The notes under the pieces were generated by a model that saw only the letters and a program-made list of their open reading frames with translations, made no database searches and was not told the origin of the DNA. DNA of 60,565 nt, taken from Acidobacteriota bacterium. Its GTDB lineage: Bacteria; Acidobacteriota; Vicinamibacteria; Vicinamibacterales; UBA2999. Position 1 is the first letter of the stretch. The number at the start of each line of letters is the position of its first letter. Of the stretch, positions 1 to 60,565 are shown in pieces. The stretch lies in NCBI GenBank assembly GCA_030650395.1, contig JAUSDY010000119.1:1-60565 (forward strand), in the 5' to 3' direction. The position numbers were made by a program, and so were the translations under genes.

Positions 1-2708
1 ACGAGTTGCGCGGCCCGACGTGCCGGATAGATTCCGGCGATCGATGTCGCAATGACGACGACGATTGAAGCCTGTACCAGAAACACGATCGGCAAGTGGA
101 ACTGGATCGTCCAGCCGAAGCTCTGCACGTTGATCGCATAGATCAAGACGAGTGAGAGCGCGAAGCCGACCGCGAGGCCGATGCCCTGGCTGACCGCCCC
201 GATCAGCGCCGCTTCGATGATCACCATCCGCTGCACCTGCGCGCGGTCCGCGCCGCTCAGCCGCAACAACGACAGGTCCCGGCGGCGTTCGAGCACCAGC
301 GTGAGCAGCGTGCCGGCGACGCCCAGCATCGCGACGACGATGGCAATCAGCTCGAGCGAGTAGGTGATCGCAAACGTGCTGTCGAACACGCGCAGGATCT
401 CGTTGCGCAGCGTCTGGTTGCTGTAGATGAACGCGCGGTGACCTTCGTCGAGCATGGCGAGTATCTCCGAGCGTACCTTCTCTGGATCGGCGCCCTTCTT
501 GAGGTAGGCGGACACGCCCGTCGGAGGCAAATCGCCGTAATGTCGGCGGAACGTGCCGCGGTCCATCACGATGACGCCACGATCGCTCGCGTAGTCGTAA
601 TACACCGCCGCGATCGCGAAGTCTCTCGGCCCCTGCGGCGTTGCCAGCGTCAGCGTCTCGCCGTCCTTCTTGTGATAGCGGTTCGAAAACGCCTCCGACA
701 CGATCACGGCATCGCGCCCGATGGCGTTGCGCAGCTGCGCCCTGGCATCGCCGGGGCTCTTGAACAGCAGCGAGCCGTGCGTCAACACCACGTCGAACGC
801 ACCGGCGCCGAGCACCATCAGGTTGCCCTCATAAACCAGATCGACGTTGCGAAACTGATCGACCGCGACCACGTCGGGGTGGCTGCCGACCGCAGCGATC
901 ACCTCGGCTGATACGGTCTGGCCGGAGCCGGTGGTCGGACGGATGCCGGGACCGATGAACAGGTCGGCCTTCAGTGTCTGGCCCACCCAGTAGACCACCG
1001 TGTCGCGAAAGCTGCCGATCATCACTGCGATCGCCACCATCATCGCCAGGCTCACCGAGAGCGCGGCCACCGAGATCGACAGCCGCGGAATGGCCGATGT
1101 CAGGTTGGCGTGAGCGAGCAGGCCTTCGACGCCGAGGCGGCGGCGCAGCATGGTGCGGCTGATGCCAGCCAGGCCGAACATGATCGCCGGCACCAGCAGG
1201 GCCGCGCCAATCACGATTGCGAAAGACGAGGCGTAGCCGAACATCGGGCGGCGGCCGACCGCCGGCAGCAACGCGAGGCCGTAGGCAATCGCGAGCACGA
1301 TCGCCGGCGCGATCAGCATCAGCGGGCGAAGCCGCAACCGCATCTCGAGCGCGTCGTGCCCGCGCATCGCCGCTGTCGGCGGCACGCGGCTGGCTTCGAG
1401 CGCGGGAATGGCGGCGGCCAGCAGCGACAACGGCAGCCCGATGGCCACGGCGAGACCGACGTGGCCCCAGTTCATGTCCGGCGGCGCCGCCACCGTGGCG
1501 ATATAGATCGTGCTGACCGTCGACGCCGTCATGCCGACCGCGACATCCGCGAGCATCCGCGCCAACACCAGGCCGAGCGCGATTCCTGCCACCGCCAACG
1601 CGGCCGCCTCGCCGAGAAACAGCGCGAGTACCTTTCGCCGCGTCAGGCCCAGCGCCCGCAGCGTGCCGATCTCTTGCCGGCGTGCCACCACCGAAATCGT
1701 GACGGTGTTGTAGACGAGGAAGAGGCCGACGATGAGGGCGATCCAGGAGAGGGCGGTGAGGTTGGTATGAAACGCCGCGAGCATGGTTTCGACCTGCTCG
1801 CCGCGCCGGCCCGGTCGCTGCGCCGTCAGACCGGGCGGCAGCCGTTTCGCGATGCCCTCGAGCGCACGTTGCAGGTCCGCGCCGTCCGGCCCGGGGCCCC
1901 CACGACGCGGACTTTGCGTCGTGGGGTGGAGCAGCACGTCGAGGCGATCGACCCGGCCGAGGCGATCGAATGCCAGCTGTGCCGCCGCGATGTCCATCAA
2001 CAGGAAGTTGCCGTCGAGCACGCGCGCCGGCCCTTCGTCTTTGAGCAGCCCGCGCACGATGTACGAACCGACGCGGTCGCCGATCATCAGCCGGATCTCG
2101 CCGCCGATCGTGAAGCCGCGGCGGCGGGCCAGCTTCTCGGTGATCACCACCGAGCGCTCGTCGGTCAGGATCTCCAGAAACTTCTGCGTCGTCATGTCGC
2201 TGGCTGTTTGTTGTGGCGACAAACCTTTAGCATCTTGTGGCGACAAACCTTTCTTGTCCGCCGAAGCGATTGGCGCGAAGGTGGAAGGTTTGTCGATGGC
2301 CTGGTCCGCCAGTTCCAACAGCCGGTAATCCCTGAACGGCTGATCGCGCAGGATGTCGACGCCCAGCACCTTGACGGCTTCCATCTGCCGCCGCGACAGC
2401 TGCTTGACGTCGCCGATCACCAGCGCCGCGCTGCCTTCGATGATCGGGCTGACCCCGCCGTATTCGCGCAGCCATCCAAGCGACGGCAGCAGCGATTCGT
2501 CCATGCCTGCACCGCTGCCGATCACTTCCACTGCCGTCTTGCCGGCCACGGCCTCGAGTGCCCGCTCGAACCCGCGCACCGAGCTCGCGTTGGTCAGCTG
2601 GATCGCCACCACCACCGCGATCCCCAGCGCCACCCCCGCCACCGTCGTGGCCGTGCGCACCTTGTCGGCCAGGAGCGGCCGGATGATGAATTGATGGAAG
2701 AGTCTCAT
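1..2708 (-). CDS. ABC transporter permease, FtsX/MacB-like (3' end cut by window edge)
   Basis: The frame starts with ATG at 2708 (MRLFHQFIIRPLLADKVRT) and is open to position 1. The last codons read ...YPARRAAQL, the usual near-terminal motif of FtsX-type permeases, so only about 10-15 residues are missing. The first hydrophobic segment follows directly (VAGVALGIAVVVAIQ). About 900 residues with two FtsX-like halves fits lipoprotein-release or MacB-type exporters acting at the inner membrane. The ATPase gene lies 15 nt upstream on the same strand, so the two form an operon. Three palindromic repeats touch the gene: one at its 5' edge and two inside the frame (about residues 138-165 and 261-270). 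The substrate cannot be read from sequence. Confidence 0.85.
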   Translation of the reverse strand, partial: MRLFHQFIIRPLLADKVRTATTVAGVALGIAVVVAIQLTNASSVRGFERALEAVAGKTAVEVIGSGAGMDESLLPSLGWLREYGGVSPIIEGSAALVIGDVKQLSRRQMEAVKVLGVDILRDQPFRDYRLLELADQAIDKPSTFAPIASADKKGLSPQDAKGLSPQQTASDMTTQKFLEILTDERSVVITEKLARRRGFTIGGEIRLMIGDRVGSYIVRGLLKDEGPARVLDGNFLLMDIAAAQLAFDRLGRVDRLDVLLHPTTQSPRRGGPGPDGADLQRALEGIAKRLPPGLTAQRPGRRGEQVETMLAAFHTNLTALSWIALIVGLFLVYNTVTISVVARRQEIGTLRALGLTRRKVLALFLGEAAALAVAGIALGLVLARMLADVAVGMTASTVSTIYIATVAAPPDMNWGHVGLAVAIGLPLSLLAAAIPALEASRVPPTAAMRGHDALEMRLRLRPLMLIAPAIVLAIAYGLALLPAVGRRPMFGYASSFAIVIGAALLVPAIMFGLAGISRTMLRRRLGVEGLLAHANLTSAIPRLSISVAALSVSLAMMVAIAVMIGSFRDTVVYWVGQTLKADLFIGPGIRPTTGSGQTVSAEVIAAVGSHPDVVAVDQFRNVDLVYEGNLMVLGAGAFDVVLTHGSLLFKSPGDARAQLRNAIGRDAVIVSEAFSNRYHKKDGETLTLATPQGPRDFAIAAVYYDYASDRGVIVMDRGTFRRHYGDLPPTGVSAYLKKGADPEKVRSEILAMLDEGHRAFIYSNQTLRNEILRVFDSTFAITYSLELIAIVVAMLGVAGTLLTLVLERRRDLSLLRLSGADRAQVQRMVIIEAALIGAVSQGIGLAVGFALSLVLIYAINVQSFGWTIQFHLPIVFLVQASIVVVIATSIAGIYPARRAAQL
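1898..1926. repeat. Intragenic 11-bp perfect palindrome with 7-nt loop
   Basis: CCCCACGACGC (1898-1908) pairs perfectly with GCGTCGTGGGG (1916-1926) around the loop GGACTTT. It lies in frame within the ABC permease. The loop contains ACTTT, like the TTTA-loop palindromes elsewhere in the window, but the loop is longer, so membership in that family is tentative. Confidence 0.6.
2213..2295. repeat. In-frame GTGGCGACAAACC palindromic repeat cluster inside the permease
   Basis: GTGGCGACAAACCTTTAG begins at 2213. A second left arm begins at 2237, and its right arm GGTTTGTCG ends at 2295. The 2237 copy carries about 30 nt in its loop that match the PSxFAxxASADK-encoding repeat also seen in the P450 and ThDP genes. 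On the minus strand it is translated in frame as DKPSTFAPIASADKKGLSP and continues with a second GLSP unit. The permease frame stays open through it. Confidence 0.8.
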
Positions 2709-2709
2709 G

Positions 2710-2735
2710 GTGGCGACAAACCTCTAGGTTTGTCG
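2710..2735. repeat. Palindromic element overlapping the ATPase stop codon
   Basis: Arms CGACAAACC (2714-2722) and GGTTTGTCG (2727-2735) flank a TCTA loop, preceded by GTGG. On the minus strand the right arm encodes the last residues of the ATPase (DRQT) and the loop region supplies its TAG stop. The left arm fills the gap to the permease ATG. The hairpin therefore sits exactly at the intergenic joint of the operon. Confidence 0.8.
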
Positions 2736-3404
2736 ATCCTCGAACTTGCCATCCCGCATCCGCAACACTCGCGACGCCGCGGCCGACACATCCGGCGAGT
2801 GCGTGGCGAGCAGCACCGTCACGCCCTTTTCCTTGTTGAGCTCGCCAAGCAGCGCCAGCACACACCCGCCGTTATCCGAATCGAGATTGCCGGTGGGTTC
2901 ATCGGCGACCAGCAGCGCCGGCTGATGCACGAGCGCGCGCGCGATCGCGGCGCGCTGCAGCTCGCCGCCGGAGACCTGTTGCGGGAAGTGCGACAGCCGA
3001 TGCGAAATGCCGACGCGTTCCGCCAGGGCGCCTGCGCGCGCATCGGCCTCGGCGCCCTTCATGCCGGCAAGCAGACAGGGCAGCGCGATGTTGTCGGCGA
3101 TCGTCAGGGTCGGCAGCAGGTTGAACGACTGAAACACGAAGCCGACCTGCTCGCGGCGCACGCGCGTCAGCCCATCGTCTTCGAGCGTGGCGAGGTCGCG
3201 GCCGTTGAGCACGATGGTGCCGGCCGACGCGCGATCCATCGCCCCGCACAGATGCAGCAGCGTGGACTTGCCGCATCCCGACGGCCCCATCAGCGCGACG
3301 AAGTCGCCGGCCTCGATCGCAAACGACACGCCGGCCAGCGCCGTGACGCGCGTTTCACCGCTGACGTAAGTTTTCTGGAGGTCGTCGGCGACCAGCACGG
3401 GCAT
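2724..3404 (-). CDS. ABC transporter ATP-binding protein (LolD/MacB type)
   Basis: This is the ATPase that energises export or extraction by the adjacent permease. It has Walker [10 protein letters not shown], a Q-loop ([12 protein letters not shown]), the signature [14 protein letters not shown], Walker [10 protein letters not shown] with the catalytic Glu, and a switch His in ATHSPD. Length is 226 aa, normal for LolD-type subunits. I chose the ATG at 3404 ([17 protein letters not shown]) because the family starts there; the frame is open 39 codons further upstream without family-like sequence. The stop codon lies inside a palindromic repeat, 15 nt before the permease start. It is divergent from the secreted amidase gene. 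Confidence 0.93.
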
Positions 3405-3519
3405 CTCCTTCAACTCTATGCCGGTTGACTCGCATCTTGCACAGGCGCATGATGTCGATCCCTTCCGGTCATCCGGCCGGACGATTCCGCGCCGCGCGCC
3501 GCGGCGCACGGAGGCCGCC

Positions 3520-5250
3520 ATGCGTCAACGGCTGTTCGTCGTTCTCAGTCTCGTCGTAATCACGGCATTTCTCCTCACGCCCGCGACGCGCGCCCAGGCC
3601 CCGCAGGAGGTGCCGAGCCGAGGGCAGGCGGTCACGTTCAATGTGGTCGAAGCGACCATTCCCGACATGCAAGCGGCTCTGGCGTCGGGCCGGGTCACCT
3701 CGCGCGACCTCGTTGCCGCCTATCTCGGCCGCATCGCGCAATACGAGCCGACGCTGAACGCCACCATCAGCGTCAACCTCAATGCTTATAGCGAGGCCGA
3801 CGACCTCGACCGCGAGCGCCAGCAGGGCCGCGTGCGCGGGCCACTCCATGGCATCCCGATCGCGGTGAAGGACATTCTCAACACCACCTTCATGCCGACC
3901 ACCGGCGGTGCCTTGGCCTTTGCCGGCTACACGCCGCCGTACAACGCCACGGTCGTGACCAACCTGCGCGCGGCCGGCGCCATCATCATTGCCAAGACGG
4001 TGCTGACCGAGCTGGCGAACTGGGTGGCGACCGGCATGCCGGGTAATTACAGCGCCGTCGGCGGCTACGGCATGAACCCCTACGACCCGCGGCCGGATCC
4101 GCGCGCCGCCACCAGCGACGGCCGGCCGGCGATGGGCACCGGCGGGTCGAGCTCCGGCATCGGGACGGCCGCCAATCTATGGGCGGGGAGTGTCGGCACC
4201 GAAACCTCGGGATCGATCCTCAGCCCCTCGAACGCCAACATGCTCGTCGGCATCAAGCCAACGGTCGGACTGATCAGCCGCTGGGGCATCATTCCGATCA
4301 CCGCCGATCAGGATACGGCCGGGCCGATGACGCGCACCGTGATCGACGCGGCGATCATGCTCGGCGCCATGGTGGGGCCGGATGCGAACGACCTCGCCGG
4401 CACCAACCGCTGCATCGTCCCGCCCAACCACGACTACACGCGGTCGCTGAGGCCCGGCACGCTTCGCGGCGCGCGCATCGGCATTCCGCGCGCGAACTAC
4501 TATGTTCCAACCACCAATCCGGCGACGGGTGGTAGCAGCGGCGGGCTCAACGCGGCGCAGACCGCTGTCATGAACGACGCCATCGCTGTGCTGCAGCGCG
4601 AGGGCGCGGTGATCGTCGATCCCGCCAACATTCCGAGCATCGTCGATGGCACGCCGGCGAACAGCTTTCTCACCTTCGGCGTCTGTTCGGGCCTTGGCAA
4701 CGCGCGCGGCTTCGATACGCAGTGCTCAGTGGTGTTGAAGTATGGAATGAAGCGCGACTTCAATCTCTACGTGCAATCGCTGGGGCCGTCGGCGCCGGTC
4801 AAGTCGCTCACCGAGCTGCGGCAGTACAACCTGGCCAACCGCCCGCGCGGCGCCATCAAGTACGACCAGGCCAACCTGGACATCTCGGATGAGATGAACC
4901 TGGTGACGGATCGGTCGCGGTGGGAGGCGGACCGCAACAAGGACATCTTCCTGGCGGCGACGCACGGCATCGACGAGGCCATGATCACCAATCAGCTCGA
5001 TGCGCTGCTGTTCCCCGGCAGCAGCAGCGCCGGCATTGCCGCGAAGGCGGGCCACCCGACCGTGATCGTGCCGTTCGGGATGATTCCCAATTCACCGACT
5101 GCGGCATTTCCCGCGGGGTTCAACGCGAAGGATCAGCCCTACGGCGTCAGCTTCACGGGCACGGCGTGCAGCGAGCAGCGGTTGATCGATCTCGCATACG
5201 GTTTCGAGCAGGCGACAAAGCGGCGCGTGCCTCCCGCGTCAGCGCCGTAA
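3520..5250 (+). CDS. Secreted amidase (amidase-signature family)
   Basis: This is an amide-bond hydrolase of the amidase-signature family. The Ser-cisSer-Lys triad elements are present: Lys in IAVKDI (about residue 115), [12 protein letters not shown] (about 207-218) and GTETSGSI (about 226-233). ATG 3520 gives a clear signal peptide ([27 protein letters not shown]), so the protein is exported. The frame is open for 34 codons upstream but without a leader. Length is 576 aa, in the range for secreted bacterial amidases. The substrate is unknown. It is monocistronic and followed by an inverted repeat before a convergent receptor gene. Confidence 0.92.
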
Positions 5251-5255
5251 TAAAG

Positions 5256-5322
5256 AAACCACGAAGAGCACGAAGGACACGAAGAAATATTTCTCTGTGT
5301 CCTCCGTGTCCTCTGTGGTTAA
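5256..5322. repeat. Long imperfect inverted repeat between convergent genes
   Basis: The left arm AACCACGAAGAGCACGAAGG and its continuation (from 5257) is mirrored by an arm ending in CCTCTGTGGTT (about 5310-5320), around an AT-rich centre AAATATTT. It sits between the convergent amidase and receptor stops, so its transcript could fold as a bidirectional terminator. Similar palindromes are common interspersed repeats in environmental Acidobacteriota, from general knowledge. Confidence 0.7.
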
Positions 5323-5330
5323 CGTCCGTA

Positions 5331-8168
5331 TCAGAAGTTCAGCTTCAACCCTATCCTTGCCAGCCGCGGCGGCACGATGCTCAGCGGCCGGTTGAACGCG
5401 GTGCCCGAGCTCCACTGCAGGTTCTGCGCCGGGTTGTCGTTGAACATGTTGTAGAGGTCGAAGAACAGCGAGATGTCGCGCACGCCGAAGCGGTGCGTCT
5501 TCTCGACGCGAAGGTCGGCGATGAAGATTGCGTCCTGACGCCGCGTGCCGAGCGGCTCGGCGAGGAACCGCACGCTGCCGAAGCTCAGGTTCGAAGCGAA
5601 CGTGCGGCCGAACGGGATGCCCTGCTGATAGCGGATCAACGGCGAGATCGAAATGTCCCAGAACGGCGAATTCCAGGTGCCGTTCACCTTGACGGTCTGC
5701 CGCGTATACACGAAGCGGCCGTCGTCGTTGTTGATCTTGTCGTTCGGGCTCAAGACCAGCCCGTTGCTACGGACGCCGTTGCCCTGCAACGCGCCGAACT
5801 GGTCATAGCTCTTGGTCCGGCCGTACGAGGCCATCAGGCTCCAGCGATTGCTCATCCGCTTGGTGCCGGTGACTTCGAACGTGTGGAAATCGGCGTTGCT
5901 GCCTTCGACGTTGGTGGTCTGATTGACCGGCGTCACGCCGCGGAAATTCGGCGCCAGGTCGAACGCGGCGATCGGCGTGCCGTCATCGGCCGTATTCAGG
6001 CGGCCGTCGGGTCCGGGATCCGGCACTGACACCGGCACCGTGTAGGCCGAGTAGGGACGCGCGATGTTGATCCGCGCGTACTGATTGCGCTGGCCGCGCC
6101 AGACGTAGCCGGCGCGGACGCCGAAGTTCGCCATGATCTCGCGCTCGAGGAACGTCGCGAACTCCTTCGTGTACTGATTCTTCAAATCCGGATCGAGCGA
6201 TTCCGTGGCGACGCCGCCGCGCGTTGACGTCGGCACGGCGCCTTCTTCACCGGGTTCCCAGCGGTTGTTGTTGTTGGTATCCGTCCAGCGGTAGCGGCGC
6301 CACCATTGCGGCGCGTTCGGACTGGTGTTGAACACGAAGTCGGCGCCGGGGTTGAACCAGTAGCTCCCGTAATTCGCCTTCAGGACGGTCTTGCCATTGC
6401 CGGACAGGTCGTAGGTCAGGCCAAGGCGGGGCGCCGGCAGGTTCCACGCGATCACTTGTTCAATCGCGGCGAACGTCTGCTGCGTCGGGTTGAACCGGCT
6501 GACCGGATGTTCCTGCTCCGGCGCGAAAGCGCGATAGCGATCGATGCGCGCGCCGAGGTTGAGCGTCAGCTTGTTGCTGACGCGCCACGTGTCGTGGATG
6601 AACCCGCCGTAAGTCCACAAGCCGCCAATCGATCCTGTTCCGGGTTGGAACAGGATGACGTCGGTCTTCACGCCGTTGTTCAGGACGTGCAGGATGTCTT
6701 CCTCGAAGCCGTCGATGAAGATGTCGGTGGTGGTTTCGTGGAAGATTTCGCCGCCGACCTTGAGGTTATGGTCGCCTCCCCATCCGCTCTTGAAGAAGCT
6801 CAAGGTACCGAGCACCTGGTCGCGCCGCCGTTCACGCGCCCAGTTGCGGTTACGGCCCTGGATCTGGTTGTTGCCGATGTCCTCATAGCGCAGGCCGGTG
6901 CCGTTCACGCCGTTGGTCCAGTCGTAGCCGTACTGACCGGCGCGGAGTTCCGCGAAGGAGTTGTCGCTCAGGACTCCGTTCCATTCGCCCTTGTGCACCC
7001 ACGCCCAGAAGTTCTGGTTCCACGTCGACGCTTCCGTATTGAGGCCGGTGTCGACGCCGAGCAGCCACGAATCGAAGCGCTGCGGCTGCTTCTTCTGCGA
7101 GGGCTGCGTGTAGCCGATGAACTTGTTGTTCGTGGTCAGGTTGTAGGTGACCTTGGCGCTGTAATTGTTGAGGACCGTCTGCTGCGGCTTGACGGGGAAG
7201 TTGACGAACCGCGCCCGGATGTCCTGGTGGCGGTACGAGCCGTACCACCACAGCCGGTCCTTGATCGCATAGCCGCCGAAGCCGACGTTCATGTCCTGAT
7301 ACGACGACAGGCGGTTCACGTCCTGCGGCTGCAGGCCGCCGCCGGCCGTCAGGCCGCGCGCGATCTGATCGTCGTCAATGTTGAACCCCTGCCAGCTCTC
7401 GGGCGAGTAGCCGCCGAAGAACGTGCCGCGGAACTCGTTGCCGCCCGACTTGCTGATGAACTGCGTCTGCACGCCGGGTGTGGACGCCTCGGCCGAGTGC
7501 GCAGCGGTGTTCATCTGCACTTCTTCCATGCCGCCGACGTCGGGGTAGTTGCCGAACGCGTTGGTCCCCTCCGTGGCGTTGATGCCCTCGAAGATGACGC
7601 GGACCTGGCCCGAGGTGCCATAGACGGTGTAGCCCTGCTGCGTGCCGTTGGTGCTGCCGCCGACGTCGATGCGGTTCATCTGCACCGCCGGCGATTGCGC
7701 CAGCAGCGAGAAGTAGTCGCGCGAGGTCGGCAGCGCCGAGAGCTGCTTGGCATCGAAGGTGTTGCCGATGGTCGTCGCCGAGGTGTCAACCACCGGCGAC
7801 TGGCCGGTGACCGTCACCGACTCCTGCAGCGACGCCACCTGCAATTTCACGTTGACCGTGGCGGTGAAACCCAGGCTGACGCGGATGCCTTCGTTGCGGA
7901 CCGTCGAGAACCCGGCCAGCTCGAACAGCACCACATAATCGCCGGGCGTCACCGCGGTAAACCGGTACGAGCCGTCGGCGTCGGTCACCGCCGCGCGGAC
8001 GCCCATCTGCTGTGGGCTGGTAAGAGTTACGGTGACGCCGGGCATCACCGCATCCGAGGTGTCGGTCACACGGCCGTTGATCGCGCCAGTGCCCGACGTG
8101 ACCGCCTGCGCAAAGGACAGGGAGACGAAGGTGAGAACGAACAGGAGTGCAAGACCGATGCGACGCAT
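5331..8168 (-). CDS. TonB-dependent receptor-like outer-membrane protein with N-terminal CarboxypepD_reg domain
   Basis: 945 aa. A signal peptide (MRRIGLALLFVLTFVSLSFAQ) is followed by an Ig-like carboxypeptidase-regulatory domain (about 27-115; GRVTDTSDAVMPGVTVTLTS, then DADGSYRF), a plug-like region with the typical VTVTGQSPVVDTSATTIGNT transition, and a long beta-barrel ending in Phe (IGLKLNF), the usual outer-membrane sorting residue. This matches the Oar/TonB-dependent receptor class that is greatly expanded in Acidobacteriota. The ligand is unknown. No TonB box was identified with certainty. It stands alone between two repeat-containing intergenic regions. Confidence 0.93.
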   Translation of the reverse strand: MRRIGLALLFVLTFVSLSFAQAVTSGTGAINGRVTDTSDAVMPGVTVTLTSPQQMGVRAAVTDADGSYRFTAVTPGDYVVLFELAGFSTVRNEGIRVSLGFTATVNVKLQVASLQESVTVTGQSPVVDTSATTIGNTFDAKQLSALPTSRDYFSLLAQSPAVQMNRIDVGGSTNGTQQGYTVYGTSGQVRVIFEGINATEGTNAFGNYPDVGGMEEVQMNTAAHSAEASTPGVQTQFISKSGGNEFRGTFFGGYSPESWQGFNIDDDQIARGLTAGGGLQPQDVNRLSSYQDMNVGFGGYAIKDRLWWYGSYRHQDIRARFVNFPVKPQQTVLNNYSAKVTYNLTTNNKFIGYTQPSQKKQPQRFDSWLLGVDTGLNTEASTWNQNFWAWVHKGEWNGVLSDNSFAELRAGQYGYDWTNGVNGTGLRYEDIGNNQIQGRNRNWARERRRDQVLGTLSFFKSGWGGDHNLKVGGEIFHETTTDIFIDGFEEDILHVLNNGVKTDVILFQPGTGSIGGLWTYGGFIHDTWRVSNKLTLNLGARIDRYRAFAPEQEHPVSRFNPTQQTFAAIEQVIAWNLPAPRLGLTYDLSGNGKTVLKANYGSYWFNPGADFVFNTSPNAPQWWRRYRWTDTNNNNRWEPGEEGAVPTSTRGGVATESLDPDLKNQYTKEFATFLEREIMANFGVRAGYVWRGQRNQYARINIARPYSAYTVPVSVPDPGPDGRLNTADDGTPIAAFDLAPNFRGVTPVNQTTNVEGSNADFHTFEVTGTKRMSNRWSLMASYGRTKSYDQFGALQGNGVRSNGLVLSPNDKINNDDGRFVYTRQTVKVNGTWNSPFWDISISPLIRYQQGIPFGRTFASNLSFGSVRFLAEPLGTRRQDAIFIADLRVEKTHRFGVRDISLFFDLYNMFNDNPAQNLQWSSGTAFNRPLSIVPPRLARIGLKLNF

Positions 8169-8212
8169 GGGTATCCTCCGATGGGGGTTGCAGCCGTTAA
8201 CGATACGAACGA

Positions 8213-8293
8213 AAGGCAGAAGGCAGAAGGCAGAAGGCAGAAGGAAAAAACCTGAGGTCCAGTTTCTGCCTTTTGCCTTGTGCCTTTTGCCTT
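8213..8293. repeat. AGGCAGA tandem repeat with inverted complement
   Basis: Four AGGCAGA units (about 8214-8245) face TCTGCCTTTTGCCTTGTGCC and a following GCCTTTTGCCTTCT (about 8265-8294), forming a large imperfect hairpin. Its right end runs into the stop codon of the gamma-glutamyltransferase gene. It may end transcription of that gene, but it is a low-complexity mobile-type repeat rather than a classical terminator. Confidence 0.7.
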
Positions 8294-10045
8294 CTAGTAC
8301 GCCATCACGTAACTATCGCGCGTCGGGCTGACGCCACCCATCAACACGCCCGTTCTGGGATGAATGATGATGGCCTTCACCGACCCCACGCCGCGCACGT
8401 TCCGGATGTCGAGCTGGTGTCCCATCGCGGCGAGCTCGTCGAGCACGTGCTTGGGCAGGCTCGATGGGACCTGGAGCTTGCCCTCGGCCGGGTGCGGATA
8501 GTACGAGCTCTTGAACGAGGTGCTGACGACATAGCTCTGCTCGAGGGCCTGTTGCACGTTCATCCCGAACTCCGAGACGTTGAGGAAGAACTGCAGCTGC
8601 GCCTGCGGCTGCGTGTCGGCGCCCGGCGTGCCGAACACCATGTAGGGCTTGCCGTCTTTCAGCGCCAGCGCGGGGTTGATCGTCTGCCGCACGCGCTTGC
8701 CCGGCTTCAGGACGTTGATGTCGCCTTCTTCCAGGCCGTAGTACGCCATGCGGTTGTTCAGTACGAATCCTGCGCCCGACACGACGTGCCCGCTGCCGAA
8801 CGCGCTCAGCAGAGACGAGGTCACCGACACCATGTTGCGGTCCTTGTCGATCACCGCCAGGTAGGTCGTCAGGCCGTCACTGTCAGCTTCGCGCACCGTC
8901 GTGCCATATCGTTGCGGCGCTGCGTAGGCCAGCGCCTGTTGAATCGAGGTGGACGGTTGGCGCGGGTTGCCCGCGGGCGCTTCACCGGCGATGGCTTTAT
9001 CCGGATCGATCAGCGCGCGGCGGCTGGCGGCGTATTCCTTCGACAGCATCTCGCGCATCGGGATGTCGGGCGTGAACTTCGGATCGGCGACGTACTTGTT
9101 GCGATCGGCGAACGCCAGCTTCAACGATTCGGTGACGGCATGCAGGTACGGCGCGCTGTTGTGGCGCATGTAGCGCACGTTCATCCCTTCGAGGATGTTG
9201 AGCGCCTGCAGCATCACGAAGCCCTGCGAGTTGGGAGGGCACTCGTAGACTTCGACGCCCTTGTAGTTGATGTGGATCGGCGTGTCTTCGTTGGCCTTGA
9301 TCGCGGCGAGGTCCTTCTGATCGATCAAGCCGCCCTGCGATGCCATGTAGGCGGCGAATTTCTCGGCGATCGGGCCCTGGTAGAACGCGGCGCTGCCCTT
9401 CGCGCCGATCTCTTTCAACGTCGCCGCGAGATCCTTCTGGACCACGCGATCGCCGAAGCCGAGCGGCGTGTTGCCGTTGTACCAAATCGCTTTCGCAGAC
9501 GGTGAGAACTTATTCGCGCTGCCGCGAATGGCGCCGGCGAGTGATTCGGTGATGGGGAAGCCGCGTTCGGCGAGCTCCGCGGCAGGCGCCATCAATTCCG
9601 ACAGGGGCTTGGTGCCGTAGGTTTTCGCCGCCAGCTCCGCCCCCGCCACTGCGCCCGGCACGCTGACGGAGAGGATGCCGTCGCTCGGCAGCCCGCCCTT
9701 GCCTTTGTAGAAATCCACCGTCGCGGCCATCGGCGCGACGCCCGTGCCGTTGATGAACTTCACCTCGCCGGTCTTGGCGATGTAGATCAGCATGAACATG
9801 TCGCCGCCGAGCCCGGTCATCTCGGGTTCGGTGAGGCCCTGTACGGCCCACGCGGCCACGGCCGCGTCGACGGCGTTGCCGCCGGATTTGAGGATGCGGA
9901 TGCCCGCTTCAGACGCGAGCGCGTGGCCCGAGGCGATCATCCCCGTGTCGGAGAGGACCACCGGCCGCCAGGTCGAGGTTTGGGCTTGAGGTGTCGAAAC
10001 GACCGCGACGAGGACCAGGGTGCAGATGAGGCCGATACGGCGCAT
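8294..10045 (-). CDS. Gamma-glutamyltransferase family protein, exported
   Basis: Ntn-hydrolase that cleaves or transfers gamma-glutamyl groups (glutathione and related peptides) in the periplasm. 583 aa with a signal peptide (MRRIGLICTLVLVAVVSTPQAQ). Family motifs include MIASGHALASEAGIRILKSG near the N terminus and EMTGLGGDMF. The autoprocessing site is in GLTTYLAVIDKDRNMVSV, where a Thr would become the N terminus of the small subunit. The small subunit carries SFGSGHVV-like and GTPGADTQPQ segments. The usual TTHFS motif is TTYLA here, so the residue after the catalytic Thr pair differs from the common form. Transcribed away from the upstream P450. Confidence 0.92.
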   Translation of the reverse strand: MRRIGLICTLVLVAVVSTPQAQTSTWRPVVLSDTGMIASGHALASEAGIRILKSGGNAVDAAVAAWAVQGLTEPEMTGLGGDMFMLIYIAKTGEVKFINGTGVAPMAATVDFYKGKGGLPSDGILSVSVPGAVAGAELAAKTYGTKPLSELMAPAAELAERGFPITESLAGAIRGSANKFSPSAKAIWYNGNTPLGFGDRVVQKDLAATLKEIGAKGSAAFYQGPIAEKFAAYMASQGGLIDQKDLAAIKANEDTPIHINYKGVEVYECPPNSQGFVMLQALNILEGMNVRYMRHNSAPYLHAVTESLKLAFADRNKYVADPKFTPDIPMREMLSKEYAASRRALIDPDKAIAGEAPAGNPRQPSTSIQQALAYAAPQRYGTTVREADSDGLTTYLAVIDKDRNMVSVTSSLLSAFGSGHVVSGAGFVLNNRMAYYGLEEGDINVLKPGKRVRQTINPALALKDGKPYMVFGTPGADTQPQAQLQFFLNVSEFGMNVQQALEQSYVVSTSFKSSYYPHPAEGKLQVPSSLPKHVLDELAAMGHQLDIRNVRGVGSVKAIIIHPRTGVLMGGVSPTRDSYVMAY

Positions 10046-10088
10046 GGCAGTTACCTCTCACCGCGCACTATAGACCCAAATGGATGAT

Positions 10089-10115
10089 GTAGAGGCGGGT
10101 CTTTAGACCCGCCTA
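10089..10115. repeat. TTTA-loop palindrome overlapping the P450 stop codon
   Basis: GTAGA is followed by an 8-bp stem GGCGGGTC (10094-10101), loop TTTA and GACCCGCC (10106-10113). The TAA stop of the minus-strand P450 lies in the loop/arm, and its last residues (RRV) are encoded by the repeat. Same architecture as the elements at 30145 and 35462, but with a different stem. Confidence 0.85.
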
Positions 10116-11656
10116 GTCGCTCGCATACGCAGTCCTTTGGGCCGCAGCGTGATCCGCGGTTCCGGCACCGGTGGTGGTCCTTCCGGCGAGAACTTCCAGC
10201 GTTGCGCGATCGTGGCGAGCAGAAGGATGGCTTCTGTCCAGGCGAACGACTCGCCGATGCAGATGCGCGAGCCGCCGCCGAACGGGAAATACGCGTACTT
10301 GGGGCGCCTGCCCTGAGCGACGCCGACTTGTGAGTCGGCGGAGTCGAAGGGAGCCGCAGATGGCGCAGAATTCAACGGGGCCGCAGATGACACAGATGAC
10401 GCAGATTTCGAAATCCACCTGTCAGGTGTGAACTGATCCGGGGCCGGCCACCACCGCGGATCTCGATGCACCACGTATTGGCTCATGATCACCAGATCGC
10501 CCTTTAAAATCTGGTGTCCGCCAATCGTGTGCGGCTCGATCGCGCGCCGGCCCATCGTCCATGCCGGCGGGAACAGGCGCATCGACTCGGCGACGATCGC
10601 GCGCGTCCATTCGAGCTTCGGCACGTCCTCGACCGTGGGGATGCGTGGCGACAAACCTTCATGTGGCGACAAACCTTCATGTGGCGACAAACCTTTAGGT
10701 TTGTCGGTCCCAAGCACGCGATCGAGTTCCTCATGCAGCCGCGCTTCAGCCTCGGGAGCCGATCCGAGCAGGTGCCACGTCCAGGCCATCGCATTGGCGG
10801 TGGTCTCATGGCCGGCGAGGAAGATCGTCATCGCTTCGTCGCGGATCTGCTCATCGCTCATGCCGGCGGCGTTCGGATTCTCCGGATCGCGCGCCGCGAG
10901 CAGCATCGCCACCAGATCGCCATGTGGCGACAAACCTTCCTTGTCCGCCGAAGCACCTGGTGCGAAGGTGGAAGGTTTGTCGGCGTCATCCCGCCGCGCC
11001 GCAATCACGCGATGAATCACGCGATCCAACCGCTCGCGCGCCCGTCGCACGCGGGCGAAGACCGGGAGCGGTAGCTTCTCCAGCACGTTAAAGAACGGCA
11101 CGAAGGCGTACGCGAAGCTCGAGACCGCCTCGCCGAGCGCTTCGCGCACTTCATCGGCGTCGGCCTGCACGTTGCTCGAGAACAAGGTCTCGCCGACGAT
11201 CGCCAGCGTGAGCGCGCCCATTTCCGAGGTGATGTCGATGGTCGCGTTGGGCTCAATCGACTCGCGCCAGCGCAGCGAGTGCGTGACCATGGCGTCGGCG
11301 AAGCGCTGCACCTGCTGGCGATGGAAGAGCGGCTGGATGGTGCGCCGCTGCTTCAGGTGCGCCTGGCCTTCGGAAGTCAGCAGGCCTTCGCCGAGCAGCC
11401 GCTTGGCGCGCTGCAGCGCGACGCCCTTCGAGAACTTCTTCGCGGAGTTCACGAGCACGTCTTCGATCCAGTCGGGATGGCTGACGAGAAAGAGCTGTTG
11501 CGGGCCGAACGTGATTCGCGCGATGTCGCCGTAGGTCCGGTGCGTCTCGGTGAAGAACGCCAGCGGGTCGCGGCGGAACTTCAGGAAGCTGGTGCCCGGG
11601 AACCACGGCGTGGGTCCGGGAACCGGCTTCGAATCGAGTGCAAATGAGGTCGCCAT
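10103..11656 (-). CDS. Cytochrome P450 carrying several in-frame repeat insertions
   Basis: Haem monooxygenase. It has I-helix FLAGHETTAN (about residue 280), ExxR in AESMRLFPP (about 357) and the haem loop FPFGGGSRICIGE (about 463). At 517 aa it is long for a soluble bacterial P450 (usually 400-460), and the excess is explained by repeat-encoded insertions: DKPSTFAPGASADKEGLSP (about 225-245), three GLSP units (about 317-337) and a Ser/Ala-rich stretch before the haem loop (about 417-448). I prefer ATG 11656 (MATSFALDSK); a start at 11701 is possible. Redox partner and substrate are unknown. The C terminus is encoded by another palindrome. Confidence 0.9.
   Translation of the reverse strand: MATSFALDSKPVPGPTPWFPGTSFLKFRRDPLAFFTETHRTYGDIARITFGPQQLFLVSHPDWIEDVLVNSAKKFSKGVALQRAKRLLGEGLLTSEGQAHLKQRRTIQPLFHRQQVQRFADAMVTHSLRWRESIEPNATIDITSEMGALTLAIVGETLFSSNVQADADEVREALGEAVSSFAYAFVPFFNVLEKLPLPVFARVRRARERLDRVIHRVIAARRDDADKPSTFAPGASADKEGLSPHGDLVAMLLAARDPENPNAAGMSDEQIRDEAMTIFLAGHETTANAMAWTWHLLGSAPEAEARLHEELDRVLGTDKPKGLSPHEGLSPHEGLSPRIPTVEDVPKLEWTRAIVAESMRLFPPAWTMGRRAIEPHTIGGHQILKGDLVIMSQYVVHRDPRWWPAPDQFTPDRWISKSASSVSSAAPLNSAPSAAPFDSADSQVGVAQGRRPKYAYFPFGGGSRICIGESFAWTEAILLLATIAQRWKFSPEGPPPVPEPRITLRPKGLRMRATRRV
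10312..10405. repeat. Composite palindromic repeat inserted in frame before the P450 haem loop
   Basis: CCCTGAGCGA (10312) and GGAGTCGAAGGG (ending about 10352) form an outer palindrome around an inner one, GCCGACTT/GAGTCGGC. Downstream is a run of GCCGCAGATG and ACACAGATGACGCAGATT units. The whole block is open in the P450 frame and encodes a Ser/Ala-rich linker with no P450 counterpart. Confidence 0.7.
10645..10707. repeat. Two 18-bp tandem units plus a terminal TTTA-loop hairpin, in frame in P450
   Basis: GTGGCGACAAACCTTCAT occurs at 10645-10662 and again, identically, at 10663-10680. It is followed at 10681 by the full hairpin: CGACAAACC, loop TTTA, GGTTTGTCG, to 10706. On the coding strand each 18-bp unit adds six residues (GLSPHE). 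Same stem as the copies at 2213-2295 and 2710-2735, 8 kb away. Confidence 0.9.
10924..10982. repeat. Nested palindromic repeat inserted in frame in P450
   Basis: Outer arms GTGGCGACAAACC (10924-10936) and GGTTTGTCG (10974-10982) enclose CCTTGTCCGCCGAAGC and GCACCTGGTGC-type sequence that has its own palindrome. It is nearly the same as the composite copy at 2237-2295. It encodes DKPSTFAPGASADKEGLSP in the P450 frame. Confidence 0.85.
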
Positions 11657-11751
11657 GGCGGCGCGTTCATTCTGCGCCGATTCATCGTCGCCCACAAGCA
11701 CCGCGCCTAGCTCATCAGGTGTAGAGTTGAACCGCAGCTACGCGTTTGCCG

Positions 11752-12117
11752 TCAGCGGCCGGCGAGGCCTTCGGTCAGCTCAATCCGCGTGCCCGCCGGA
11801 TCGAGGACGAAAGCGATCTTCAGGCCAATACCGGGGACATCGCGGAATGGCGTGTCGAAGGTGACGCCATCAGCCGCCAGCTTCTTGCAGAACGCCTCGA
11901 GCCCTGTCACCTCGAAACCGATGTGATCGAGCGAGCGGCCTTTCGTCGCGGCCTGCGGCTGGTCGGTTTTCCGAAAACTGAAGGCGACGCCGGGCACGCT
12001 GGTGACGGACGCAGTCCCTTGCGTGGTCGTGGTCGCGCCGAAGTGTTTCACGTACCAGGCGCGCAGCGCGTCCGGATCGCTGGTAAAAAAGTGAACGTGA
12101 TAATGCTCCAAGGGCAC
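11752..12117 (-). CDS. VOC (glyoxalase/bleomycin-resistance fold) family protein
   Basis: A single VOC-type metalloenzyme-fold protein of about 121 aa. It opens with EHYHVHFFTSDPDALRAWYVKHFG and contains LDHIGFEV and a C-terminal FVLDPAGTRIELTEG strand-loop-strand, as expected for the fold, including putative metal ligands His (HYHVHFF, LDHIGF) and Glu (IELTEG). No ATG is present; GTG at 12117 is the most plausible start, with TTG codons just upstream as alternatives. The frame runs on upstream into unrelated sequence. Divergent from sixA-like 12169. The substrate is unknown. Confidence 0.78.
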   Translation of the reverse strand: MPLEHYHVHFFTSDPDALRAWYVKHFGATTTTQGTASVTSVPGVAFSFRKTDQPQAATKGRSLDHIGFEVTGLEAFCKKLAADGVTFDTPFRDVPGIGLKIAFVLDPAGTRIELTEGLAGR

Positions 12118-12168
12118 GGTCAAGCTGAGCGGGCGCAAGCATAGCGCGAGTCGTGAGCAGGTTCTAGG

Positions 12169-12660
12169 ATGAAAACGCTGCTGATTCTCAGGCACGCCAA
12201 GTCGAGTTGGAGCGATAGCGCTCTTGACGACCACGACCGGCCGTTGAACGATCGCGGCGAGCGCGATGCCCCGCGGATGGGAGAACTGCTGCGTCAGCAG
12301 CGACTGACGCCCGACCTGATCATCAGCTCCGACGCGGTGCGGGCGCGGATGACGGCTGAGGCCGTGGCCAAGGCCGCGGGGTATGCGGGAGAGATCCGGC
12401 TCGAGCCCCTTCTTTATGGGGCTGCGCCGGACGACATCGTGGTGGTGCTGCGCACGGCGGAGCCGAACGCCGAAATCGTGATGGTTGTGGGGCATAATCC
12501 GGGCCTGGAAGCCTTGGTCGGACAGTTGACCGGGGAGCGGCACGACTTGCCGACCGCCGCCCTCGCGCAGATCGATCTGCCAATCGATCGCTGGCGCGAT
12601 CTCAACGGGTCTACCCGCGGGACGCTCGTGGACCTCTGGCGACCGAAGGAACTCGAATAA
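12169..12660 (+). CDS. sixA: SixA-like phosphohistidine phosphatase (histidine phosphatase superfamily)
   Basis: 163 aa. The phosphoglycerate-mutase fold signature LRHAKS holds catalytic Arg8-His9. A second His is in VVGHNPGLE (His109), and RPLNDRGERDA follows the N-terminal motif as in SixA. The family removes phosphate from phosphohistidine of HPt or PTS proteins, or from small phosphoesters, in the cytoplasm. The start ATG is preceded by a weak AGG at about -5. It is divergent from the VOC gene. Specificity toward HPt domains is assumed from family resemblance only. Confidence 0.88.
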   Translation: MKTLLILRHAKSSWSDSALDDHDRPLNDRGERDAPRMGELLRQQRLTPDLIISSDAVRARMTAEAVAKAAGYAGEIRLEPLLYGAAPDDIVVVLRTAEPNAEIVMVVGHNPGLEALVGQLTGERHDLPTAALAQIDLPIDRWRDLNGSTRGTLVDLWRPKELE

Positions 12661-12699
12661 AAGGGGCTGGCCTGACGCACCCTGCCGAAGCGCGATCGG

Positions 12700-12728
12700 T
12701 TGACAACTTATCCGTAGCTCGGTATACA
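12700..12728 (+). promoter_or_regulatory. Sigma-70-type promoter for the large membrane protein gene
   Basis: TTGACA (12700-12705), a 17-bp spacer, then TATACA (12723-12728). Near-consensus. The predicted start is about 50 nt upstream of the ATG at 12786, so this gene would have a leader, unlike several neighbours. Confidence 0.7.
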
Positions 12729-12785
12729 TCGGGCCACACAACTCGAATTCGGCGGGCCAGTTCTGCCGATCACAGATCCACTCTG

Positions 12786-15197
12786 ATGCTGTTTCGAACT
12801 GACCCCCCGCGTCATCGAACGGTGACGCCGGCCGTGCCGCCGTCGGCCGCGACCTTCCTGCTCGCCCTCGCATTTCTCGTCGCTCATCTGGTGCTGCTGC
12901 CGCGGACGCCTACCGGCGTGGACGCGGTCAACTTCGTGCTCGGGGTCAGGAATTTCGACGTCGCCGACCATCGGCCGCACCCGCCGGGCTACCCGGTGTT
13001 CATTGCGCTCGGTAAAGCCTCCGCTGCGGCACTCGAGAGTCTTGGCGCCTTCGCTGGCGAACCCAGACGCGTGGAAACGATTGCCGTAGCGGTGTGGAGC
13101 ACCCTCTTCGGCACCATTGCAGTGTTCGGGCTGCGACGTCTTTTCAGGGCAATGGAGGCAGACGAAGGGCGCGCTATTGCGGCGACAGTCCTGACGATTG
13201 TTTGCCCGCTGTTCTGGTTTAACGCCGGCCGGGCGATGAGCGACGTCGCAGGCCTCGTGGCGGCAGTCGTGGCGCAGGCGCTCGCGATTTCGGCGTGGCA
13301 CCACAGCCGCGGTGGCGACCCTGCCGCCCTGAAGCAGCTGATGGCGGCCGCGTTCGTCACCGGCCTGGCCACCGGTTTGCGGTCGCAGGTGGCCTGGCTG
13401 ACGCTGCCGCTCCTGACGTTCGTCACGATCGGCCACGCGCGGCGCGCCGGTGTCCGCACGGCGACCTTGGCCCTCGCCGCGTTGATGGTCGGCGGGCTGC
13501 TCTGGGCCGTTCCCCTCATGCTCGCCGGCGGTGGTCCCGGCGCCTATCTCGGCGCCGTCGGCATGCAGGCGCGTGACGACATGACGAGTGGCCGAATGCT
13601 GGCCGCGGATCCTGACGCGCGCGCCGCGTTCGACGCGCTGGTTCGAACGCTGTCCTACCCTTGGGCCAACAAGTACCTCGCGGCATCGATGCTCGGGCTG
13701 GCGTCGATTGGCGCGGTTTCACTGCTGATGACGGCACGGACGACGGTCCTCCTGCTCCTGCTTGGTTTCGGCCCGTACTTGATCTACCACCTCTTGTTTC
13801 AGGACGCGACCTTCACACGTTATGCGCTGCCGCTGGTCCCCGTCGTTGCCTTCCTGGCCGTGCGCGGACTGGACAGCTTCGCGCGAACGCGGCGGACGTG
13901 GATTGTGACTGGGCTGGCGGTCGCCTCCTTGGCTCTGGCGCTCCCTCCGGCCATGCACCTGGCCCAGAGCGGCAGCCCGTCGTTGCGCGCGCTCGACGAC
14001 ATTCGCGCGCGGCTGCCTCAAACCGACCCACAGCCTGTGCTTGCCATGCACCATGCGGTGTCGCGCGTTCTGCGTCTGGAACCGCCTCGCGGACCGACAC
14101 TGGCTGCTCCTCCAAGACGCGAGTGGCTCGAGCTGGTGAAGTACTGGCGCGACGGAGGGGAGGCGCCGGTCTGGTTCCTCGCCGAGCCGGAGCGAACCGA
14201 CCTGGCGCTGATCGACCCGCGCGCGCGCCGGCTGGTGAACAGCTATCGCCTGGCGGTGGATCGGCGCTTCTTCCTGAGCGGCGTTCGCCCGTCGGGAATT
14301 GACTGGTATGAGTTCGATCGGCCCGGATGGTTCGTTGCCGAGGGATGGGCCTTGACGCCGGAAACCGCGGGCGAGGCCACTGCTAACGCTCAGGGGCCCG
14401 CATACGCGCCGGTGAGCGCCTACGTCAGACGGCGCGCCGAACCCGCGGTGATGGTGATTGGCGGTCGTCATCTCCGAGGCAGTGGCGCGCCGGCTCGGTT
14501 CGAGTTGTCCATCGACGGACAGGGGATCGACGCGTGGGATGTACCGCCGGCGCCTGGTTCCTTTCTGCGGATCGCGCCGCTGCCGCCGATTCTCCTGGGC
14601 CCGGTGCTTCCCGGCTCGTCGAACCGGTTGCATGACGATGCAGTACCCGGAGGCGACGATGTGCCGCCCAACCCGCACTATGCGCTCGTCCAGATCCGCA
14701 GCGTCGCGGCCGACGGCAGCGCCACACATGTTCCGACCTCGATCGAACAGTTCGACATCCAATCGGCGGATCGTGTCGTGTTCGGCTTTGCTGACGGCTG
14801 GTTCGAGCAGGAATATGACGAGCAGGCGGTTCGTCTGTGGCGCTGGATGGGTCCGCGGGGGGTCATGCAGATTCACAACGGCGGGCATGACGTCACCCTC
14901 CTGGCGTCCGGCGATGCGCCGACCTCGTGGCTGGGAGGCGCTGCCACGGTCGTGGTTCGCGCGGGTGACGAGATTCTCGGCCGTTTCGTCCTTTCCGACC
15001 GGTTCGATCTGCGGCTGCGAATTCCGGCTGCGACCCTCAATCGCTCACAAGGGCGGCTGACGTTGGAGAGCGATCACTCCTTCATTCCCGAGGTAACGCT
15101 TGGAACCCGCGATCGGCGGACGCTGGCGTTGCGTGTGTTTCAGTTGCGGATCGACGCGGAGGTCACGCCCAGACCACGGGTAGAGCACCGGCAATGA
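12786..15197 (+). CDS. Polytopic membrane protein, GT-C glycosyltransferase-like (DUF2723/GT39-like N-terminal half)
   Basis: 803 aa. Residues about 20-400 contain around ten hydrophobic helices. Between the first two is a soluble loop with GVDAVNFVLGVRNFDVADHRP and PHPPGYPVF, resembling the first periplasmic loop (Asp plus HPP/GYP motif) of lipid-linked-sugar glycosyltransferases. Residues about 400-800 form a soluble, beta-rich domain without a motif I recognise. A plausible role is transfer of a sugar from a polyprenyl carrier to a cell-envelope target, inferred from topology and the loop motif alone. It follows a near-consensus promoter and has no operon partner. Confidence 0.7.
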   Translation: MLFRTDPPRHRTVTPAVPPSAATFLLALAFLVAHLVLLPRTPTGVDAVNFVLGVRNFDVADHRPHPPGYPVFIALGKASAAALESLGAFAGEPRRVETIAVAVWSTLFGTIAVFGLRRLFRAMEADEGRAIAATVLTIVCPLFWFNAGRAMSDVAGLVAAVVAQALAISAWHHSRGGDPAALKQLMAAAFVTGLATGLRSQVAWLTLPLLTFVTIGHARRAGVRTATLALAALMVGGLLWAVPLMLAGGGPGAYLGAVGMQARDDMTSGRMLAADPDARAAFDALVRTLSYPWANKYLAASMLGLASIGAVSLLMTARTTVLLLLLGFGPYLIYHLLFQDATFTRYALPLVPVVAFLAVRGLDSFARTRRTWIVTGLAVASLALALPPAMHLAQSGSPSLRALDDIRARLPQTDPQPVLAMHHAVSRVLRLEPPRGPTLAAPPRREWLELVKYWRDGGEAPVWFLAEPERTDLALIDPRARRLVNSYRLAVDRRFFLSGVRPSGIDWYEFDRPGWFVAEGWALTPETAGEATANAQGPAYAPVSAYVRRRAEPAVMVIGGRHLRGSGAPARFELSIDGQGIDAWDVPPAPGSFLRIAPLPPILLGPVLPGSSNRLHDDAVPGGDDVPPNPHYALVQIRSVAADGSATHVPTSIEQFDIQSADRVVFGFADGWFEQEYDEQAVRLWRWMGPRGVMQIHNGGHDVTLLASGDAPTSWLGGAATVVVRAGDEILGRFVLSDRFDLRLRIPAATLNRSQGRLTLESDHSFIPEVTLGTRDRRTLALRVFQLRIDAEVTPRPRVEHRQ

Positions 15198-15358
15198 CGC
15201 TCGCGGCGGTGTCTAACAACAGCTGCACTCGACATTGCACGGCCTGTCGGCGGTCCAGCACAGAAGGCGCAGCCGGCTGCCGAAATCTGCAACGGACTAA
15301 TTCAGGCAGGTTTACATATACTCGCTCGTGTTGAGAGACGTGACTACAGGGGGCGCAC

Positions 15359-16234
15359 ATGTGTGATCAGGACCATTACGAACAAGACCTGCACGACTAC
15401 GTCGAGCGTGGCGCGGTGACGCGGCGCGAATTCAGCGCGATTTCGTTTGGCGCCGGCATGGCGTTCCTGCTGCCGAGCGTGGCGAACGCCGTGGCGGTGA
15501 CGGAGTCCGACGTGAAGGTGAAGACGCCTGACGGCGTCGCGGATTGTTACTTCGTGCACCCGGCGACCGGTGCAGCTGCCGGCGTCCTGATTTGGCCCGA
15601 CATTCTTGGGCTGCGGCCGGCGTTCCGGCAGATGGGGAAGCGCCTGGCCGAATCGGGTTATTCGGTGCTCGTGGTGAACCCGTTCTATCGTGCGAAGCCG
15701 GCGCCGGTGGTGCCGCTCGGCGCCAGCTTTTCCGATCCGGAGACCCGCAAGACCGTCATGGGTTTCGCGCAAGGGCTGAACGCGACGACGCACGTCACCG
15801 ATGCGAAGGCGTTCATCGGCTGGATGGACACGCAGGCGGCGGTGGACAAGAGAAAGAAGGTTGGCACGACGGGCTACTGCATGGGCGGACCCATCACCAT
15901 GAGGACCGCGGCGGCCGTAGCCGATCGGGTCGGCGCCGCCGCGTCGTTCCACGGCGGCGGTCTGGTGACGAAGAATCCCGATAGCCCGCACTTGCTGGTG
16001 CCGACGATGAAGGCGCAGTACTTGTTCGCGGTTGCGCAGAATGACGACGAGCGCGAGCCCGAGGCGAAGACCGTGCTGAAGGAGACGTTTGCGAAGGCCA
16101 ACCTGCCGGCGGAGATCGAGGTGTATCCCGCGGCGCACGGCTGGTGCCCGCCCGACTCCGCCGTCTACAACGAGGCGCAGGCCGAGAAAGCGTGGAGCCG
16201 GATGCTGGCGTTGTTTGGAAAAGCGCTGGCCTGA
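15359..16234 (+). CDS. Dienelactone hydrolase family protein, exported (Tat-like leader)
   Basis: Alpha/beta hydrolase, 291 aa. The nucleophile Cys is in GYCMGG (about residue 174), followed by an Asp in QNDDE (about 228) and a His in AAHGWC (about 260), the Cys-Asp-His triad of DLH enzymes. The N terminus has TRREFSAISFGAGMAFLLPS, a twin-Arg followed by a hydrophobic stretch, suggesting export in a folded state. A purine-rich AGGGGGC precedes the ATG by about 4 nt. The natural substrate is unknown; family members hydrolyse cyclic esters. Convergent with the ADOP gene across a 44-nt hairpin-bearing spacer. Confidence 0.9.
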   Translation: MCDQDHYEQDLHDYVERGAVTRREFSAISFGAGMAFLLPSVANAVAVTESDVKVKTPDGVADCYFVHPATGAAAGVLIWPDILGLRPAFRQMGKRLAESGYSVLVVNPFYRAKPAPVVPLGASFSDPETRKTVMGFAQGLNATTHVTDAKAFIGWMDTQAAVDKRKKVGTTGYCMGGPITMRTAAAVADRVGAAASFHGGGLVTKNPDSPHLLVPTMKAQYLFAVAQNDDEREPEAKTVLKETFAKANLPAEIEVYPAAHGWCPPDSAVYNEAQAEKAWSRMLALFGKALA

Positions 16235-16250
16235 GGCCCTTTGCCGGGGG

Positions 16251-16275
16251 GGCCAAATCTCTTCGCGATTTGGCC
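16251..16275. terminator. 9-bp hairpin between convergent genes
   Basis: GGCCAAATC (16251-16259) pairs with GATTTGGCC (16267-16275) across TCTTCGC. It lies between the stops of the DLH gene (16234) and the ADOP gene (16279), so it could serve both directions. There is no U-tract. It may equally be an interspersed palindrome. Confidence 0.5.
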
Positions 16276-16278
16276 ACC

Positions 16279-18856
16279 TCACATCCTCATCGCGCGCGCT
16301 GGGTCGATCAGTGCGGCCCGTCGCGCCGGCAACCAACTGGCAGCCACGACCACCACCAGGAGCACGGCAACGGCCGTCACGAGCGTGACGGGATCCTGCG
16401 GTGCCACACCAAAGAGCAGCGTGCGCGCAAAACGGCTGCTGGCAGCCGCACCCACGATGCCGATCGTGCCGCCAGCGACGGCGAGCACCAGCGATTCCAT
16501 CACGATCGACCGTGCGACACGCCGCGGTGACGCCCCGAGCGCCATCCGCAGCGCAATCTCACGACGCCGTTGCACCACGGTGTAAGCGAGCAGGGCGTAG
16601 ACACCACCGGCCGCTGTGATCAGCCCTCCGACCGCGAAGAGCGTGATGAGCAGCATGGCAAACCGATCGAGCGGCACGGCATCGCCGAGCAGTTGGTCCA
16701 TCGTGGTCACCGAATGGACGGGTTGATCGGGTTCGACACGAAGCGCGGAGGCACGAGCCGTCTGGGCCACGGCCACGGGATCCAGGGTCGTCCGAGCGAT
16801 CACATTCAAGACGAGGTACGGGTTCTGCGAGTGCGGAATGAAAATCTCGGGCACCGGCTCACTTCGTGGCCCGTCGTGACGATCGTCACGCACCACGCCA
16901 ACCACTTCATAGGGATAGGGACCACGCTGGTAGTCGAGAATCAGGTTACGTCCAACCGGGTTGTCAGTGCCCCACGCGTTTCTCGCGAGCTTCTGATTGA
17001 TGATCACCACACCAGGACCGTCAGCGTCATCACCGTCCGTGAACTCGCGTCCAGCCATCACGGGAAGGCCCAACGTCGCGAAGTATCCAGGTGTCGCCAT
17101 CCGAATGCTGGCGTCCGACACCGTCTTGCCTTCAGGGCCCGCCTGCTCAGGCCAGTACGGCCGGGTGAAGTCGGAGCCGATCGTGCTCATTGGCAGGGTC
17201 GTGACCGCTGCCACGGACCGAATCGCGGGAACCTGGCGAAGTGACCTGAGCACGCGGCGGTAGTAATCGGTCGTCTGCGCGGGAGTGCGATAGCGCGCGG
17301 CATCAGGCGTGATGCGCAAGACGAGCAGGTTGCTCGTGTCGAAGCCCACATCCACTCGTCGTAACTCCGCGAATGTCCGGGCCAATAACCCGGCCCCGAC
17401 GAGCAACATCACGGCTGCGGCAATCTCGGCCACCACCAGTCCGGCGCGCAGCCGGCCAGAGGCGCTTGCCGACACGGCGACCCCGTCTTTGAGCGCGCCC
17501 GCAATCGGTGTGCGGCTGGCGCGAAAGGTCGGAACGGCGTTGCCGACAGCGGTGACCACGAGCGCGAGTACGGCAGCGAACGACGCGACTCGTGCGTTCA
17601 TGGCCACTTCGTGCAGGCGCGGAATGCCGGCGGGCGCTATTGACAGGGCGGCGTCCACCCACCACGCAGTGAGTACGATGGCGATGACCATCGTGACGAT
17701 CGCGCTCAACACGCTTTCTGCGATCAACGGTCGCGTGACGCGGCTGCCGCGGGCGCCGAGCGCCAGGCGAATCGCAATCTCCCTCGCGCGGCCGACACCA
17801 CGCGCGATGGCCAGACTGGCGACGTTGGCGCAGACCAGCAACAGCAGGCAACACATCGCCGCAAAGACGAGGAGGAGCTCCAGACGGCTCGTGCGTGCGA
17901 TTTCATCCGCGAGCGGAGATAGCCGAATACTCCAACCGGCGTTGGTGTCCGGATGCTCAGAAGCAATTCCGCTTGCCATTGTCTGCATCCGCGCCTCTAC
18001 GCCTTCGACGGACAGCCCTGCTTTCATCCGGCCAACGACGCGCAAAAACCGAGCGTCGCGGGGGGGGGGCCTGCGGAAAACGCGCGCCGCGGTACGACGT
18101 CCGCATATCCCACGGCGCCCAAAAGGCAGCGGTCGCGTCGGGCACCGCGAAGTCGTCGGGCATGACACCAATGACCTGCCAGTCGCGGCCTTCTATGGAG
18201 ACGGTCCGACCAACGACCTGTGGATCGGCGCCCAGGGTCCGCCATAGGCGAGAACTCAGAACGATGACCGGTTCGCCGCTGGACGCCTGCCGCGACGTGA
18301 TTGACGCCGCGCCTTCGAATTCGTCCGCATCGAACGTGCGCCCGAGCCGTGGTTGACGACGATAGACGTCGAAGAAACCGCGCGTGACGTGCACCCCGGC
18401 GATCGGCGTGCCGCCGTCGCCTGCCCGGAGGGTGGCCGAGACCGTCATCGCGGCGGTGATCGCATCGAACGCATCATTCCGAGCGACCCAGTCGAGGATA
18501 TTGCCCGGCGCCGCGCCCTCGCGGAGGCGATCCTGGCTGACATTCGATTCGAACATCATGACCAGCCGACCCGGCTGATCGTAGGGCAGCGGTCGAAGCA
18601 GCGCCGCGTCAACAAACGCGAAGAGTGTGGTCGTCGCCGCGACACCAAGTCCGAGGAGTAATGACATGCCGGCCGTGGCTCCCGGAGATCGAACGAGCGC
18701 CCGCAGTGCCTGTGCGAGATCGTGCCTGGCTCCGACGAAGACGAGATCCCAGAGCAGCGCGAACCAGGTCGTCACGAGAGGGACGCGCCCACGCGCGCGC
18801 GCCGTTTCAAGCAGTCGTTCGCCATCTTCGCGGATGACACGCCGATCACTCGTCAT
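16279..18856 (-). pseudogene. ADOP-type permease (duplicated FtsX/MacB), frameshifted at a 10-G tract
   Basis: Two overlapping minus-strand frames together make one ADOP permease of about 855 aa. The N-terminal frame starts at ATG 18856 (MTSDRRVIREDGE) with the first TM and MacB-PCD-like domain (MSLLLGLGVAATTTLFAFVD, ...DWQVIGVMPDDFAVPD). It runs into G10 on the plus strand (18060-18069; C10 in the gene), after which homology continues in the other frame (DARFLRVVGRMKAGLSVEGVEA) to the C-terminal YPARR-like end (WLPARRAALIDPARAMRM). The PadR gene overlaps its start by 4 nt. The lesion may be a sequencing error, a fixed mutation, or slippage-driven phase variation. Confidence 0.85.
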
Positions 18857-19221
18857 GCGCGAGCCGCCTTTCGCAACGCCCGGCTCGAGCGGGCGTGAGT
18901 GACAATCGCTTCGAGGCGCCGAACCTCGGCATCCAAGACACGCTTGCCGTGCGGCGTAAGCGCGAAGTAGCGACGCCGCTCGTCGTCTTGATCGGCGGCC
19001 GGCCGGTTATCCGACTCCGCAATAACGTCGGTCTTCTCGAGTTCCCGAAGTAGTCCGTACAGGCCTGCGGGCCAGAGGCGCACCTGGCCGTCCGTGCGCT
19101 CGGCGACCTCCTGCATGATGCTGTAGCCATGCCGGGGTCCATCTGCCACCGCCAACAGAATGTGGAGCACCTTCGGCTTGAGCGGCAACAGCCGGTCGAC
19201 GCTTCTCCACTTGTCTGGCAT
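18853..19221 (-). CDS. PadR-family transcriptional regulator
   Basis: 122 aa winged-helix repressor. LLPLKPKVLHILLAVADGPRHGYSIMQEV is the PadR N-terminal helix with the HGY motif (about residues 11-38), then LYGLLRELEKTDVIAES (recognition helix and wing) and the wing continuation RRYFALTPHGKRVLDAEVRRLE. The gene ends in an ATGA overlap with the ADOP permease, the standard PadR-ADOP operon of Acidobacteriota; the regulator usually controls its own operon in response to a small molecule. AT-rich sequence with a minus-strand TATACT lies between it and the divergent SAP gene (about 19261-19285) and is a likely operator region. Confidence 0.92.
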   Translation of the reverse strand: MPDKWRSVDRLLPLKPKVLHILLAVADGPRHGYSIMQEVAERTDGQVRLWPAGLYGLLRELEKTDVIAESDNRPAADQDDERRRYFALTPHGKRVLDAEVRRLEAIVTHARSSRALRKAARA

Positions 19222-19299
19222 GGTGCGATAACCTCAATCCCTCATGGTCGATTCGGTGCAGTATATACATAAAATGGTTTATAGTCTGTTCCGGCTACT

Positions 19300-19926
19300 A
19301 TGTTAAGCCTCGCTCCGACGATGACGCTGCGCGACTTTGAGAATGGCTATTGGTATCTCGAGCAATTGAAGAACTTCGCCGAGCGCATCGGCATCCCCGC
19401 CGCGAAGCAGCTGCGAAAGGACCAGCTCGAAAAGGCCATCGTGTCGTTCCTGCGCACGGGTCAGGCGGCATTGCCCACGAAGCGATCACTGCGCAAGACG
19501 GGCGTGAAGGACGTGGCACGCGGCCTCAACCTGAAGCTCCGAATTGAGAACTACACGAGCAACCGTGACACGAAGGACTTCATCGTCGAACAGGCCGATC
19601 TGATGGCGCCGGGGGTTCGTGAGAAGTCCGGAGTCTGGTATCGCCTGAATCGCTGGCGGGAAGAACAGGTCACGAGCGGCAAGCACCCAACCTACGGCGA
19701 CCTCGTGCGGCAGTACATCGCCCTGAACAAGGTGGAGCGCTTCGAGAAGATCGCTCACGGCCGCTACATCAACTTCGTCGCCCAGTTCCTCGCAGCGAAT
19801 AAGGGGGTGACGCGCGCAGAGGCCATCGCTGCGTGGACAGAGCTCAAGGAGCTCGATGTCCCCAAGGACTATGCGTCCTGGGTCAAGGCGCGAGCGAAGC
19901 GCAAGGGAAAGGGCAGGGATGGTTGA
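19300..19926 (+). CDS. SAP-domain (putative nucleic-acid-binding) protein
   Basis: 208 aa, Lys/Arg-rich. The N-terminal part (FENGYWYLEQLKNFAERIGIP, then LRKDQLEKAIVSFLRTG) is a SAP/HeH-like helix-extended-helix of the kind found in DNA-binding proteins, followed by a helical region with RLNRWREEQVTSGKHPTYGD and a basic tail (KARAKRKGKGRDG). The family is widespread but of unknown function. ATG 19321 (MTLRDFENGYWY) is an equally good start and fits the family better; 19300 is the first ATG after the promoter-like TATAGT. It lies at the left edge of an accessory patch. Confidence 0.75.
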   Translation: MLSLAPTMTLRDFENGYWYLEQLKNFAERIGIPAAKQLRKDQLEKAIVSFLRTGQAALPTKRSLRKTGVKDVARGLNLKLRIENYTSNRDTKDFIVEQADLMAPGVREKSGVWYRLNRWREEQVTSGKHPTYGDLVRQYIALNKVERFEKIAHGRYINFVAQFLAANKGVTRAEAIAAWTELKELDVPKDYASWVKARAKRKGKGRDG

Positions 19927-19950
19927 CTCTGTCGGGGGCTTCGGTACACT
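19923..19950 (+). promoter_or_regulatory. Promoter of parDE giving a leaderless transcript
   Basis: TTGACT (19923-19928), 16-bp spacer, TACACT (19945-19950), then only CGGCAT before the ATG at 19957. The expected transcription start coincides with the A of the start codon. It overlaps the end of the SAP gene. Confidence 0.65.
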
Positions 19951-19956
19951 CGGCAT

Positions 19957-20196
19957 ATGGAAGTGACCCTGTCGGCGGACCTGCAGGCCAAGCTCACCCG
20001 CATCGCTCGGGACCGCGGGACAGACGCCGAGGCTGTCGCCCGCGAAGCGATTGAGCGGCTGGTCGACTACGACGACTGGTTCGTGCGCGAGGTCGAGAAA
20101 GGGTTAACGCAAATCGAGCGTGGCGAAACCCTGAGCCATGAAGAGGTCGGCACGCGCCTTCGCGAACGCCTGGCGGACAAACAACCGCGGCCCTGA
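19957..20196 (+). CDS. ParD/CopG-like antitoxin (type II)
   Basis: 79 aa. The N terminus (MEVTLSADLQAKLTRIARDR) gives the beta strand and first helix of a ribbon-helix-helix, then AEAVAREAIERLVDYDDWF and an acidic C-terminal tail that would wrap the toxin. It overlaps the ParE gene by the ATGA quadruplet, typical of translational coupling. RHH antitoxins repress their own promoter; here the promoter lies at 19923-19950. The gene has no Shine-Dalgarno and probably starts on a leaderless mRNA. Confidence 0.88.
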   Translation: MEVTLSADLQAKLTRIARDRGTDAEAVAREAIERLVDYDDWFVREVEKGLTQIERGETLSHEEVGTRLRERLADKQPRP

Positions 20197-20471
20197 TGCA
20201 GCTTCGCTGGACCGAAGAAGCTGCCAACGATCTCGAGCACATTGCCGGCTACCTTCTTACGCATACTCCAAGTCGGGCTCAAGACCTGGTCCGCGCCGTC
20301 TACGACGCTCCTTCCGATCTACTGACATTTCCGAATCGCGGACGCCAGGGAAAGAAGGACGGGACGCGCGAACTGGTTCTTTCCCCGCTGCCTTACATCG
20401 TGGTCTACAAGGTTCTCGGGGACATCATCTTCGTCGTCCGCATATTGCACGGCGCGCAGAGATGGCCCTAG
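20196..20471 (+). CDS. ParE/RelE-superfamily toxin
   Basis: 91 aa. MQLRWTEEAANDLEHIAGYL is the classic ParE opening (beta1, helix 1), then the mid motif TFPNRGRQGKKDGTREL and C-terminal strands LSPLPYIVVYKVLGDIIFVVRILHGAQRWP with the conserved Arg-Val-Leu-His-Gly. ParE toxins poison DNA gyrase while RelE toxins cut mRNA; the ParE-type sequence plus the RHH partner favours gyrase, but this is not provable here. Translationally coupled to the antitoxin. Confidence 0.9.
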   Translation: MQLRWTEEAANDLEHIAGYLLTHTPSRAQDLVRAVYDAPSDLLTFPNRGRQGKKDGTRELVLSPLPYIVVYKVLGDIIFVVRILHGAQRWP

Positions 20472-20485
20472 ATGGGGCGGCGAAA

Positions 20486-20533
20486 CTGTTACCCATGTCT
20501 CCGGAATAATCTGTCACCCATGTCCCCGGAATA
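20486..20533. repeat. Direct repeat of a 23-bp ACCCATGTC...CCGGAATA motif
   Basis: Two copies, 20486-20508 and 20511-20533, 25 bp apart, differ at two positions (CTGTTACCCATGTCT versus CTGTCACCCATGTCC, both ending CCGGAATA). Similar strings occur next to transposase genes in other genomes in my recollection, so this may be the scar of an insertion-sequence end. No transposase is present here. Confidence 0.55.
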
Positions 20534-20547
20534 GACCGAGTGAAGGC

Positions 20548-20570
20548 TGGCTCCTCGGGCTGGATTCGAA
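20548..20570. repeat. Partial copy of the tRNA-Asn 3' end (att-like direct repeat)
   Basis: These 23 bp are identical to 21481-21503, the 3' end (CCA, acceptor arm, part of the T arm) of tRNA-Asn, in the same orientation, 933 bp away. A duplicated tRNA 3' end bounding a short segment is the usual footprint of a tyrosine-integrase element. The bounded segment holds a broken XRE gene and HigBA; no integrase remains. Confidence 0.75.
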
Positions 20571-20732
20571 TCCGCCTTCGCTGAAACTACGCCTTGTGAG
20601 CGCGCGGCCCTGGACCGGTCCTACATGGCCGGCATCGAGGCCGGGCTGCGCAATCCCTGGATAAAGGCGGTCGCCAAAATCGCCCGTGGACTCGGGACCA
20701 CCCTCTCAGATCTTTTCCAGACTGTCAGCTGA
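20571..20732 (+). pseudogene. XRE-family HTH regulator, 5'-truncated
   Basis: The reading frame directly after the att-like repeat encodes 53 residues ending at TGA 20732: helix 2-3 of an XRE helix-turn-helix (ALDRSYMAGIEAGLRNPWIK) and its C-terminal helices (AVAKIARGLGTTLSDLFQTV). The first helix and the start codon are missing, apparently replaced at the tRNA-derived junction. It is a relic and no product is expected. Such small XRE regulators are typical cargo of mobile elements. Confidence 0.75.
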
Positions 20733-20753
20733 GAGCTGGTCCCTGGCCGTGAG

Positions 20754-20782
20754 TTGCTCCCACGATGGGAGCACGCTATACT
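20754..20782 (+). promoter_or_regulatory. higBA promoter with palindromic operator
   Basis: TTGCTC (20754-20759) and TATACT (20777-20782) are 17 bp apart. The spacer holds a perfect 7-bp inverted repeat, GCTCCCA then CGA then TGGGAGC (20756-20772), well placed for binding by the HTH antitoxin. The GTG start of higB is 8 nt after the -10, so the mRNA is leaderless or nearly so. Confidence 0.7.
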
Positions 20783-20790
20783 AGGCGCCT

Positions 20791-21084
20791 GTGCGGGCTA
20801 TTGCTCTCCGGACACTCCGCGAGTTCTGGGAGCGGCATTCTGACGCAGAGCAACCATTGCGAGCGTGGTACCACGACGCGCGAAAGGCTGATTGGCGAAC
20901 GCCTGCGGACGTGAAGCGCGTCTATTCGAATGCGAGCATCGTTGGCGAGAACCGCGTGGTGTTCAACATCGGCGGCAACAAGTACCGCCTGGTTGTTGCC
21001 ATCCACTACCCGTTCCGCATCTGCTACGTCCGGTTTATCGGCACGCATAGCGCGTACGACCGCGTCGATGCGAAGACCGTCTGA
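20791..21084 (+). CDS. higB: HigB-type mRNA interferase toxin
   Basis: 97 aa, GTG start. The sequence follows the HigB_toxin family: TLREFWERHSDAEQPLRAWYHDARKADWRTPADVK, then VGENRVVFNIGGNKYRLVVAIHYPFRICYVRFIGTHSAYDRVDA, including the conserved FNI-GNKYRL and RFIGTH-YD motifs. The toxin cleaves mRNA, usually on the ribosome. The gene precedes its antitoxin by 8 nt, the toxin-first order of higBA. It lies between the duplicated tRNA-Asn ends and may help retain that segment. Confidence 0.93.
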   Translation: MRAIALRTLREFWERHSDAEQPLRAWYHDARKADWRTPADVKRVYSNASIVGENRVVFNIGGNKYRLVVAIHYPFRICYVRFIGTHSAYDRVDAKTV

Positions 21085-21092
21085 GGCTAGTC

Positions 21093-21470
21093 ATGGAGAT
21101 TCGACCAATCAAAACGAAGGCTGACCATCGAGCCGCCCTCAAGGAGATCGAGCGCCTCATGGCGGCCAAGCCTGGAACGCCCGCGGGGGATCGGCTTGAT
21201 GTCTTGACGACGCTGGTCGAGCGATTCGAATCGCAACATGAACCGATCGATCCGCCGAATCCGATCGATGCCCTTCTCTACCACATGGAGAGCCGAGGCC
21301 TCACTCGTCGGGATCTCGAACCCCTCATCGGTAGCCGGGCTCGCGTTGCCGAAGTTCTCAACCGCCGTCGAGCCTTGACGATCGAGATGATTCGAAAACT
21401 ACACGAAGGTCTCGGCATTTCGGCGGAGGTTCTGATTCGTCCATACAGCGTCCGACGGTCCGCCGCATAG
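21093..21470 (+). CDS. higA: HigA-type antitoxin with HTH domain
   Basis: 125 aa. The N-terminal region (MEIRPIKTKADHRAALKEIE, then RLDVLTTLVERFESQHEPIDPPNPIDALLYHME) is characteristic of the long HigA family. The C-terminal HTH reads SRGLTRRDLEPLIGSRARVAEVLNRRRALTIEMIRKLHEGLGISAEVLI. It neutralises HigB and should repress the promoter at 20754-20782, where a 17-bp palindrome is present. The stop codon is 10 bp from the 3' end of tRNA-Asn on the other strand. Confidence 0.93.
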   Translation: MEIRPIKTKADHRAALKEIERLMAAKPGTPAGDRLDVLTTLVERFESQHEPIDPPNPIDALLYHMESRGLTRRDLEPLIGSRARVAEVLNRRRALTIEMIRKLHEGLGISAEVLIRPYSVRRSAA

Positions 21471-21480
21471 GTGAATGAAT

Positions 21481-21555
21481 TGGCTCCTCGGGCTGGATTC
21501 GAACCAGCAACCCTCCGGTTAACAGCCGGATGCTCTGCCGTTGAGCTACCGAGGA
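21481..21555 (-). tRNA. tRNA-Asn (GTT)
   Basis: Reading the minus strand, acceptor strands TCCTCGG and CCGAGGA pair. The anticodon arm is TCCGG, CTGTTAA, CCGGA with anticodon GTT, and the T loop contains GTTCGAATC. CCA is encoded (21481-21483). 75 nt including CCA. The 23 bp at its 3' end are repeated at 20548-20570, which marks it as an integration target. Confidence 0.96.
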
Positions 21556-21668
21556 ATAAAGGCAGGACTTCTCTGCTAGAGAAGAACCCCTATCGTAAGA
21601 CAGAACAGGGGGTTACCGCAACAATGCGTCGGTCCAGACCCGCCGCTCGTCAGTTCGTTTGAGGCGGC

Positions 21669-22029
21669 TCAAGCCGCTGGTGGGCTTGCGACCGGTCCAC
21701 CGCTACTCACCGTCCCCCCGGCGTAAAGGTGCTTCTGAAAGCCAGCAAAAACACCCGCGATTTTCTCAGGTGCGCCGAGGTCTGCGATGGCGTCGGAAAT
21801 CGCGTTGCGGTAGCGCAGTCGCAATAGCGGGGACAGCTTGTCCTGAGCCAGCTCCTCGACGCCCACTTCCACGTATTGGGCGAGTACGAAATCGATGAAC
21901 GCCTGTTCCTTCGTGGTGAATTGGGAGCGGATGCGCGGCCGGGCCGTTGCAGCGCGCTCGCTGCATTTTCCGCGCGAAGTCCTCGTAGCGGTCGTCGTCA
22001 CGCATGGGTCGTGGCGGGTTGTCGGACAT
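21669..22029 (-). pseudogene. Remnant of type I restriction endonuclease HsdR C-terminal region
   Basis: A minus-strand frame encodes RIRSQFTTKEQAFIDFVLAQ and continues with YVEVGVEELAQDKLSPLLRL and GAPEKIAGVFAGFQKHLY, which matches the extreme C-terminal domain of EcoEI-type HsdR subunits. Nothing of the nuclease or helicase remains. A start with a perfect Shine-Dalgarno (AAAGGAGGT) and ATG at 22029 opens MSDNPPRPMRDDDRYEDFAR in a different frame and runs into the remnant out of frame. The block is a decayed junction near the tRNA-Asn site, suggesting loss of an integrated restriction system. Confidence 0.7.
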
Positions 22030-22243
22030 CGTGAACCTCCTTTGAATGGGACCAAAGAGGTGCACGCTGCATGCCGCGCGAAATTGGGCCCGAATCGGCG
22101 ATAAGCCTCACGGAGTACGCGCAAACTGCGATGCCAAGGCGCTATCAATATCGCGGATTGTGAAACGTCCAGACCAAGGGGCCAGCCGCCGCGCCATCGC
22201 GCTTCATCGCAAGAACGATTGTGCCGCAGGACGCAGGATAAGG

Positions 22244-22798
22244 CTACGGACGCCGATAGATCGAACGCGTCGTCGCCGGCGGACCGCCGAGCACGCCGGC
22301 GCGCGTGACTTGCACGACCAGCGTCGTCGGCGATTCCAGCGACAGCTCACGCGTCAGTTCCGCGGTGAACGGCTTTGCCGCGCCGCGATCGGCGACCTGA
22401 GACGTCGTCGTGATGATCAGGATCGGCCCGTTCCACCGAGCGCGCGACGATTCGATCTGCTCGCCGCGGCCCATCATCACGACGTTGCGGCCTTCCGAGC
22501 CATCGAGCGGGTAGGTGAACGTTAACAGCGGCTGTAGATCGTATCGGCTGAAGAACGCGTACTCCACGCGCAGTTGCCTCGCGTCCTGCGCAATCGTGAT
22601 CGTCGGTCCCCAGCCGCTGCCCATATCGCCTGGCGCGGCGGCCGCCGCCGGTGTGCCCGGCACCGCCGCGGTCGTGGCGACGACCGGCGCGTCGAGCGTC
22701 CAGCGTCCTGAAAAATCGGCGGGTGGCTGCGCCGACAGTGCGATCGTCAGGACGGCGACGAGCGAGATCGTGATGAATTGCATTCGCGGCATCGTCAA
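22244..22798 (-). CDS. Secreted protein of unknown function
   Basis: 184 aa. A signal peptide (MQFITISLVAVLTIALSAQP, after a possible ATG at 22798, 22792 or 22783) is followed by ADFSGRWTLDAPV, an opening seen in many small exported acidobacterial proteins, then an Ala/Pro-rich linker and a beta-rich domain (ITIAQDARQLRVEYAFF, then ILIITTTSQVAD). It lies 6 nt downstream of the sulfatase stop, so it is the third gene of the creatininase-sulfatase operon. No catalytic motif is visible; a binding or inhibitor-like beta-barrel is possible but unproven. Confidence 0.72.
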   Translation of the reverse strand: MTMPRMQFITISLVAVLTIALSAQPPADFSGRWTLDAPVVATTAAVPGTPAAAAAPGDMGSGWGPTITIAQDARQLRVEYAFFSRYDLQPLLTFTYPLDGSEGRNVVMMGRGEQIESSRARWNGPILIITTTSQVADRGAAKPFTAELTRELSLESPTTLVVQVTRAGVLGGPPATTRSIYRRP

Positions 22799-22804
22799 CT
22801 CGCG

Positions 22805-24226
22805 CTACATCTTGGGTGGAACATACGGATCCGGCGCGCTTGGAGGCACGTGCGGGTAGCGTGTTGTCGTCGCCGTGAACTCGCGCACGATTCGGTCCGT
22901 GACGCTCTGCACCCACGGGTTCGCGTCCTTGATGTCAGTCTCTTCCTTGGGATCCGAGAGGAGATTGAACAGCCGCATCAACGGCGCGACCGCGGGACCA
23001 CCGGCCTCCGGCGCATACACGTAGTGCAGCTTCCAGTCGTGCCATTTCACTGCGCGCAGCTGAGCGTTGGCGTAGAGCAGCACTGACTCGCGGCTGGAGG
23101 CCGCTTGTTTCCCTTCGAAGAAGGGCAGCTGGTTGACGCCGTCGATGGCGCGATCGTGCGGCACGAGGTCGGCGCCGACGGCCGCCGCGATGGTCGGAAA
23201 GAAATCAATTTCGTGCACGAGCTCGTTGGTGACGCGGCCGGCCGGAATTCTCCCGGGCCAGCGGACCAGGCATGGCGTGCGGATGCCGCCCTCCATCACG
23301 CTGTTGTAGAAACCGGACCACGGGCCTGACGATCCGCGCCACGGCCGCCGCCCCTCGGCGCCGTTATCCGCGCACCAGAACACGATGGTGTTGCGCGAGA
23401 CGCCGAGCCGATCGATCGCATCGAGCATGCGGCCGACGTTGGAGTCCACTTCGGCCATCGCGTCGGCAATATCGCCCGCGCCGGTCTTGCCGACGAAGTC
23501 GGGATGCGTCAGTGTCGGGAAGTGAATCTGCGTCATCGGGTAATACACGAAGAACGGCTTCTTGTCCCGGACGCTGCGCTCCATGAAAGCGACGCTCTTG
23601 TCGACCGATTCCCGATCGACGGTGCGACGCGCATCGACGTCGAAGGGTTTGACGTTGCGCGGCGACGCCCCGCTGCGGCCCTCCCAAATGAACGAGGTAT
23701 TCGGCGCGGTCTGTCCCTGGGCGATTGTCGTTATCGACTCGTTGCTGGTGCGTGGGACACCGTAGTACTCATCGAATCCCTGCTGCGACGGGTTGCGATT
23801 CTCCGGCCGGTCGCCGCCAAGATGCCACTTGCCGAAGAGTCCCGTGGCATAGCCGCTCGACTGCAAGGCCTCGGCGATCGTCACTTCCCATAAGGTCATG
23901 CCGGCGGCCTGCGACGCTCCGGTCCGGACGGCATAGCGCCCGGTCATCAGCGCCGCGCGCGACACGGTGCAGGAAAACTCGACGTTGAAGTTATTGAGCC
24001 GCAGCCCTTCCGCCGCCAGGCGGTCCAACCGCGGCGTGATCGCGCCGCGCACGCCGCCATAGACGTTCACTTCGCCCCATCCCAGGTTGTCGGGAAACAT
24101 CAGGACGATGTTGGGGCGGTCAGAGGAAGTGGCCTGCTCGCTTGCCACGCCGAACGCGCCAAGCCACAGGACCAGGCACGCAGCGGCCACGATCGCCAAC
24201 AACGATCGCGATCGACGGACAGTCAC
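22805..24226 (-). CDS. Arylsulfatase-family sulfatase, exported
   Basis: 473 aa with an N-terminal signal (LLAIVAAACLVLWLGAFGVA). It has the metal-binding motif PDNLGWGEVNVYGG (the Asn subtype of the usual DD pair) and the formylglycine site CTVSRAALMTGR at Cys86; the common form is CTPSR, so Val replaces Pro/Ala/Ser at +2. Further motifs are FGKWHLGG and WCADNGAEG. It would hydrolyse sulfate esters in the periplasm or outside the cell after conversion of Cys86. It overlaps the upstream creatininase gene by 4 nt. The substrate is unknown. Confidence 0.93.
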   Translation of the reverse strand: MTVRRSRSLLAIVAAACLVLWLGAFGVASEQATSSDRPNIVLMFPDNLGWGEVNVYGGVRGAITPRLDRLAAEGLRLNNFNVEFSCTVSRAALMTGRYAVRTGASQAAGMTLWEVTIAEALQSSGYATGLFGKWHLGGDRPENRNPSQQGFDEYYGVPRTSNESITTIAQGQTAPNTSFIWEGRSGASPRNVKPFDVDARRTVDRESVDKSVAFMERSVRDKKPFFVYYPMTQIHFPTLTHPDFVGKTGAGDIADAMAEVDSNVGRMLDAIDRLGVSRNTIVFWCADNGAEGRRPWRGSSGPWSGFYNSVMEGGIRTPCLVRWPGRIPAGRVTNELVHEIDFFPTIAAAVGADLVPHDRAIDGVNQLPFFEGKQAASSRESVLLYANAQLRAVKWHDWKLHYVYAPEAGGPAVAPLMRLFNLLSDPKEETDIKDANPWVQSVTDRIVREFTATTTRYPHVPPSAPDPYVPPKM

Positions 24227-25128
24227 TTGCCCATCGCTTTGTGGATGGCGTCCACTGTCAGCCTGGCGCGCAATTCGACAACCTTTTTTGCCATCTCCAG
24301 CGTCTTGCTCATCGGCAACAGGCTCACGCCGTTGATGGTCGCGCGATTGGCCTTGGTGCGCTCGTCGATGCGAATCGTCTTCGGGTCGTAGAGCGCCATC
24401 AGCGCGTCGATGCCGTACTCTTCGTGGATCTTGTCCGAGCCCTGGCTGGCGCCGATCTCGATCTGCTCGGGAATGCCGCTGCCCTGGAGCATCTTCTGCA
24501 CTGAGGCGTAGTCGTAGTACTCGGGGATGAAATAGAAGCGGGTGCCGGAGCCTTTGTACTTGTCATCGAGCGCGGCCGCGACCTCTTTCATTGCGCCCTG
24601 GTTTCCGCCGCTGTCGCCCATCAGGATGACGTTGGTGAATCCCATGCCCTTCAGACTGGTCGCCATGTCGGTGAGAACGGCGCGATAGGTCGCCGCCGAG
24701 AGAACCACGCTGCCGGGCGCCACGCGTTCGCCGTCCGGACGCCCGGGTTCGAGCGTGACGATCGGCGCGACGAGCGCGTTGCCGAGCTTGCGCGCGATCG
24801 CTTCGCCCATCAACTTGAGCACGAAGTTGTGCTTGCCGGTCGCGAGGTGCGGCCCGTTTGATTCGACGCCGCCGGTGAGGATGAGCCCGGTGGTCTTGCC
24901 GGCCTTGATGGCGTCGCGCACTTCCATCCAGGTCAGCTCTTCGGTCCAGACGCTGTCGAGCGCGGCAATCGGCCGCGGCGCGTTCATTTCCGCTTCGCGC
25001 CGCTTGGCGGCTTCGGCCTGCTGTTCCGGCGTCATCGGCGGCCGTTGCGGGCGGCCGTCCTGGGTTTGGGCCGACAAACTGACCGTGAACATGCCACCGA
25101 CCAGCGCCAATAGAATCAATCGCTTCAT
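24223..25128 (-). CDS. Creatininase-family protein, exported
   Basis: 301 aa with signal peptide MKRLILLALVGGMFTVSLSA. The creatininase fold is shown by the early Glu (WTEELTWMEVRDAI), GGVESNGPHLATGKHNFV (metal-ligand region), GDSGGNQGAM and IEIGASQGSDKIHEEYG. Family members are metal-dependent amidohydrolases acting on creatinine or cyclic imides and amides. Secreted forms like this are common in Acidobacteriota and not characterised. The central motif has GDSGGN where classical members have GHGGN, so the metal site may differ. First gene of the operon with the sulfatase. Confidence 0.88.
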   Translation of the reverse strand: MKRLILLALVGGMFTVSLSAQTQDGRPQRPPMTPEQQAEAAKRREAEMNAPRPIAALDSVWTEELTWMEVRDAIKAGKTTGLILTGGVESNGPHLATGKHNFVLKLMGEAIARKLGNALVAPIVTLEPGRPDGERVAPGSVVLSAATYRAVLTDMATSLKGMGFTNVILMGDSGGNQGAMKEVAAALDDKYKGSGTRFYFIPEYYDYASVQKMLQGSGIPEQIEIGASQGSDKIHEEYGIDALMALYDPKTIRIDERTKANRATINGVSLLPMSKTLEMAKKVVELRARLTVDAIHKAMGK

Positions 25129-25194
25129 AGTGACATTCCCCCGCGCGTTATCTTACTCAATGAAAGTGTGTAGGATTACCGGCGAGGATTAGCA

Positions 25195-26937
25195 ATGACC
25201 GACTCACGCCGCAACCGTCGACAGTTTATCAACGCCGCCGGCGCGTCGCTGGCTGCTCTCGCCGGCGCGCCGGAGCTGGTCGCGAGCGTCCAGGCCGAAC
25301 AGGCCGCGCCGCAGACAGCGGGAGGCGGAACGGCTCCGGATCTAATAGTCATCAACGCCAAGATCTACACGATGGATGCGCGGGCGCCGCGCGCGGAAGC
25401 CTTCGCCGTTGCCGGCGGGCGCTTCGTCGCCGTTGGCTCGGCCAGCGACATCAAGAATCTTGCAGGGAAGAACACGCAAACATTCGACGCGAAGGGCATG
25501 ACGGTGGTGCCGGGTTTCATCGACTGCCACAACCACGCCGGCGGCGAAACGCTGCTGAACGAGGTGCTCGTCGGCAATCCCTTCGAGGTGGAATTCGTCA
25601 GTATCCGCAGCATCATCGGCAAACTTCGCGAACGCGCACAGAACACGCCGGCTGGCACGTGGGTCGAGGGCTTCTTCTTCGACGACACCAAGGTGAGCGA
25701 CAAGCGCGCGCTCAACATCCGCGACCTCGACGAGGTGTCGTCGGAGCACCCGGTGATTGTCCGCCACCGCGGCGGCCACACTTATTTCTACAACAGCAAA
25801 GCCTTCGCGATGGCGGGCATCACCAGGGACACGCCGAACCCGATGGGCGGCACCTACGACAAGGATGCGACTGGCAACCTGAATGGCCGCGTCACCGACC
25901 TCGCGTCGGCGCCGTTCAGCAAGGTTGGCACGCGGCGGACTTATACCCCGGCGGAGATCGAGCAGCGGGCGCGCGCCGGCGTCGCGCACATCTCGAAACA
26001 GTTCGCCCGCTACGGCCTCACCAGCGTGCATCACGAGGGCGGCAACCTGCCGGCGATGCAGGACGTGCGCGGCCGCGGCGATCTGCATCACCGCATCAGT
26101 TACGAAGCGAGCGGCCGCGTGCTCGAGGCGATGATCAGCGCCGGCATCCAGAGCGGCTTTGGCGACGACTGGATCAAGCTCGGCGCCACCTCGGAACACA
26201 CCGTCGACGGCTCGTTTTCGGAGCGGACGATGGCGCTGAGCACGCCGTATCCGGGCGTGACGCCGCCCTACCAAGGCAACGTCACCGAGACGCAGGACAC
26301 ATTGAACGCGTGGGTCGAGCGCGTGCATCGCGCCGGCATCCAGGTGAATTGCCACGCCAACGGCGATGTCGCGATCGACATGTATCTCACCGCGATGGAG
26401 CGTGCGCAGAAGCTTCTGCCGCGAACCGACGCGCGGCCGAAGATCACCCACTGCACGCAGGTCAACGCGTCGCTGGTGTCGCGGATCAAGGCGCTCGGCG
26501 CCGTGCCGGCGCTGTTCACGACCTACGCCTTCTATAACCCCGACAAGTTCGTCTACTACGGCGAAGAGTTGATGAAGAACTGCATGGCGTTCCGCTCGCT
26601 GCTCGACGCGGGCGTCTACGCCTGCGCGGGATCGGACTTCAGCCCGGGCCCGTTCGCGCCGCTGATGGGCATCCAGGGCATGGTCACGCGCAAGGGTTGG
26701 GACGGCAAGGTGTGGGGCGCCAACCAGCGGATCAGCGTGACCGAAGCCATCGCCGTCAACACCTACAACGGCGCGTGGGCGTCAGGCGAAGAAGCGATCA
26801 AGGGATCGATCGCCGCCGGCAAGCTGGCCGATTATGTGGTGCTCGCGGACGACCCGCACACCATCGATGTCGAGAAGATCAAGGACATCCAGATCGTGCG
26901 CACCGTCGTCGGCGGACAGATCTCGCACCAGGCGTAG
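25195..26937 (+). CDS. Amidohydrolase family 3 protein (YtcJ-like), Tat-exported
   Basis: 580 aa. A twin-Arg leader (DSRRNRRQFINAAGASLAALAGAPELVAS) precedes the metal-dependent hydrolase domain. There is a beta-sandwich start (DLIVINAKIYTMDARAPRAEA), the HxH-type motif in FIDCHNHAGGE, a long TIM-barrel with LTSVHHEGG and VNCHANGDVAIDM, and C-terminal GSDFSPGPFAPL and GSIAAGKLADYVVL. YtcJ-type enzymes hydrolyse amide or carbamate bonds; the substrate is unknown. The stop codon abuts the stop of the convergent PD40 gene without a spacer. Confidence 0.92.
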   Translation: MTDSRRNRRQFINAAGASLAALAGAPELVASVQAEQAAPQTAGGGTAPDLIVINAKIYTMDARAPRAEAFAVAGGRFVAVGSASDIKNLAGKNTQTFDAKGMTVVPGFIDCHNHAGGETLLNEVLVGNPFEVEFVSIRSIIGKLRERAQNTPAGTWVEGFFFDDTKVSDKRALNIRDLDEVSSEHPVIVRHRGGHTYFYNSKAFAMAGITRDTPNPMGGTYDKDATGNLNGRVTDLASAPFSKVGTRRTYTPAEIEQRARAGVAHISKQFARYGLTSVHHEGGNLPAMQDVRGRGDLHHRISYEASGRVLEAMISAGIQSGFGDDWIKLGATSEHTVDGSFSERTMALSTPYPGVTPPYQGNVTETQDTLNAWVERVHRAGIQVNCHANGDVAIDMYLTAMERAQKLLPRTDARPKITHCTQVNASLVSRIKALGAVPALFTTYAFYNPDKFVYYGEELMKNCMAFRSLLDAGVYACAGSDFSPGPFAPLMGIQGMVTRKGWDGKVWGANQRISVTEAIAVNTYNGAWASGEEAIKGSIAAGKLADYVVLADDPHTIDVEKIKDIQIVRTVVGGQISHQA

Positions 26938-28812
26938 TTACCGTCTCCTGGACGCAGCGGGAGGGGCCGGACGCCACGCGGGTGTCCCTTCCTCCCACTG
27001 ATTGTCGGTGAGCTGCTCGACGCCGCTGCCGTCGGCGCGCATCACGAAGAGCTCGCCGTACGGCTGCGGCGCGTCGGTGTAGGCGCCCTCGTCCTTGAAT
27101 CCCATCCGGCTGCTCGCAAAGACGATGTGCCCGCCGTCGGGCGACCAGCCTTGATGGGCATCGTTGCCCTTCGCGGCTGTCAGCCGCTTCACGCCCGTGC
27201 CGTCAGGCGCCATCGCGTAGATCTCGTAATCACCATCGGCGACACGCGAAAACACGATCCGATCGCCGCGCGGCGACCAGATCGGAAAATTGTCGTAGCC
27301 GGTGGTGAGCGTGGTGATGGCCCGCGTCTCGATGTTCATGATGCGGAGGCCCTCGCCGTCGGGCCCGAACGTGCGATAGACAAACCGCTTGCCGTCCGGG
27401 GCCATCGACGGAAACCCGTTGTTGTTGACGCCGCTGGTGATCTCGCGGAAACCGCTGCCGTCAGGCTTGATGATGGCAATCTGCGCGCCGCCTTCAACGC
27501 GATCCTCGTGGCGCATGATCCGGTTGGCAAAACCGTTGAAGAAGGTCTGATAGGTGCCGACGCCAAACAGGATCGTGTCGCCGGCCGGTGACCACTGTGG
27601 CCCCAGGACGTTGCGCGCGTTGTCCTGGTAAATGACCTTCGCCGCGTCCGTGCCCGGCGCGCCGACCGCAAGGCTCGAGCCGAGTATGTTGGTGCCCTCG
27701 GGCCGGCCGACCATCACGAACTGCTCGCCCGATGGACTGAACGACGGCAGCACCGACGACAACGCGAGCTCGTAGTCCGGATGACGGCTGAACGTCTTCA
27801 GCCATGACGTCGGCGGGGCGGTTTGACGGCGATGAAAGACCACGCGGCTGCCGTCCGGCGACCATGCGGCGACGCGCACGTTGCCGCGCGGTCCACGCTT
27901 GCCGCTGGTGTAGTAGATGCCTGCATCGCCGGAATCCTTGCGCACGTAGCCGATGTCGCCCACCTTCGTCGCGACTTCGGTGGGCAGGTTGCTGGGAACA
28001 AATGCCGGACTTATCTTCACGCCGGGACCGGCCGGAATGTCGGTGACTGTTCCAGTCGCGAGATCAATCGTGACGAGCTGCGTGTCATTGCCGGGGAGCG
28101 GGCTCAGGCGCCGGGTCTCGAGCGTGTGCTCGATCGGCATGCAGTAGGCGAGCAGGCGGGTGTTGTCGAGAGAAAACTTCGGGCTGCCGCAGAAGTTGCC
28201 GGGTTCGGTGATGCGTTTCAGCCCGGTGCCGTCGGGCCGGACGATATAGATGTCAGCGGGTTGCAGGGCCTCCCATCGGCCGCGCGCCATCTTCATGGTG
28301 GTGCCGCGATCCGACGAGAAGGCGATCCACGTTTCATCGGGCGACCACGATGGCCGGAAGTCGCCGCCCATTCCCGTTGCCGTTGTCGTGGTGGTCACTG
28401 CCTTCGCTCGTCGCGACCGCAGGTCCATGGTCCAGATGCGCGCGTAGCCGCCGTTGCGCGTACTGACGAACGCGAGCTGCGTGCCGTCCGCCGAAAACGC
28501 CGCCTGATCGTCGTACGCGGGATCGTCGGTCAGCCGCTCGCGGCCGGTGCCATCCGGTTTGACGCGGAACAGGTCTGGTGAGCCGTCGCGATCGGAGGTG
28601 AAGACGATCGCGGCGCCATCAGGCGACCACGTGGCGTCGTAGTCGATGCCGGGCGTGGCGAACATCGGCCGCTCGCCGCTGCCGTCCGCCGCCGCGACGA
28701 ACAGGCCGATCTGGCCGGCGTTCGGAAAGACCCGCGTCAAGGCGATTTGGTGCGGCGGCGCGGCTCCAGCGGTGATCAGTCCGAGCAACGTGGCAGCGGC
28801 TATGATGCGCAT
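26938..28812 (-). CDS. TolB-like PD40 beta-propeller protein, secreted
   Basis: 624 aa from ATG 28812 (MRIIAAATLLGLITAGAAPP, signal peptide). The longer open frame to 28923 has no leader at its end. Repeated WSPDG-type blades are visible throughout (ATWSPDGAAIVFTSDRDGSP, FSADGTQLAFVSTRNGG, GWSPDGGHIVFASSRMG), as in the TolB C-terminal/WD40-like PD40 family. No enzymatic domain is attached, unlike the kinase-linked propellers elsewhere in the window. A role in protein-protein contacts at the periplasm or surface is inferred. Divergent from the DUF6152 gene across about 80 bp with a two-sided AT-rich promoter core (TGATATAAG). Confidence 0.88.
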   Translation of the reverse strand: MRIIAAATLLGLITAGAAPPHQIALTRVFPNAGQIGLFVAAADGSGERPMFATPGIDYDATWSPDGAAIVFTSDRDGSPDLFRVKPDGTGRERLTDDPAYDDQAAFSADGTQLAFVSTRNGGYARIWTMDLRSRRAKAVTTTTTATGMGGDFRPSWSPDETWIAFSSDRGTTMKMARGRWEALQPADIYIVRPDGTGLKRITEPGNFCGSPKFSLDNTRLLAYCMPIEHTLETRRLSPLPGNDTQLVTIDLATGTVTDIPAGPGVKISPAFVPSNLPTEVATKVGDIGYVRKDSGDAGIYYTSGKRGPRGNVRVAAWSPDGSRVVFHRRQTAPPTSWLKTFSRHPDYELALSSVLPSFSPSGEQFVMVGRPEGTNILGSSLAVGAPGTDAAKVIYQDNARNVLGPQWSPAGDTILFGVGTYQTFFNGFANRIMRHEDRVEGGAQIAIIKPDGSGFREITSGVNNNGFPSMAPDGKRFVYRTFGPDGEGLRIMNIETRAITTLTTGYDNFPIWSPRGDRIVFSRVADGDYEIYAMAPDGTGVKRLTAAKGNDAHQGWSPDGGHIVFASSRMGFKDEGAYTDAPQPYGELFVMRADGSGVEQLTDNQWEEGTPAWRPAPPAASRRR

Positions 28813-28891
28813 GCCGCATGCTAACCCGAAGCTCCGACTCCAAGTGATATAAGCTACGGCAACGCTAACCCGGTTCGCAGGGAGGGGTGAT

Positions 28892-29296
28892 ATGAAGCGC
28901 GGGCTCGCGGCTCTGTTGATCACGATCGCAGTGCTGGCCTCCGGCCTTTCGACCGCGGCACATCATTCCTTCGCGGCGCAATACGATCGCGAGAAGCCAA
29001 TCACCTTAAAGGGCGCCGTCACGAAGATGGAATGGGCGAACCCGCACATCTACTTCTACATTGACGTGGCGGAAACCGGCGGCGCCACGGCGAATTGGGC
29101 CATCGAGGGTGGCGCGCCGAACACGCTGTATCGCGCCGGGTGGCGAAAAGATTCCACCAAGGCCGGAGACCTCGTCACCGTCAGCGGCTTCCTCGCCCGC
29201 GATGGATCGAAGCTGGTCAACATGCAGAGCGCGGTGCTGGCCGACGGCCGCAACCTGTTTGTGGGAACGCAAACCTATTACCAGAAAGGCCGCTGA
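28892..29296 (+). CDS. DUF6152-family secreted protein
   Basis: 134 aa. A signal peptide (LAALLITIAVLASGLSTAAH) is followed by the hallmark HHSFAAQYDREKPITLKGAV and TKMEWANPHIYFYIDVAE, characteristic of the DUF6152 family. It is a beta-rich small domain, OB-like by eye, of unknown function. It ends in an ATGA overlap with the next gene, showing coupling. A GGAGGGG ribosome site lies about 7 nt before the ATG. Close pairing of this domain with the family of the next gene recurs in Acidobacteriota in my experience. Confidence 0.88.
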   Translation: MKRGLAALLITIAVLASGLSTAAHHSFAAQYDREKPITLKGAVTKMEWANPHIYFYIDVAETGGATANWAIEGGAPNTLYRAGWRKDSTKAGDLVTVSGFLARDGSKLVNMQSAVLADGRNLFVGTQTYYQKGR

Positions 29297-30054
29297 TGCC
29301 GGCCGCACCACTGCTCGCTCGCGCCGCCGTTGCCATCGGCGCCGTGTTGATGCTGGCGGCGCCGGCCGCGGCACAAGGCGCCGCGCGACCGGACCTGAGC
29401 GGGTTCTGGGTCAATCACTACACGCCCGATCTCTCCGTTGCGCTCGGCAAGCAGCCGCCGTTCACGGCATTCGGCGCCGAACGCTGGCGCACGGTCGATA
29501 CCGCGAAAGATCCAACCGCGATCTGCCTGCCGGTGGGGCCGTCACGCGGATTGACGGCGCCGTTTCCGTTCCTCCTCGTTCAGCACGACAAGACGATTTC
29601 GATCATGTTCGAGTACCAGGCGATCTGGAGAGTGATCTACCTGGACGGTCGCGCGCATCCGGACGACCTGGCGGACTATCCGTACTTCATGGGCCACTCG
29701 CTTGGCCGGTGGGAAGGTGACACGCTCGTCGTCGACACGCAGGGCATCGACGAGCGCAGCTGGCTCGATACGGCCGGCCACGAACACAGCGCCCAGTTGC
29801 GGCTGACCGAGCGATTCAAGCAGACCAGCCCCGACACCATTCAATGGACGGTGACCTACGAGGATCCCGTCTACTTCACGCGGCCATGGTCGATCGAGCG
29901 TACGTTTACGCGCGGCAAGCCGGGCGATCGCGTGCTGCCGTACACGTGCAACGAAAACAACAAGGACGTCGAACACCTCCGGCCCAACCAGCCGAACTTG
30001 CATTACAAGCACGTCCCGGAGGCGCCGGCCACGACAAAGCCGCCTGGCCAGTAA
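29296..30054 (+). CDS. Secreted protein of unknown function (GRWEGDTLVVDT family)
   Basis: 252 aa. A signal peptide (LLARAAVAIGAVLMLAAPAAAQ) is followed by PDLSGFWVNHYTPDL and the signature GHSLGRWEGDTLVVDTQG, which is shared with the separate protein at 48053-49048 (DSVGRWEGDTLVVETTNFTD). Both continue with LTERFKQTSPDTIQWTVTYED-like and FTRPWSIERTF sequence, so they are paralogues. The family has no assigned function. I use ATG 29296, which overlaps the DUF6152 stop; the longer open frame upstream is a shadow of that gene. Confidence 0.85.
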   Translation: MPAAPLLARAAVAIGAVLMLAAPAAAQGAARPDLSGFWVNHYTPDLSVALGKQPPFTAFGAERWRTVDTAKDPTAICLPVGPSRGLTAPFPFLLVQHDKTISIMFEYQAIWRVIYLDGRAHPDDLADYPYFMGHSLGRWEGDTLVVDTQGIDERSWLDTAGHEHSAQLRLTERFKQTSPDTIQWTVTYEDPVYFTRPWSIERTFTRGKPGDRVLPYTCNENNKDVEHLRPNQPNLHYKHVPEAPATTKPPGQ

Positions 30055-30063
30055 CCGCGTCGC

Positions 30064-30135
30064 GGTGCCGGTGGCGCGCTCTACGTGTCTGACGACAACA
30101 AGGGATTCATTTATCGGATCGCGTTCGCGAAGTGA
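30064..30135 (+). pseudogene. C-terminal scrap of a sorbosone/glucose dehydrogenase-like propeller protein
   Basis: An in-frame stretch of 23 residues (GAGGALYVSDDNKGFIYRIA, then FAK and stop) reads like the last blade of PQQ-dependent sugar dehydrogenase family proteins, which end with GALYVSDD...G.IYRI. Nothing upstream continues it; the preceding DUF gene ends at 30054. It is interpreted as the leftover 3' end of a deleted gene. The short length keeps confidence low. Confidence 0.5.
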
Positions 30136-30144
30136 CGCGGAACC

Positions 30145-30170
30145 GTAGCGCGGAACTTTAGTTCCGCGAG
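30145..30170. repeat. TTTA-loop palindrome, intergenic copy
   Basis: GTAG is followed by stem CGCGGAAC (30149-30156), loop TTTA and GTTCCGCG (30161-30168). The 25 bp 30145-30169 are identical to 35462-35486, which lies inside a coding sequence. It sits between a gene remnant and the stop of the TSUP gene. Confidence 0.92.
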
Positions 30171-30174
30171 ACGC

Positions 30175-30918
30175 CTACATCATCGCTCCGAGTGCAGCAG
30201 CCAACATCGCCGCGCCGGCAAAAATCAGCAGCCACAGCACCGTGTTTCGAAACGCTGTCGGACTCATGCCGATGTAGATTTTCGATCCCCAAATCGACGG
30301 CACGATCAGCGAGCCCGCCACTACCGCCATCTGCGGCGCCAGGCCGGTGTGCAGCCGGCCGGACCACGCTAACGACGCCAGGGTCGCACCCAGCACGATC
30401 AAGTTGAAATTCTGCATCACGGCGCGGTGTGCGTCTTTCGTGTAGCCGCGCAGCGTGCACCACAGCGCAGGTGCCAATCCGCTGAATCCGCTCAGCGGCG
30501 CCATGACCCCGCCGAGGAGGCCGACCCCGGCATCGGCCAGCCGTCCGCCTTTTTCGATCTTGGGCAATCGTGAGGTCGCCAACATCGCCGAGCAACACAC
30601 CACCAGCAGCGAGCCCAGTACGAGCTTGAAGCGATTGGGATCGAGCAGCGGCAACAACCGTGTGCCAATGGGTATGCCGATCGCGCTCCCCACCAGGAAG
30701 GGCCACAACAGCGACACGTGCCATCCTCGGCGCACCCTGATCACCGAAATGACCTGCCCCGTGAATCCGCCAAAGACGGCCATCACCGCCGCCAGTTGTG
30801 GATCGACGCCCCACACCCAGATCGACATCGCGACCATCGCAAACGCAAAGCCCGAAATGCCCTGTACCAGGCCGGCGACGGCTGCGCCGAACGCCAAGAT
30901 CCACAATTCCGTCGTCAT
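30175..30918 (-). CDS. TauE/SafE (TSUP) family membrane permease
   Basis: 247 aa with about eight hydrophobic helices arranged as two homologous halves. The first half has the family motif LVQGISGFAFAMVAMS (about 17-32); the second has GGVMAPLSGFSGLAPALWCTLRG (about 140-160). This family exports sulfite, sulfoacetate and other organosulfur anions at the inner membrane. The substrate cannot be told from sequence. It is monocistronic, with its 3' end against a TTTA-loop palindrome that could act as a terminator. Confidence 0.9.
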   Translation of the reverse strand: MTTELWILAFGAAVAGLVQGISGFAFAMVAMSIWVWGVDPQLAAVMAVFGGFTGQVISVIRVRRGWHVSLLWPFLVGSAIGIPIGTRLLPLLDPNRFKLVLGSLLVVCCSAMLATSRLPKIEKGGRLADAGVGLLGGVMAPLSGFSGLAPALWCTLRGYTKDAHRAVMQNFNLIVLGATLASLAWSGRLHTGLAPQMAVVAGSLIVPSIWGSKIYIGMSPTAFRNTVLWLLIFAGAAMLAAALGAMM

Positions 30919-30987
30919 GTGTGGCCGATCTTAACGGAATTCACCCTTGCGAAGTCATGAACACGACTAGAGGACCGGCGGCAAACG

Positions 30988-31018
30988 TTGCGACTTTGTG
31001 ATTGGCGCTGGGTATGAT
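30988..31018 (+). promoter_or_regulatory. Putative promoter of the phosphodiesterase gene (near-leaderless)
   Basis: TATGAT at 31013-31018 lies 8 nt before the ATG at 31027; TTGCGA at 30988-30993 is a possible -35 box with a long 19-bp spacer. If used, the mRNA would start at or next to the start codon. Confidence 0.45.
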
Positions 31019-31026
31019 GACGCGCC

Positions 31027-32553
31027 ATGACGATCACATGTTTCGTTGCCTGGCGGCGCGTCCTCGCGGCCGCACTACTGGCCGCGCCGCTCGCCGCATG
31101 GACCCAACCCTCGCCACTCTCGCGCCACCTCCTGATCGTCGTTGATGGCCTGCGGCCCGACTACGTCACGGCTGCCGTGATGCCCAACCTGGCGGCGCTC
31201 GGACGCCGGGGCGTGGTCTTTGCGCGGCACCACTCCGTCTATCCCACGGTCACGCGCGTCAACGCGTCGTCCATTTCCACAGGTGCCTACCCGGAACGCC
31301 ACGGCCTGATGGGCAACAGCGTCTTCTTCCCCAAAGTCGACCCGGCAAAGTTCCTCGACACGTCCAACCGCGGCGACCTCCTGAAGATCGCGGCGGCCGA
31401 AGGACAGCTGCTGACGGCGCCCACGCTTGCTCAATCGCTGCAGGCCGCGGGCAAGAAGATGTTGGTCGTCAGCTCGGGCTCGGGCGGGTCGGCGTTTCTC
31501 AACAACCACACGGTGTCGGGCGGCGCGATTCTGCATCCGCAGTTCACGCTCCCGGAATCACTCGGCGCAGAGATGAAGGCGCTTGGTCCTGTCCCGGCCG
31601 AAGACGGGCCGGCGGGCGCGCTCGATCGCTATGCCGTCGACGCGTTCCTCAAGGTCGGTCTCAAGCAGGATCCCGCCGTGACCGTGCTGTGGCTCGGCGC
31701 CCTCGACTCCACCGCGCACGACGCAGGCATCGGCGCTCCGGAGACGGTGGCGATTCTCAGGCACGTCGACCGCGAGATCAAACGGCTGGAAAACGGGCTC
31801 AAGGCCGCCGGCCTGTTCGAGACGTACGACATCTGGATCACATCCGACCATGGCTTCTCCACGTATACGGGCGGGGTCGATCTGTCCGCGGTGCTGAAGC
31901 CGCACGCACGGACGATGGCGGATGGCTCGCCGCGGATCGTGGCCGGGGGCGGCGCGATCTACGTGCGCGATGGCGACCAGGCGGCGGTTTCGGCGATCGT
32001 GGCCGCGCTGCAGGCGAAGGCCGGCGTCGGCGCGATCTTCACGCGTGCCGCGCAGCCCGGGTCGCTCACCGGCAGCGTGCCGGGCTCGCTGTCGTTCGAG
32101 GCGGCGCGCTGGAGCCACGATCGATCCGCGCAGATCCTGTTCTCGCCGGACTGGACCGACGCCGCGAATGCGCACGGGTGGCGGGGCACCACTGCGTCGG
32201 GTGGCACGGCCGGCCACGGCAGCTCGAGCCCGTGGGACATTCACAACACGCTGATCGCCGCCGGCCCCGACCTCAAACGAGGGATTACGATCCAAGCCCC
32301 CAGCGCGAACGTCGACTTTGCTCCGACCTTCCTGAAGCTGTTGAATCTCACCGTCCCCGCCACGGTGCAGGGACGGCCGCTCGACGAAGCCCTGGCTCGT
32401 GGCGCCGCGTTGGGCGCCGGCGCGGTGCGGACGATGGAGCATGTCGCGCGGACCGCGGACAGCTCGTATACCGTCACCGGACTGTTCTCGGTGCTGACCA
32501 CGGGCGGACGCGAGTACCGGTACCTCGATGGCACGAGGGTCGTGAGAAACTAG
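31027..32553 (+). CDS. Alkaline phosphatase-superfamily protein (nucleotide pyrophosphatase/phosphodiesterase type), exported
   Basis: 508 aa with a signal peptide (VLAAALLAAPLAAWTQ). The metal and nucleophile motifs follow the NPP pattern: VVDGLRPDYV (first Asp), YPTVTRVNASSISTGAYPERHG (Thr nucleophile region), DSTAHDAG (Asp/His) and TSDHGFS (Asp-His). These hydrolyse phosphodiester or pyrophosphate bonds with two zinc ions in the periplasm. The substrate is unknown. It is followed by a 65-bp gap holding a palindrome that abuts the ThDP gene start. Confidence 0.92.
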   Translation: MTITCFVAWRRVLAAALLAAPLAAWTQPSPLSRHLLIVVDGLRPDYVTAAVMPNLAALGRRGVVFARHHSVYPTVTRVNASSISTGAYPERHGLMGNSVFFPKVDPAKFLDTSNRGDLLKIAAAEGQLLTAPTLAQSLQAAGKKMLVVSSGSGGSAFLNNHTVSGGAILHPQFTLPESLGAEMKALGPVPAEDGPAGALDRYAVDAFLKVGLKQDPAVTVLWLGALDSTAHDAGIGAPETVAILRHVDREIKRLENGLKAAGLFETYDIWITSDHGFSTYTGGVDLSAVLKPHARTMADGSPRIVAGGGAIYVRDGDQAAVSAIVAALQAKAGVGAIFTRAAQPGSLTGSVPGSLSFEAARWSHDRSAQILFSPDWTDAANAHGWRGTTASGGTAGHGSSSPWDIHNTLIAAGPDLKRGITIQAPSANVDFAPTFLKLLNLTVPATVQGRPLDEALARGAALGAGAVRTMEHVARTADSSYTVTGLFSVLTTGGREYRYLDGTRVVRN

Positions 32554-32577
32554 GACAAAAGCCCTGGGGGAACAAGG

Positions 32578-32618
32578 TGTAGAGCGTCTACGTCTAAAGC
32601 CGTAGACCGCCTACATCT
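32578..32618. repeat. TTTA-loop palindrome directly abutting the ThDP gene start
   Basis: GTCTACGTC (32586-32594), loop TAAA and GCCGTAGAC (32599-32607) pair with one mismatch; outer TGTAG (32578) and CTACA (32611-32615) extend the stem. On the minus strand it has the same TTTA-loop plan as the others. Four nt separate it from the ATG. A similar element abuts the PadR start at 36877. Confidence 0.8.
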
Positions 32619-34433
32619 ATGGCCCAGACCCTCACACAACTGAGCGTGGCGCCGCCGCCGGAAGCCGTCCATTCCGCCACCGTCGTGTCGGCGCTCGTCG
32701 ACATCTTCCTCCGGCTCGGCGTCAGAGAAGCGTTCGGCGTGTCCGGTGGCGCGATGGCGTCGCTGTGGGACGCGATGTCGTCAAGCCCGCTTGGCGTCTA
32801 TCACTTCCGTCACGAGAGCGGGGCCGCGTTCGCCGCCATCGAGGCCGGCTTCGCAAGCGGGCGGCCGACGGTGCTGTTCACGACCACGGGTCCCGGACTC
32901 ACCAATGCATTAACCGGCATTATCGCGGCTCGCGAGGAAGGCGCTCGCGTCATCGTGGTCTCCGCGCATACGTCTGCGTCATCGCGAGGGCGTTTTGCGA
33001 TCCAGGAAACGTCGCGCACCACGTTGCCGCCGTCGTTGTACGAAGGCGGACGACCGTTTCATTTCGCCGCGGTCGTCGACGATCCTACGCAGCTCTCCGA
33101 GGTCGAGCGTAGACTGGCGACCGGCCTCGGGCGTCGTGGCGGATTCGTGGCCCACCTGGCGCTCGACACCGCGGTGCAGCGAGCACCTTCCGCCTTCGCT
33201 GGGGCTACGGCGGACAAGGCGGTGGTCACCACCTTCGCCAAGGCTTCGGTGGTCAAGAAGGAGTCCGCCCCTCCGTGCGTGGACACGCCGGTGCCCGCCC
33301 AGATCGCCGCCTGCGTCGATGCTCTGCGTGATGGCCCGTTTGCGATCTGGATCGGCTACGGCGCGCGCGATGCCGCTGCCGAGATCGCGACGCTGGCGCG
33401 GCGCATGGGCGCGCCGGTGATGTGTTCACCGCGCGGCAAGGGCATCTTCCCGGAAGACGATCCGCTGTTCGTCGGTGTAACCGGTCTCGCCGGGCACGCA
33501 TCGGTGATGCGTTATCTGGAGGACTTCAAGCCGCGGCGCGTGTTGGTACTCGGTTCGCGACTGGGGGAGCCGACCTCGTTCTGGGATCGCCGTTTCGTCG
33601 CGCCCGAGGGGTTCGTTCACGTCGATGTCGATCCAGAGGTGCCGGGTGTCGCATACAGCACCGCGTCGACGCTGGCCGTCATCGGCGATGTCGGAGCCAC
33701 ATTGCGGGCGGTGCTCGGGCAACTCCAACCGATGAATGAGCGTTTCCGTAGGGCACCCCTTCATGGGGTGCCGCTGCCGGAGCTGCCGCGTCCGCGGATC
33801 GATCGGGTGCAGCTGCGCAGCGACGGCCTGGTGCGGCCCGAAGCGTTGATGGACGCGCTGCAAGACTGGGTCGTCGATCGCAGCAACGCAACCGTGCTGT
33901 CGGAGTCGGGCAACTCGTTTTTGTGGACGACGCATCGGTTGCGATTTCCGGCGCCGCATCGCTACCGCACCAGCACGGGGTTCGGATCCATGGGCCACGC
34001 CGCCGGCGGCGTCGTCGGTGCTGCATTGGCGACGAATCGTCGCGCGGTCGCAGTAGTCGGCGACGGGGCGTTGCTGATGACCAACGAGATCAATAGCGCC
34101 GTCAAATTCGGCGCGCGCGCAGTGTGGGTGGTCCTCAACGACGGCCGCTATGGCATGTGCGAGCAGGGCATGGACACGCTCGGGCTGTCGGCCGACGCCG
34201 GGATTCCGCAAGTCGACTTCGCTGCCTTCGCCCGCGCGCAGGGCGCCCGCGCGACGCGTGTCGACCACGAGGTGCAGCTTGACGCGGCCCTGGCGGAGGC
34301 CATGACAGCAGACGGGCCGTTTGTGATCGACGTGCGCATCGACCCACGGTGCAAGGCGCCGGCGTCCTTGCGCAACGCCACGCTCGCCGGCCCACGCACA
34401 GGGCCTCGCGCGCTGACGTTCCCGGTTTCGTAA
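32619..34433 (+). CDS. Thiamine-diphosphate-dependent enzyme (acetolactate synthase/benzoylformate decarboxylase-like)
   Basis: 604 aa with the three-domain ThDP layout: an N-terminal Pyr domain with catalytic Glu66 (FRHESGAAFAA) and TTGPGLTNALTGI, a central domain, and a C-terminal PP domain with the cofactor motif GDG (481-483) through N in VVLNDGRYG (about 506). It would cleave or join 2-oxo acids. Two repeats are carried in frame: about residues 191-219 (PSAFAGATADKAVVTTFAKA and a following stretch) and about 377-385. The fused SRPBCC-P450 gene begins 14 nt after the stop, so they form one transcription unit, suggesting a biosynthetic rather than a housekeeping role. No small regulatory subunit of acetolactate synthase is present. 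Confidence 0.88.
   Translation: MAQTLTQLSVAPPPEAVHSATVVSALVDIFLRLGVREAFGVSGGAMASLWDAMSSSPLGVYHFRHESGAAFAAIEAGFASGRPTVLFTTTGPGLTNALTGIIAAREEGARVIVVSAHTSASSRGRFAIQETSRTTLPPSLYEGGRPFHFAAVVDDPTQLSEVERRLATGLGRRGGFVAHLALDTAVQRAPSAFAGATADKAVVTTFAKASVVKKESAPPCVDTPVPAQIAACVDALRDGPFAIWIGYGARDAAAEIATLARRMGAPVMCSPRGKGIFPEDDPLFVGVTGLAGHASVMRYLEDFKPRRVLVLGSRLGEPTSFWDRRFVAPEGFVHVDVDPEVPGVAYSTASTLAVIGDVGATLRAVLGQLQPMNERFRRAPLHGVPLPELPRPRIDRVQLRSDGLVRPEALMDALQDWVVDRSNATVLSESGNSFLWTTHRLRFPAPHRYRTSTGFGSMGHAAGGVVGAALATNRRAVAVVGDGALLMTNEINSAVKFGARAVWVVLNDGRYGMCEQGMDTLGLSADAGIPQVDFAAFARAQGARATRVDHEVQLDAALAEAMTADGPFVIDVRIDPRCKAPASLRNATLAGPRTGPRALTFPVS
33190..33275. repeat. Palindromic repeat pair inserted in frame in the ThDP gene
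   Basis: CCGCCTT (33190-33196) pairs with AAGGCGG (33216-33222) around CGCTGGGGCTACGGCGGAC. A second palindrome follows (CCACCTTCGCC and GGCTTCGGTGG, about 33229-33252). The first encodes PSAFAGATADK, matching PSTFAPGASADK in the P450 and PSTFAPIASADK in the permease. Confidence 0.8.
33748..33772. repeat. GTAG palindrome with TTCAT loop inside the ThDP gene
   Basis: GTAG, then GGCACCCC (33752-33759), loop TTCAT, and GGGGTGCC (33765-33772): 8-bp perfect stem. In frame between the central and C-terminal domains (encodes RAPLHGVPLP). A third distinct stem on the same plan. Confidence 0.8.
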
Positions 34434-34447
34434 AGACCCGCCCGGGC

Positions 34448-36697
34448 ATGGAAAACAACACCTTCGCCACCACCATCTACGCCGCGACCCCGGCGGACCG
34501 CGCGTTCGCGTACTTACGTCGTTTGCAGAACCTCGACGAGTGGACCCTCGGCAGCCGCATGGTCACGCGGATAGACGAGGACACATTCATGGGCACGGCG
34601 TCTGGCTACCAGTCGATGCTGTGCTATCACGTGCGGACGCTAGCGCATCCCTGCCCTGACCCTTCGACAGGCTCAGGGTCATCCCGAGCGGAGTCGAGGG
34701 ATGAGCGAAGTCGAAGGGCGCGGTTTGCGGCGATCGAGTGGCAGTGCGGCTACCGCTATCGCGAGTACTTCAAGCAATATCCCGTGTTCGTCTTTCCGTC
34801 GAAGTATGCGGATCCGCGTCGCGACGAAGACGGCAGCTACATCCACTGGGTGAGCGTGATCGATCCGGCGCGACGCACCGAGATGATCATGCAAGGCATC
34901 GCGGCGGTGCATCACTACGAAGGCCGGGGCCTCAAGGCCGCGCTCGAGCGCGGTGAGGGTCTGACACAGCCGGCGAAGGGGAGTGTGTCCGTGCTCTCGG
35001 ACACGATGTGGGTTGATGCGCCGATCGAGTCGGCTCGCGAGCTGCTTGCCGATCGACACGCGCTCAACAGTTGGGCGCCGATGTTCCGCGCCGTCGACGC
35101 CGCGGCGGGTTCGTTCGTCGACGAGTACGAGCGGCGCGTCCAAGTCGAGTTTGCGGCTTGCGAGTTGGGCGACTACGTGTTGGTCGAGCAGGACTACGTC
35201 TACCCGGATCTCGGCGCCGTGCAGCGCTGCCCGATCGTCCTGGTGCCGAGCGCCCGCGCGTTCGGTCCCGAGGCGCCGGGTTTCCTGCTCCACCGGATCG
35301 CATTCGTCGCAGGCGACGGGTCGCAGACGTTCGGCCGCACCACGACACACGAGCTGACCGCAGAAAGTATGGCAATCAAGCGCATGCTCGAGGCGCGCGC
35401 GGGCAACGTGGCCAGCTTCGCGCGTGGCATGAGCTATGAGCCGGATGCCACGAGAATCGCTGTAGCGCGGAACTTTAGTTCCGCGATCGTGGCGGCGTCG
35501 CCGGATATCTTCGCTCCGGAATTCGCCGCGGACCCCTATCCCGTTTATCGCCGGATGCGCGACGAATATCCGTTGTACTTTCATGCGCCGACACGAGCGT
35601 GGATCTTGAGCCGGTATGAGGATGTTCGCCTCGCGCTGACCAACCCGTCGTTCACGACCAGGAGCTATGCCGCGCAGACCGAGCCCTTGCTCGGCAAGAC
35701 GCTCATCCAACTCGATGGCCGCGAGCACGCGCTTCAGCGCGGGTTGCTGACGCCGTCGTTCAGCGCGACGAGCATTCGCGAGCGGTTTTCGGATCTGATT
35801 GGCAACACGATCGATGAGCTGATCGCCGCGGTCGCCTCGCACGGCTGCGCGGATCTCGTGAAGGATCTGGTCGTGCATCTTCCCGTTCGCATCATGGCGG
35901 GGCTGCTCGGATTGCCCGCCGCCGATCGCGATCGGTTCCGCGGGTGGTACACGGCCCTGATTCAAGGCGCGCTCAACCTCACCGGCGATCCTGCGGTCGC
36001 GGTTGCGGCTACCACTGCGCGCGACGAATTGGACGCGTACCTGCGTCCGCTCATCGCCGCTCGCCGCGAGAGGCCGGGCACCGATCTGATCTCGACCCTC
36101 GCGACCACCACGGTCGAAAGCGATCGGCTGAGCGACGAACAGATCGTCCGCTTCGCGATGCTGATGGTGTTCGCCGGAGGTGAAACCACGGAGAAGGGCC
36201 TCTCGACGACCCTGCGAAATCTGCTGGCACATCCCGACGCCCTGGCGGCGGTGCGACAGGACCGGTCGCTGCTGCCGCGCGCGATCGCCGAGTCGTTCCG
36301 CTACACCGCGCCGACGCACATGGTGCCGCGCCAGACGCGCGAAGAGATTCAGGTGTCTGGTGGGATGCTGCCGGCCGGCGCCGAAGTGATGTGCTTCCTC
36401 GGCTCGGCCAATCGCGACGAGCGCCGCTTCGCCGATCCCGATCGCTTCGATCTGCACCGCCCCGAGTCCGACCCTGAACGGGCCTTCACGGGGCAGGCCG
36501 CGCACCTCGCGTTTGGCGGAGGCCGGCACTTCTGTCTCGGCGCCGTACTGTCCCGCTTCGAAATAGAGGTCGCGGTGAATCGCATTCTTGATGCGCTGCC
36601 GGACTTGAGGCTCGCTGACGCCGCCCCGCCTCCCGATACGGGCTTGTTTCTGCGCGGCCCGGCCACGCTTCCCGTTCATTTCTCGCCACAGGGATGA
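34448..36697 (+). CDS. SRPBCC-SRPBCC-cytochrome P450 fusion protein
   Basis: 749 aa. Residues about 1-175 and 180-335 each look like an SRPBCC/START-type helix-grip domain (MENNTFATTIYAATPADRAF with HHYEGRGLKAALER; then VSVLSDTMWVDAPIESAREL with VQVEFAACELGDYVLVEQDY), the arrangement of didomain aromatase/cyclases. Residues about 353-749 are a complete P450: I-helix FAGGETTEKG (about 575), ExxR in ESFRYTAP, haem loop FGGGRHFCLG with Cys696. An in-frame repeat lies in the first SRPBCC domain (about 69-91), and a TTTA-loop hairpin encodes part of the joint between SRPBCC-2 and P450. ATG 34448 is chosen because the domain starts there. The upstream ThDP enzyme is co-transcribed. An oxidative tailoring role on a bound small molecule is inferred. 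Confidence 0.88.
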   Translation: MENNTFATTIYAATPADRAFAYLRRLQNLDEWTLGSRMVTRIDEDTFMGTASGYQSMLCYHVRTLAHPCPDPSTGSGSSRAESRDERSRRARFAAIEWQCGYRYREYFKQYPVFVFPSKYADPRRDEDGSYIHWVSVIDPARRTEMIMQGIAAVHHYEGRGLKAALERGEGLTQPAKGSVSVLSDTMWVDAPIESARELLADRHALNSWAPMFRAVDAAAGSFVDEYERRVQVEFAACELGDYVLVEQDYVYPDLGAVQRCPIVLVPSARAFGPEAPGFLLHRIAFVAGDGSQTFGRTTTHELTAESMAIKRMLEARAGNVASFARGMSYEPDATRIAVARNFSSAIVAASPDIFAPEFAADPYPVYRRMRDEYPLYFHAPTRAWILSRYEDVRLALTNPSFTTRSYAAQTEPLLGKTLIQLDGREHALQRGLLTPSFSATSIRERFSDLIGNTIDELIAAVASHGCADLVKDLVVHLPVRIMAGLLGLPAADRDRFRGWYTALIQGALNLTGDPAVAVAATTARDELDAYLRPLIAARRERPGTDLISTLATTTVESDRLSDEQIVRFAMLMVFAGGETTEKGLSTTLRNLLAHPDALAAVRQDRSLLPRAIAESFRYTAPTHMVPRQTREEIQVSGGMLPAGAEVMCFLGSANRDERRFADPDRFDLHRPESDPERAFTGQAAHLAFGGGRHFCLGAVLSRFEIEVAVNRILDALPDLRLADAAPPPDTGLFLRGPATLPVHFSPQG
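34651..34719. repeat. CCCTTCGAC composite palindrome inserted in frame in the first SRPBCC domain
   Basis: CCCTTCGACAGGCTCAGGG (34660-34678) and GTCGAAGGG (34710-34718) bracket an inner palindrome, CATCCCGAGC with GTCGAGGGATG. It encodes DPSTGSGSSRAESRDERSRR, a charged insertion with no SRPBCC counterpart. The same class appears at 44341-44380. Confidence 0.8.
35462..35486. repeat. TTTA-loop palindrome at the SRPBCC-P450 domain joint
   Basis: Identical over 25 bp to 30145-30169: GTAG, CGCGGAAC, TTTA, GTTCCGCG, A. It encodes VARNFSSA, between the last SRPBCC helix and the P450 start. Confidence 0.92.
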
Positions 36698-36820
36698 TCG
36701 GGGTCAGGTCAAGAAAATCACTGTTTGGGATGATTGGGGACAGGTCAAGGGTGTCGGGGCGGCTGACCTGTCACCGATCATCCCTTTGTGTGATTTTCTC
36801 GACCTGACCCCAATCATCCC
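36691..36820. repeat. Nested inverted repeat (BIME/REP-like) of about 130 bp
   Basis: The outer arms are 36691-36721 (GGGATGATCGGGGTCAGGTC then AAGAAAATCAC) and 36790-36820 (GTGATTTTCTCGACCTGACC then CCAATCATCCC), nearly perfect over 31 bp. The inner arms, 36728-36748 and 36763-36783, are related to the outer ones (GGGATGATTGGGGACAGGTCA and its imperfect complement). The outer left arm begins within the P450 gene's last codons. Sequences of this type are often associated with REP-associated (Y1) transposases; none is encoded here. Confidence 0.88.
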
Positions 36821-36833
36821 TCCGCGGAACAAG

Positions 36834-36876
36834 CCGTAGATGTCCTACGTCTAAAAGCCGTAGTGTGACTACACCT
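36834..36876. repeat. Palindrome abutting the PadR start, related to the one at 32578
   Basis: CTACGTC, TAAAA, GCCGTAG (36845-36863) with outer GTAG/CTAC. The 19 bp 36869-36887 that include the start codon differ from 32611-32629 at only two positions, so the element may supply both the upstream region and the first codons (MAKT here, MAQT there). Confidence 0.75.
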
Positions 36877-37245
36877 ATGGCCAAGACGCCCGACGACAAG
36901 GATGAAAAACGCTTGGAGATCCTGCAGGGCACGCTTGACATGCTCATCCTGCGGACCCTGCTGTGGGGACCCCAGCACGGCCATGGCATCGGCCAGGCCA
37001 TCGCGTCGCAATCCGACGACCTGCTCAAGGTCGAAACCGGCTCGCTCTACCCGGCGTTGCACCGCATCGAAAAGCGCGGCTGGCTGAAATCCGAGTGGGG
37101 CGTAAGCGAGGCCAACCAGAAAGCAAAGTATTACCGGCTGACGGCGGCGGGGAAGGCCCAGCTGTCGCGCGAGCGGGATCGGTGGTCGCAGCTCGTGGCT
37201 GTGATGGGACGCATCATGAACCCGGCACAGGCGGGCAAGGAATAG
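36877..37245 (+). CDS. PadR-family transcriptional regulator
   Basis: 122 aa. The PadR winged helix is seen in LEILQGTLDMLILRTLLWGP followed by QHGHGIGQAI, then SLYPALHRIEKRGWLKSEWG (recognition helix) and AKYYRLTAAGKAQLSRERDRW (wing and dimer helix). I prefer ATG 36877; a GTG at 36865 is in frame but lies in the palindromic repeat. It precedes the ADOP permease by 3 nt and presumably regulates that operon. Any operator must lie in or next to the repeat-rich 36.7-36.88 kb region. Confidence 0.93.
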   Translation: MAKTPDDKDEKRLEILQGTLDMLILRTLLWGPQHGHGIGQAIASQSDDLLKVETGSLYPALHRIEKRGWLKSEWGVSEANQKAKYYRLTAAGKAQLSRERDRWSQLVAVMGRIMNPAQAGKE

Positions 37246-37248
37246 CCG

Positions 37249-39870
37249 ATGCGACCCGACGAGCGTGACCTCGACGAAGAGATCCGCGGCCATCTGGCGA
37301 TCAGCGTCGCGCAGCGAATCGAACGCGGTGAGAATCCGGAAACCGCCCGCCTGAATGCGCTGCGCGAATTCGGCTACGTGCCGGCGATGCGCGAGTCGAT
37401 GCGGCGCGTCTGGTACAGCCGCTGGTTCGACGCGACCGCCGCGCTCGGGCAGGACATCCGGGTGGCCTTCCGATCGCTCAAGCGTGCCAAGGGCCTTGCG
37501 CTCACCGTGATCGTGACGCTCGCGCTCGGCATCGGCGCCAACGCCGCGATCTTCAGCGTCGTGCGCGGTGTGTTGCTGCGCCCGCTCGCCAATCGCGACG
37601 AAGCGCGATTGATTTACATCCGGCAGAGCGCGCCGGGCATCGCTGCGGCGAACATGACGTTCTCGGTGCCGGAGGTGCGGGACTTCAAATCGCGGATCAC
37701 GACGATCAGCGCGTTTGGAGATTTTTCGACCGTCGGCTTCACGATGGTCGGCGTCGGCGAGCCGCGCATCGTGCAAGCCGGCGTCGTCAGCGGCTCGTTC
37801 TTCGAAGTGATGGGTCTCCGCCCGGTGCTCGGCCGCCTGTTGAATGGCGGCGATGACGGGCTGAACGCGCCCGGCGCGGCCGTGCTCACGCATCGCTTCT
37901 GGACAAAATCACTCAACAGCGATCCGTCGGTGATCGGCAGGACCATCAACCTCGGTCCGCGCAGCGCCACGATAATCGGCGTGCTCGAGCCGTCGGTGCC
38001 GTACCCGGCCGACACCGAGATCATCGCGAACATCGTGACCAGCCCGCATCACATGGGCGCGACGATGGTCGGCATGCGGACGCACCGCATGACCGAGCTG
38101 TTCGGCCGCCTCGCGCCGGGCGCCACGCTCAAATCGGCGCGCGCAGAGCTCACCGCCGTGCACGCGTCCATGCTGAGCGAGCACCCCGAGTCGTACCCGG
38201 CGAAGGCCGACATGCAGCTCAGCGCCACGCCGCTGCGCGATCAGATCACCGCGCCGGCGCGGACGGTTCTGCTGGTGCTGCTCGCCGCCGCCGGCGTCGT
38301 GTTCATCATCGCCTGTTCGAACGTCGCCAATTTGATTCTCGCGCGATCGGTGCGCCGCGAGGGTGAGCTGTGGGTGCGCGCCGCGCTCGGTGCCGGCCCG
38401 GGTGCGTTACGCCGGACGCTGCTGGCCGAGAGCCTCGTGCTCTGCGGAGCGGGCGCGGTGTTGGGCGTGCTGCTGGCGCGTCCGTTGGTGGCGATCGTCG
38501 CCCGCTACGCGTCGCGTTTCTCGGTGCATGCGCTCGACATCACCGTGGACGGCAGCGTGCTCTGGGTGGGCGTCGCATTGGCGATGGCCGCCGCGGTGCT
38601 GCTGGCCTTCGTCCCTCGGCTGCCATCCCCGCATGCGCCGACCGGGCTGGGGCTGGCCAGCGGCGGCGTCCGGATCACGCCCGCCACCAATCGCCGCCTG
38701 CGCGTGTTCGCGACGGCGCAGATCGCGCTCTCGTTCGTGCTGCTCGCGGGCGCCGGCATGCTGGTCGCCACGCTCATCGCGCTGCAGTCGGCGAGCACCG
38801 GTCTCGAGACGCGGCGCGTGCTCGCCCTCGACGTGCCCTCAGCAACCGGCGACATGAGCGACAAGTCGATCGCCTTCTACCAGGAATTGACGCGGCGTGT
38901 CGGCGAGCTGCCCGGTGTGGACGGCGTCGCCGTCGGCAGCTTCGTGCCGTGGCGCGATGCCGGCAGCTTCGGTCCCGGCATCCCCTTCAGCGTCGAAGGC
39001 TATACACCCGAGGCCGGCGAAGATAACCCGCGTGCGCGGTTCCGGATTGTCTCGCCGGGTTTCTTCCCCGTCATGGGCTTGCCGCTCGTGGCCGGCCGTA
39101 ATTTCACGACGGAGGATCGCCGCGGCAACGACCGGGTCGTGATTGTCAGCCAGAGCGTCGCGCAGCGGCTGTTCGCCAACGGCGATGCCCTCAACCGGCA
39201 GATGTCGTGGAACGACCCGTACATGGGCAACCAGCAATACCGCATCGTCGGCGTCGTGGCCGACGTGGACGACGAGAACATCGTCGCCAAGCCGGCTCTC
39301 ACGGTCTATCACTCCTTTCAGCAGATCGGTGTCGGTGGCCGCGTGTTCGTGCGCACGGCGCGCGATCCGTACGCGCTGGTGATGCCGATCAGACAGATCG
39401 TCCGCGAGCTGTCGCCGAACCAGCCAGTGGAGCGGGCCGCCACGCTCGAGGACGTGCGCGCAGAAGTGCTGTCGCCGGATCGCCTCAACGCATTCGTGAT
39501 TTCCGGATTCGCGGGCGTGGCGGTCCTGATCGCCGTCGTCGGCGTGGCAGGCGTGCTGGCGTTCTCGGTGAGCGCGCGCGTTCGTGAGTTCGGCGTCAGG
39601 CTCGCGATTGGCTCGACGCCGCAGAGCCTGTTGCTCGGCGTGCTGTCGGAAGGCGCCGTGATCGTGTCGATCGGGATCATCGCGGGCGCCGTCTGCGGTT
39701 ATGCATTCTCGGGCGTGGCGTCGCATTATCTCGCCAGCTTCCGGCTGCCGGGCCTGCTGCCGATGCTTGGCGCGGCCGCGGTCCTGGCGAGCGCTGCTGT
39801 GCTGGCGTCGCTGATGCCTGCCGCGCGCGCCTCGCGCGTCGACGTGTTGCAGGCGCTTCGATCAGAGTAG
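37249..39870 (+). CDS. ADOP-type permease (duplicated FtsX/MacB), intact
   Basis: 873 aa. The N-terminal cytoplasmic ADOP segment (DERDLDEEIRGHLAISVAQRIERGENPETAR) is followed by TM1 (LALTVIVTLALGIGANAAIFSVV), a periplasmic MacB-PCD domain, a three-TM FtsX block (about 340-470), then a second copy of TM, PCD and FtsX (from RVFATAQIALSFVLLAGAGM) ending in MPAARASRVDVLQALRSE. No ATPase is encoded beside it, which is why these are called orphan permeases. It is intact where the paralogue at 16279-18856 is broken. Transcribed with PadR. Confidence 0.94.
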   Translation: MRPDERDLDEEIRGHLAISVAQRIERGENPETARLNALREFGYVPAMRESMRRVWYSRWFDATAALGQDIRVAFRSLKRAKGLALTVIVTLALGIGANAAIFSVVRGVLLRPLANRDEARLIYIRQSAPGIAAANMTFSVPEVRDFKSRITTISAFGDFSTVGFTMVGVGEPRIVQAGVVSGSFFEVMGLRPVLGRLLNGGDDGLNAPGAAVLTHRFWTKSLNSDPSVIGRTINLGPRSATIIGVLEPSVPYPADTEIIANIVTSPHHMGATMVGMRTHRMTELFGRLAPGATLKSARAELTAVHASMLSEHPESYPAKADMQLSATPLRDQITAPARTVLLVLLAAAGVVFIIACSNVANLILARSVRREGELWVRAALGAGPGALRRTLLAESLVLCGAGAVLGVLLARPLVAIVARYASRFSVHALDITVDGSVLWVGVALAMAAAVLLAFVPRLPSPHAPTGLGLASGGVRITPATNRRLRVFATAQIALSFVLLAGAGMLVATLIALQSASTGLETRRVLALDVPSATGDMSDKSIAFYQELTRRVGELPGVDGVAVGSFVPWRDAGSFGPGIPFSVEGYTPEAGEDNPRARFRIVSPGFFPVMGLPLVAGRNFTTEDRRGNDRVVIVSQSVAQRLFANGDALNRQMSWNDPYMGNQQYRIVGVVADVDDENIVAKPALTVYHSFQQIGVGGRVFVRTARDPYALVMPIRQIVRELSPNQPVERAATLEDVRAEVLSPDRLNAFVISGFAGVAVLIAVVGVAGVLAFSVSARVREFGVRLAIGSTPQSLLLGVLSEGAVIVSIGIIAGAVCGYAFSGVASHYLASFRLPGLLPMLGAAAVLASAAVLASLMPAARASRVDVLQALRSE

Positions 39871-39893
39871 GCGCCCGACGAAAGTCAGAACTT

Positions 39894-41831
39894 ATGAACT
39901 CAGAAACGTCCACTTCTCGTAAGCCGCTCCGGCTCTGGCCGGGCGTAGCGATCGCGATCGTCCAGTTGGTCGTCATGTTCGGCGGCCCCGTGGTCGCGCC
40001 CGACGCGCCACTACCCGTCGGGATGCTTGGGGGAATCGTCGGCGCGCTGCTGATCTTCCTGTGGTGGCTGTTCTTCAGCCGCGCGCGCTGGTTCGAGCGC
40101 GCCGGCGCCATCATCTTGATGATCGCCGCCATCTTCGCGACGAGGGCCATCGCCCACGAATCGATGGTCGGGGCCGGCCAGGGGATGTTGATCTACATCC
40201 TGCCGATTCCGTATTACGCCCTCGTTCTCGTCGCATGGGCCCTGGCCACGCGGTCGCTTCAAGGCAGCGTCCGGGTGGCGTCGATGGCGGCCGCGATGCT
40301 GCTCGTCGCCGCGCCGTTTGCGATGATGCGAACCGATGGCGTCGGGGGCGGCGCTGTGTCGCAGTTCCACTGGCGATGGACGCCGACGGCCGAAGAACGG
40401 CTCTTGGCCGAGGCGAAGGACGAGCCGAAGCCGTTGCCGCCGCCCGCCGCAGCGGCTCCGAGTGAACCTGCCGTGGCCACAGCCGAGAGTCCCTCGACGC
40501 CGCTCGGGACAAGTGCGCCTGCAGCGCCGGCCGCCGTGCCAGCGCCCGCAACAGCGAAGACCGAAGCCCCTGTTCGCGCCGCGACGGAAACACCTGCCGG
40601 GCCTGCCATGAGCGAGCGCGCGTCCGGCGAAGCCGGACGCGCGCGAGTCGAATGGCCCGGCTTTCGCGGACCCAGGCGCGACAGCGTGATTCGCGGCGTG
40701 CGGATCAATACCGACTGGTCCGCCTCGCCGCCGGTGCAGGTGTGGCGCCGGCCGATCGGACCGGGCTGGTCATCGTTTGCGGTGAGCGGCGATCTGTTCT
40801 ACACGCAGGAGCAACGCGGCGACGATGAGATCGTGTCGTGCTACCGGGTGTCGACAGGCGAGCCGGTGTGGCGGCATCGCGATCCGGTGCGGTTTTACGA
40901 GTCAAACGGCGGCGCCGGTCCGCGCGCGACTCCGACCCTCAGCGACGGCCGCGTGTATACATCGGGCGCCACCGGAATCCTGAACGCGCTCGACGCCCGT
41001 ACCGGCGCGCTGTTGTGGTCGCACAACGTCGCGTCCGAGGGCAAGGTCACCACTCCGACGTGGGGCTTCTCAGCGTCACCGCTAGTGATAGACGAGGTCG
41101 TCATCGTCGCTGCTTCCGGTGTGCTGGCCGGCTACGACCGCGTTACCGGCAAGCAGCGCTGGCTCAACCCGTCAAAGGGCGGGAGCTACAGCTCGCCGCA
41201 TCGCGTGACAATTGAGGGCATCGAGCAGGTCGTGTTTCTGGGTGGGCCTGGCGTGATGAGCGTTGCTCCGGCCGACGGCAAGCTGCTATGGGAGTCCAAG
41301 TGGGACGGCGGCGCCATCGTGCAGCCGGGCGTGACCGAAGACGGCGACATCCTGATCAACGCCATGAGCATGATGGGCGGAGTCGGTACCCGCCGCCTTC
41401 ATGTGACTCATGCACCCGCAGGGTGGAAGGTCGAAGAGCGCTGGACCTCGAGGGGGCTGAAGCCGTACTTCAACGACTTCGTCGTTCACAAGGGCCATGC
41501 GTTCGGCTTCGACGGCAGTATCCTCTCGTGCATCAACCTCGAGGACGGCGAGCGCAGATGGAAGGGTGGCCGCTACGGCAACGGGCAGCTCGTGCTGTTG
41601 GCCGACCAGGACGTGTTGTTGGTGATTTCAGAGGAGGGCGAGCTGGCGCTGGTGAGCGCGACCGCCGACAAGTTCACCGAGCTGGCGCGGTTTCCGGTGT
41701 TCGACGCCAAGACGTGGAATCACCCGGTGTTGATCGGCGACGTGTTGCTGGTGCGCAATGGCGAGGAGATGGCGGCGTTTCGTTTGACCCTCGCCGGTGC
41801 GTCGAAGAAGGACACGCTCGAGGGAAAGTGA
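39894..41831 (+). CDS. Membrane-anchored PQQ-type beta-propeller (BamB-like) protein
   Basis: 645 aa. Residues about 10-150 contain four to five TM helices (LWPGVAIAIVQLVVMFGG; LGGIVGALLIFLWWLFF; AGAIILMIAAIFA; LIYILPIPYYALVLVAWAL). An Ala/Pro-rich linker (about 175-245) follows, then a PQQ-like propeller with WPGFRGPRRD, GEPVWRHRDPV, LDARTGALLWSHNV and YDRVTGKQRWLN blades. Such propellers in this phylum often act as binding domains and need not bind PQQ. A short palindromic repeat (40488-40510; SPSTPLGT) lies in the linker. It lies 23 nt after the ADOP gene, so it is possibly co-transcribed. Confidence 0.85.
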   Translation: MNSETSTSRKPLRLWPGVAIAIVQLVVMFGGPVVAPDAPLPVGMLGGIVGALLIFLWWLFFSRARWFERAGAIILMIAAIFATRAIAHESMVGAGQGMLIYILPIPYYALVLVAWALATRSLQGSVRVASMAAAMLLVAAPFAMMRTDGVGGGAVSQFHWRWTPTAEERLLAEAKDEPKPLPPPAAAAPSEPAVATAESPSTPLGTSAPAAPAAVPAPATAKTEAPVRAATETPAGPAMSERASGEAGRARVEWPGFRGPRRDSVIRGVRINTDWSASPPVQVWRRPIGPGWSSFAVSGDLFYTQEQRGDDEIVSCYRVSTGEPVWRHRDPVRFYESNGGAGPRATPTLSDGRVYTSGATGILNALDARTGALLWSHNVASEGKVTTPTWGFSASPLVIDEVVIVAASGVLAGYDRVTGKQRWLNPSKGGSYSSPHRVTIEGIEQVVFLGGPGVMSVAPADGKLLWESKWDGGAIVQPGVTEDGDILINAMSMMGGVGTRRLHVTHAPAGWKVEERWTSRGLKPYFNDFVVHKGHAFGFDGSILSCINLEDGERRWKGGRYGNGQLVLLADQDVLLVISEEGELALVSATADKFTELARFPVFDAKTWNHPVLIGDVLLVRNGEEMAAFRLTLAGASKKDTLEGK

Positions 41832-44619
41832 TCAGTTCGCGGAGACACGGCGCTTCAGCTCCTCCACCCAGTTCAACACGATGTTGATCTTGGGGCGTGC
41901 CGCTTCCGCGCTTCGACCCTGGCCAGAGGCGACCCGAGCGCCACTCATGAGAAACCGCTGACCGTCAGCGGTCACGGCATAAGTGGCCCGGGGCGACCCT
42001 CCTGGATTGCCCGGTCCGCGAAAGAGCTCGGCCGGCGGCCCGACGGTCAACGCCGGCGATGTGGCGACTCGCACCACCATCATCATGTCGTCGCTCAAAC
42101 GCCGATAGAACAATTCACCGCTTCGCGCCCAGGCGGGTTCTCGGGCTCCGCCGACCGACACGGGTGTCTGTGGTCCCGGGCCGGGAAAGGGCCGGATCAC
42201 CAGTTCACTCTGACCAGACACCGTGTCAGCGTAGGCCACGTAGCGGCCGTCAGGAGAGAAGACCGCATCCGTTTCGTTCGCCGGGCCGGCGCGGAACGGC
42301 TGGGGGGCGTGGCTCGCTCCCTCGGCGGCGGGGATCATCAGCAGATCGCTATTGCCGTTTGGAAGATGGTGATGCGCAGCCAGCACTCGGCCATCCGGCG
42401 TGAACGAGTCCACGTGGAGTTGACCGTCCAGCTCCGTGAGCTGGGTGGCGCGATCGCTCCCGTCGAGCGGTTGGATCCAGATGTTCATCAGACCGCCCTT
42501 GCCTCGGCGCGACGATGAGTACGCCACTGCCTGTTCGCCCGGCACCCAGCTGGCATACGAGCCGGCACTGCGGTCAGAGGTCACGCGCGTTTCGCGCCCG
42601 GTGGCCAAGTCGTAGATGCGCACGTCGCCCTGCGCCACGACCAGCGCGCGCCGGTCGTCGGACGACAAACGAGGTGTACTGAACGTGCTGGGCGCGATAG
42701 CCGCAACGGGTTCGACTTTCCCGTCCCGGTTCACCCAGACAAGAGAGCTACCGGAGGCAGTCTGGCCCCCGGGCACGTAGAACAGCGCGCCGTCAAGAGA
42801 CACGTCGTAGTTGGCTATTCCAATGATTCCAGATCCGACCCCACGGCGAATCCCCTCGAGGAGCGAGACCGCTCCGCCAACCACTTGCAAGCCGTTGGCG
42901 TCGAAACGGACGCCGAACAATCCATCGTTCACGGTATACAGCAGATGGCCGGTCCGGATGTATCGTGCATCGGCGCCGCCCTGTATCAGCACCTTACGTT
43001 GGCCGGACCGGAGGGACTGCACGACGACATTGGAGTCCGGCATGGACACGGCATTACCTACCGCCACGGCCCGGGAGACACTGAACAGCATGGCGTCACG
43101 ATCTGGCAGCAGCTGAGGGCCGGTGAACTGTTCGCTGTCGCCTGCGGGAATGGCCACTTCCGGAGTGCCCCCCTGGGCCGCCACGCGCCAGATGCCGCCA
43201 GGGGCCGCGAAAAAGATCGTGTCGTCTGCGGTCCACGTGACGCCGTACGGGTTGGCCGTCGTCGCGATCACGACCGGTGCGCCGCCCGCGATCGCTAGAC
43301 GTTTCAGCTGGCCGCCCTGAAAGTAACCCACCGATTGCCCGTCCGGTGAGAAAAACGGATTGGTGACGGGCTCCGTACTGGCCATCAGCTGTCGATCCGC
43401 AAGCTCGTCCATCGCGCGCAGATACAGGCCATCCGCGGCGTTGTAGACGAATCGCCGGCCGTCAGGCGACGCGGCGATCGGCGAACGATTACCACCCCTG
43501 AACTGGAGATCGCCGGGCAGCACGTACTCGAAACGCGTCACGGGCCGAAGTACGGATCCCTGTGTGCTCCAACCGACTACGCCCACGAGCAGGCCCGCGG
43601 CAATGGCGGCCACGGTTGACGGAAGCACTCGACGCCAAAGCGGCGGCGTCGTGAGAGGCGTCACGACCGTCGGCGAGAGGGTGGCCGCCTCGAACGCCCC
43701 CTCCATCGCGAGACGCACGTCGCCGATATCGCGCAATCGTTGCCGCGGATCCTTGTGCAGGCATCGCCCCAGGCAAGCGCGGATTGACGCTGGCAGATCT
43801 GGCGGTAAGGCGTTCAGATCCGGATCCGATTTCATCACCGCCGCCAGCGTGAGCGACACGTCCTCGCCATCGAACGCGCGCCTGCCGGTCAGCATTTCGT
43901 ACAGCACGGCGCCGAAGGCCCAGATGTCCGTGCGCTTGTCCACGGTCCGGCCGCGCGCCTGCTCCGGTGACATGTAGGCCGCCGTGCCAAGGATGATCCC
44001 CATGCCGGTCATCGCGGGCGTAGTGATGGTGGGGGACTGGCTGAGTCCGTCCGCAATCCGTGCGGCGGAGCCGGAAGGCTCGGTGAGCTTCGCCAATCCA
44101 AAGTCCAACACTTTCACGGTCCCGTCGGGCCTGACCTTGATGTTCGCGGGCTTCAGATCGCGGTGGATGATGCCTTGTTCGTGCGCCGCTTCAAGGGCCT
44201 CGGCGATTTGCTTCGCGATGGGGAGAGCCTCGGCCACCGGGAGCCCGTGCTCGGCTGAGCCTATAGCGAGTCGCCGGCCATCGATCATCTCCGCAAGCGT
44301 CGGACCCTCCACGAGCTCCATCACGAGGGCCTTCATGCCCGCCTGCCCTGAGCCTGCCTGCCCTGAGCCTGTCGAAGGGTCTGTCTCTTCGAGGCCGTAG
44401 ATGGCGGCGATGTGGGGGTGATTCAGCGCGGCCAGCACTTCGGCTTCGCGCTGAAAGCGCGCGAGCCGTTCGGGGTCTCCCGCGAGCGTCGTGGGCAGGA
44501 CCTTGATCGCGACCTGCCGTTTCAGCTTCGTGTCGGTCGCGCGGTAGACCCATGCCGCCTGCGCCGAGGGCCGAGACGATCTCGTACGAGCCGAGGCGCG
44601 CACCGGGGAGGAGAGCCAT
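41832..44619 (-). CDS. Membrane Ser/Thr kinase with PD40 propeller (kinase 1), frameshifted in the glycine-rich loop
   Basis: ATG 44619 opens [20 protein letters not shown] then GGMG; the kinase then continues in another frame as [20 protein letters not shown]. Compared with kinase 2 (GGMGEVYRA) five bases are missing (near 44554-44558), breaking the G-x-G-x-x-G-E-V loop. Downstream everything is open: [21 protein letters not shown]-region MSPEQARG, a TM helix ([16 protein letters not shown]) and PD40 blades to the C terminus. The same-frame ORF alone starts at ATG 44603. A 15-bp tandem repeat (44341-44380) encodes [10 protein letters not shown] in the N lobe. A -10-like TATAAT lies at 44631-44636. 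If the shift is real the kinase is dead. Confidence 0.85.
44341..44380. repeat. 15-bp tandem repeat, CCCTTCGAC class, in frame in kinase 1
   Basis: GCCTGCCCTGAGCCT occurs at 44341-44355 and 44356-44370, followed by GTCGAAGGGTC. On the coding strand it encodes [15 protein letters not shown] between two N-lobe strands; kinase 2 has no such insertion at that point. Confidence 0.85.
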
Positions 44620-44650
44620 CAGGTGTGGGGATTATACGGCCGACGGGCGT

Positions 44651-46966
44651 CTAGAATCGGTGCGTGTAGACCACCTTGGCCGCGCCACGGCGGTCGAGCG
44701 TCCGAAAACGGCCGACGCGCTCGTCGTCGAGCCAGTTGTGCGTATACACGACGAACACGTCGTTGCCGGGCCTCAACGTCCAGCGGAACCGCGCCTGCCA
44801 GCCGAGAATCTTCGAGACCGTATCGAATTGCACATTCGAGACGACGAACATCCACGGATTGAACTGCGTGTCGCTGATGACGCGGTAAATCCTCGTGTTG
44901 AACGATCCCTCATCCAGGTCGACGTCGTTCCATTCCCCTTCGAGCTGGACGCGCACGCCGCGACGCGGGCGCACTCCGATGTTCATCGTGACCTCGCGTC
45001 GCGTTCCGGAATAGAAACCGCCCCACTCGTATCCGCCACGAACGGAGATCGGGCGCCGGTTCGCCGTGTTGAATCCGAGGCGGTAACGGCGGAAGTCGTA
45101 CTCGGCGCCGGCGGGAAGCACGATGCCATCGGCAATATCAAAGTCTTCTTCGAGTCGTTCGTACTGCGGCTGGATGTTGAAGCCGATGCCGTCCTGCGAG
45201 TGGGTCTCGACGCGGACGACCTGCCAATCGAGGTCGCGCGTGAGCCAGCGGTTCCGCTCATCCACCAGCAGGTTGGTGTCGAGCGTGAAGTCGAACCGTC
45301 GAATCCAGGGATGGTTGCGCGGCCGCGGCTGGAACGCGAGGCGCGGATTGAGATTCTTGTAGCCGGTGCGGCTGACGAAGCCGAGCGCGGGACTGTGATT
45401 GGCCTCGACCGCTTCGTAGGACAGACTCCCGGACCACGGTTCGTTGGGAAAGCCGATGCGCGTGCCGTACGACAGGTTGTCGCCTGCGCCCACCCGATCC
45501 GTGGTCCACAGAAAAAAGCCATCGAGCTCCAGGTTCTGCCGCTCGCGAAAGCGTGATGTCGCCAGACGGAAGTCGAGTCCCGCCGTGTTGAGCAACGGCG
45601 TGTCGCCCGCGCGGGTGTGACGTCCGGTGTAGATCGCGGCCGCATACGACTGCGCCCAGAATCGGCGCTTGACCCGCAACACCGCGGCGTCTTCGCCGAG
45701 CGACGTGTCGGTGTCCCGTGTGCGAACGTAGAGCAGGCCCACGTCCTGCCGGCCGAGCTGGCCGGTCAGCTTGGCGCCGACATCGATCGGCTGCGGTTGT
45801 CCGTCTTGATCGAGTCCGATGCGTCGGCTGAAGAACGGTCGCACGGGCGAGGCGGCGAATCCCCCGCCCCCGCCACCCCCGCCCCCTCCAGCGCCGCCCC
45901 CGCCGGGGCCGCCGCTGCCGCGATAGAAGTCGAAGAAGGTCGCGCCGTCGAGAAAGAAGGTGCGCTTCTCGGGAAAGAACAACGGGAACCGCGTCAGGTT
46001 GACGAGTCGTTGATCGACTTCCGTCTCCGCGAAGTCCGTGTTGAGCGTCACCACGCCGCGCAAGCTCGGCGTGAGGTTGTAAAAGAGATCGACACCGGCG
46101 TCGCCGTCCTTGTCGATCGGCAGCGGCGTATCGCGGCCAGGCGAGTCGGCGACCTTGAAGGCGCCATACGGGCGCAACTCGAGCCCGCGTCCCTGACTGA
46201 CGTCATGAATGCCCACGAGCAGGCCCGCATTCGACATGCGCCGCAGACCCTGATTCCGCAAGTATCCGGTCCACAGGTTCTCTTCGTTCTTGCGGCGGAT
46301 GGTCCGTTGGAAATTGATGCCCCACGCGGGGGCGTCCGGATCGAAGTTCAGCGTACTGAACGGAATCTCGATCTCGATCGTCCATCCGATCTCACTTCGC
46401 CGCACCCGCGCGTTCCACAGCCCGTCCCAATTGCGGTTGTCGCCCGAGGCGCCCATCACCGAGTCGGCCATCAGACCCGACGGATTCATCTCGAAGAAGT
46501 AACCGGATTGCTGATCGAGAAAGGTATCCATGGTCCACATGAAGCGGTCGTCGGCGCCGAGGAACTCGTCCCGCTTCATCGTGTTGCCGAGGAGCGCGTC
46601 GGGCTCGGAGTCGAAGCACGTCACGCCCATGAACAGCGCGGTCCGGTTGAACAGGATCCGCACTTCGGTGCCTTCCGTGGGGGTGCCGCCAAGAACCGGA
46701 TCTTGCTGGATGAAGTCGGCGGCTGGCGTCGCGCGCCGCCAGGCGGCTTCGTCGAGCACGCCGTCGAGGACGATGGCCTCGGCGTCCGGCAAGCGCTGCG
46801 CGGTCATGACGCGCCGCCCGGAATTCAGCAGCGCTGACCGTGACCGATCGCGCACGTCAACCGGGGTTTGCTGCGCCTCGCCTGGCGCCTGAAGGGCTGC
46901 GGTTTGTGCACTGAGGGGACTCGCGATGAAGAGAAAGCCGGCCAGCGGCGCGAATCGTAACGACAT
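44651..46966 (-). CDS. DUF5916 family outer-membrane protein with CBM9-like N-terminal domain
   Basis: 771 aa. A signal peptide (LAGFLFIASPLSAQ) is followed by a carbohydrate-binding-9-like sandwich (about 55-230; IVLDGVLDEAAWRRATPAAD, GWTIEIEIPFSTLNF) and then a large beta-barrel of the DUF5916 type (FPLFFPEKRTFFLDGATFFDF, ending VVYTHRF with C-terminal Phe). A run of about ten Gly (coded by 45862-45905) is placed just after FFDFYRGSG. Function is unknown; an outer-membrane role is likely from the architecture. Divergent from MntA-HepT. Confidence 0.9.
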   Translation of the reverse strand: MSLRFAPLAGFLFIASPLSAQTAALQAPGEAQQTPVDVRDRSRSALLNSGRRVMTAQRLPDAEAIVLDGVLDEAAWRRATPAADFIQQDPVLGGTPTEGTEVRILFNRTALFMGVTCFDSEPDALLGNTMKRDEFLGADDRFMWTMDTFLDQQSGYFFEMNPSGLMADSVMGASGDNRNWDGLWNARVRRSEIGWTIEIEIPFSTLNFDPDAPAWGINFQRTIRRKNEENLWTGYLRNQGLRRMSNAGLLVGIHDVSQGRGLELRPYGAFKVADSPGRDTPLPIDKDGDAGVDLFYNLTPSLRGVVTLNTDFAETEVDQRLVNLTRFPLFFPEKRTFFLDGATFFDFYRGSGGPGGGGAGGGGGGGGGGFAASPVRPFFSRRIGLDQDGQPQPIDVGAKLTGQLGRQDVGLLYVRTRDTDTSLGEDAAVLRVKRRFWAQSYAAAIYTGRHTRAGDTPLLNTAGLDFRLATSRFRERQNLELDGFFLWTTDRVGAGDNLSYGTRIGFPNEPWSGSLSYEAVEANHSPALGFVSRTGYKNLNPRLAFQPRPRNHPWIRRFDFTLDTNLLVDERNRWLTRDLDWQVVRVETHSQDGIGFNIQPQYERLEEDFDIADGIVLPAGAEYDFRRYRLGFNTANRRPISVRGGYEWGGFYSGTRREVTMNIGVRPRRGVRVQLEGEWNDVDLDEGSFNTRIYRVISDTQFNPWMFVVSNVQFDTVSKILGWQARFRWTLRPGNDVFVVYTHNWLDDERVGRFRTLDRRGAAKVVYTHRF

Positions 46967-47066
46967 CCTTCTGATTACTTCACTGAAGCGTCATACGCTT
47001 ACCGCCGACATTCCTGCCCTTCGCCCCGGATCCTCGCCATTGCCGCGTGGATGCTAAGATCGCCCC

Positions 47067-47471
47067 GTGGATTCGCTCCAGGATCTGACGTCCGCGCTCG
47101 CCGCCGACCCCGACGTGCAACTGGCCGTGGTCTTCGGGTCCGCGGCGAAAGGCACGCTGCATCGGCGCAGCGATCTGGACCTTGCGGTGATGGGCGTGCC
47201 CTCGACAACGCGGTTGGCGGGGCTCGCGGTGACGCTCGCGCGGATCGCCGGGCGCGAGGTGGACCTCATTCCGCTCGAGACAGCGCCGCCCCTGCTCCGC
47301 TTCGAGATCGCTCGGGATGGCGCCGTGCTGATTGAACGCCATCCCCACCTGTGGTCCGATTTCCAGGTGCGGGCCATGGTGGATTGGTGGGAGTGGGCGC
47401 CCCTGGCCCGCCGGTTCGCGTCAGCGGCCATGGCCCGGCTCCAATCGCAGGCTGGTCATGGTCCGGCGTGA
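47067..47471 (+). CDS. MntA-type nucleotidyltransferase antitoxin
   Basis: 134 aa, GTG start. The minimal nucleotidyltransferase motif GS-x10-DxD is exact: Gly24-Ser25 to Asp36-x-Asp38 (VVFGSAAKGTLHRRSDLDLA), with the further acidic residue in REVDLIPLE. In MntA-HepT modules this enzyme AMPylates the HEPN toxin on a Tyr and thereby blocks it. The gene overlaps hepT by 14 nt. The -10-like TAAGAT (47055-47060) is only 6 nt from the GTG, so the transcript is probably leaderless. Confidence 0.92.
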   Translation: MDSLQDLTSALAADPDVQLAVVFGSAAKGTLHRRSDLDLAVMGVPSTTRLAGLAVTLARIAGREVDLIPLETAPPLLRFEIARDGAVLIERHPHLWSDFQVRAMVDWWEWAPLARRFASAAMARLQSQAGHGPA

Positions 47472-47877
47472 AGTGGCCAGCGCCCGGATCGCCCGGGCCA
47501 CGGCATGGTTGCAAGACGCCGAAGCCGTTTTCAGTCGCGATGCCGCCGCGTTTCTCGCGGCGACAAAGGACCGTGACCTCGCGATCTTTTACCTCTTTCT
47601 GGCTCTCCAGGAGAGCATCGATCTGGCAGCCCATTGGGTGGCGGACGCCGGTTGGGGCGCTCCAGACGATGCGGGATCGACATTCGACGTGCTGGCCGAC
47701 CGCGGAGCGATTGAACGATCGCTGGCGGATCGACTGCGCGAAGGCGTTGGCCTCAGGAACCGGATTGCGCACGGCTACGCGCTGCTGGACTACGGCCGGG
47801 TTCAACCCGAAGCGATGCGCGGGATCCCGGCGGTGCGGGCGTTTCTCGACGCCGTAGGCCGGGAAGCCGGGCTGTAG
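47458..47877 (+). CDS. HepT-like HEPN toxin (DUF86)
   Basis: 139 aa all-helical HEPN RNase. The catalytic motif R-x4-H-x-Y is complete: Arg100, His105, Tyr107 (GLRNRIAHGYALL); Tyr107 is the AMPylation target in the family. The helices ARATAWLQDAEAVFSRD and LFLALQESIDLAAHWVAD match the family. The start ATG at 47458 overlaps the antitoxin end; the longer open frame upstream is a shadow of that gene. Toxin substrate in related systems is tRNA or mRNA. Confidence 0.92.
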   Translation: MVRREVASARIARATAWLQDAEAVFSRDAAAFLAATKDRDLAIFYLFLALQESIDLAAHWVADAGWGAPDDAGSTFDVLADRGAIERSLADRLREGVGLRNRIAHGYALLDYGRVQPEAMRGIPAVRAFLDAVGREAGL

Positions 47878-48052
47878 ACGATCGGCACGGTCGACCGTTG
47901 AGCGCCGGTCACGCGGGCGACGCGCGCGTCGCGGACGGGCGTGTCGACGCCTACGATCGCCAGCTTGTGCGCAAGATCCTGTCCGGTATCGCGCGGGCCG
48001 GCGGGCGTTCGCCAGGCCACGTTCGGGCTCGCCCGCTGTGCGGACCGCAACG

Positions 48053-49048
48053 TTACTTCGGCGTCTTCTTCGTCGCCGCCTCGGTGGCGTACTTCTCCTC
48101 CGCGCGGTGGCCGCGCAGGATGCCTTCGAGCCCGTAGTTGGCTTCGTGGCACGCGTATTCGTAAATCTCGCCGTCGCTCCGCCGCACCGGCAACTCGATG
48201 GTCCACGGACGCGTGAAGGTGGAGGGGTCGTGCACGGTCACCATGTAGGTCAGGATGTCCGGCGCCGTGCGCGTGAAGCGCTCCACGAGCCGCAGGTTCT
48301 CACCCGATCCGCGGTAACTGGTCTTGTCGGTGAAATTCGTGGTCTCGACGACGAGCGTGTCGCCTTCCCAGCGTCCGACCGAATCGCCCATCCAGTAACG
48401 GAGATGGGCCGGTTGGTGCGGGCGGTTGTCGATCGGAATGACGCGCGCGTCGTGGATCATCTCCGCGAGGATCACGACGTGATCCCTGGTCTGCATAATT
48501 TGATAGTTATTGTTGTAGACCTGCGGCAGCATTGCCGTTGGCAGACCGCGCGTGATGCATCGCTCCCACAAGTTCCGATCTTCGGGGTGGTCCGCGGGCC
48601 CGCGTGTCTTGCGCACTTCCGCGAGCGCGGCCTGCCGCTTGTCCGCTTCGGGTGTCAGCGGCGGGATCCGGCCCTCGGGCGGATCGACGATGAGCGAGGT
48701 GCGCCGGGTTGGCACCACGCGCGTGCCGCTATCCCACCAGAAGTCGTTGTAGGCGCGAGCGACGTCGGTGGCCGCATTGTCGGCGCGCTGATCGCGGTTG
48801 GTCCGCTCGACGATTTGGCGTTCGTAATCCGCCGCTTCCTTCTCGGTAAAAAATGCTTTTCCGGCCAGATCGGCCGGGCGCTCGAGCGGGGTGATCGTGG
48901 CGGTGGACCACGTCCCCTGGAGGTCGGCGTGGCCCCACGAGGTGCGCGGCACCTGCCACGTCTGGCCGGCCACGCGCGGCTGCAACGCCAGGGTGAACGC
49001 GATTACAAGAACCAGCACGCACGGGCGAACGAGGCGAGCCATGGGCAC
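48053..49048 (-). CDS. Secreted protein of unknown function (GRWEGDTLVVET family)
   Basis: 331 aa. Signal peptide (VRPCVLVLVIAFTLALQPRVAG), then HADLQGTWSTATITPLERP, a common opening in acidobacterial secreted proteins, a Glu/Arg-rich region (FFTEKEAADYERQIVERTNR) and the signature YWMGDSVGRWEGDTLVVETT, shared with the shorter paralogue at 29296-30054. The conserved Asp/Trp/Glu cluster could be a ligand site, but the family is uncharacterised. The 175 bp downstream (47878-48052) contains no gene I can support. Confidence 0.85.
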   Translation of the reverse strand: MPMARLVRPCVLVLVIAFTLALQPRVAGQTWQVPRTSWGHADLQGTWSTATITPLERPADLAGKAFFTEKEAADYERQIVERTNRDQRADNAATDVARAYNDFWWDSGTRVVPTRRTSLIVDPPEGRIPPLTPEADKRQAALAEVRKTRGPADHPEDRNLWERCITRGLPTAMLPQVYNNNYQIMQTRDHVVILAEMIHDARVIPIDNRPHQPAHLRYWMGDSVGRWEGDTLVVETTNFTDKTSYRGSGENLRLVERFTRTAPDILTYMVTVHDPSTFTRPWTIELPVRRSDGEIYEYACHEANYGLEGILRGHRAEEKYATEAATKKTPK

Positions 49049-49166
49049 CTCCGGAACGCGACGTTATCATGGCTTCGGGTCTAACGGGCGATCAGCGACG
49101 AGTTCAATCTGCACGGGATCGTGTGTCATCGAACAAGTCCTTCCCTAGTGTGCCAAGTTGTGCGAT

Positions 49167-49532
49167 ATGTTCTCCGCCATGACCCTTGATCGAGCGGCGG
49201 ACGATCCGAGCGTGGCAGAAGCCCGCAAGTGGCTGCGCGGCAACCGGAACCCGAGCGCCTTTGCGAGCAATCGGTTCGCAACCACGGCGAACGCGCTCGC
49301 TTTTGTGGACGCGCTCTATGCCGCCGGCGCGGCCAAGGTGATGGCCGAGAACATCAACGACACCGACGGTGAGGGCGGCGCTTACGCCGATTCGATGCTG
49401 GTGTATTTGCCGTCAGACCCGGCGAAGCGCGCCGCCGTGTTTCAGGTCATCAACGAGATCGGCCGGCCAGACACCGACGGTGGTCCCATCATGGATAATG
49501 GTAGCGAAACAGCGGGTCTGTGGTGGGATTGA
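49167..49532 (+). CDS. Small protein of unknown function
   Basis: 121 aa from ATG 49167 (MFSAMTLDRAADDPS); the frame is open from TTG 49158 and another ATG lies at 49182. It is soluble and mixed alpha/beta by eye: a helix-rich start (VAEARKWLRGNRNP), NALAFVDALYAAGAAKVMAENI, then MLVYLPSDPAKRAAVFQVIN, ending in an acidic/Gly tail with two Trp (ETAGLWWD). No recognised domain. Convergent with vapC across a 7-bp gap. Confidence 0.65.
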   Translation: MFSAMTLDRAADDPSVAEARKWLRGNRNPSAFASNRFATTANALAFVDALYAAGAAKVMAENINDTDGEGGAYADSMLVYLPSDPAKRAAVFQVINEIGRPDTDGGPIMDNGSETAGLWWD

Positions 49533-49539
49533 CTGACCT

Positions 49540-49983
49540 CTATTCGGCCTGGCCAATCAGCGGGTTCCGTACCGTGAGTTTCGTGAACCGCGAGAAGTCG
49601 CGATCGGCGGACCAGAGTTCGGACACGCGATGATGCGCACATAGTGCCGCGACGCGGGCGTCGTGGACGTGTCCGCCGACACTTTTTGCCGCTGACACAG
49701 TACTAGCCAGCGTTTCCCAATACCCCGCGCCTTCGGCGAGCATGACATGCGTCGGTGACGCGAGCCATGCCTCGACCTGCGCGATCGCAGCAACCAGTGG
49801 CGTCGGCGGCGCGTAGATTCGTGGATGCGTAACGATCGCGAGGAACTCATGCAGACACGGCCAGGGGATGGCCCATGGCGCCGTCCCTTCCGCCAGCAAC
49901 CGCACCGCGCCTTCGGCCGCCTCATGCCACTGCGAATCCTTGCGGTGTGCGTACACCAGGATGTTGGTGTCGACGGCGATCAC
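49540..49983 (-). CDS. vapC: VapC-type PIN-domain ribonuclease toxin
   Basis: 147 aa. The four acidic PIN residues are in place: Asp5 (AVDTNILVYAH), Glu46 (CLHEFLAI), Asp108 (HVHDARVAAL) and Asp127/Asp129 (ELWSADRDFSRF). It cleaves tRNA or rRNA in characterised members. It overlaps the upstream antitoxin gene by ATGA, giving translational coupling. Confidence 0.93.
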   Translation of the reverse strand: MIAVDTNILVYAHRKDSQWHEAAEGAVRLLAEGTAPWAIPWPCLHEFLAIVTHPRIYAPPTPLVAAIAQVEAWLASPTHVMLAEGAGYWETLASTVSAAKSVGGHVHDARVAALCAHHRVSELWSADRDFSRFTKLTVRNPLIGQAE

Positions 49984-50225
49984 GCGCCTCGCCCCTCGTA
50001 GATTTCGTCACGCAGATCCACCCACCGGCCTTCTTCGACGCCCGGCTGCAGGCCGCGGCCCTTGAAGCCCGCGTCTTTCAGCCGGAATCGTTTTCGCGAT
50101 TCCCTCGCCGACAGGACAGCGCGCAGCCCTTCCTCGACCAACAGCCGCAGCGTCACGCCCTCGCGCTGCGCCAGCCGCTTGACGCTCTCCAGCAGAGACG
50201 GCGCGATCTCAATCGTCGTCTTCAT
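49980..50225 (-). CDS. vapB: VapB-like antitoxin
   Basis: 81 aa from ATG 50225 (MKTTIEIAPSLLESVKRLAQ, a ribbon-helix-helix opening). The C-terminal part FRLKDAGFKGRGLQPGVEEGRWVDLRDEIYEG matches the toxin-binding tail of type II VapB antitoxins paired with PIN toxins. The longer open frame upstream to 50270 lies in the promoter and has no family match. An operator-like palindrome overlaps the start codon. Confidence 0.9.
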   Translation of the reverse strand: MKTTIEIAPSLLESVKRLAQREGVTLRLLVEEGLRAVLSARESRKRFRLKDAGFKGRGLQPGVEEGRWVDLRDEIYEGRGA

Positions 50226-50239
50226 ATGGGTAACCATAT
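50224..50239. promoter_or_regulatory. Operator-like palindrome at the vapB start
   Basis: ATATGG (50224-50229), GTAA, CCATAT (50234-50239): a perfect 6-bp inverted repeat overlapping the start codon. A second small palindrome, GGGTACCC, lies a few bases further upstream (about 50250-50257). It is a plausible VapB binding site for autorepression. Confidence 0.6.
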
Positions 50240-50335
50240 CAGATAAGATGGGTACCCGTCCATAAGGCACACGAGTCCCCGCGTTCGCCGCAGATCGGGT
50301 CCCGCGCCGTAGTGACAGGCGACAGCCTTCCCGCC

Positions 50336-50713
50336 CTACCGTCGCGTGCCCTTCCGCGCCTTCTCAGCCGTCAAGCGCCACGATACCGACAGCAGGTCCC
50401 GCAGCGCGTCACGATCGATCCGCGACAGGCGCACCAGCACCAGTGGATAGCGCCGGTAGTAATCCGTCAGGTAATAGGTCTCGGGCGCATCCTCGAGGAG
50501 AAGCGCGCGTTCGTCCACGTCGGCCCTGACCACGAGCGTGTCTGGTTCCGCGGAGGGGTGAGTGGCGACGCCGGCCATGAAACTGCCGCCGCGCTTCAGC
50601 ATCGGCGAGCCGTCGTATTTCGTCACGGCCTCAACGTCTGGAAGCGCAAGGCCCACGGTCCTGACGATTTCGAAGCCGTGAGCCGGAGCCTGCTGTGCTG
50701 CCGATCGTTTCAT
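50336..50713 (-). CDS. MmcQ/YjbR-family protein
   Basis: 125 aa. CyaY-like double-wing fold family: GLALPDVEAVTKYDGSPMLK (central motif), FMAGVATHPSAEPDTLVVRA, YYLTDYYRRYPLVLVRLSRI and the C-terminal helix LRDLLSVSWRLTAEKA. Members are often annotated as DNA-binding but with little direct proof. Its start overlaps the stop of the amidohydrolase gene by ATGA, so it is the second gene of that operon. Confidence 0.88.
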   Translation of the reverse strand: MKRSAAQQAPAHGFEIVRTVGLALPDVEAVTKYDGSPMLKRGGSFMAGVATHPSAEPDTLVVRADVDERALLLEDAPETYYLTDYYRRYPLVLVRLSRIDRDALRDLLSVSWRLTAEKARKGTRR

Positions 50714-52059
50714 CGAAGCGCAGTATTACCGATTACATTGCCGCCTAGCATCACCGTGGACACGCGCCGCGTGTTGGTGATGTCGTCGAGCGGATTTGCG
50801 TCCAGCAACACGATGTCGGCCACCCGGCCGCGTTCGATCGTGCCGAAGTCGCGGAGTCGTCTCATGAACTCCGCCGGGCTCCTCGTGGCTGCCTGCAACG
50901 CCTGCATCGGCGTAAGGCCTGCCTTGACTAGCAGCACCAGTTCGTCGTGAAGCGCCGCGCCGGCCTGTGACATCGGCCCATCGGTGCCGGCCATGATCCG
51001 CACACCTGCGCGTGCCATCGCGCCCACCACATCCAACTGTTTCTGTTGGATTCTTTCGCCGTATTCGAGGTCTTCAGCCGTGAGGCCCTTCTGACGCCAG
51101 AGGCCGCGCAGGGCCACCAAGGTGGGTACCTGCCAGGTTCTGTTCCGCCGGAATCGATCGAATAGGGCGCGCGCCTTGATGTCGCTAAACGATCCGAGAA
51201 TGGCTTTCGTGACGTTCGCGCGCATCTGCTCCGGCTCAGGATCCTGCCCGCGCATGGCCGCCTCGAACCCACGCTCGTACATCCCGGCCAATTGTTGTCG
51301 CTGTTCGGCTTCTCGATCTGAGCATCCGAGCAATACCGCATGATGCGGTCCGCCGAGATGTTCGACGCTACGTTGACCGGCTTCGGATGCTTCGCGCGCT
51401 GTGATTGATGGCGGAATGTGGCCGGCAAAGGGGATGTGCTGTCGCCGCGCATTCACCGCGACCGCGAGATAGACGGTTCGTGATGCGGACCCCTCGACCT
51501 CGATGAAGTCGGCGCCCGCCGTTTTCAGTGACGACACCGCGTCACTCGCCTCGTCCGAGCTCGTCACCACGCGCAGCATCTTTGAGCCCGTCATGTCCGG
51601 AGGCATTGCGCGCACCAGCAGCGGTCCAGGGGTTGTGATGTGCGGACCCGTCAACACGCGACTCGCCGTTTCGGTACGCAGGCGAAGGACATCGTCGAGC
51701 GGCGCGCCCATGTCGCGAACACCTGTCACGCCGGCGGCGAGCAGCGCAGGAAAGGCGGCCTTGGAATGTTCGTAGTTCAGCGCGTGGACGTGCATGTTCC
51801 ACAAGCCGGGAATTGCGAACTTGCCGGTGCCGTCGAGGATCTGAGCGCCGGCTCTCGGCTTGAGGGTGCCGGTCCTTCCAAGATCGACGATGCGACCGTT
51901 GGCGATGATGACCGTCATGTGCGGCTGTGCGGGGCGGCCCGTGCCGTCGATCACAGTCACGTCTGTGATCGCGATTGGCGAGGTCTGGCTCTGGGCGGCT
52001 ACGGGCGAGGCCGACACGGCGACGGAAAGAACGAGCGCTCGAAGCGTGGGTAGCCTCAT
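50710..52059 (-). CDS. Amidohydrolase-family protein, exported
   Basis: 449 aa with signal peptide (LRALVLSVAVSASPVAAQ). A metallo-dependent hydrolase: IAITDVTVIDGTGRPAQPHM, IPGLWNMHVHALNY (HxH), a helix with the Glu ligand region (GADFIEVEGSASR), AGHIPPS, VEHLGG and the late Asp in MAGTDGPM. The C-terminal sandwich GTIERGRVADIVLLDANPLD is typical of imidazolonepropionase/prolidase-like secreted enzymes. The substrate is unknown. It precedes the YjbR-like gene with translational overlap. Confidence 0.92.
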   Translation of the reverse strand: MRLPTLRALVLSVAVSASPVAAQSQTSPIAITDVTVIDGTGRPAQPHMTVIIANGRIVDLGRTGTLKPRAGAQILDGTGKFAIPGLWNMHVHALNYEHSKAAFPALLAAGVTGVRDMGAPLDDVLRLRTETASRVLTGPHITTPGPLLVRAMPPDMTGSKMLRVVTSSDEASDAVSSLKTAGADFIEVEGSASRTVYLAVAVNARRQHIPFAGHIPPSITAREASEAGQRSVEHLGGPHHAVLLGCSDREAEQRQQLAGMYERGFEAAMRGQDPEPEQMRANVTKAILGSFSDIKARALFDRFRRNRTWQVPTLVALRGLWRQKGLTAEDLEYGERIQQKQLDVVGAMARAGVRIMAGTDGPMSQAGAALHDELVLLVKAGLTPMQALQAATRSPAEFMRRLRDFGTIERGRVADIVLLDANPLDDITNTRRVSTVMLGGNVIGNTALR

Positions 52060-52171
52060 CCGTGATTAGACGGGCGGCGATCGCCTTTTGTTTCAGCGAG
52101 TTGGCGCGCGCTCGAAGCTGGGCTCGAGACACTGATCCAAGGTCGAGTTAATGGGGTACCCGCGCAGTCGT

Positions 52172-52194
52172 GGTCAGTTGATAATCAACGGACC
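52172..52194. promoter_or_regulatory. 23-bp imperfect palindrome abutting the SDR start
   Basis: GGTC, A, GTTGAT, A, ATCAAC, G, GACC: the inner 13 bp (52177-52189) are a perfect palindrome and the outer 4-bp arms also match. It ends immediately before the ATG at 52195 and contains a GATAAT hexamer 9 nt from it, so it could combine operator and -10 of a leaderless transcript. Confidence 0.55.
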
Positions 52195-52890
52195 ATGCCC
52201 ACCCAACGTTTCCTCATTACCGGCGGCAGCCAGGGCATCGGCGCCGCTATCGTCACGCACGCCCGCAAGGCCGGGCATCAGGTCGTCTTCACCGGCCGCA
52301 AAGAAGCGCAGATCAAGAGAGTCGCCGCCGATACCGGCGCGCATGGCATCACCGCCGACGTCGCGGTTGATGCCGACAACGCGCGCACGGTCGATGCATG
52401 TGTCAAGCACATGGGCGGCGTCGACGTGCTGATCAACAACGCCGGCGTCGGCTATTCCGCCGACATGGGCGCGCTCGATGTCAACGCGATGCGAGCGCTC
52501 TTTGCCACCAATGTCTTCGGCGGGGTCGACCTCACCAACCGCATCGTGCCCCTGATGAAAGCGCAGGGCCACGGCGACATCGTCAACCTGGCGTCGACGT
52601 CAGGAATGAAAGGCGCGAAGGGCGGGACGGCTTACGCCGGCAGCAAGTGGGCGGTGCGCGGCATTACCCAGTGCTGGCAGGCGGAGCTGCGGCCGCATGG
52701 CATCCGCGTGATCTGCATCTGCCCGTCGGAGGTCCAGACCAATTGGATGGGGAAGACCGGCCGCAATAATCCGAACAAGCTCTACGCCGACGACATCGCC
52801 GCGACGATTCTCGCCGGGCTCGACATGCCGCGCCGGGTGTTGTGGCCTGAGCTTGCCGTCTTTGCGAACAACCCGTGGAAGGAAGACTAG
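52195..52890 (+). CDS. Short-chain dehydrogenase/reductase (SDR, classical)
   Basis: 231 aa. Rossmann fold with TGGSQGIG (residues 8-15), NNAG (LINNAGVGYSADMG), the active-site Ser (IVNLASTSGMKG) and YxxxK (GTAYAGSKWAV). NAD(P)-dependent oxidation or reduction of a carbonyl/alcohol; substrate unknown. The C-terminal substrate-binding region is short. Convergent with the aldolase gene, whose stop overlaps by 4 bp (CTAG read on both strands). Confidence 0.93.
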   Translation: MPTQRFLITGGSQGIGAAIVTHARKAGHQVVFTGRKEAQIKRVAADTGAHGITADVAVDADNARTVDACVKHMGGVDVLINNAGVGYSADMGALDVNAMRALFATNVFGGVDLTNRIVPLMKAQGHGDIVNLASTSGMKGAKGGTAYAGSKWAVRGITQCWQAELRPHGIRVICICPSEVQTNWMGKTGRNNPNKLYADDIAATILAGLDMPRRVLWPELAVFANNPWKED

Positions 52891-53870
52891 CGGCCCGACA
52901 GCCGGCGTCCCGCCGCGATCGCGTCGAACCCCGCGCTGTTGCGTGCCTGCATCGTGAACACGCTGAAGCCCTGCGCCATGAGCTGCTCGATTTCCGCGGC
53001 ATTGTTCGCCGGGTAGCTGCACGCCACCTTGAACTCCTTGCACGCGGAAAGAATGCTGGCCACGCCGGCATCGAAGCCGGCGTGATCGCGAAGCCGCTGG
53101 CCATCCGCGCCGGCCGATGAGAACACGCCGCCAAGCGTTCCGGCGCCCACCGTGACGACGGTCACGCCCGGGACCGCCGCGATCTCGCACACGTTCGCGA
53201 TGCCCTTCTGGCTTTCGACGATGGCCCAGAGCACGAGCTCGCCGTTCTTGTTGAGCGGCCACGGGTCTGCCTTTTTCCGATACTGCGTCTCGCTCAAGCC
53301 CCAGTAGGCGGCTGCCAGTCCAACGCCTTCGTCGTGGCGGGTTCCGCCCTTGGACTTGAAGCGCATCGCCGCGAGCGCGGTGCGGACCTCGTCCGCGCTC
53401 TCCACTTCCTGCATGATGATGCCGGCATGTCCGGCGTTCAGTTGTTCGACGATGCGCGCGGTGGCGGCCGCGGGATCGGTGTGGACGATCGGGATCTTCG
53501 AGATGAACGCGTGAGACGACATCGAGCCGCCTGCCGCCAGCATCGCCGCCATGTAGCCAAGGAACCTCTCGCCGTTCGCGGACGAGTAGTTGTCGTACGC
53601 GAAATCGCTGAACTTGTACGCCACGGTCTCGCGCGCCGCATCCATCAGCGACGGCAGGGGAGGCGCGGGGGCGGGCGTGAGGTTGCCGTCAGGCGCGGTT
53701 GCCCGGCCGCGGCCGCCGACGACGATCGCCGGGTGAGTGATGCCGAACACCGGCAGCCCTTTCTCGTGAAGGGCGATCATCGGGTTGAGTCTCCGCATGC
53801 TCTGAGCCTGGCCGGCGGAAGCGGCGAGAACGGACAGGCCCAGCACCAAAGCCATGTATCGGAAACGCAT
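52887..53870 (-). CDS. HpcH/HpaI aldolase-family protein, exported
   Basis: 327 aa with a signal peptide (MALVLGLSVLAASAGQAQ). The family's metal-binding Glu and Asp region is seen in IMQEVESADEVRTAL, and the conserved IVESQKGIANVCEIAAVPGV is close to the E(T/S)xxGVxNVDxIAAVPGVD motif. Typical HpcH/HpaI aldolases are cytoplasmic; secretion is unusual. The pyruvate-binding Arg was not located with certainty, so aldol activity is not assured. Encoded 18 nt downstream of kinase 2 on the same strand. Confidence 0.82.
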   Translation of the reverse strand: MRFRYMALVLGLSVLAASAGQAQSMRRLNPMIALHEKGLPVFGITHPAIVVGGRGRATAPDGNLTPAPAPPLPSLMDAARETVAYKFSDFAYDNYSSANGERFLGYMAAMLAAGGSMSSHAFISKIPIVHTDPAAATARIVEQLNAGHAGIIMQEVESADEVRTALAAMRFKSKGGTRHDEGVGLAAAYWGLSETQYRKKADPWPLNKNGELVLWAIVESQKGIANVCEIAAVPGVTVVTVGAGTLGGVFSSAGADGQRLRDHAGFDAGVASILSACKEFKVACSYPANNAAEIEQLMAQGFSVFTMQARNSAGFDAIAAGRRLSGR

Positions 53871-53888
53871 TGCACTTCTCCCCGTGGT

Positions 53889-56555
53889 TCATTGCTGCAC
53901 GACGCTTTTCAACTCCTCGAGCCAGTTCAGCACAACCGTCACCGGGCGGGCGGTGGTCGTCGCGAGCATATTCTCAATCATGAGGAAGCGCCCGTCACGG
54001 CCTACACTATAACCACCAGCGGACCGGGCCTGGAACAACATGCGCGGCTGTCCCGCCGAGAATTTTGGCGATGGGCTGATCGCCACGCTCATCACCGCCG
54101 CGCCGCTACGGAAGAACAGCTCTCGCCCGTCGCGTGCCCACGCTGGCAGGCTCCCGCCATCTGCAGACATTCGCGATTTGCCCCCTGGCCCGGGGTATGG
54201 CTGTAGATATACTTCCGACCGACCAGTATCGTTCGACACATATGCCAGCCAACGGCCGTCCGGCGACATCGCGGGCGTCGATTCATTGAACGAGGTTTGC
54301 AACAGTGGTTTCGGCACGCGCTGGCCTTCCAGTTGCACGATCCAGAGATCTCGTCCCGTGCCGGGACTCGCCGCGTCAAAGATGACGGCCTGCCCATCGG
54401 GTAACCACGAGCTGCCGCCAACCTGTGCCGTGAACTGACCAAGGGGGAACACTGGTTCCTGGCCACCTTGATTGTCGACGCTTTGCGAAAACAAGCTACG
54501 CATGCCCCCTCGCGCGGACGTGAATCCGACGCGGGCCCCGTCCGGCGTCCAGGTCGGGCTGTTGTTGCTCCACTCCAGCGTGAGGCGTGTCATCGCGCTT
54601 CGATCCAGGTCGAGGATCCAGATATTGGCGTTGGCCCCATCAATGTCGATCGCCGCTCGACTGCCGTCGGGCGACAATGTTAAGGACTGGTATGCGGCCT
54701 GGGGCACGGCCAGTGGGCTGGTTTTCCCCGATCGTTCGACCCAGGAGAGCCCAGCCATGCGGCTTTCGGATTTTCCTGCGACGTACAAGAGTGTGCCGTT
54801 CGAGGAGAGGGCATACTGCGCGGCGCCGCTCAGTGGATAGGTCACGATGCCGTTCAGCACCGGCCTCGGAACGCCGTTGACTTTTTGTTGCGTGACATCG
54901 AACGGGACCGCCAGCAGCGTTCCTGCCTGCGCATAGAGCAGCTCACCACTCGCAGCGTAGGTTGCGAAGCTACCGCCGCGCAGGACCTCGTGCTGTTCTC
55001 CAGTCAGCAGCGACCGCACGACGATTCGCGCATCGTCGAACGACAGGATGTCGGACATGGCGACGGTGAACATGACGGCGTCCCCGCCGGGCAGCAGTTC
55101 CGGCCACCGGTAGCTACGCTCGCCCTTGGTGGAATCAGGTTGAGCCAGCAGGCGCGGAGTTCCGCCGGCGGCAGGCACCTGCCATAGCCCCGCATCGGTG
55201 GCGGGCGAATAGATGATGGTGTCGTCGGGAGCCCATGTGGCGCCTCGGGCATTCGCCGCGTTGGCCAGGACGAGTGGTGCGCCCCCGCCGAGAGCGAGGA
55301 CGAGGATCCGGCCGTCCGCGAAGAAGCCAATCCGCTGCCCATCCGGGGAAAAAAACGGACTCAATGCGTTTTCGGTCCCGGCGATCGGCGTGGCTTCGAC
55401 CGATCGCATGTCCCGGAGATACAACTGTGGCGACCCAGCGGTTATCGCGGCATAAACGATTCGCCTTCCGTCGGGCGAAATCGCAAACGATCGCTCCGAA
55501 CCAGCCGTCCACGCGGGCACCTGCTCCGACAGAAGCAGATGGATCGGCGGCTCGACTGGCGCGGTGGTTGCCGGCACTGCTCGAAGCAGGTAGGCGATCG
55601 ATATGGCGAGGCCGATGCCGAGGGTTGCGGCGACGGCCCACGGTAGCAGGGTGCTCCGACTGGTCACGTTCGACGGGTTCGTCTCGTTCGAGGGGCTGAG
55701 GGCATCGTCGATTTCAATGCGCACGGCCGCTGCCGAATCGAGTCGCCGCCTGGGATCCTTTTCGAGACTGCGCCGCAGGAGGCGGCGAATGCCCGGCGGA
55801 ACCGAGCCAGGCAACGCGTGCCAATCGGGGTCGTTGGTGACCACCGCGACGATCGTGTCGGTCGCATTGTCGCCCACGAACATGCGCTTGCCCGTCAGCA
55901 TCTCGAACAGCACGCACCCCAGCGACCAGATATCGGACCGCTTATCGACAGCCTTGCCGCGCGCCTGTTCGGGTGACATGTACGCGGCCGTGCCGAGAAT
56001 GATGCCGGCCTCGGTGGCGTGGATCGACAGCGTCGGTGAGTTCATCGCGTCCGCCGTCGCGCTCGCGCCTGCCGGCGCGAGCGCTTTGGCGAGACCGAAG
56101 TCGAGCACTTTCACGGCGCCGTCGGCGCGGACCTTGATGTTGGCGGGCTTCAGATCGCGATGAATGATGCCGTGATCGTGCGCCGCTTCGAGAGCCTCTG
56201 CGATCTGCCGCGCGATTGGGAGCGCCTCATCTAGGGGAATCGGACCGCGCGCAATCCGTTGCGCGAGATCCTCGCCTTCGACGAGCTCGAGCACGAGCGC
56301 CGTGACGCCGCCAGATTCCTCGAGCCCGTGAATGTGCGCGATGTTCGAGTGATTGAGAGAGGCGAGCACCTGCGCCTCGCGGCTGAAGCGCGCAAGGCGA
56401 TCGGGATCGTTTGCGACAGCTGGCAGGAGAACCTTAATCGCCACGTCCCGATTCAGCTTCGCATCGCGCGCGCGATAGACCTCGCCCATGCCGCCAACGC
56501 CCAGCGACGAGAGGATTTCATATGGGCCTACGCGGGTGCCGGGGGATAAAGCGAT
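53889..56555 (-). CDS. Membrane Ser/Thr kinase with PD40 propeller (kinase 2), probable non-ATG start
   Basis: The kinase N terminus (ALSPGTRVGPYEILSSLGVG then GMGEVYRARD) is open and in frame upstream of the first ATG (56489, within GGMGEV), so ATG 56489 would drop the glycine-rich loop. Where related genes have ATG, position 56555 has ATC, 6 nt after TATACT. Motifs: [33 protein letters not shown], a TM helix (WAVAATLGIGLAISIAYLLRA, split here for length), then PD40 blades (FSPDGQRIGFF, WTPDGARVGFTSARGG). It senses outside the cell and phosphorylates inside, by analogy to the family. About 888 aa from 56555. Confidence 0.88.
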   Translation of the reverse strand: MALSPGTRVGPYEILSSLGVGGMGEVYRARDAKLNRDVAIKVLLPAVANDPDRLARFSREAQVLASLNHSNIAHIHGLEESGGVTALVLELVEGEDLAQRIARGPIPLDEALPIARQIAEALEAAHDHGIIHRDLKPANIKVRADGAVKVLDFGLAKALAPAGASATADAMNSPTLSIHATEAGIILGTAAYMSPEQARGKAVDKRSDIWSLGCVLFEMLTGKRMFVGDNATDTIVAVVTNDPDWHALPGSVPPGIRRLLRRSLEKDPRRRLDSAAAVRIEIDDALSPSNETNPSNVTSRSTLLPWAVAATLGIGLAISIAYLLRAVPATTAPVEPPIHLLLSEQVPAWTAGSERSFAISPDGRRIVYAAITAGSPQLYLRDMRSVEATPIAGTENALSPFFSPDGQRIGFFADGRILVLALGGGAPLVLANAANARGATWAPDDTIIYSPATDAGLWQVPAAGGTPRLLAQPDSTKGERSYRWPELLPGGDAVMFTVAMSDILSFDDARIVVRSLLTGEQHEVLRGGSFATYAASGELLYAQAGTLLAVPFDVTQQKVNGVPRPVLNGIVTYPLSGAAQYALSSNGTLLYVAGKSESRMAGLSWVERSGKTSPLAVPQAAYQSLTLSPDGSRAAIDIDGANANIWILDLDRSAMTRLTLEWSNNSPTWTPDGARVGFTSARGGMRSLFSQSVDNQGGQEPVFPLGQFTAQVGGSSWLPDGQAVIFDAASPGTGRDLWIVQLEGQRVPKPLLQTSFNESTPAMSPDGRWLAYVSNDTGRSEVYLQPYPGPGGKSRMSADGGSLPAWARDGRELFFRSGAAVMSVAISPSPKFSAGQPRMLFQARSAGGYSVGRDGRFLMIENMLATTTARPVTVVLNWLEELKSVVQQ

Positions 56556-56561
56556 GCAGGG

Positions 56562-56567
56562 AGTATA
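56562..56567 (-). promoter_or_regulatory. -10 element of kinase 2 (leaderless)
   Basis: On the minus strand TATACT (56567 to 56562) is followed by CCCTGC and then the presumed start codon ATC at 56555, which coincides with the expected transcription start. Confidence 0.55.
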
Positions 56568-56631
56568 AGTGGGAACGGCAACTGTTCAATTCAGCACACG
56601 TCCCGGCGGTTCTGAGCAGTAGACTCGCCGG

Positions 56632-56994
56632 ATGCAAATCGTTGAACGCACCGCCGGTGGCATCACCATTCTGGATCTTCAAGGCAAGCTGACCATCGGC
56701 AGCGGCGCCGAGCTGCTGCGAGACAAGGTCGCGAGCATCGTGTTTCAAGGCCAGACGAAAGTGCTGCTGAATCTGGCCGGCGTGCCCTACATGGACAGCG
56801 GCGGTCTGGGCGAGTTGGTGCGGTGTTCGATGGCGGCCCGGCGCGCCAACGGCGCGGTCAAGCTGGTGTGCCTGACGAGCCGGATCACCGACCTGCTCAC
56901 GATCACCAAGCTGCTGACCGTGTTCGAGACGTTCGACACCGAACAAGAGGCGCTCGGCAGTTTCGGCGCCGTGGCGTCCGTTACTCCCGCCTGA
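56632..56994 (+). CDS. STAS-domain anti-sigma factor antagonist
   Basis: 120 aa SpoIIAA-like STAS domain: MQIVERTAGGITILDLQGKL, VLLNLAGVPYMDSGGLGELV with the phosphorylatable Ser56 after Asp55, and KLVCLTSRITDLLTITKLLTVFETF. It would bind an anti-sigma/kinase partner when Ser56 is unphosphorylated. No anti-sigma kinase of the SpoIIAB type is in the window. Divergent from kinase 2 and overlapping the decayed VWA gene by 14 bp at its 3' end. Confidence 0.92.
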   Translation: MQIVERTAGGITILDLQGKLTIGSGAELLRDKVASIVFQGQTKVLLNLAGVPYMDSGGLGELVRCSMAARRANGAVKLVCLTSRITDLLTITKLLTVFETFDTEQEALGSFGAVASVTPA

Positions 56995-58284
56995 GTTGTT
57001 CCGCCGGGATGATCAGCGAACCCGTGGTTCGCGTCGGTACGTCACGCACGACGACGTGCAGTCGATAGGCGTTGTCGCGCAGCTCGATCTGTTTCGTGAG
57101 GGTGAATCCCTCCTGCAGCATCTGAGCGTGCTTCTCGTCGGTGGCGCTGAGGTTGATCGTCGTGTCCATGGTCTTGAACGATCGTCCGTCAGGCAAGGTC
57201 TGTGCGATGAGCACGTCGATCATCCCTTCCCACATCGCGGCGCGTTTTTCCCACGTCACCGATGCCGCGTCCACTTGAACGACGAGGGTCGTCTCTCCCT
57301 TCGGCGCGCCGTCAGGCCGATCCACCCGCGCGCTGAGGCTGATGCCGGTGGCTTCGAGCGGGCTGCGCATCGCGTCGCCGAGCGCGTCGGCCCTGCCGCT
57401 GGCGCTTTCCCGCGGGAGCGGCGGAAGCGCGAGGTATTTCTTGCGGTGGCGGACTTCCAGGCCGCTGCGATTGACCTTGACGTTGATCTCCTGGAACCTG
57501 CCGTCCCACTTCGCGAGCGACGGGTAATAGCCCAGCACATAGCTCATGCGCGAGTCGTCTATCGCGCGGCGAACGGCGTCGCCGATGGCGTTGGTGTTGA
57601 AGAAGGCGCGGCCGCCGGTGGTCTCCGCGATCTCCTGCATGGTGTCGATGTTCAGCCGGGTGTTGCCCAACGTGGCGAACACCGGCGTCCGGGAGTCCTG
57701 CGTGCTGGTGAACGCGCCGATGAGGCCCCGTGCATCGACGGGGTAGACCGCGACGTTGGCATTGTTGATGGCCCGTGTCGCACGGCTGATCTCGCGAGTC
57801 TGTGCTTGTGGGCCGGTCAGCGGTTCGTTAATCACGAGCGGGAAACCGGACGAGACCCAAATCAAGTTCTTGCGGCCGCGAATCGCGGCCAGGTGATTGG
57901 CCAGCGCCTCGAGCGCGTCGCTCGTCAACTCGGCCCGTCGTTTCAGGTATTGGTTCGACACCGCCTGCATCGCACCTTGGCAAGAAACGCCAGAATCTGA
58001 TCGCGCGCCCGCTTCTGATCCTCGAAGCTGGTGTTCAGGCGATCGAACAGGATGACGGTGACGCCGCCACCGGCGCGGCCATCGAGGCGGTTGCTGAACT
58101 CGTTGGGAGCAAGCGGCGGGAGAGTGGCTGGCGCGACGCGATCGGTTTCGATCGAGAACACCTGGATCGGCTGCTCCTTGCCGTTTTCGAACAACTTGAA
58201 ATCCGCCGCCTTGAGATCACTTACTGGTTGACCGTTCTTGCGATCAGGGCGATGAGGCCCGTGAGAACGACGCGCCGCGAACAT
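56981..58284 (-). pseudogene. VWFA-related (acidobacterial type) surface protein, decayed
   Basis: Two frames hold parts of one gene. Upstream (to 58284) is the pre-VWA segment (NGQPVSDLKAADFKLFENGK) and the MIDAS-like part VTVILFDRLNTSFEDQKRAR. Downstream (57970-56981) is the second half of VWA (ALEALANHLAAIRGRKNLIW with VSSGFP) and the C-terminal region (SYVLGYYP). Between FLAKV and the downstream part roughly 80-100 residues expected in the family are absent and the frame changes near 57970. The first half also lacks a signal peptide and appears frameshifted before DRKNGQP. It lies 16 nt downstream of kinase 3. I read it as a deletion pseudogene. Confidence 0.8.
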
Positions 58285-58300
58285 TGTCCGGTCGTGAGGA

Positions 58301-60565
58301 TCATGGTTTTGTCTTGGCGGCCACTATCGCTGGCCAGTTGAGCAACACGTTGAGTGATGGATCGTTCCGCCGCACGACTGCGCTGACGATGAAGCGCTGG
58401 CCGTCGGCTGTGACGTCGTACGGAGGAATCTGCGCAGGGTTGCCGATCTGTGAGGTGAAAACGTGAAACAGCGGCGTCGGTAAGCCAAACTCGAGCGGCT
58501 GTGCGGAGCGCACGGGCACGACCGTCATTGTCCCATCCGGAGCCAGGTAGAACAATTCCTTGCCGTCACGCCGCCACCGCGCGGAACCGCCGCCATTTGA
58601 CGACACCTGGATCGGCGCGCCGGGCTCCGGAAAACTCTGAACGTAGATTTCAAACTTGCCCGACACGTCCGAGGTGTATGCGAGCCATCGATCGTCTGGC
58701 GACAATACGCCTTGAACCTCGATACCGTTCGTCTGGACATAGGCGCGCGCTTTTCGATCGCCGGTCAGAACCATCACCCAGATGTCCGATCCATCGCTTT
58801 CTTCACCTTCGTAGATCAGGTACCGGCCGTCGGCCGATACGTCGGTGGGGTGCGCATGTTCCCCGTCCGGTTCGCGCACCGCGGTTTCCTTGCCGGCGAC
58901 GCCAATCGGTGTTTCGAAGATCACGTCCTTGCCGTTGTGAAACCCGGACCGATGGATCATCAGCCGCTGACCGTCGGGCAGCCAGGTTGGGGCATTACCG
59001 CCGCCCGACGTGAGTCGCGACAGGACGCCGCGTGCGAGGTCGAGGATCCGGACATCTCCGCGCAGTTGCATCGCCAGGCGGCGGCCGTCCGGAGAAAAGT
59101 TGGGCCGGGTTGCGCCGGCGGCGAGATCGATCCGATCCAGCACACGGCCGGCGCGATCCATCCATTGCAGCTGGGCGAAATCTAATTGTCCGGCCGCGTC
59201 GACCGAGAGGTAGGCCAGCGCTCCGGTGGCGGAAACGCCAAACGTCGGCGCCACGTTTTCCGCCAGCGGCAACGGCTCGGCCGCTAGTGTAACGGTCGAC
59301 AAATCGAAGCGTTGGGCATAGAGGACGCGATCGCGCACGAACAACAAATGGCCCAGCGCGTAGCGAGCCGGCGTCGAGAAGGGTAACAGCCGCGTGCGGG
59401 TGTCGCTGTCCAGCGCTGCGACGAATGTGCCGGTCGTCGCCGGATCGCCGCTTTGCACCGCGTCGAGGTATTGATGACCGTTTGGGAGGAACTCCGACGA
59501 TTGGTGACGCTCGCCCGTCAAGCGCGGCACCACTCTCGCGGGCACACCACCGCTGGCTGGCACGCGCCAGAACCCCTGGGTGTCCGTATACAGGATGGTC
59601 CCGTCGGCCCCCCAGGCGAGCGAGTTGCCTTGGATGCGGCCACTGGGATGTCCGCCGACGCCGGTGGTCACGACGTCCGGGGCCCCACCCGCAAGCGCGA
59701 CCTTCTTGATTCTCCCATCGGCCGTGAACGCGAGTAGCCGCCCGTCAGGTGACCAGCACAGCGCGGCGGCGCCGTCGGTGCCGGGGAGCGAATGCGCATC
59801 GAGCGCGTCGAGCGCCCTGATCCAGATTCGTTTGGCGCCTTCGCCACTGCCGACAAACGCGATGGTGAGTCCGTCGGGCGAGAGCGCCACGTCGCCCTCC
59901 AGTCGCGACACGATCACGTGGTCGGTGTCGTGAATCGCAAAGCGCACTAGCTTGCCAGGCGCCGAAGACAGATTCTTCGTAACCAGCCAAACCACTCCGC
60001 CGGCGAGCAACGCGCCAACAACGAACGACGCGGCGACAGCCCACCGTCGTGTTTTCGGGTTCGACAGGTTCGACTGGTTCGACAGGTTCGACGGGTTCAG
60101 CGCATCGTCAATCTCGAGACGCGCGTCCGCCGCGGATTCGCAACGGCGCTTGCGATCCTTCTCAAGGCACCGCCGCAGCAGACGCCGGATTGGCTCGGGA
60201 GTAGCCGGCGGCAATGCGGCCCATTCGGGTTCGTCCTTCAAGACTGCGGCGATTACATGAGAGACGGTTTCGCCGCCGAATGCCTGACGGCCCGTTAGCA
60301 TCTCGAATAGCACGACACCGAACGCCCACAGATCGCTGCGCTTGTCGACGGGCTTGCCAGCGGCCTGCTCGGGACTCATGTACGCCGCCGTACCCAGAAT
60401 GAGTCCGGCCTCGGTGGCGTGAATCGACAGTGTCGGCGAGTTCATCGCATCCACGGATGCCGGAGCCCGGCTCCCGGAGCCCGGCTCGATCGCCTTGGCG
60501 AGACCGAAATCGAGCACCTTGACGGTGCCGTCGGCACGCAGCTTGATGTTGGCCGGCTTCAGATC
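58301..60565 (-). CDS. Membrane Ser/Thr kinase with PD40 propeller (kinase 3), 5' end beyond window
   Basis: The frame is open to the right edge, where the coding strand reads from DLKPANIKL of the catalytic loop. Then DFGLAKAIEPG, MSPEQAAGKPVDKRSDLW, the C lobe, a TM helix (WAVAASFVVGALLAGGVVWL) and a PD40 propeller with WSPDGRLLAFTADG, WGADGTILYTDT and FSPDGRRLAMQL blades, to the stop at 58301. At least 754 aa. The juxtamembrane segment contains tandem NLSN/NQSN repeats. It is related to kinase 2, and the VWA pseudogene follows on the same strand. Confidence 0.92.
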   Translation of the reverse strand, partial: DLKPANIKLRADGTVKVLDFGLAKAIEPGSGSRAPASVDAMNSPTLSIHATEAGLILGTAAYMSPEQAAGKPVDKRSDLWAFGVVLFEMLTGRQAFGGETVSHVIAAVLKDEPEWAALPPATPEPIRRLLRRCLEKDRKRRCESAADARLEIDDALNPSNLSNQSNLSNPKTRRWAVAASFVVGALLAGGVVWLVTKNLSSAPGKLVRFAIHDTDHVIVSRLEGDVALSPDGLTIAFVGSGEGAKRIWIRALDALDAHSLPGTDGAAALCWSPDGRLLAFTADGRIKKVALAGGAPDVVTTGVGGHPSGRIQGNSLAWGADGTILYTDTQGFWRVPASGGVPARVVPRLTGERHQSSEFLPNGHQYLDAVQSGDPATTGTFVAALDSDTRTRLLPFSTPARYALGHLLFVRDRVLYAQRFDLSTVTLAAEPLPLAENVAPTFGVSATGALAYLSVDAAGQLDFAQLQWMDRAGRVLDRIDLAAGATRPNFSPDGRRLAMQLRGDVRILDLARGVLSRLTSGGGNAPTWLPDGQRLMIHRSGFHNGKDVIFETPIGVAGKETAVREPDGEHAHPTDVSADGRYLIYEGEESDGSDIWVMVLTGDRKARAYVQTNGIEVQGVLSPDDRWLAYTSDVSGKFEIYVQSFPEPGAPIQVSSNGGGSARWRRDGKELFYLAPDGTMTVVPVRSAQPLEFGLPTPLFHVFTSQIGNPAQIPPYDVTADGQRFIVSAVVRRNDPSLNVLLNWPAIVAAKTKP
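60058..60102. repeat. Short tandem repeat in the kinase 3 juxtamembrane region
   Basis: Four imperfect GGTTCGACAGG/GGTTCGACTGG-like units encode NPSNLSNQSNLSNPK before the TM helix. Kinase 2 has a shorter, diverged version (NETNPSNVTS). It is low-complexity and fits slippage expansion. Confidence 0.65.

Follow-up and report, generated by a model that had tools for sequence, protein, structure and literature searches.

In the scytonemin pathway of cyanobacteria, ScyA is reported to couple indole-3-pyruvate with p-hydroxyphenylpyruvate, and ScyC to cyclise and decarboxylate the product (PMC4870267, PMC6282210). Expression of scyABC in Escherichia coli leads to accumulation of the scytonemin monomer, and in Nostoc the ebo genes have been implicated in export and the periplasmic protein ScyE in dimerisation (PMC4870267, PMC6282210). 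The [M+H]+ values given for the scyABC products are 278.12 for the ketone and 276.10 for the monomer (PMC4870267). Variants of the scy cluster within cyanobacteria have been treated separately (PMC6939163). One report places ScyC in cyanobacteria and Methylocaldum marinum only, and describes ScyA-like proteins from Acidobacteria and Myxococcales (PMC9796282).

Two other described systems share parts of this logic. CqsB2 acts on an intermediate derived from indole-3-pyruvate, in a pathway that comprises an aminotransferase, a ThDP enzyme, and a KASIII-like enzyme (PMC7466098). The cytochrome P450 CypX aromatises a cyclodipeptide, and the P450s associated with cyclodipeptides include enzymes that hydroxylate or dimerise Trp-containing cyclodipeptides (PMC7954767). 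Among the papers listed by a search of the open-licence PMC literature, we found no report of ScyC in Acidobacteria or of a ScyC-P450 fusion.

Here we describe such a fusion gene, located on contig C14 of an acidobacterial genome assembly (5.41 Mb, 180 contigs, 98.4% complete). We refer to the whole stretch of DNA that was analysed, 60,565 nucleotides, as the window. An earlier note on this DNA had proposed that a gene for a ThDP enzyme precedes a gene in which two helix-grip (SRPBCC) domains are fused to a complete P450. Open reading frames, Pfam and NCBIfam profiles, and AlphaFold2 models confirm this architecture, and both genes lie on the plus strand where the note had placed them. The note had considered the arrangement unrecognised. 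This holds for the fusion and for its acidobacterial home, which are new, but the ThDP enzyme and the cyclase are recognisable as the known pair ScyA and ScyC.

The ThDP Enzyme Is of the ScyA Type

The first gene (32619-34433, plus strand) encodes a complete ThDP enzyme of 604 aa, with TPP N, M, and C domains that all score above the Pfam cut-offs. Its top NCBIfam family is ScyA (NF035923), at 738 bits compared to a curated equivalog cut-off of 1020. Searching GTDB contigs with an alignment of ScyA confirmed at least 89 stretches, and we kept the best 80 of these. The resulting tree of 86 rows was built with a quick method and three paralogues from the same genome as outgroup. In this tree the window ScyA pairs with that of L013, an acidobacterial metagenome-assembled genome (JACQGI010000025) that gave the best match among the matches listed in the scan (SH-aLRT 97). 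The pair falls inside a clade of 37 rows (SH-aLRT 98), 36 of which have ScyC in the flank. The one row of the clade without ScyC nearby is probably L022, whose 4.1-kb contig stops shortly after ScyA.

The window protein retains 208 of 251 columns that are near-invariant in 35 cyanobacterial ScyC-linked ScyAs and changes the other 43, compared to 23 changes in L013. At 10 positions that distinguish ScyC-linked ScyAs from the other group, it carries the ScyC-linked residue at five and that of the other group at three. A C-terminal [TS]FP tail typical of ScyC-linked ScyAs is present in both the window and L013 proteins; at least 80% of the 41 remaining cyanobacterial ScyA-like rows have a gap at this place. 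From profile and tree placement together, the enzyme is of the ScyA type and would perform an acyloin coupling of two 2-oxo acids.

The Helix-Grip Half of the Fusion Is Related to ScyC

The second gene (34448-36697, plus strand) encodes the fusion protein of 749 aa, as seen from the translated reading frame and its NCBIfam profiles. It begins 14 nt after the end of the ThDP gene at 34433, and the two genes do not overlap. A GTG start at 34349, which would make the genes overlap, was considered and rejected, given that the conserved ScyC N-termini begin at the ATG at 34448. This ATG, with the conserved N-terminus MENNTF, is thus most likely the start of the fusion.

ScyC (NF035924) is the top NCBIfam family for the first half, at about 380 to 383.9 bits. 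The higher value lies slightly below the curated cut-off of 400 bits and rises to 395.4, still short of it, when a repeat-derived insertion is omitted; the ScyC of G387, the genome of a second species of the same genus, scores 369 bits against the same cut-off. The profile is matched over its full length, with positions 1-67 and 66-312 of 312 aligned on either side of the insertion (DNA positions 34451-34651 and 34715-35443). The insertion itself (34652-34714, about 63 nt, in frame) interrupts the profile match inside the first domain and is modelled as a disordered loop, with pLDDT below 50 at residues 72-89. A shorter stretch occupies the same place in G387. A 19-nt part of the insertion has four exact copies in the genome.

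The AlphaFold2 model of this half (mean pLDDT 86.7, pTM 0.87) contains two helix-grip (SRPBCC/Bet v1-like) domains, one at residues 1-171 (34448-34960) and the other at residues 179-322 (34982-35413; PYL10, Z 13.4). Both halves of the didomain therefore adopt in prediction the fold that the earlier note had assigned to them. The top Foldseek matches are the di-domain aromatase/cyclases (ARO/CYCs) StfQ (E = 1.6e-10) and BexL (1.1e-9), and the top VIA-align match is CqsB2 (6ipv), to the first domain, with a Z score of 16.3 and 2.4 Å over 144 residues; absence of a family from either list is not counted as exclusion. A search of PDB sequences with the ScyC profile gave no match at E ≤ 1. Among the open-licence PMC papers listed for the PDB entries BbmA and CsmA, we found no publication on them.

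We also built a midpoint-rooted ScyC tree of 37 rows, 34 of them cyanobacterial and drawn from the best 80 of at least 89 ScyA loci. The window and G387 proteins form a pair (support 100/100), and L013 is placed between this pair and the 34 cyanobacterial rows. The window protein has a long branch in this tree, as does its ScyA partner in the ScyA tree. It retains 97 of 129 columns that are near-invariant in cyanobacteria, whereas 32 are changed, compared to nine in L013. Because of these 32 changes and the three differing group positions of ScyA, the substrates of the window enzymes may differ from those of the cyanobacterial pair.

The Fused P450 Resembles CypX

The remainder of the fusion (35498-36697) is a CypX-like cytochrome P450 domain whose top NCBIfam family is TIGR04538, at 296 bits compared to a cut-off of 500. 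Its best solved relative is CypX itself (3nc3, 256.7 bits). The translation contains FGGGRHFC (36512-36535), ESFR (ExxR), and AGGETT, which we take to be P450 motifs and which are intact here. A model of the whole fusion was poor (pLDDT 68, pTM 0.50) and is uninformative on domain arrangement or channelling.

A related P450 was sought next to other ScyC genes by tblastn with the window domain as query (E ≤ 1e-4; flanks of up to 10 kb, some shorter). Two cases were found in the 35 ScyC loci among the best 80 of at least 89. In L013, a stand-alone P450 is 61% identical to the window domain and scores 314 bits with TIGR04538. In the scy-type cluster of Nostoc foliaceum (L017), a P450 downstream of ScyC also has TIGR04538 as its top NCBIfam family, at 215 bits.

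The Fusion Is Conserved and Carries a Dispersed Palindrome

The same fused reading frame is present in G387, where it is 81% identical and has a different linker. The frames are uninterrupted over 804 codons in the window and 811 in G387. Comparison of the two gives dN/dS values of 0.20 for the ScyC half, 0.12 for the P450 half, and 0.11 for ScyA (191 codons, given that the G387 contig starts inside this gene). All three compared parts are under purifying selection. An assembly artefact, an explanation that the earlier note had raised against its own proposal, is therefore rejected.

All 35 ScyCs found in ScyA loci are stand-alone proteins of 315 to 337 aa (best 80 of at least 89 loci). The same is true of a cyanobacterial sample in which 13 of 386 genomes yielded 14 ScyC matches, with open frames of 319 to 335. 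L013 encodes, in order, an aminotransferase directly upstream of ScyA, then ScyA (911 bits, below the cut-off of 1020), ScyC (566 bits, above the cut-off of 400), and the P450, and its ScyC and P450 are separate genes that share an ATGA overlap. The order ScyA-ScyC-P450 is thus common to three acidobacterial genomes. On the most economical view, the three genes were already linked when the fusion arose in the lineage of the window.

The joint offers a hint of how this may have happened. The linker (35438-35497) contains the palindrome GCGGAACTTTAGTTCCGC at 35467-35484, of which the genome contains 70 exact copies (36 + 34), compared to none for a reversed control. In G387, the linker carries the same palindrome with one base changed, along with other repeat-like sequence. 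We infer that two neighbouring genes were joined by a repeat-mediated event, and the joint is a clear case of a dispersed palindrome located exactly where two genes became one protein. Dispersal of the repeat in the first ScyC domain is less well documented.

ScyC Is Rare in the Acidobacterial Genomes Sampled

ScyC follows ScyA in 35 of the best 80 of at least 89 ScyA loci; in the other 45 it is absent from the DNA examined, which in five of them covers under 3.5 kb beyond ScyA. Of the 34 cyanobacterial ScyC loci in this set, 33 (all but L050) have at least 1,078 nt between ScyA and ScyC, which leaves room for ScyB, compared to 108 nt in L013 and 14 nt in the window.

ScyC was detected in three of 193 genomes of the same class, namely the window genome, G387, and G301, whose ScyC has the same position and score as that of the L013 genome. 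It was also found in two of the nine listed genomes of the genus, and in one of 297 genomes in a phylum-wide sample, this being the window genome. Searches with the ScyC protein gave no match in plasmids and none in viral contigs.

A Shared Upstream Sequence Points to Probable PadR Control

Downstream of the fusion are genes for a PadR regulator (36877-37245, plus strand; TIGR03433, PF03551) and an adjoining MacB/FtsX-type permease of 873 aa (37249-39870, plus strand; PF12704 and PF02687). G387 likewise has a PadR gene and then a permease gene downstream of its fusion. Scored from a longer reading-frame start at 36865, the regulator matches TIGR03433 (padR_acidobact) at 144.8 bits, above the cut-off of 101.8.

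The 60 nt before ScyA align globally with the 60 nt before PadR with a score of 24, and with the region upstream of PadR in G387 with a score of 30, compared to 2 for the best of 498 controls. The putative promoter/operator of the ScyA operon (32569-32618, plus strand) contains the dyad core CTACGTCTAAAGCCGTAG at 32588-32605, with 13 nt between its end and the start codon, and the putative PadR promoter/operator (36827-36876, plus strand) contains the same core at 36845-36863. When no mismatches are allowed, the pattern CTACGTCTAAAN(1-3)CGTAG has just two sites in the whole 5.41-Mb genome, one before ScyA and the other before this PadR gene, even though the window has a second PadR gene (18853-19221); the core is absent from L013. 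Because the two upstream regions are near-copies and the core is confined to these sites, control of the ScyA operon by PadR appears likely, and our guess is that the neighbouring protein would be its local regulator.

A role for the permease as transport partner or exporter is speculative, because a second PadR-permease set in the window (16279-19221, with its PadR gene at 18853-19221) shows that the combination is not peculiar to this locus.

Other Scytonemin Genes Are Not Linked to the Pair

Profile searches of the genome revealed no close ScyB; the best match reached 74.4 bits (cut-off 600), whereas a Nostoc control gave 647 and 681. No ScyD or ScyE gene is linked to the ScyA-ScyC pair. 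The broad ScyE_fam profile has no match on the contig of the window, and on contig C2 it matches at 94.3 bits, with neighbours (cut-off 80), compared to 376 to 403 in Nostoc; this profile also matches five of 14 control genomes, two of them above the cut-off. A Pfam scan of 46 reading frames in the window (45 listed and one at 28892-29296) returned no aminotransferase, no ferredoxin-type redox partner, and no polyketide synthase or ketosynthase family, KASIII-like enzymes included.

EboE is described as a phosphodiesterase-type protein, and we weighed the phosphodiesterase gene upstream of ScyA (31027-32553) as a partner of the ebo kind. This idea was dropped, given that L013 has an aminotransferase in that place and the family matches of the window gene are all broad.

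Discussion

Considering the evidence as a whole, we assign a probability of about 0.6 to the reading that this locus is a two-gene unit for a scytonemin-type indole alkaloid, in which ScyA and ScyC produce a tricyclic ketone, the P450 oxidises it, and PadR controls expression. Judging from the families to which the proteins belong, ScyA would join indole-3-pyruvate and p-hydroxyphenylpyruvate, or close analogues, into a labile beta-keto acid that the ScyC part would then cyclise and decarboxylate. Instead of ScyB, an aminotransferase whose gene lies elsewhere may supply the indole-3-pyruvate. The fused P450 might take over the ketone and oxidise it in the cytoplasm, a step that would replace the late steps of cyanobacteria, namely ebo export and ScyE dimerisation. 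Because the activities of CypX and related P450s are diverse, hydroxylation, desaturation, and dimerisation are each possible, and both the reaction of this domain and any channelling to it are guesses. The adjacent PadR would set expression of the operon.

This order of carboligation, helix-grip cyclisation, and P450 oxidation had been guessed in the earlier note, and it fits the evidence presented here. The same note had expected a precursor from outside the locus, in the absence of a polyketide synthase. The scan of 46 reading frames agrees on the latter point, but because the pair corresponds to the scytonemin enzymes ScyA and ScyC, we expect the precursors to be aromatic 2-oxo acids from the metabolism of Trp and Tyr rather than a polyketide.

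It is possible, if on balance unlikely, that the same enzyme logic is applied to other substrates, such as other aryl-pyruvates or an indole together with a non-aromatic 2-oxo acid, and that the product is unrelated to the scytonemin monomer. The long branches of both window proteins point in this direction, as do the 43 of 251 ScyA columns and 32 of 129 ScyC columns that are changed, compared to 23 and nine in L013 with the same gene order. However, the window ScyA sits inside the ScyC-linked clade and has the [TS]FP tail in common with its members. A polyketide substrate, with the didomain acting as a type II aromatase/cyclase fused to a P450, seems scarcely credible to us. StfQ and BexL are indeed the closest solved folds found by Foldseek, but the full-length match is to one specific family, ScyC, whose profile fits no PDB sequence at E ≤ 1. 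We reject this reading on the strength of that match and the lack of polyketide synthase families among the 46 reading frames; linkage to ScyA also argues against it.

Loss of function is another explanation to be weighed, since repeats have contributed in-frame stretches at two places of the window copy, one in ScyC and the other at the joint, and only two of nine genomes in the genus have ScyC. If these features marked a decaying gene, the absence of internal stops in frames of 804 and 811 codons and the dN/dS values of 0.20, 0.12, and 0.11 would be difficult to explain. The P450 motifs are intact as well, and the insertion lies where the model predicts a disordered loop. Decay is therefore a very improbable account.

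Within the scytonemin-type reading, we speculate on a more specific outcome, which we consider doubtful. The P450 may couple two ScyC products, or perform the oxidation that leads to coupling, in the cytoplasm. Two genes supplied with 2-oxo acids would then suffice for a scytonemin-like dimeric pigment, and the periplasmic ebo/ScyE route would have been replaced convergently.

A functional-looking ScyA-ScyC pair in Acidobacteria extends scytonemin-type chemistry beyond cyanobacteria, and the acidobacterial proteins might serve as outgroups when the pathway is dated. The fused P450 provides a soluble, genetically simple handle on late oxidation, and both genes could be expressed in E. coli supplied with the 2-oxo acids of Trp and Tyr.

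Comparison with Known Systems

The window resembles the scyABC(DEF) cluster of cyanobacteria (PMC4870267, PMC6282210) in having adjacent ScyA and ScyC relatives in one likely operon, and both proteins adjoin the cyanobacterial ones in their trees. It differs in lacking a close ScyB and linked ScyD, ScyE, ScyF, or Trp/Tyr supply genes, in the fusion of ScyC to a P450, in its acidobacterial host, and in scores that fall slightly under the ScyC cut-off and far under that of ScyA. Because of these scores, and because no close ScyB and no linked ScyD or ScyE was found, we do not class the locus as a scytonemin pathway.

Methylocaldum marinum encodes the sole non-cyanobacterial ScyC in the report that describes its ScyA, ScyB, and ScyC (PMC9796282), and shares with the window a location outside cyanobacteria. 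Unlike the window it has ScyB, and the term P450 has a count of zero in the main text of that report (PMC9796282). L013 has the same ScyA-ScyC-P450 order as the window, but its genes are unfused, an aminotransferase precedes ScyA, and the PadR-type operator core is lacking.

The carbazole pathways Cqs and Nzs of Streptomyces also combine a ThDP enzyme acting on indole-3-pyruvate with a Bet v1-like cyclase, CqsB2, and Nzs has a late P450 hydroxylase (PMC7466098). CqsB2 is a chemical parallel to ScyC, with a different ring closure. In contrast to the window, these pathways need a KASIII-like enzyme and an acyl-ACP, and CqsB2 works as a dimer (PMC7466098). Finally, CypX (CYP134A1) and the P450s associated with cyclodipeptide synthases (PMC7954767) provide the closest family and the closest solved relative of the window P450, whose partner is ScyC rather than a cyclodipeptide synthase.

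Other loci with ScyA relatives

Among the loci recovered in the contig scan with the scytonemin protein ScyA (the best 80 of 89 stretches), one from Nostoc foliaceum FACHB-393 (L017, 9890-18010) carries a second scy-type cluster with ScyA, ScyB, ScyC and ScyE family members. After these come a P450 gene, for which TIGR04538 is the top-scoring family, and a gene of methyltransferase type. It is possible that the product of this cluster is a decorated scytonemin analogue. Another ScyA/ScyC set of non-standard type is present in Cylindrospermum sp. FACHB-282 (L050, 2279-6725), where ScyC directly follows ScyA without an intervening ScyB, and the next gene after ScyC is of the RPE65 family (carotenoid-oxygenase type).

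On cyanobacterial plasmids (L011, 14917-17783; L012, 11761-14774), a gene for a ScyA-like ThDP enzyme is followed directly by one annotated as 3-oxoacyl-ACP synthase III, and no ScyC match was found within the retrieved stretches of either locus. These gene pairs apparently represent a different type of pathway.

Repeats and other features of the window

A second complete P450 ORF (10103-11701, minus strand; PF00067, 260 bits) lies more than 20 kb away from the fused ScyC::P450 gene. ARAGORN also called a tRNA-Arg at 51856-51948 (plus strand), nested within an opposite-strand amidohydrolase ORF (50710-52059), and this may be a false call. Downstream of the fused P450, a long inverted repeat of the GATGATTGGGGACAGGTCAAG type was noted by eye within 36698-36830, and is perhaps a mobile-element remnant.

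Short palindromic repeats occur in this genome, in the window at 30150-30167, 34652-34714, 35467-35484 and 44361-44379. The second and third of these reside in frame within the fused gene, and the sister species G387 carries repeat-like sequence of differing lengths at the same two sites. This pattern is reminiscent of Rickettsia palindromic elements.
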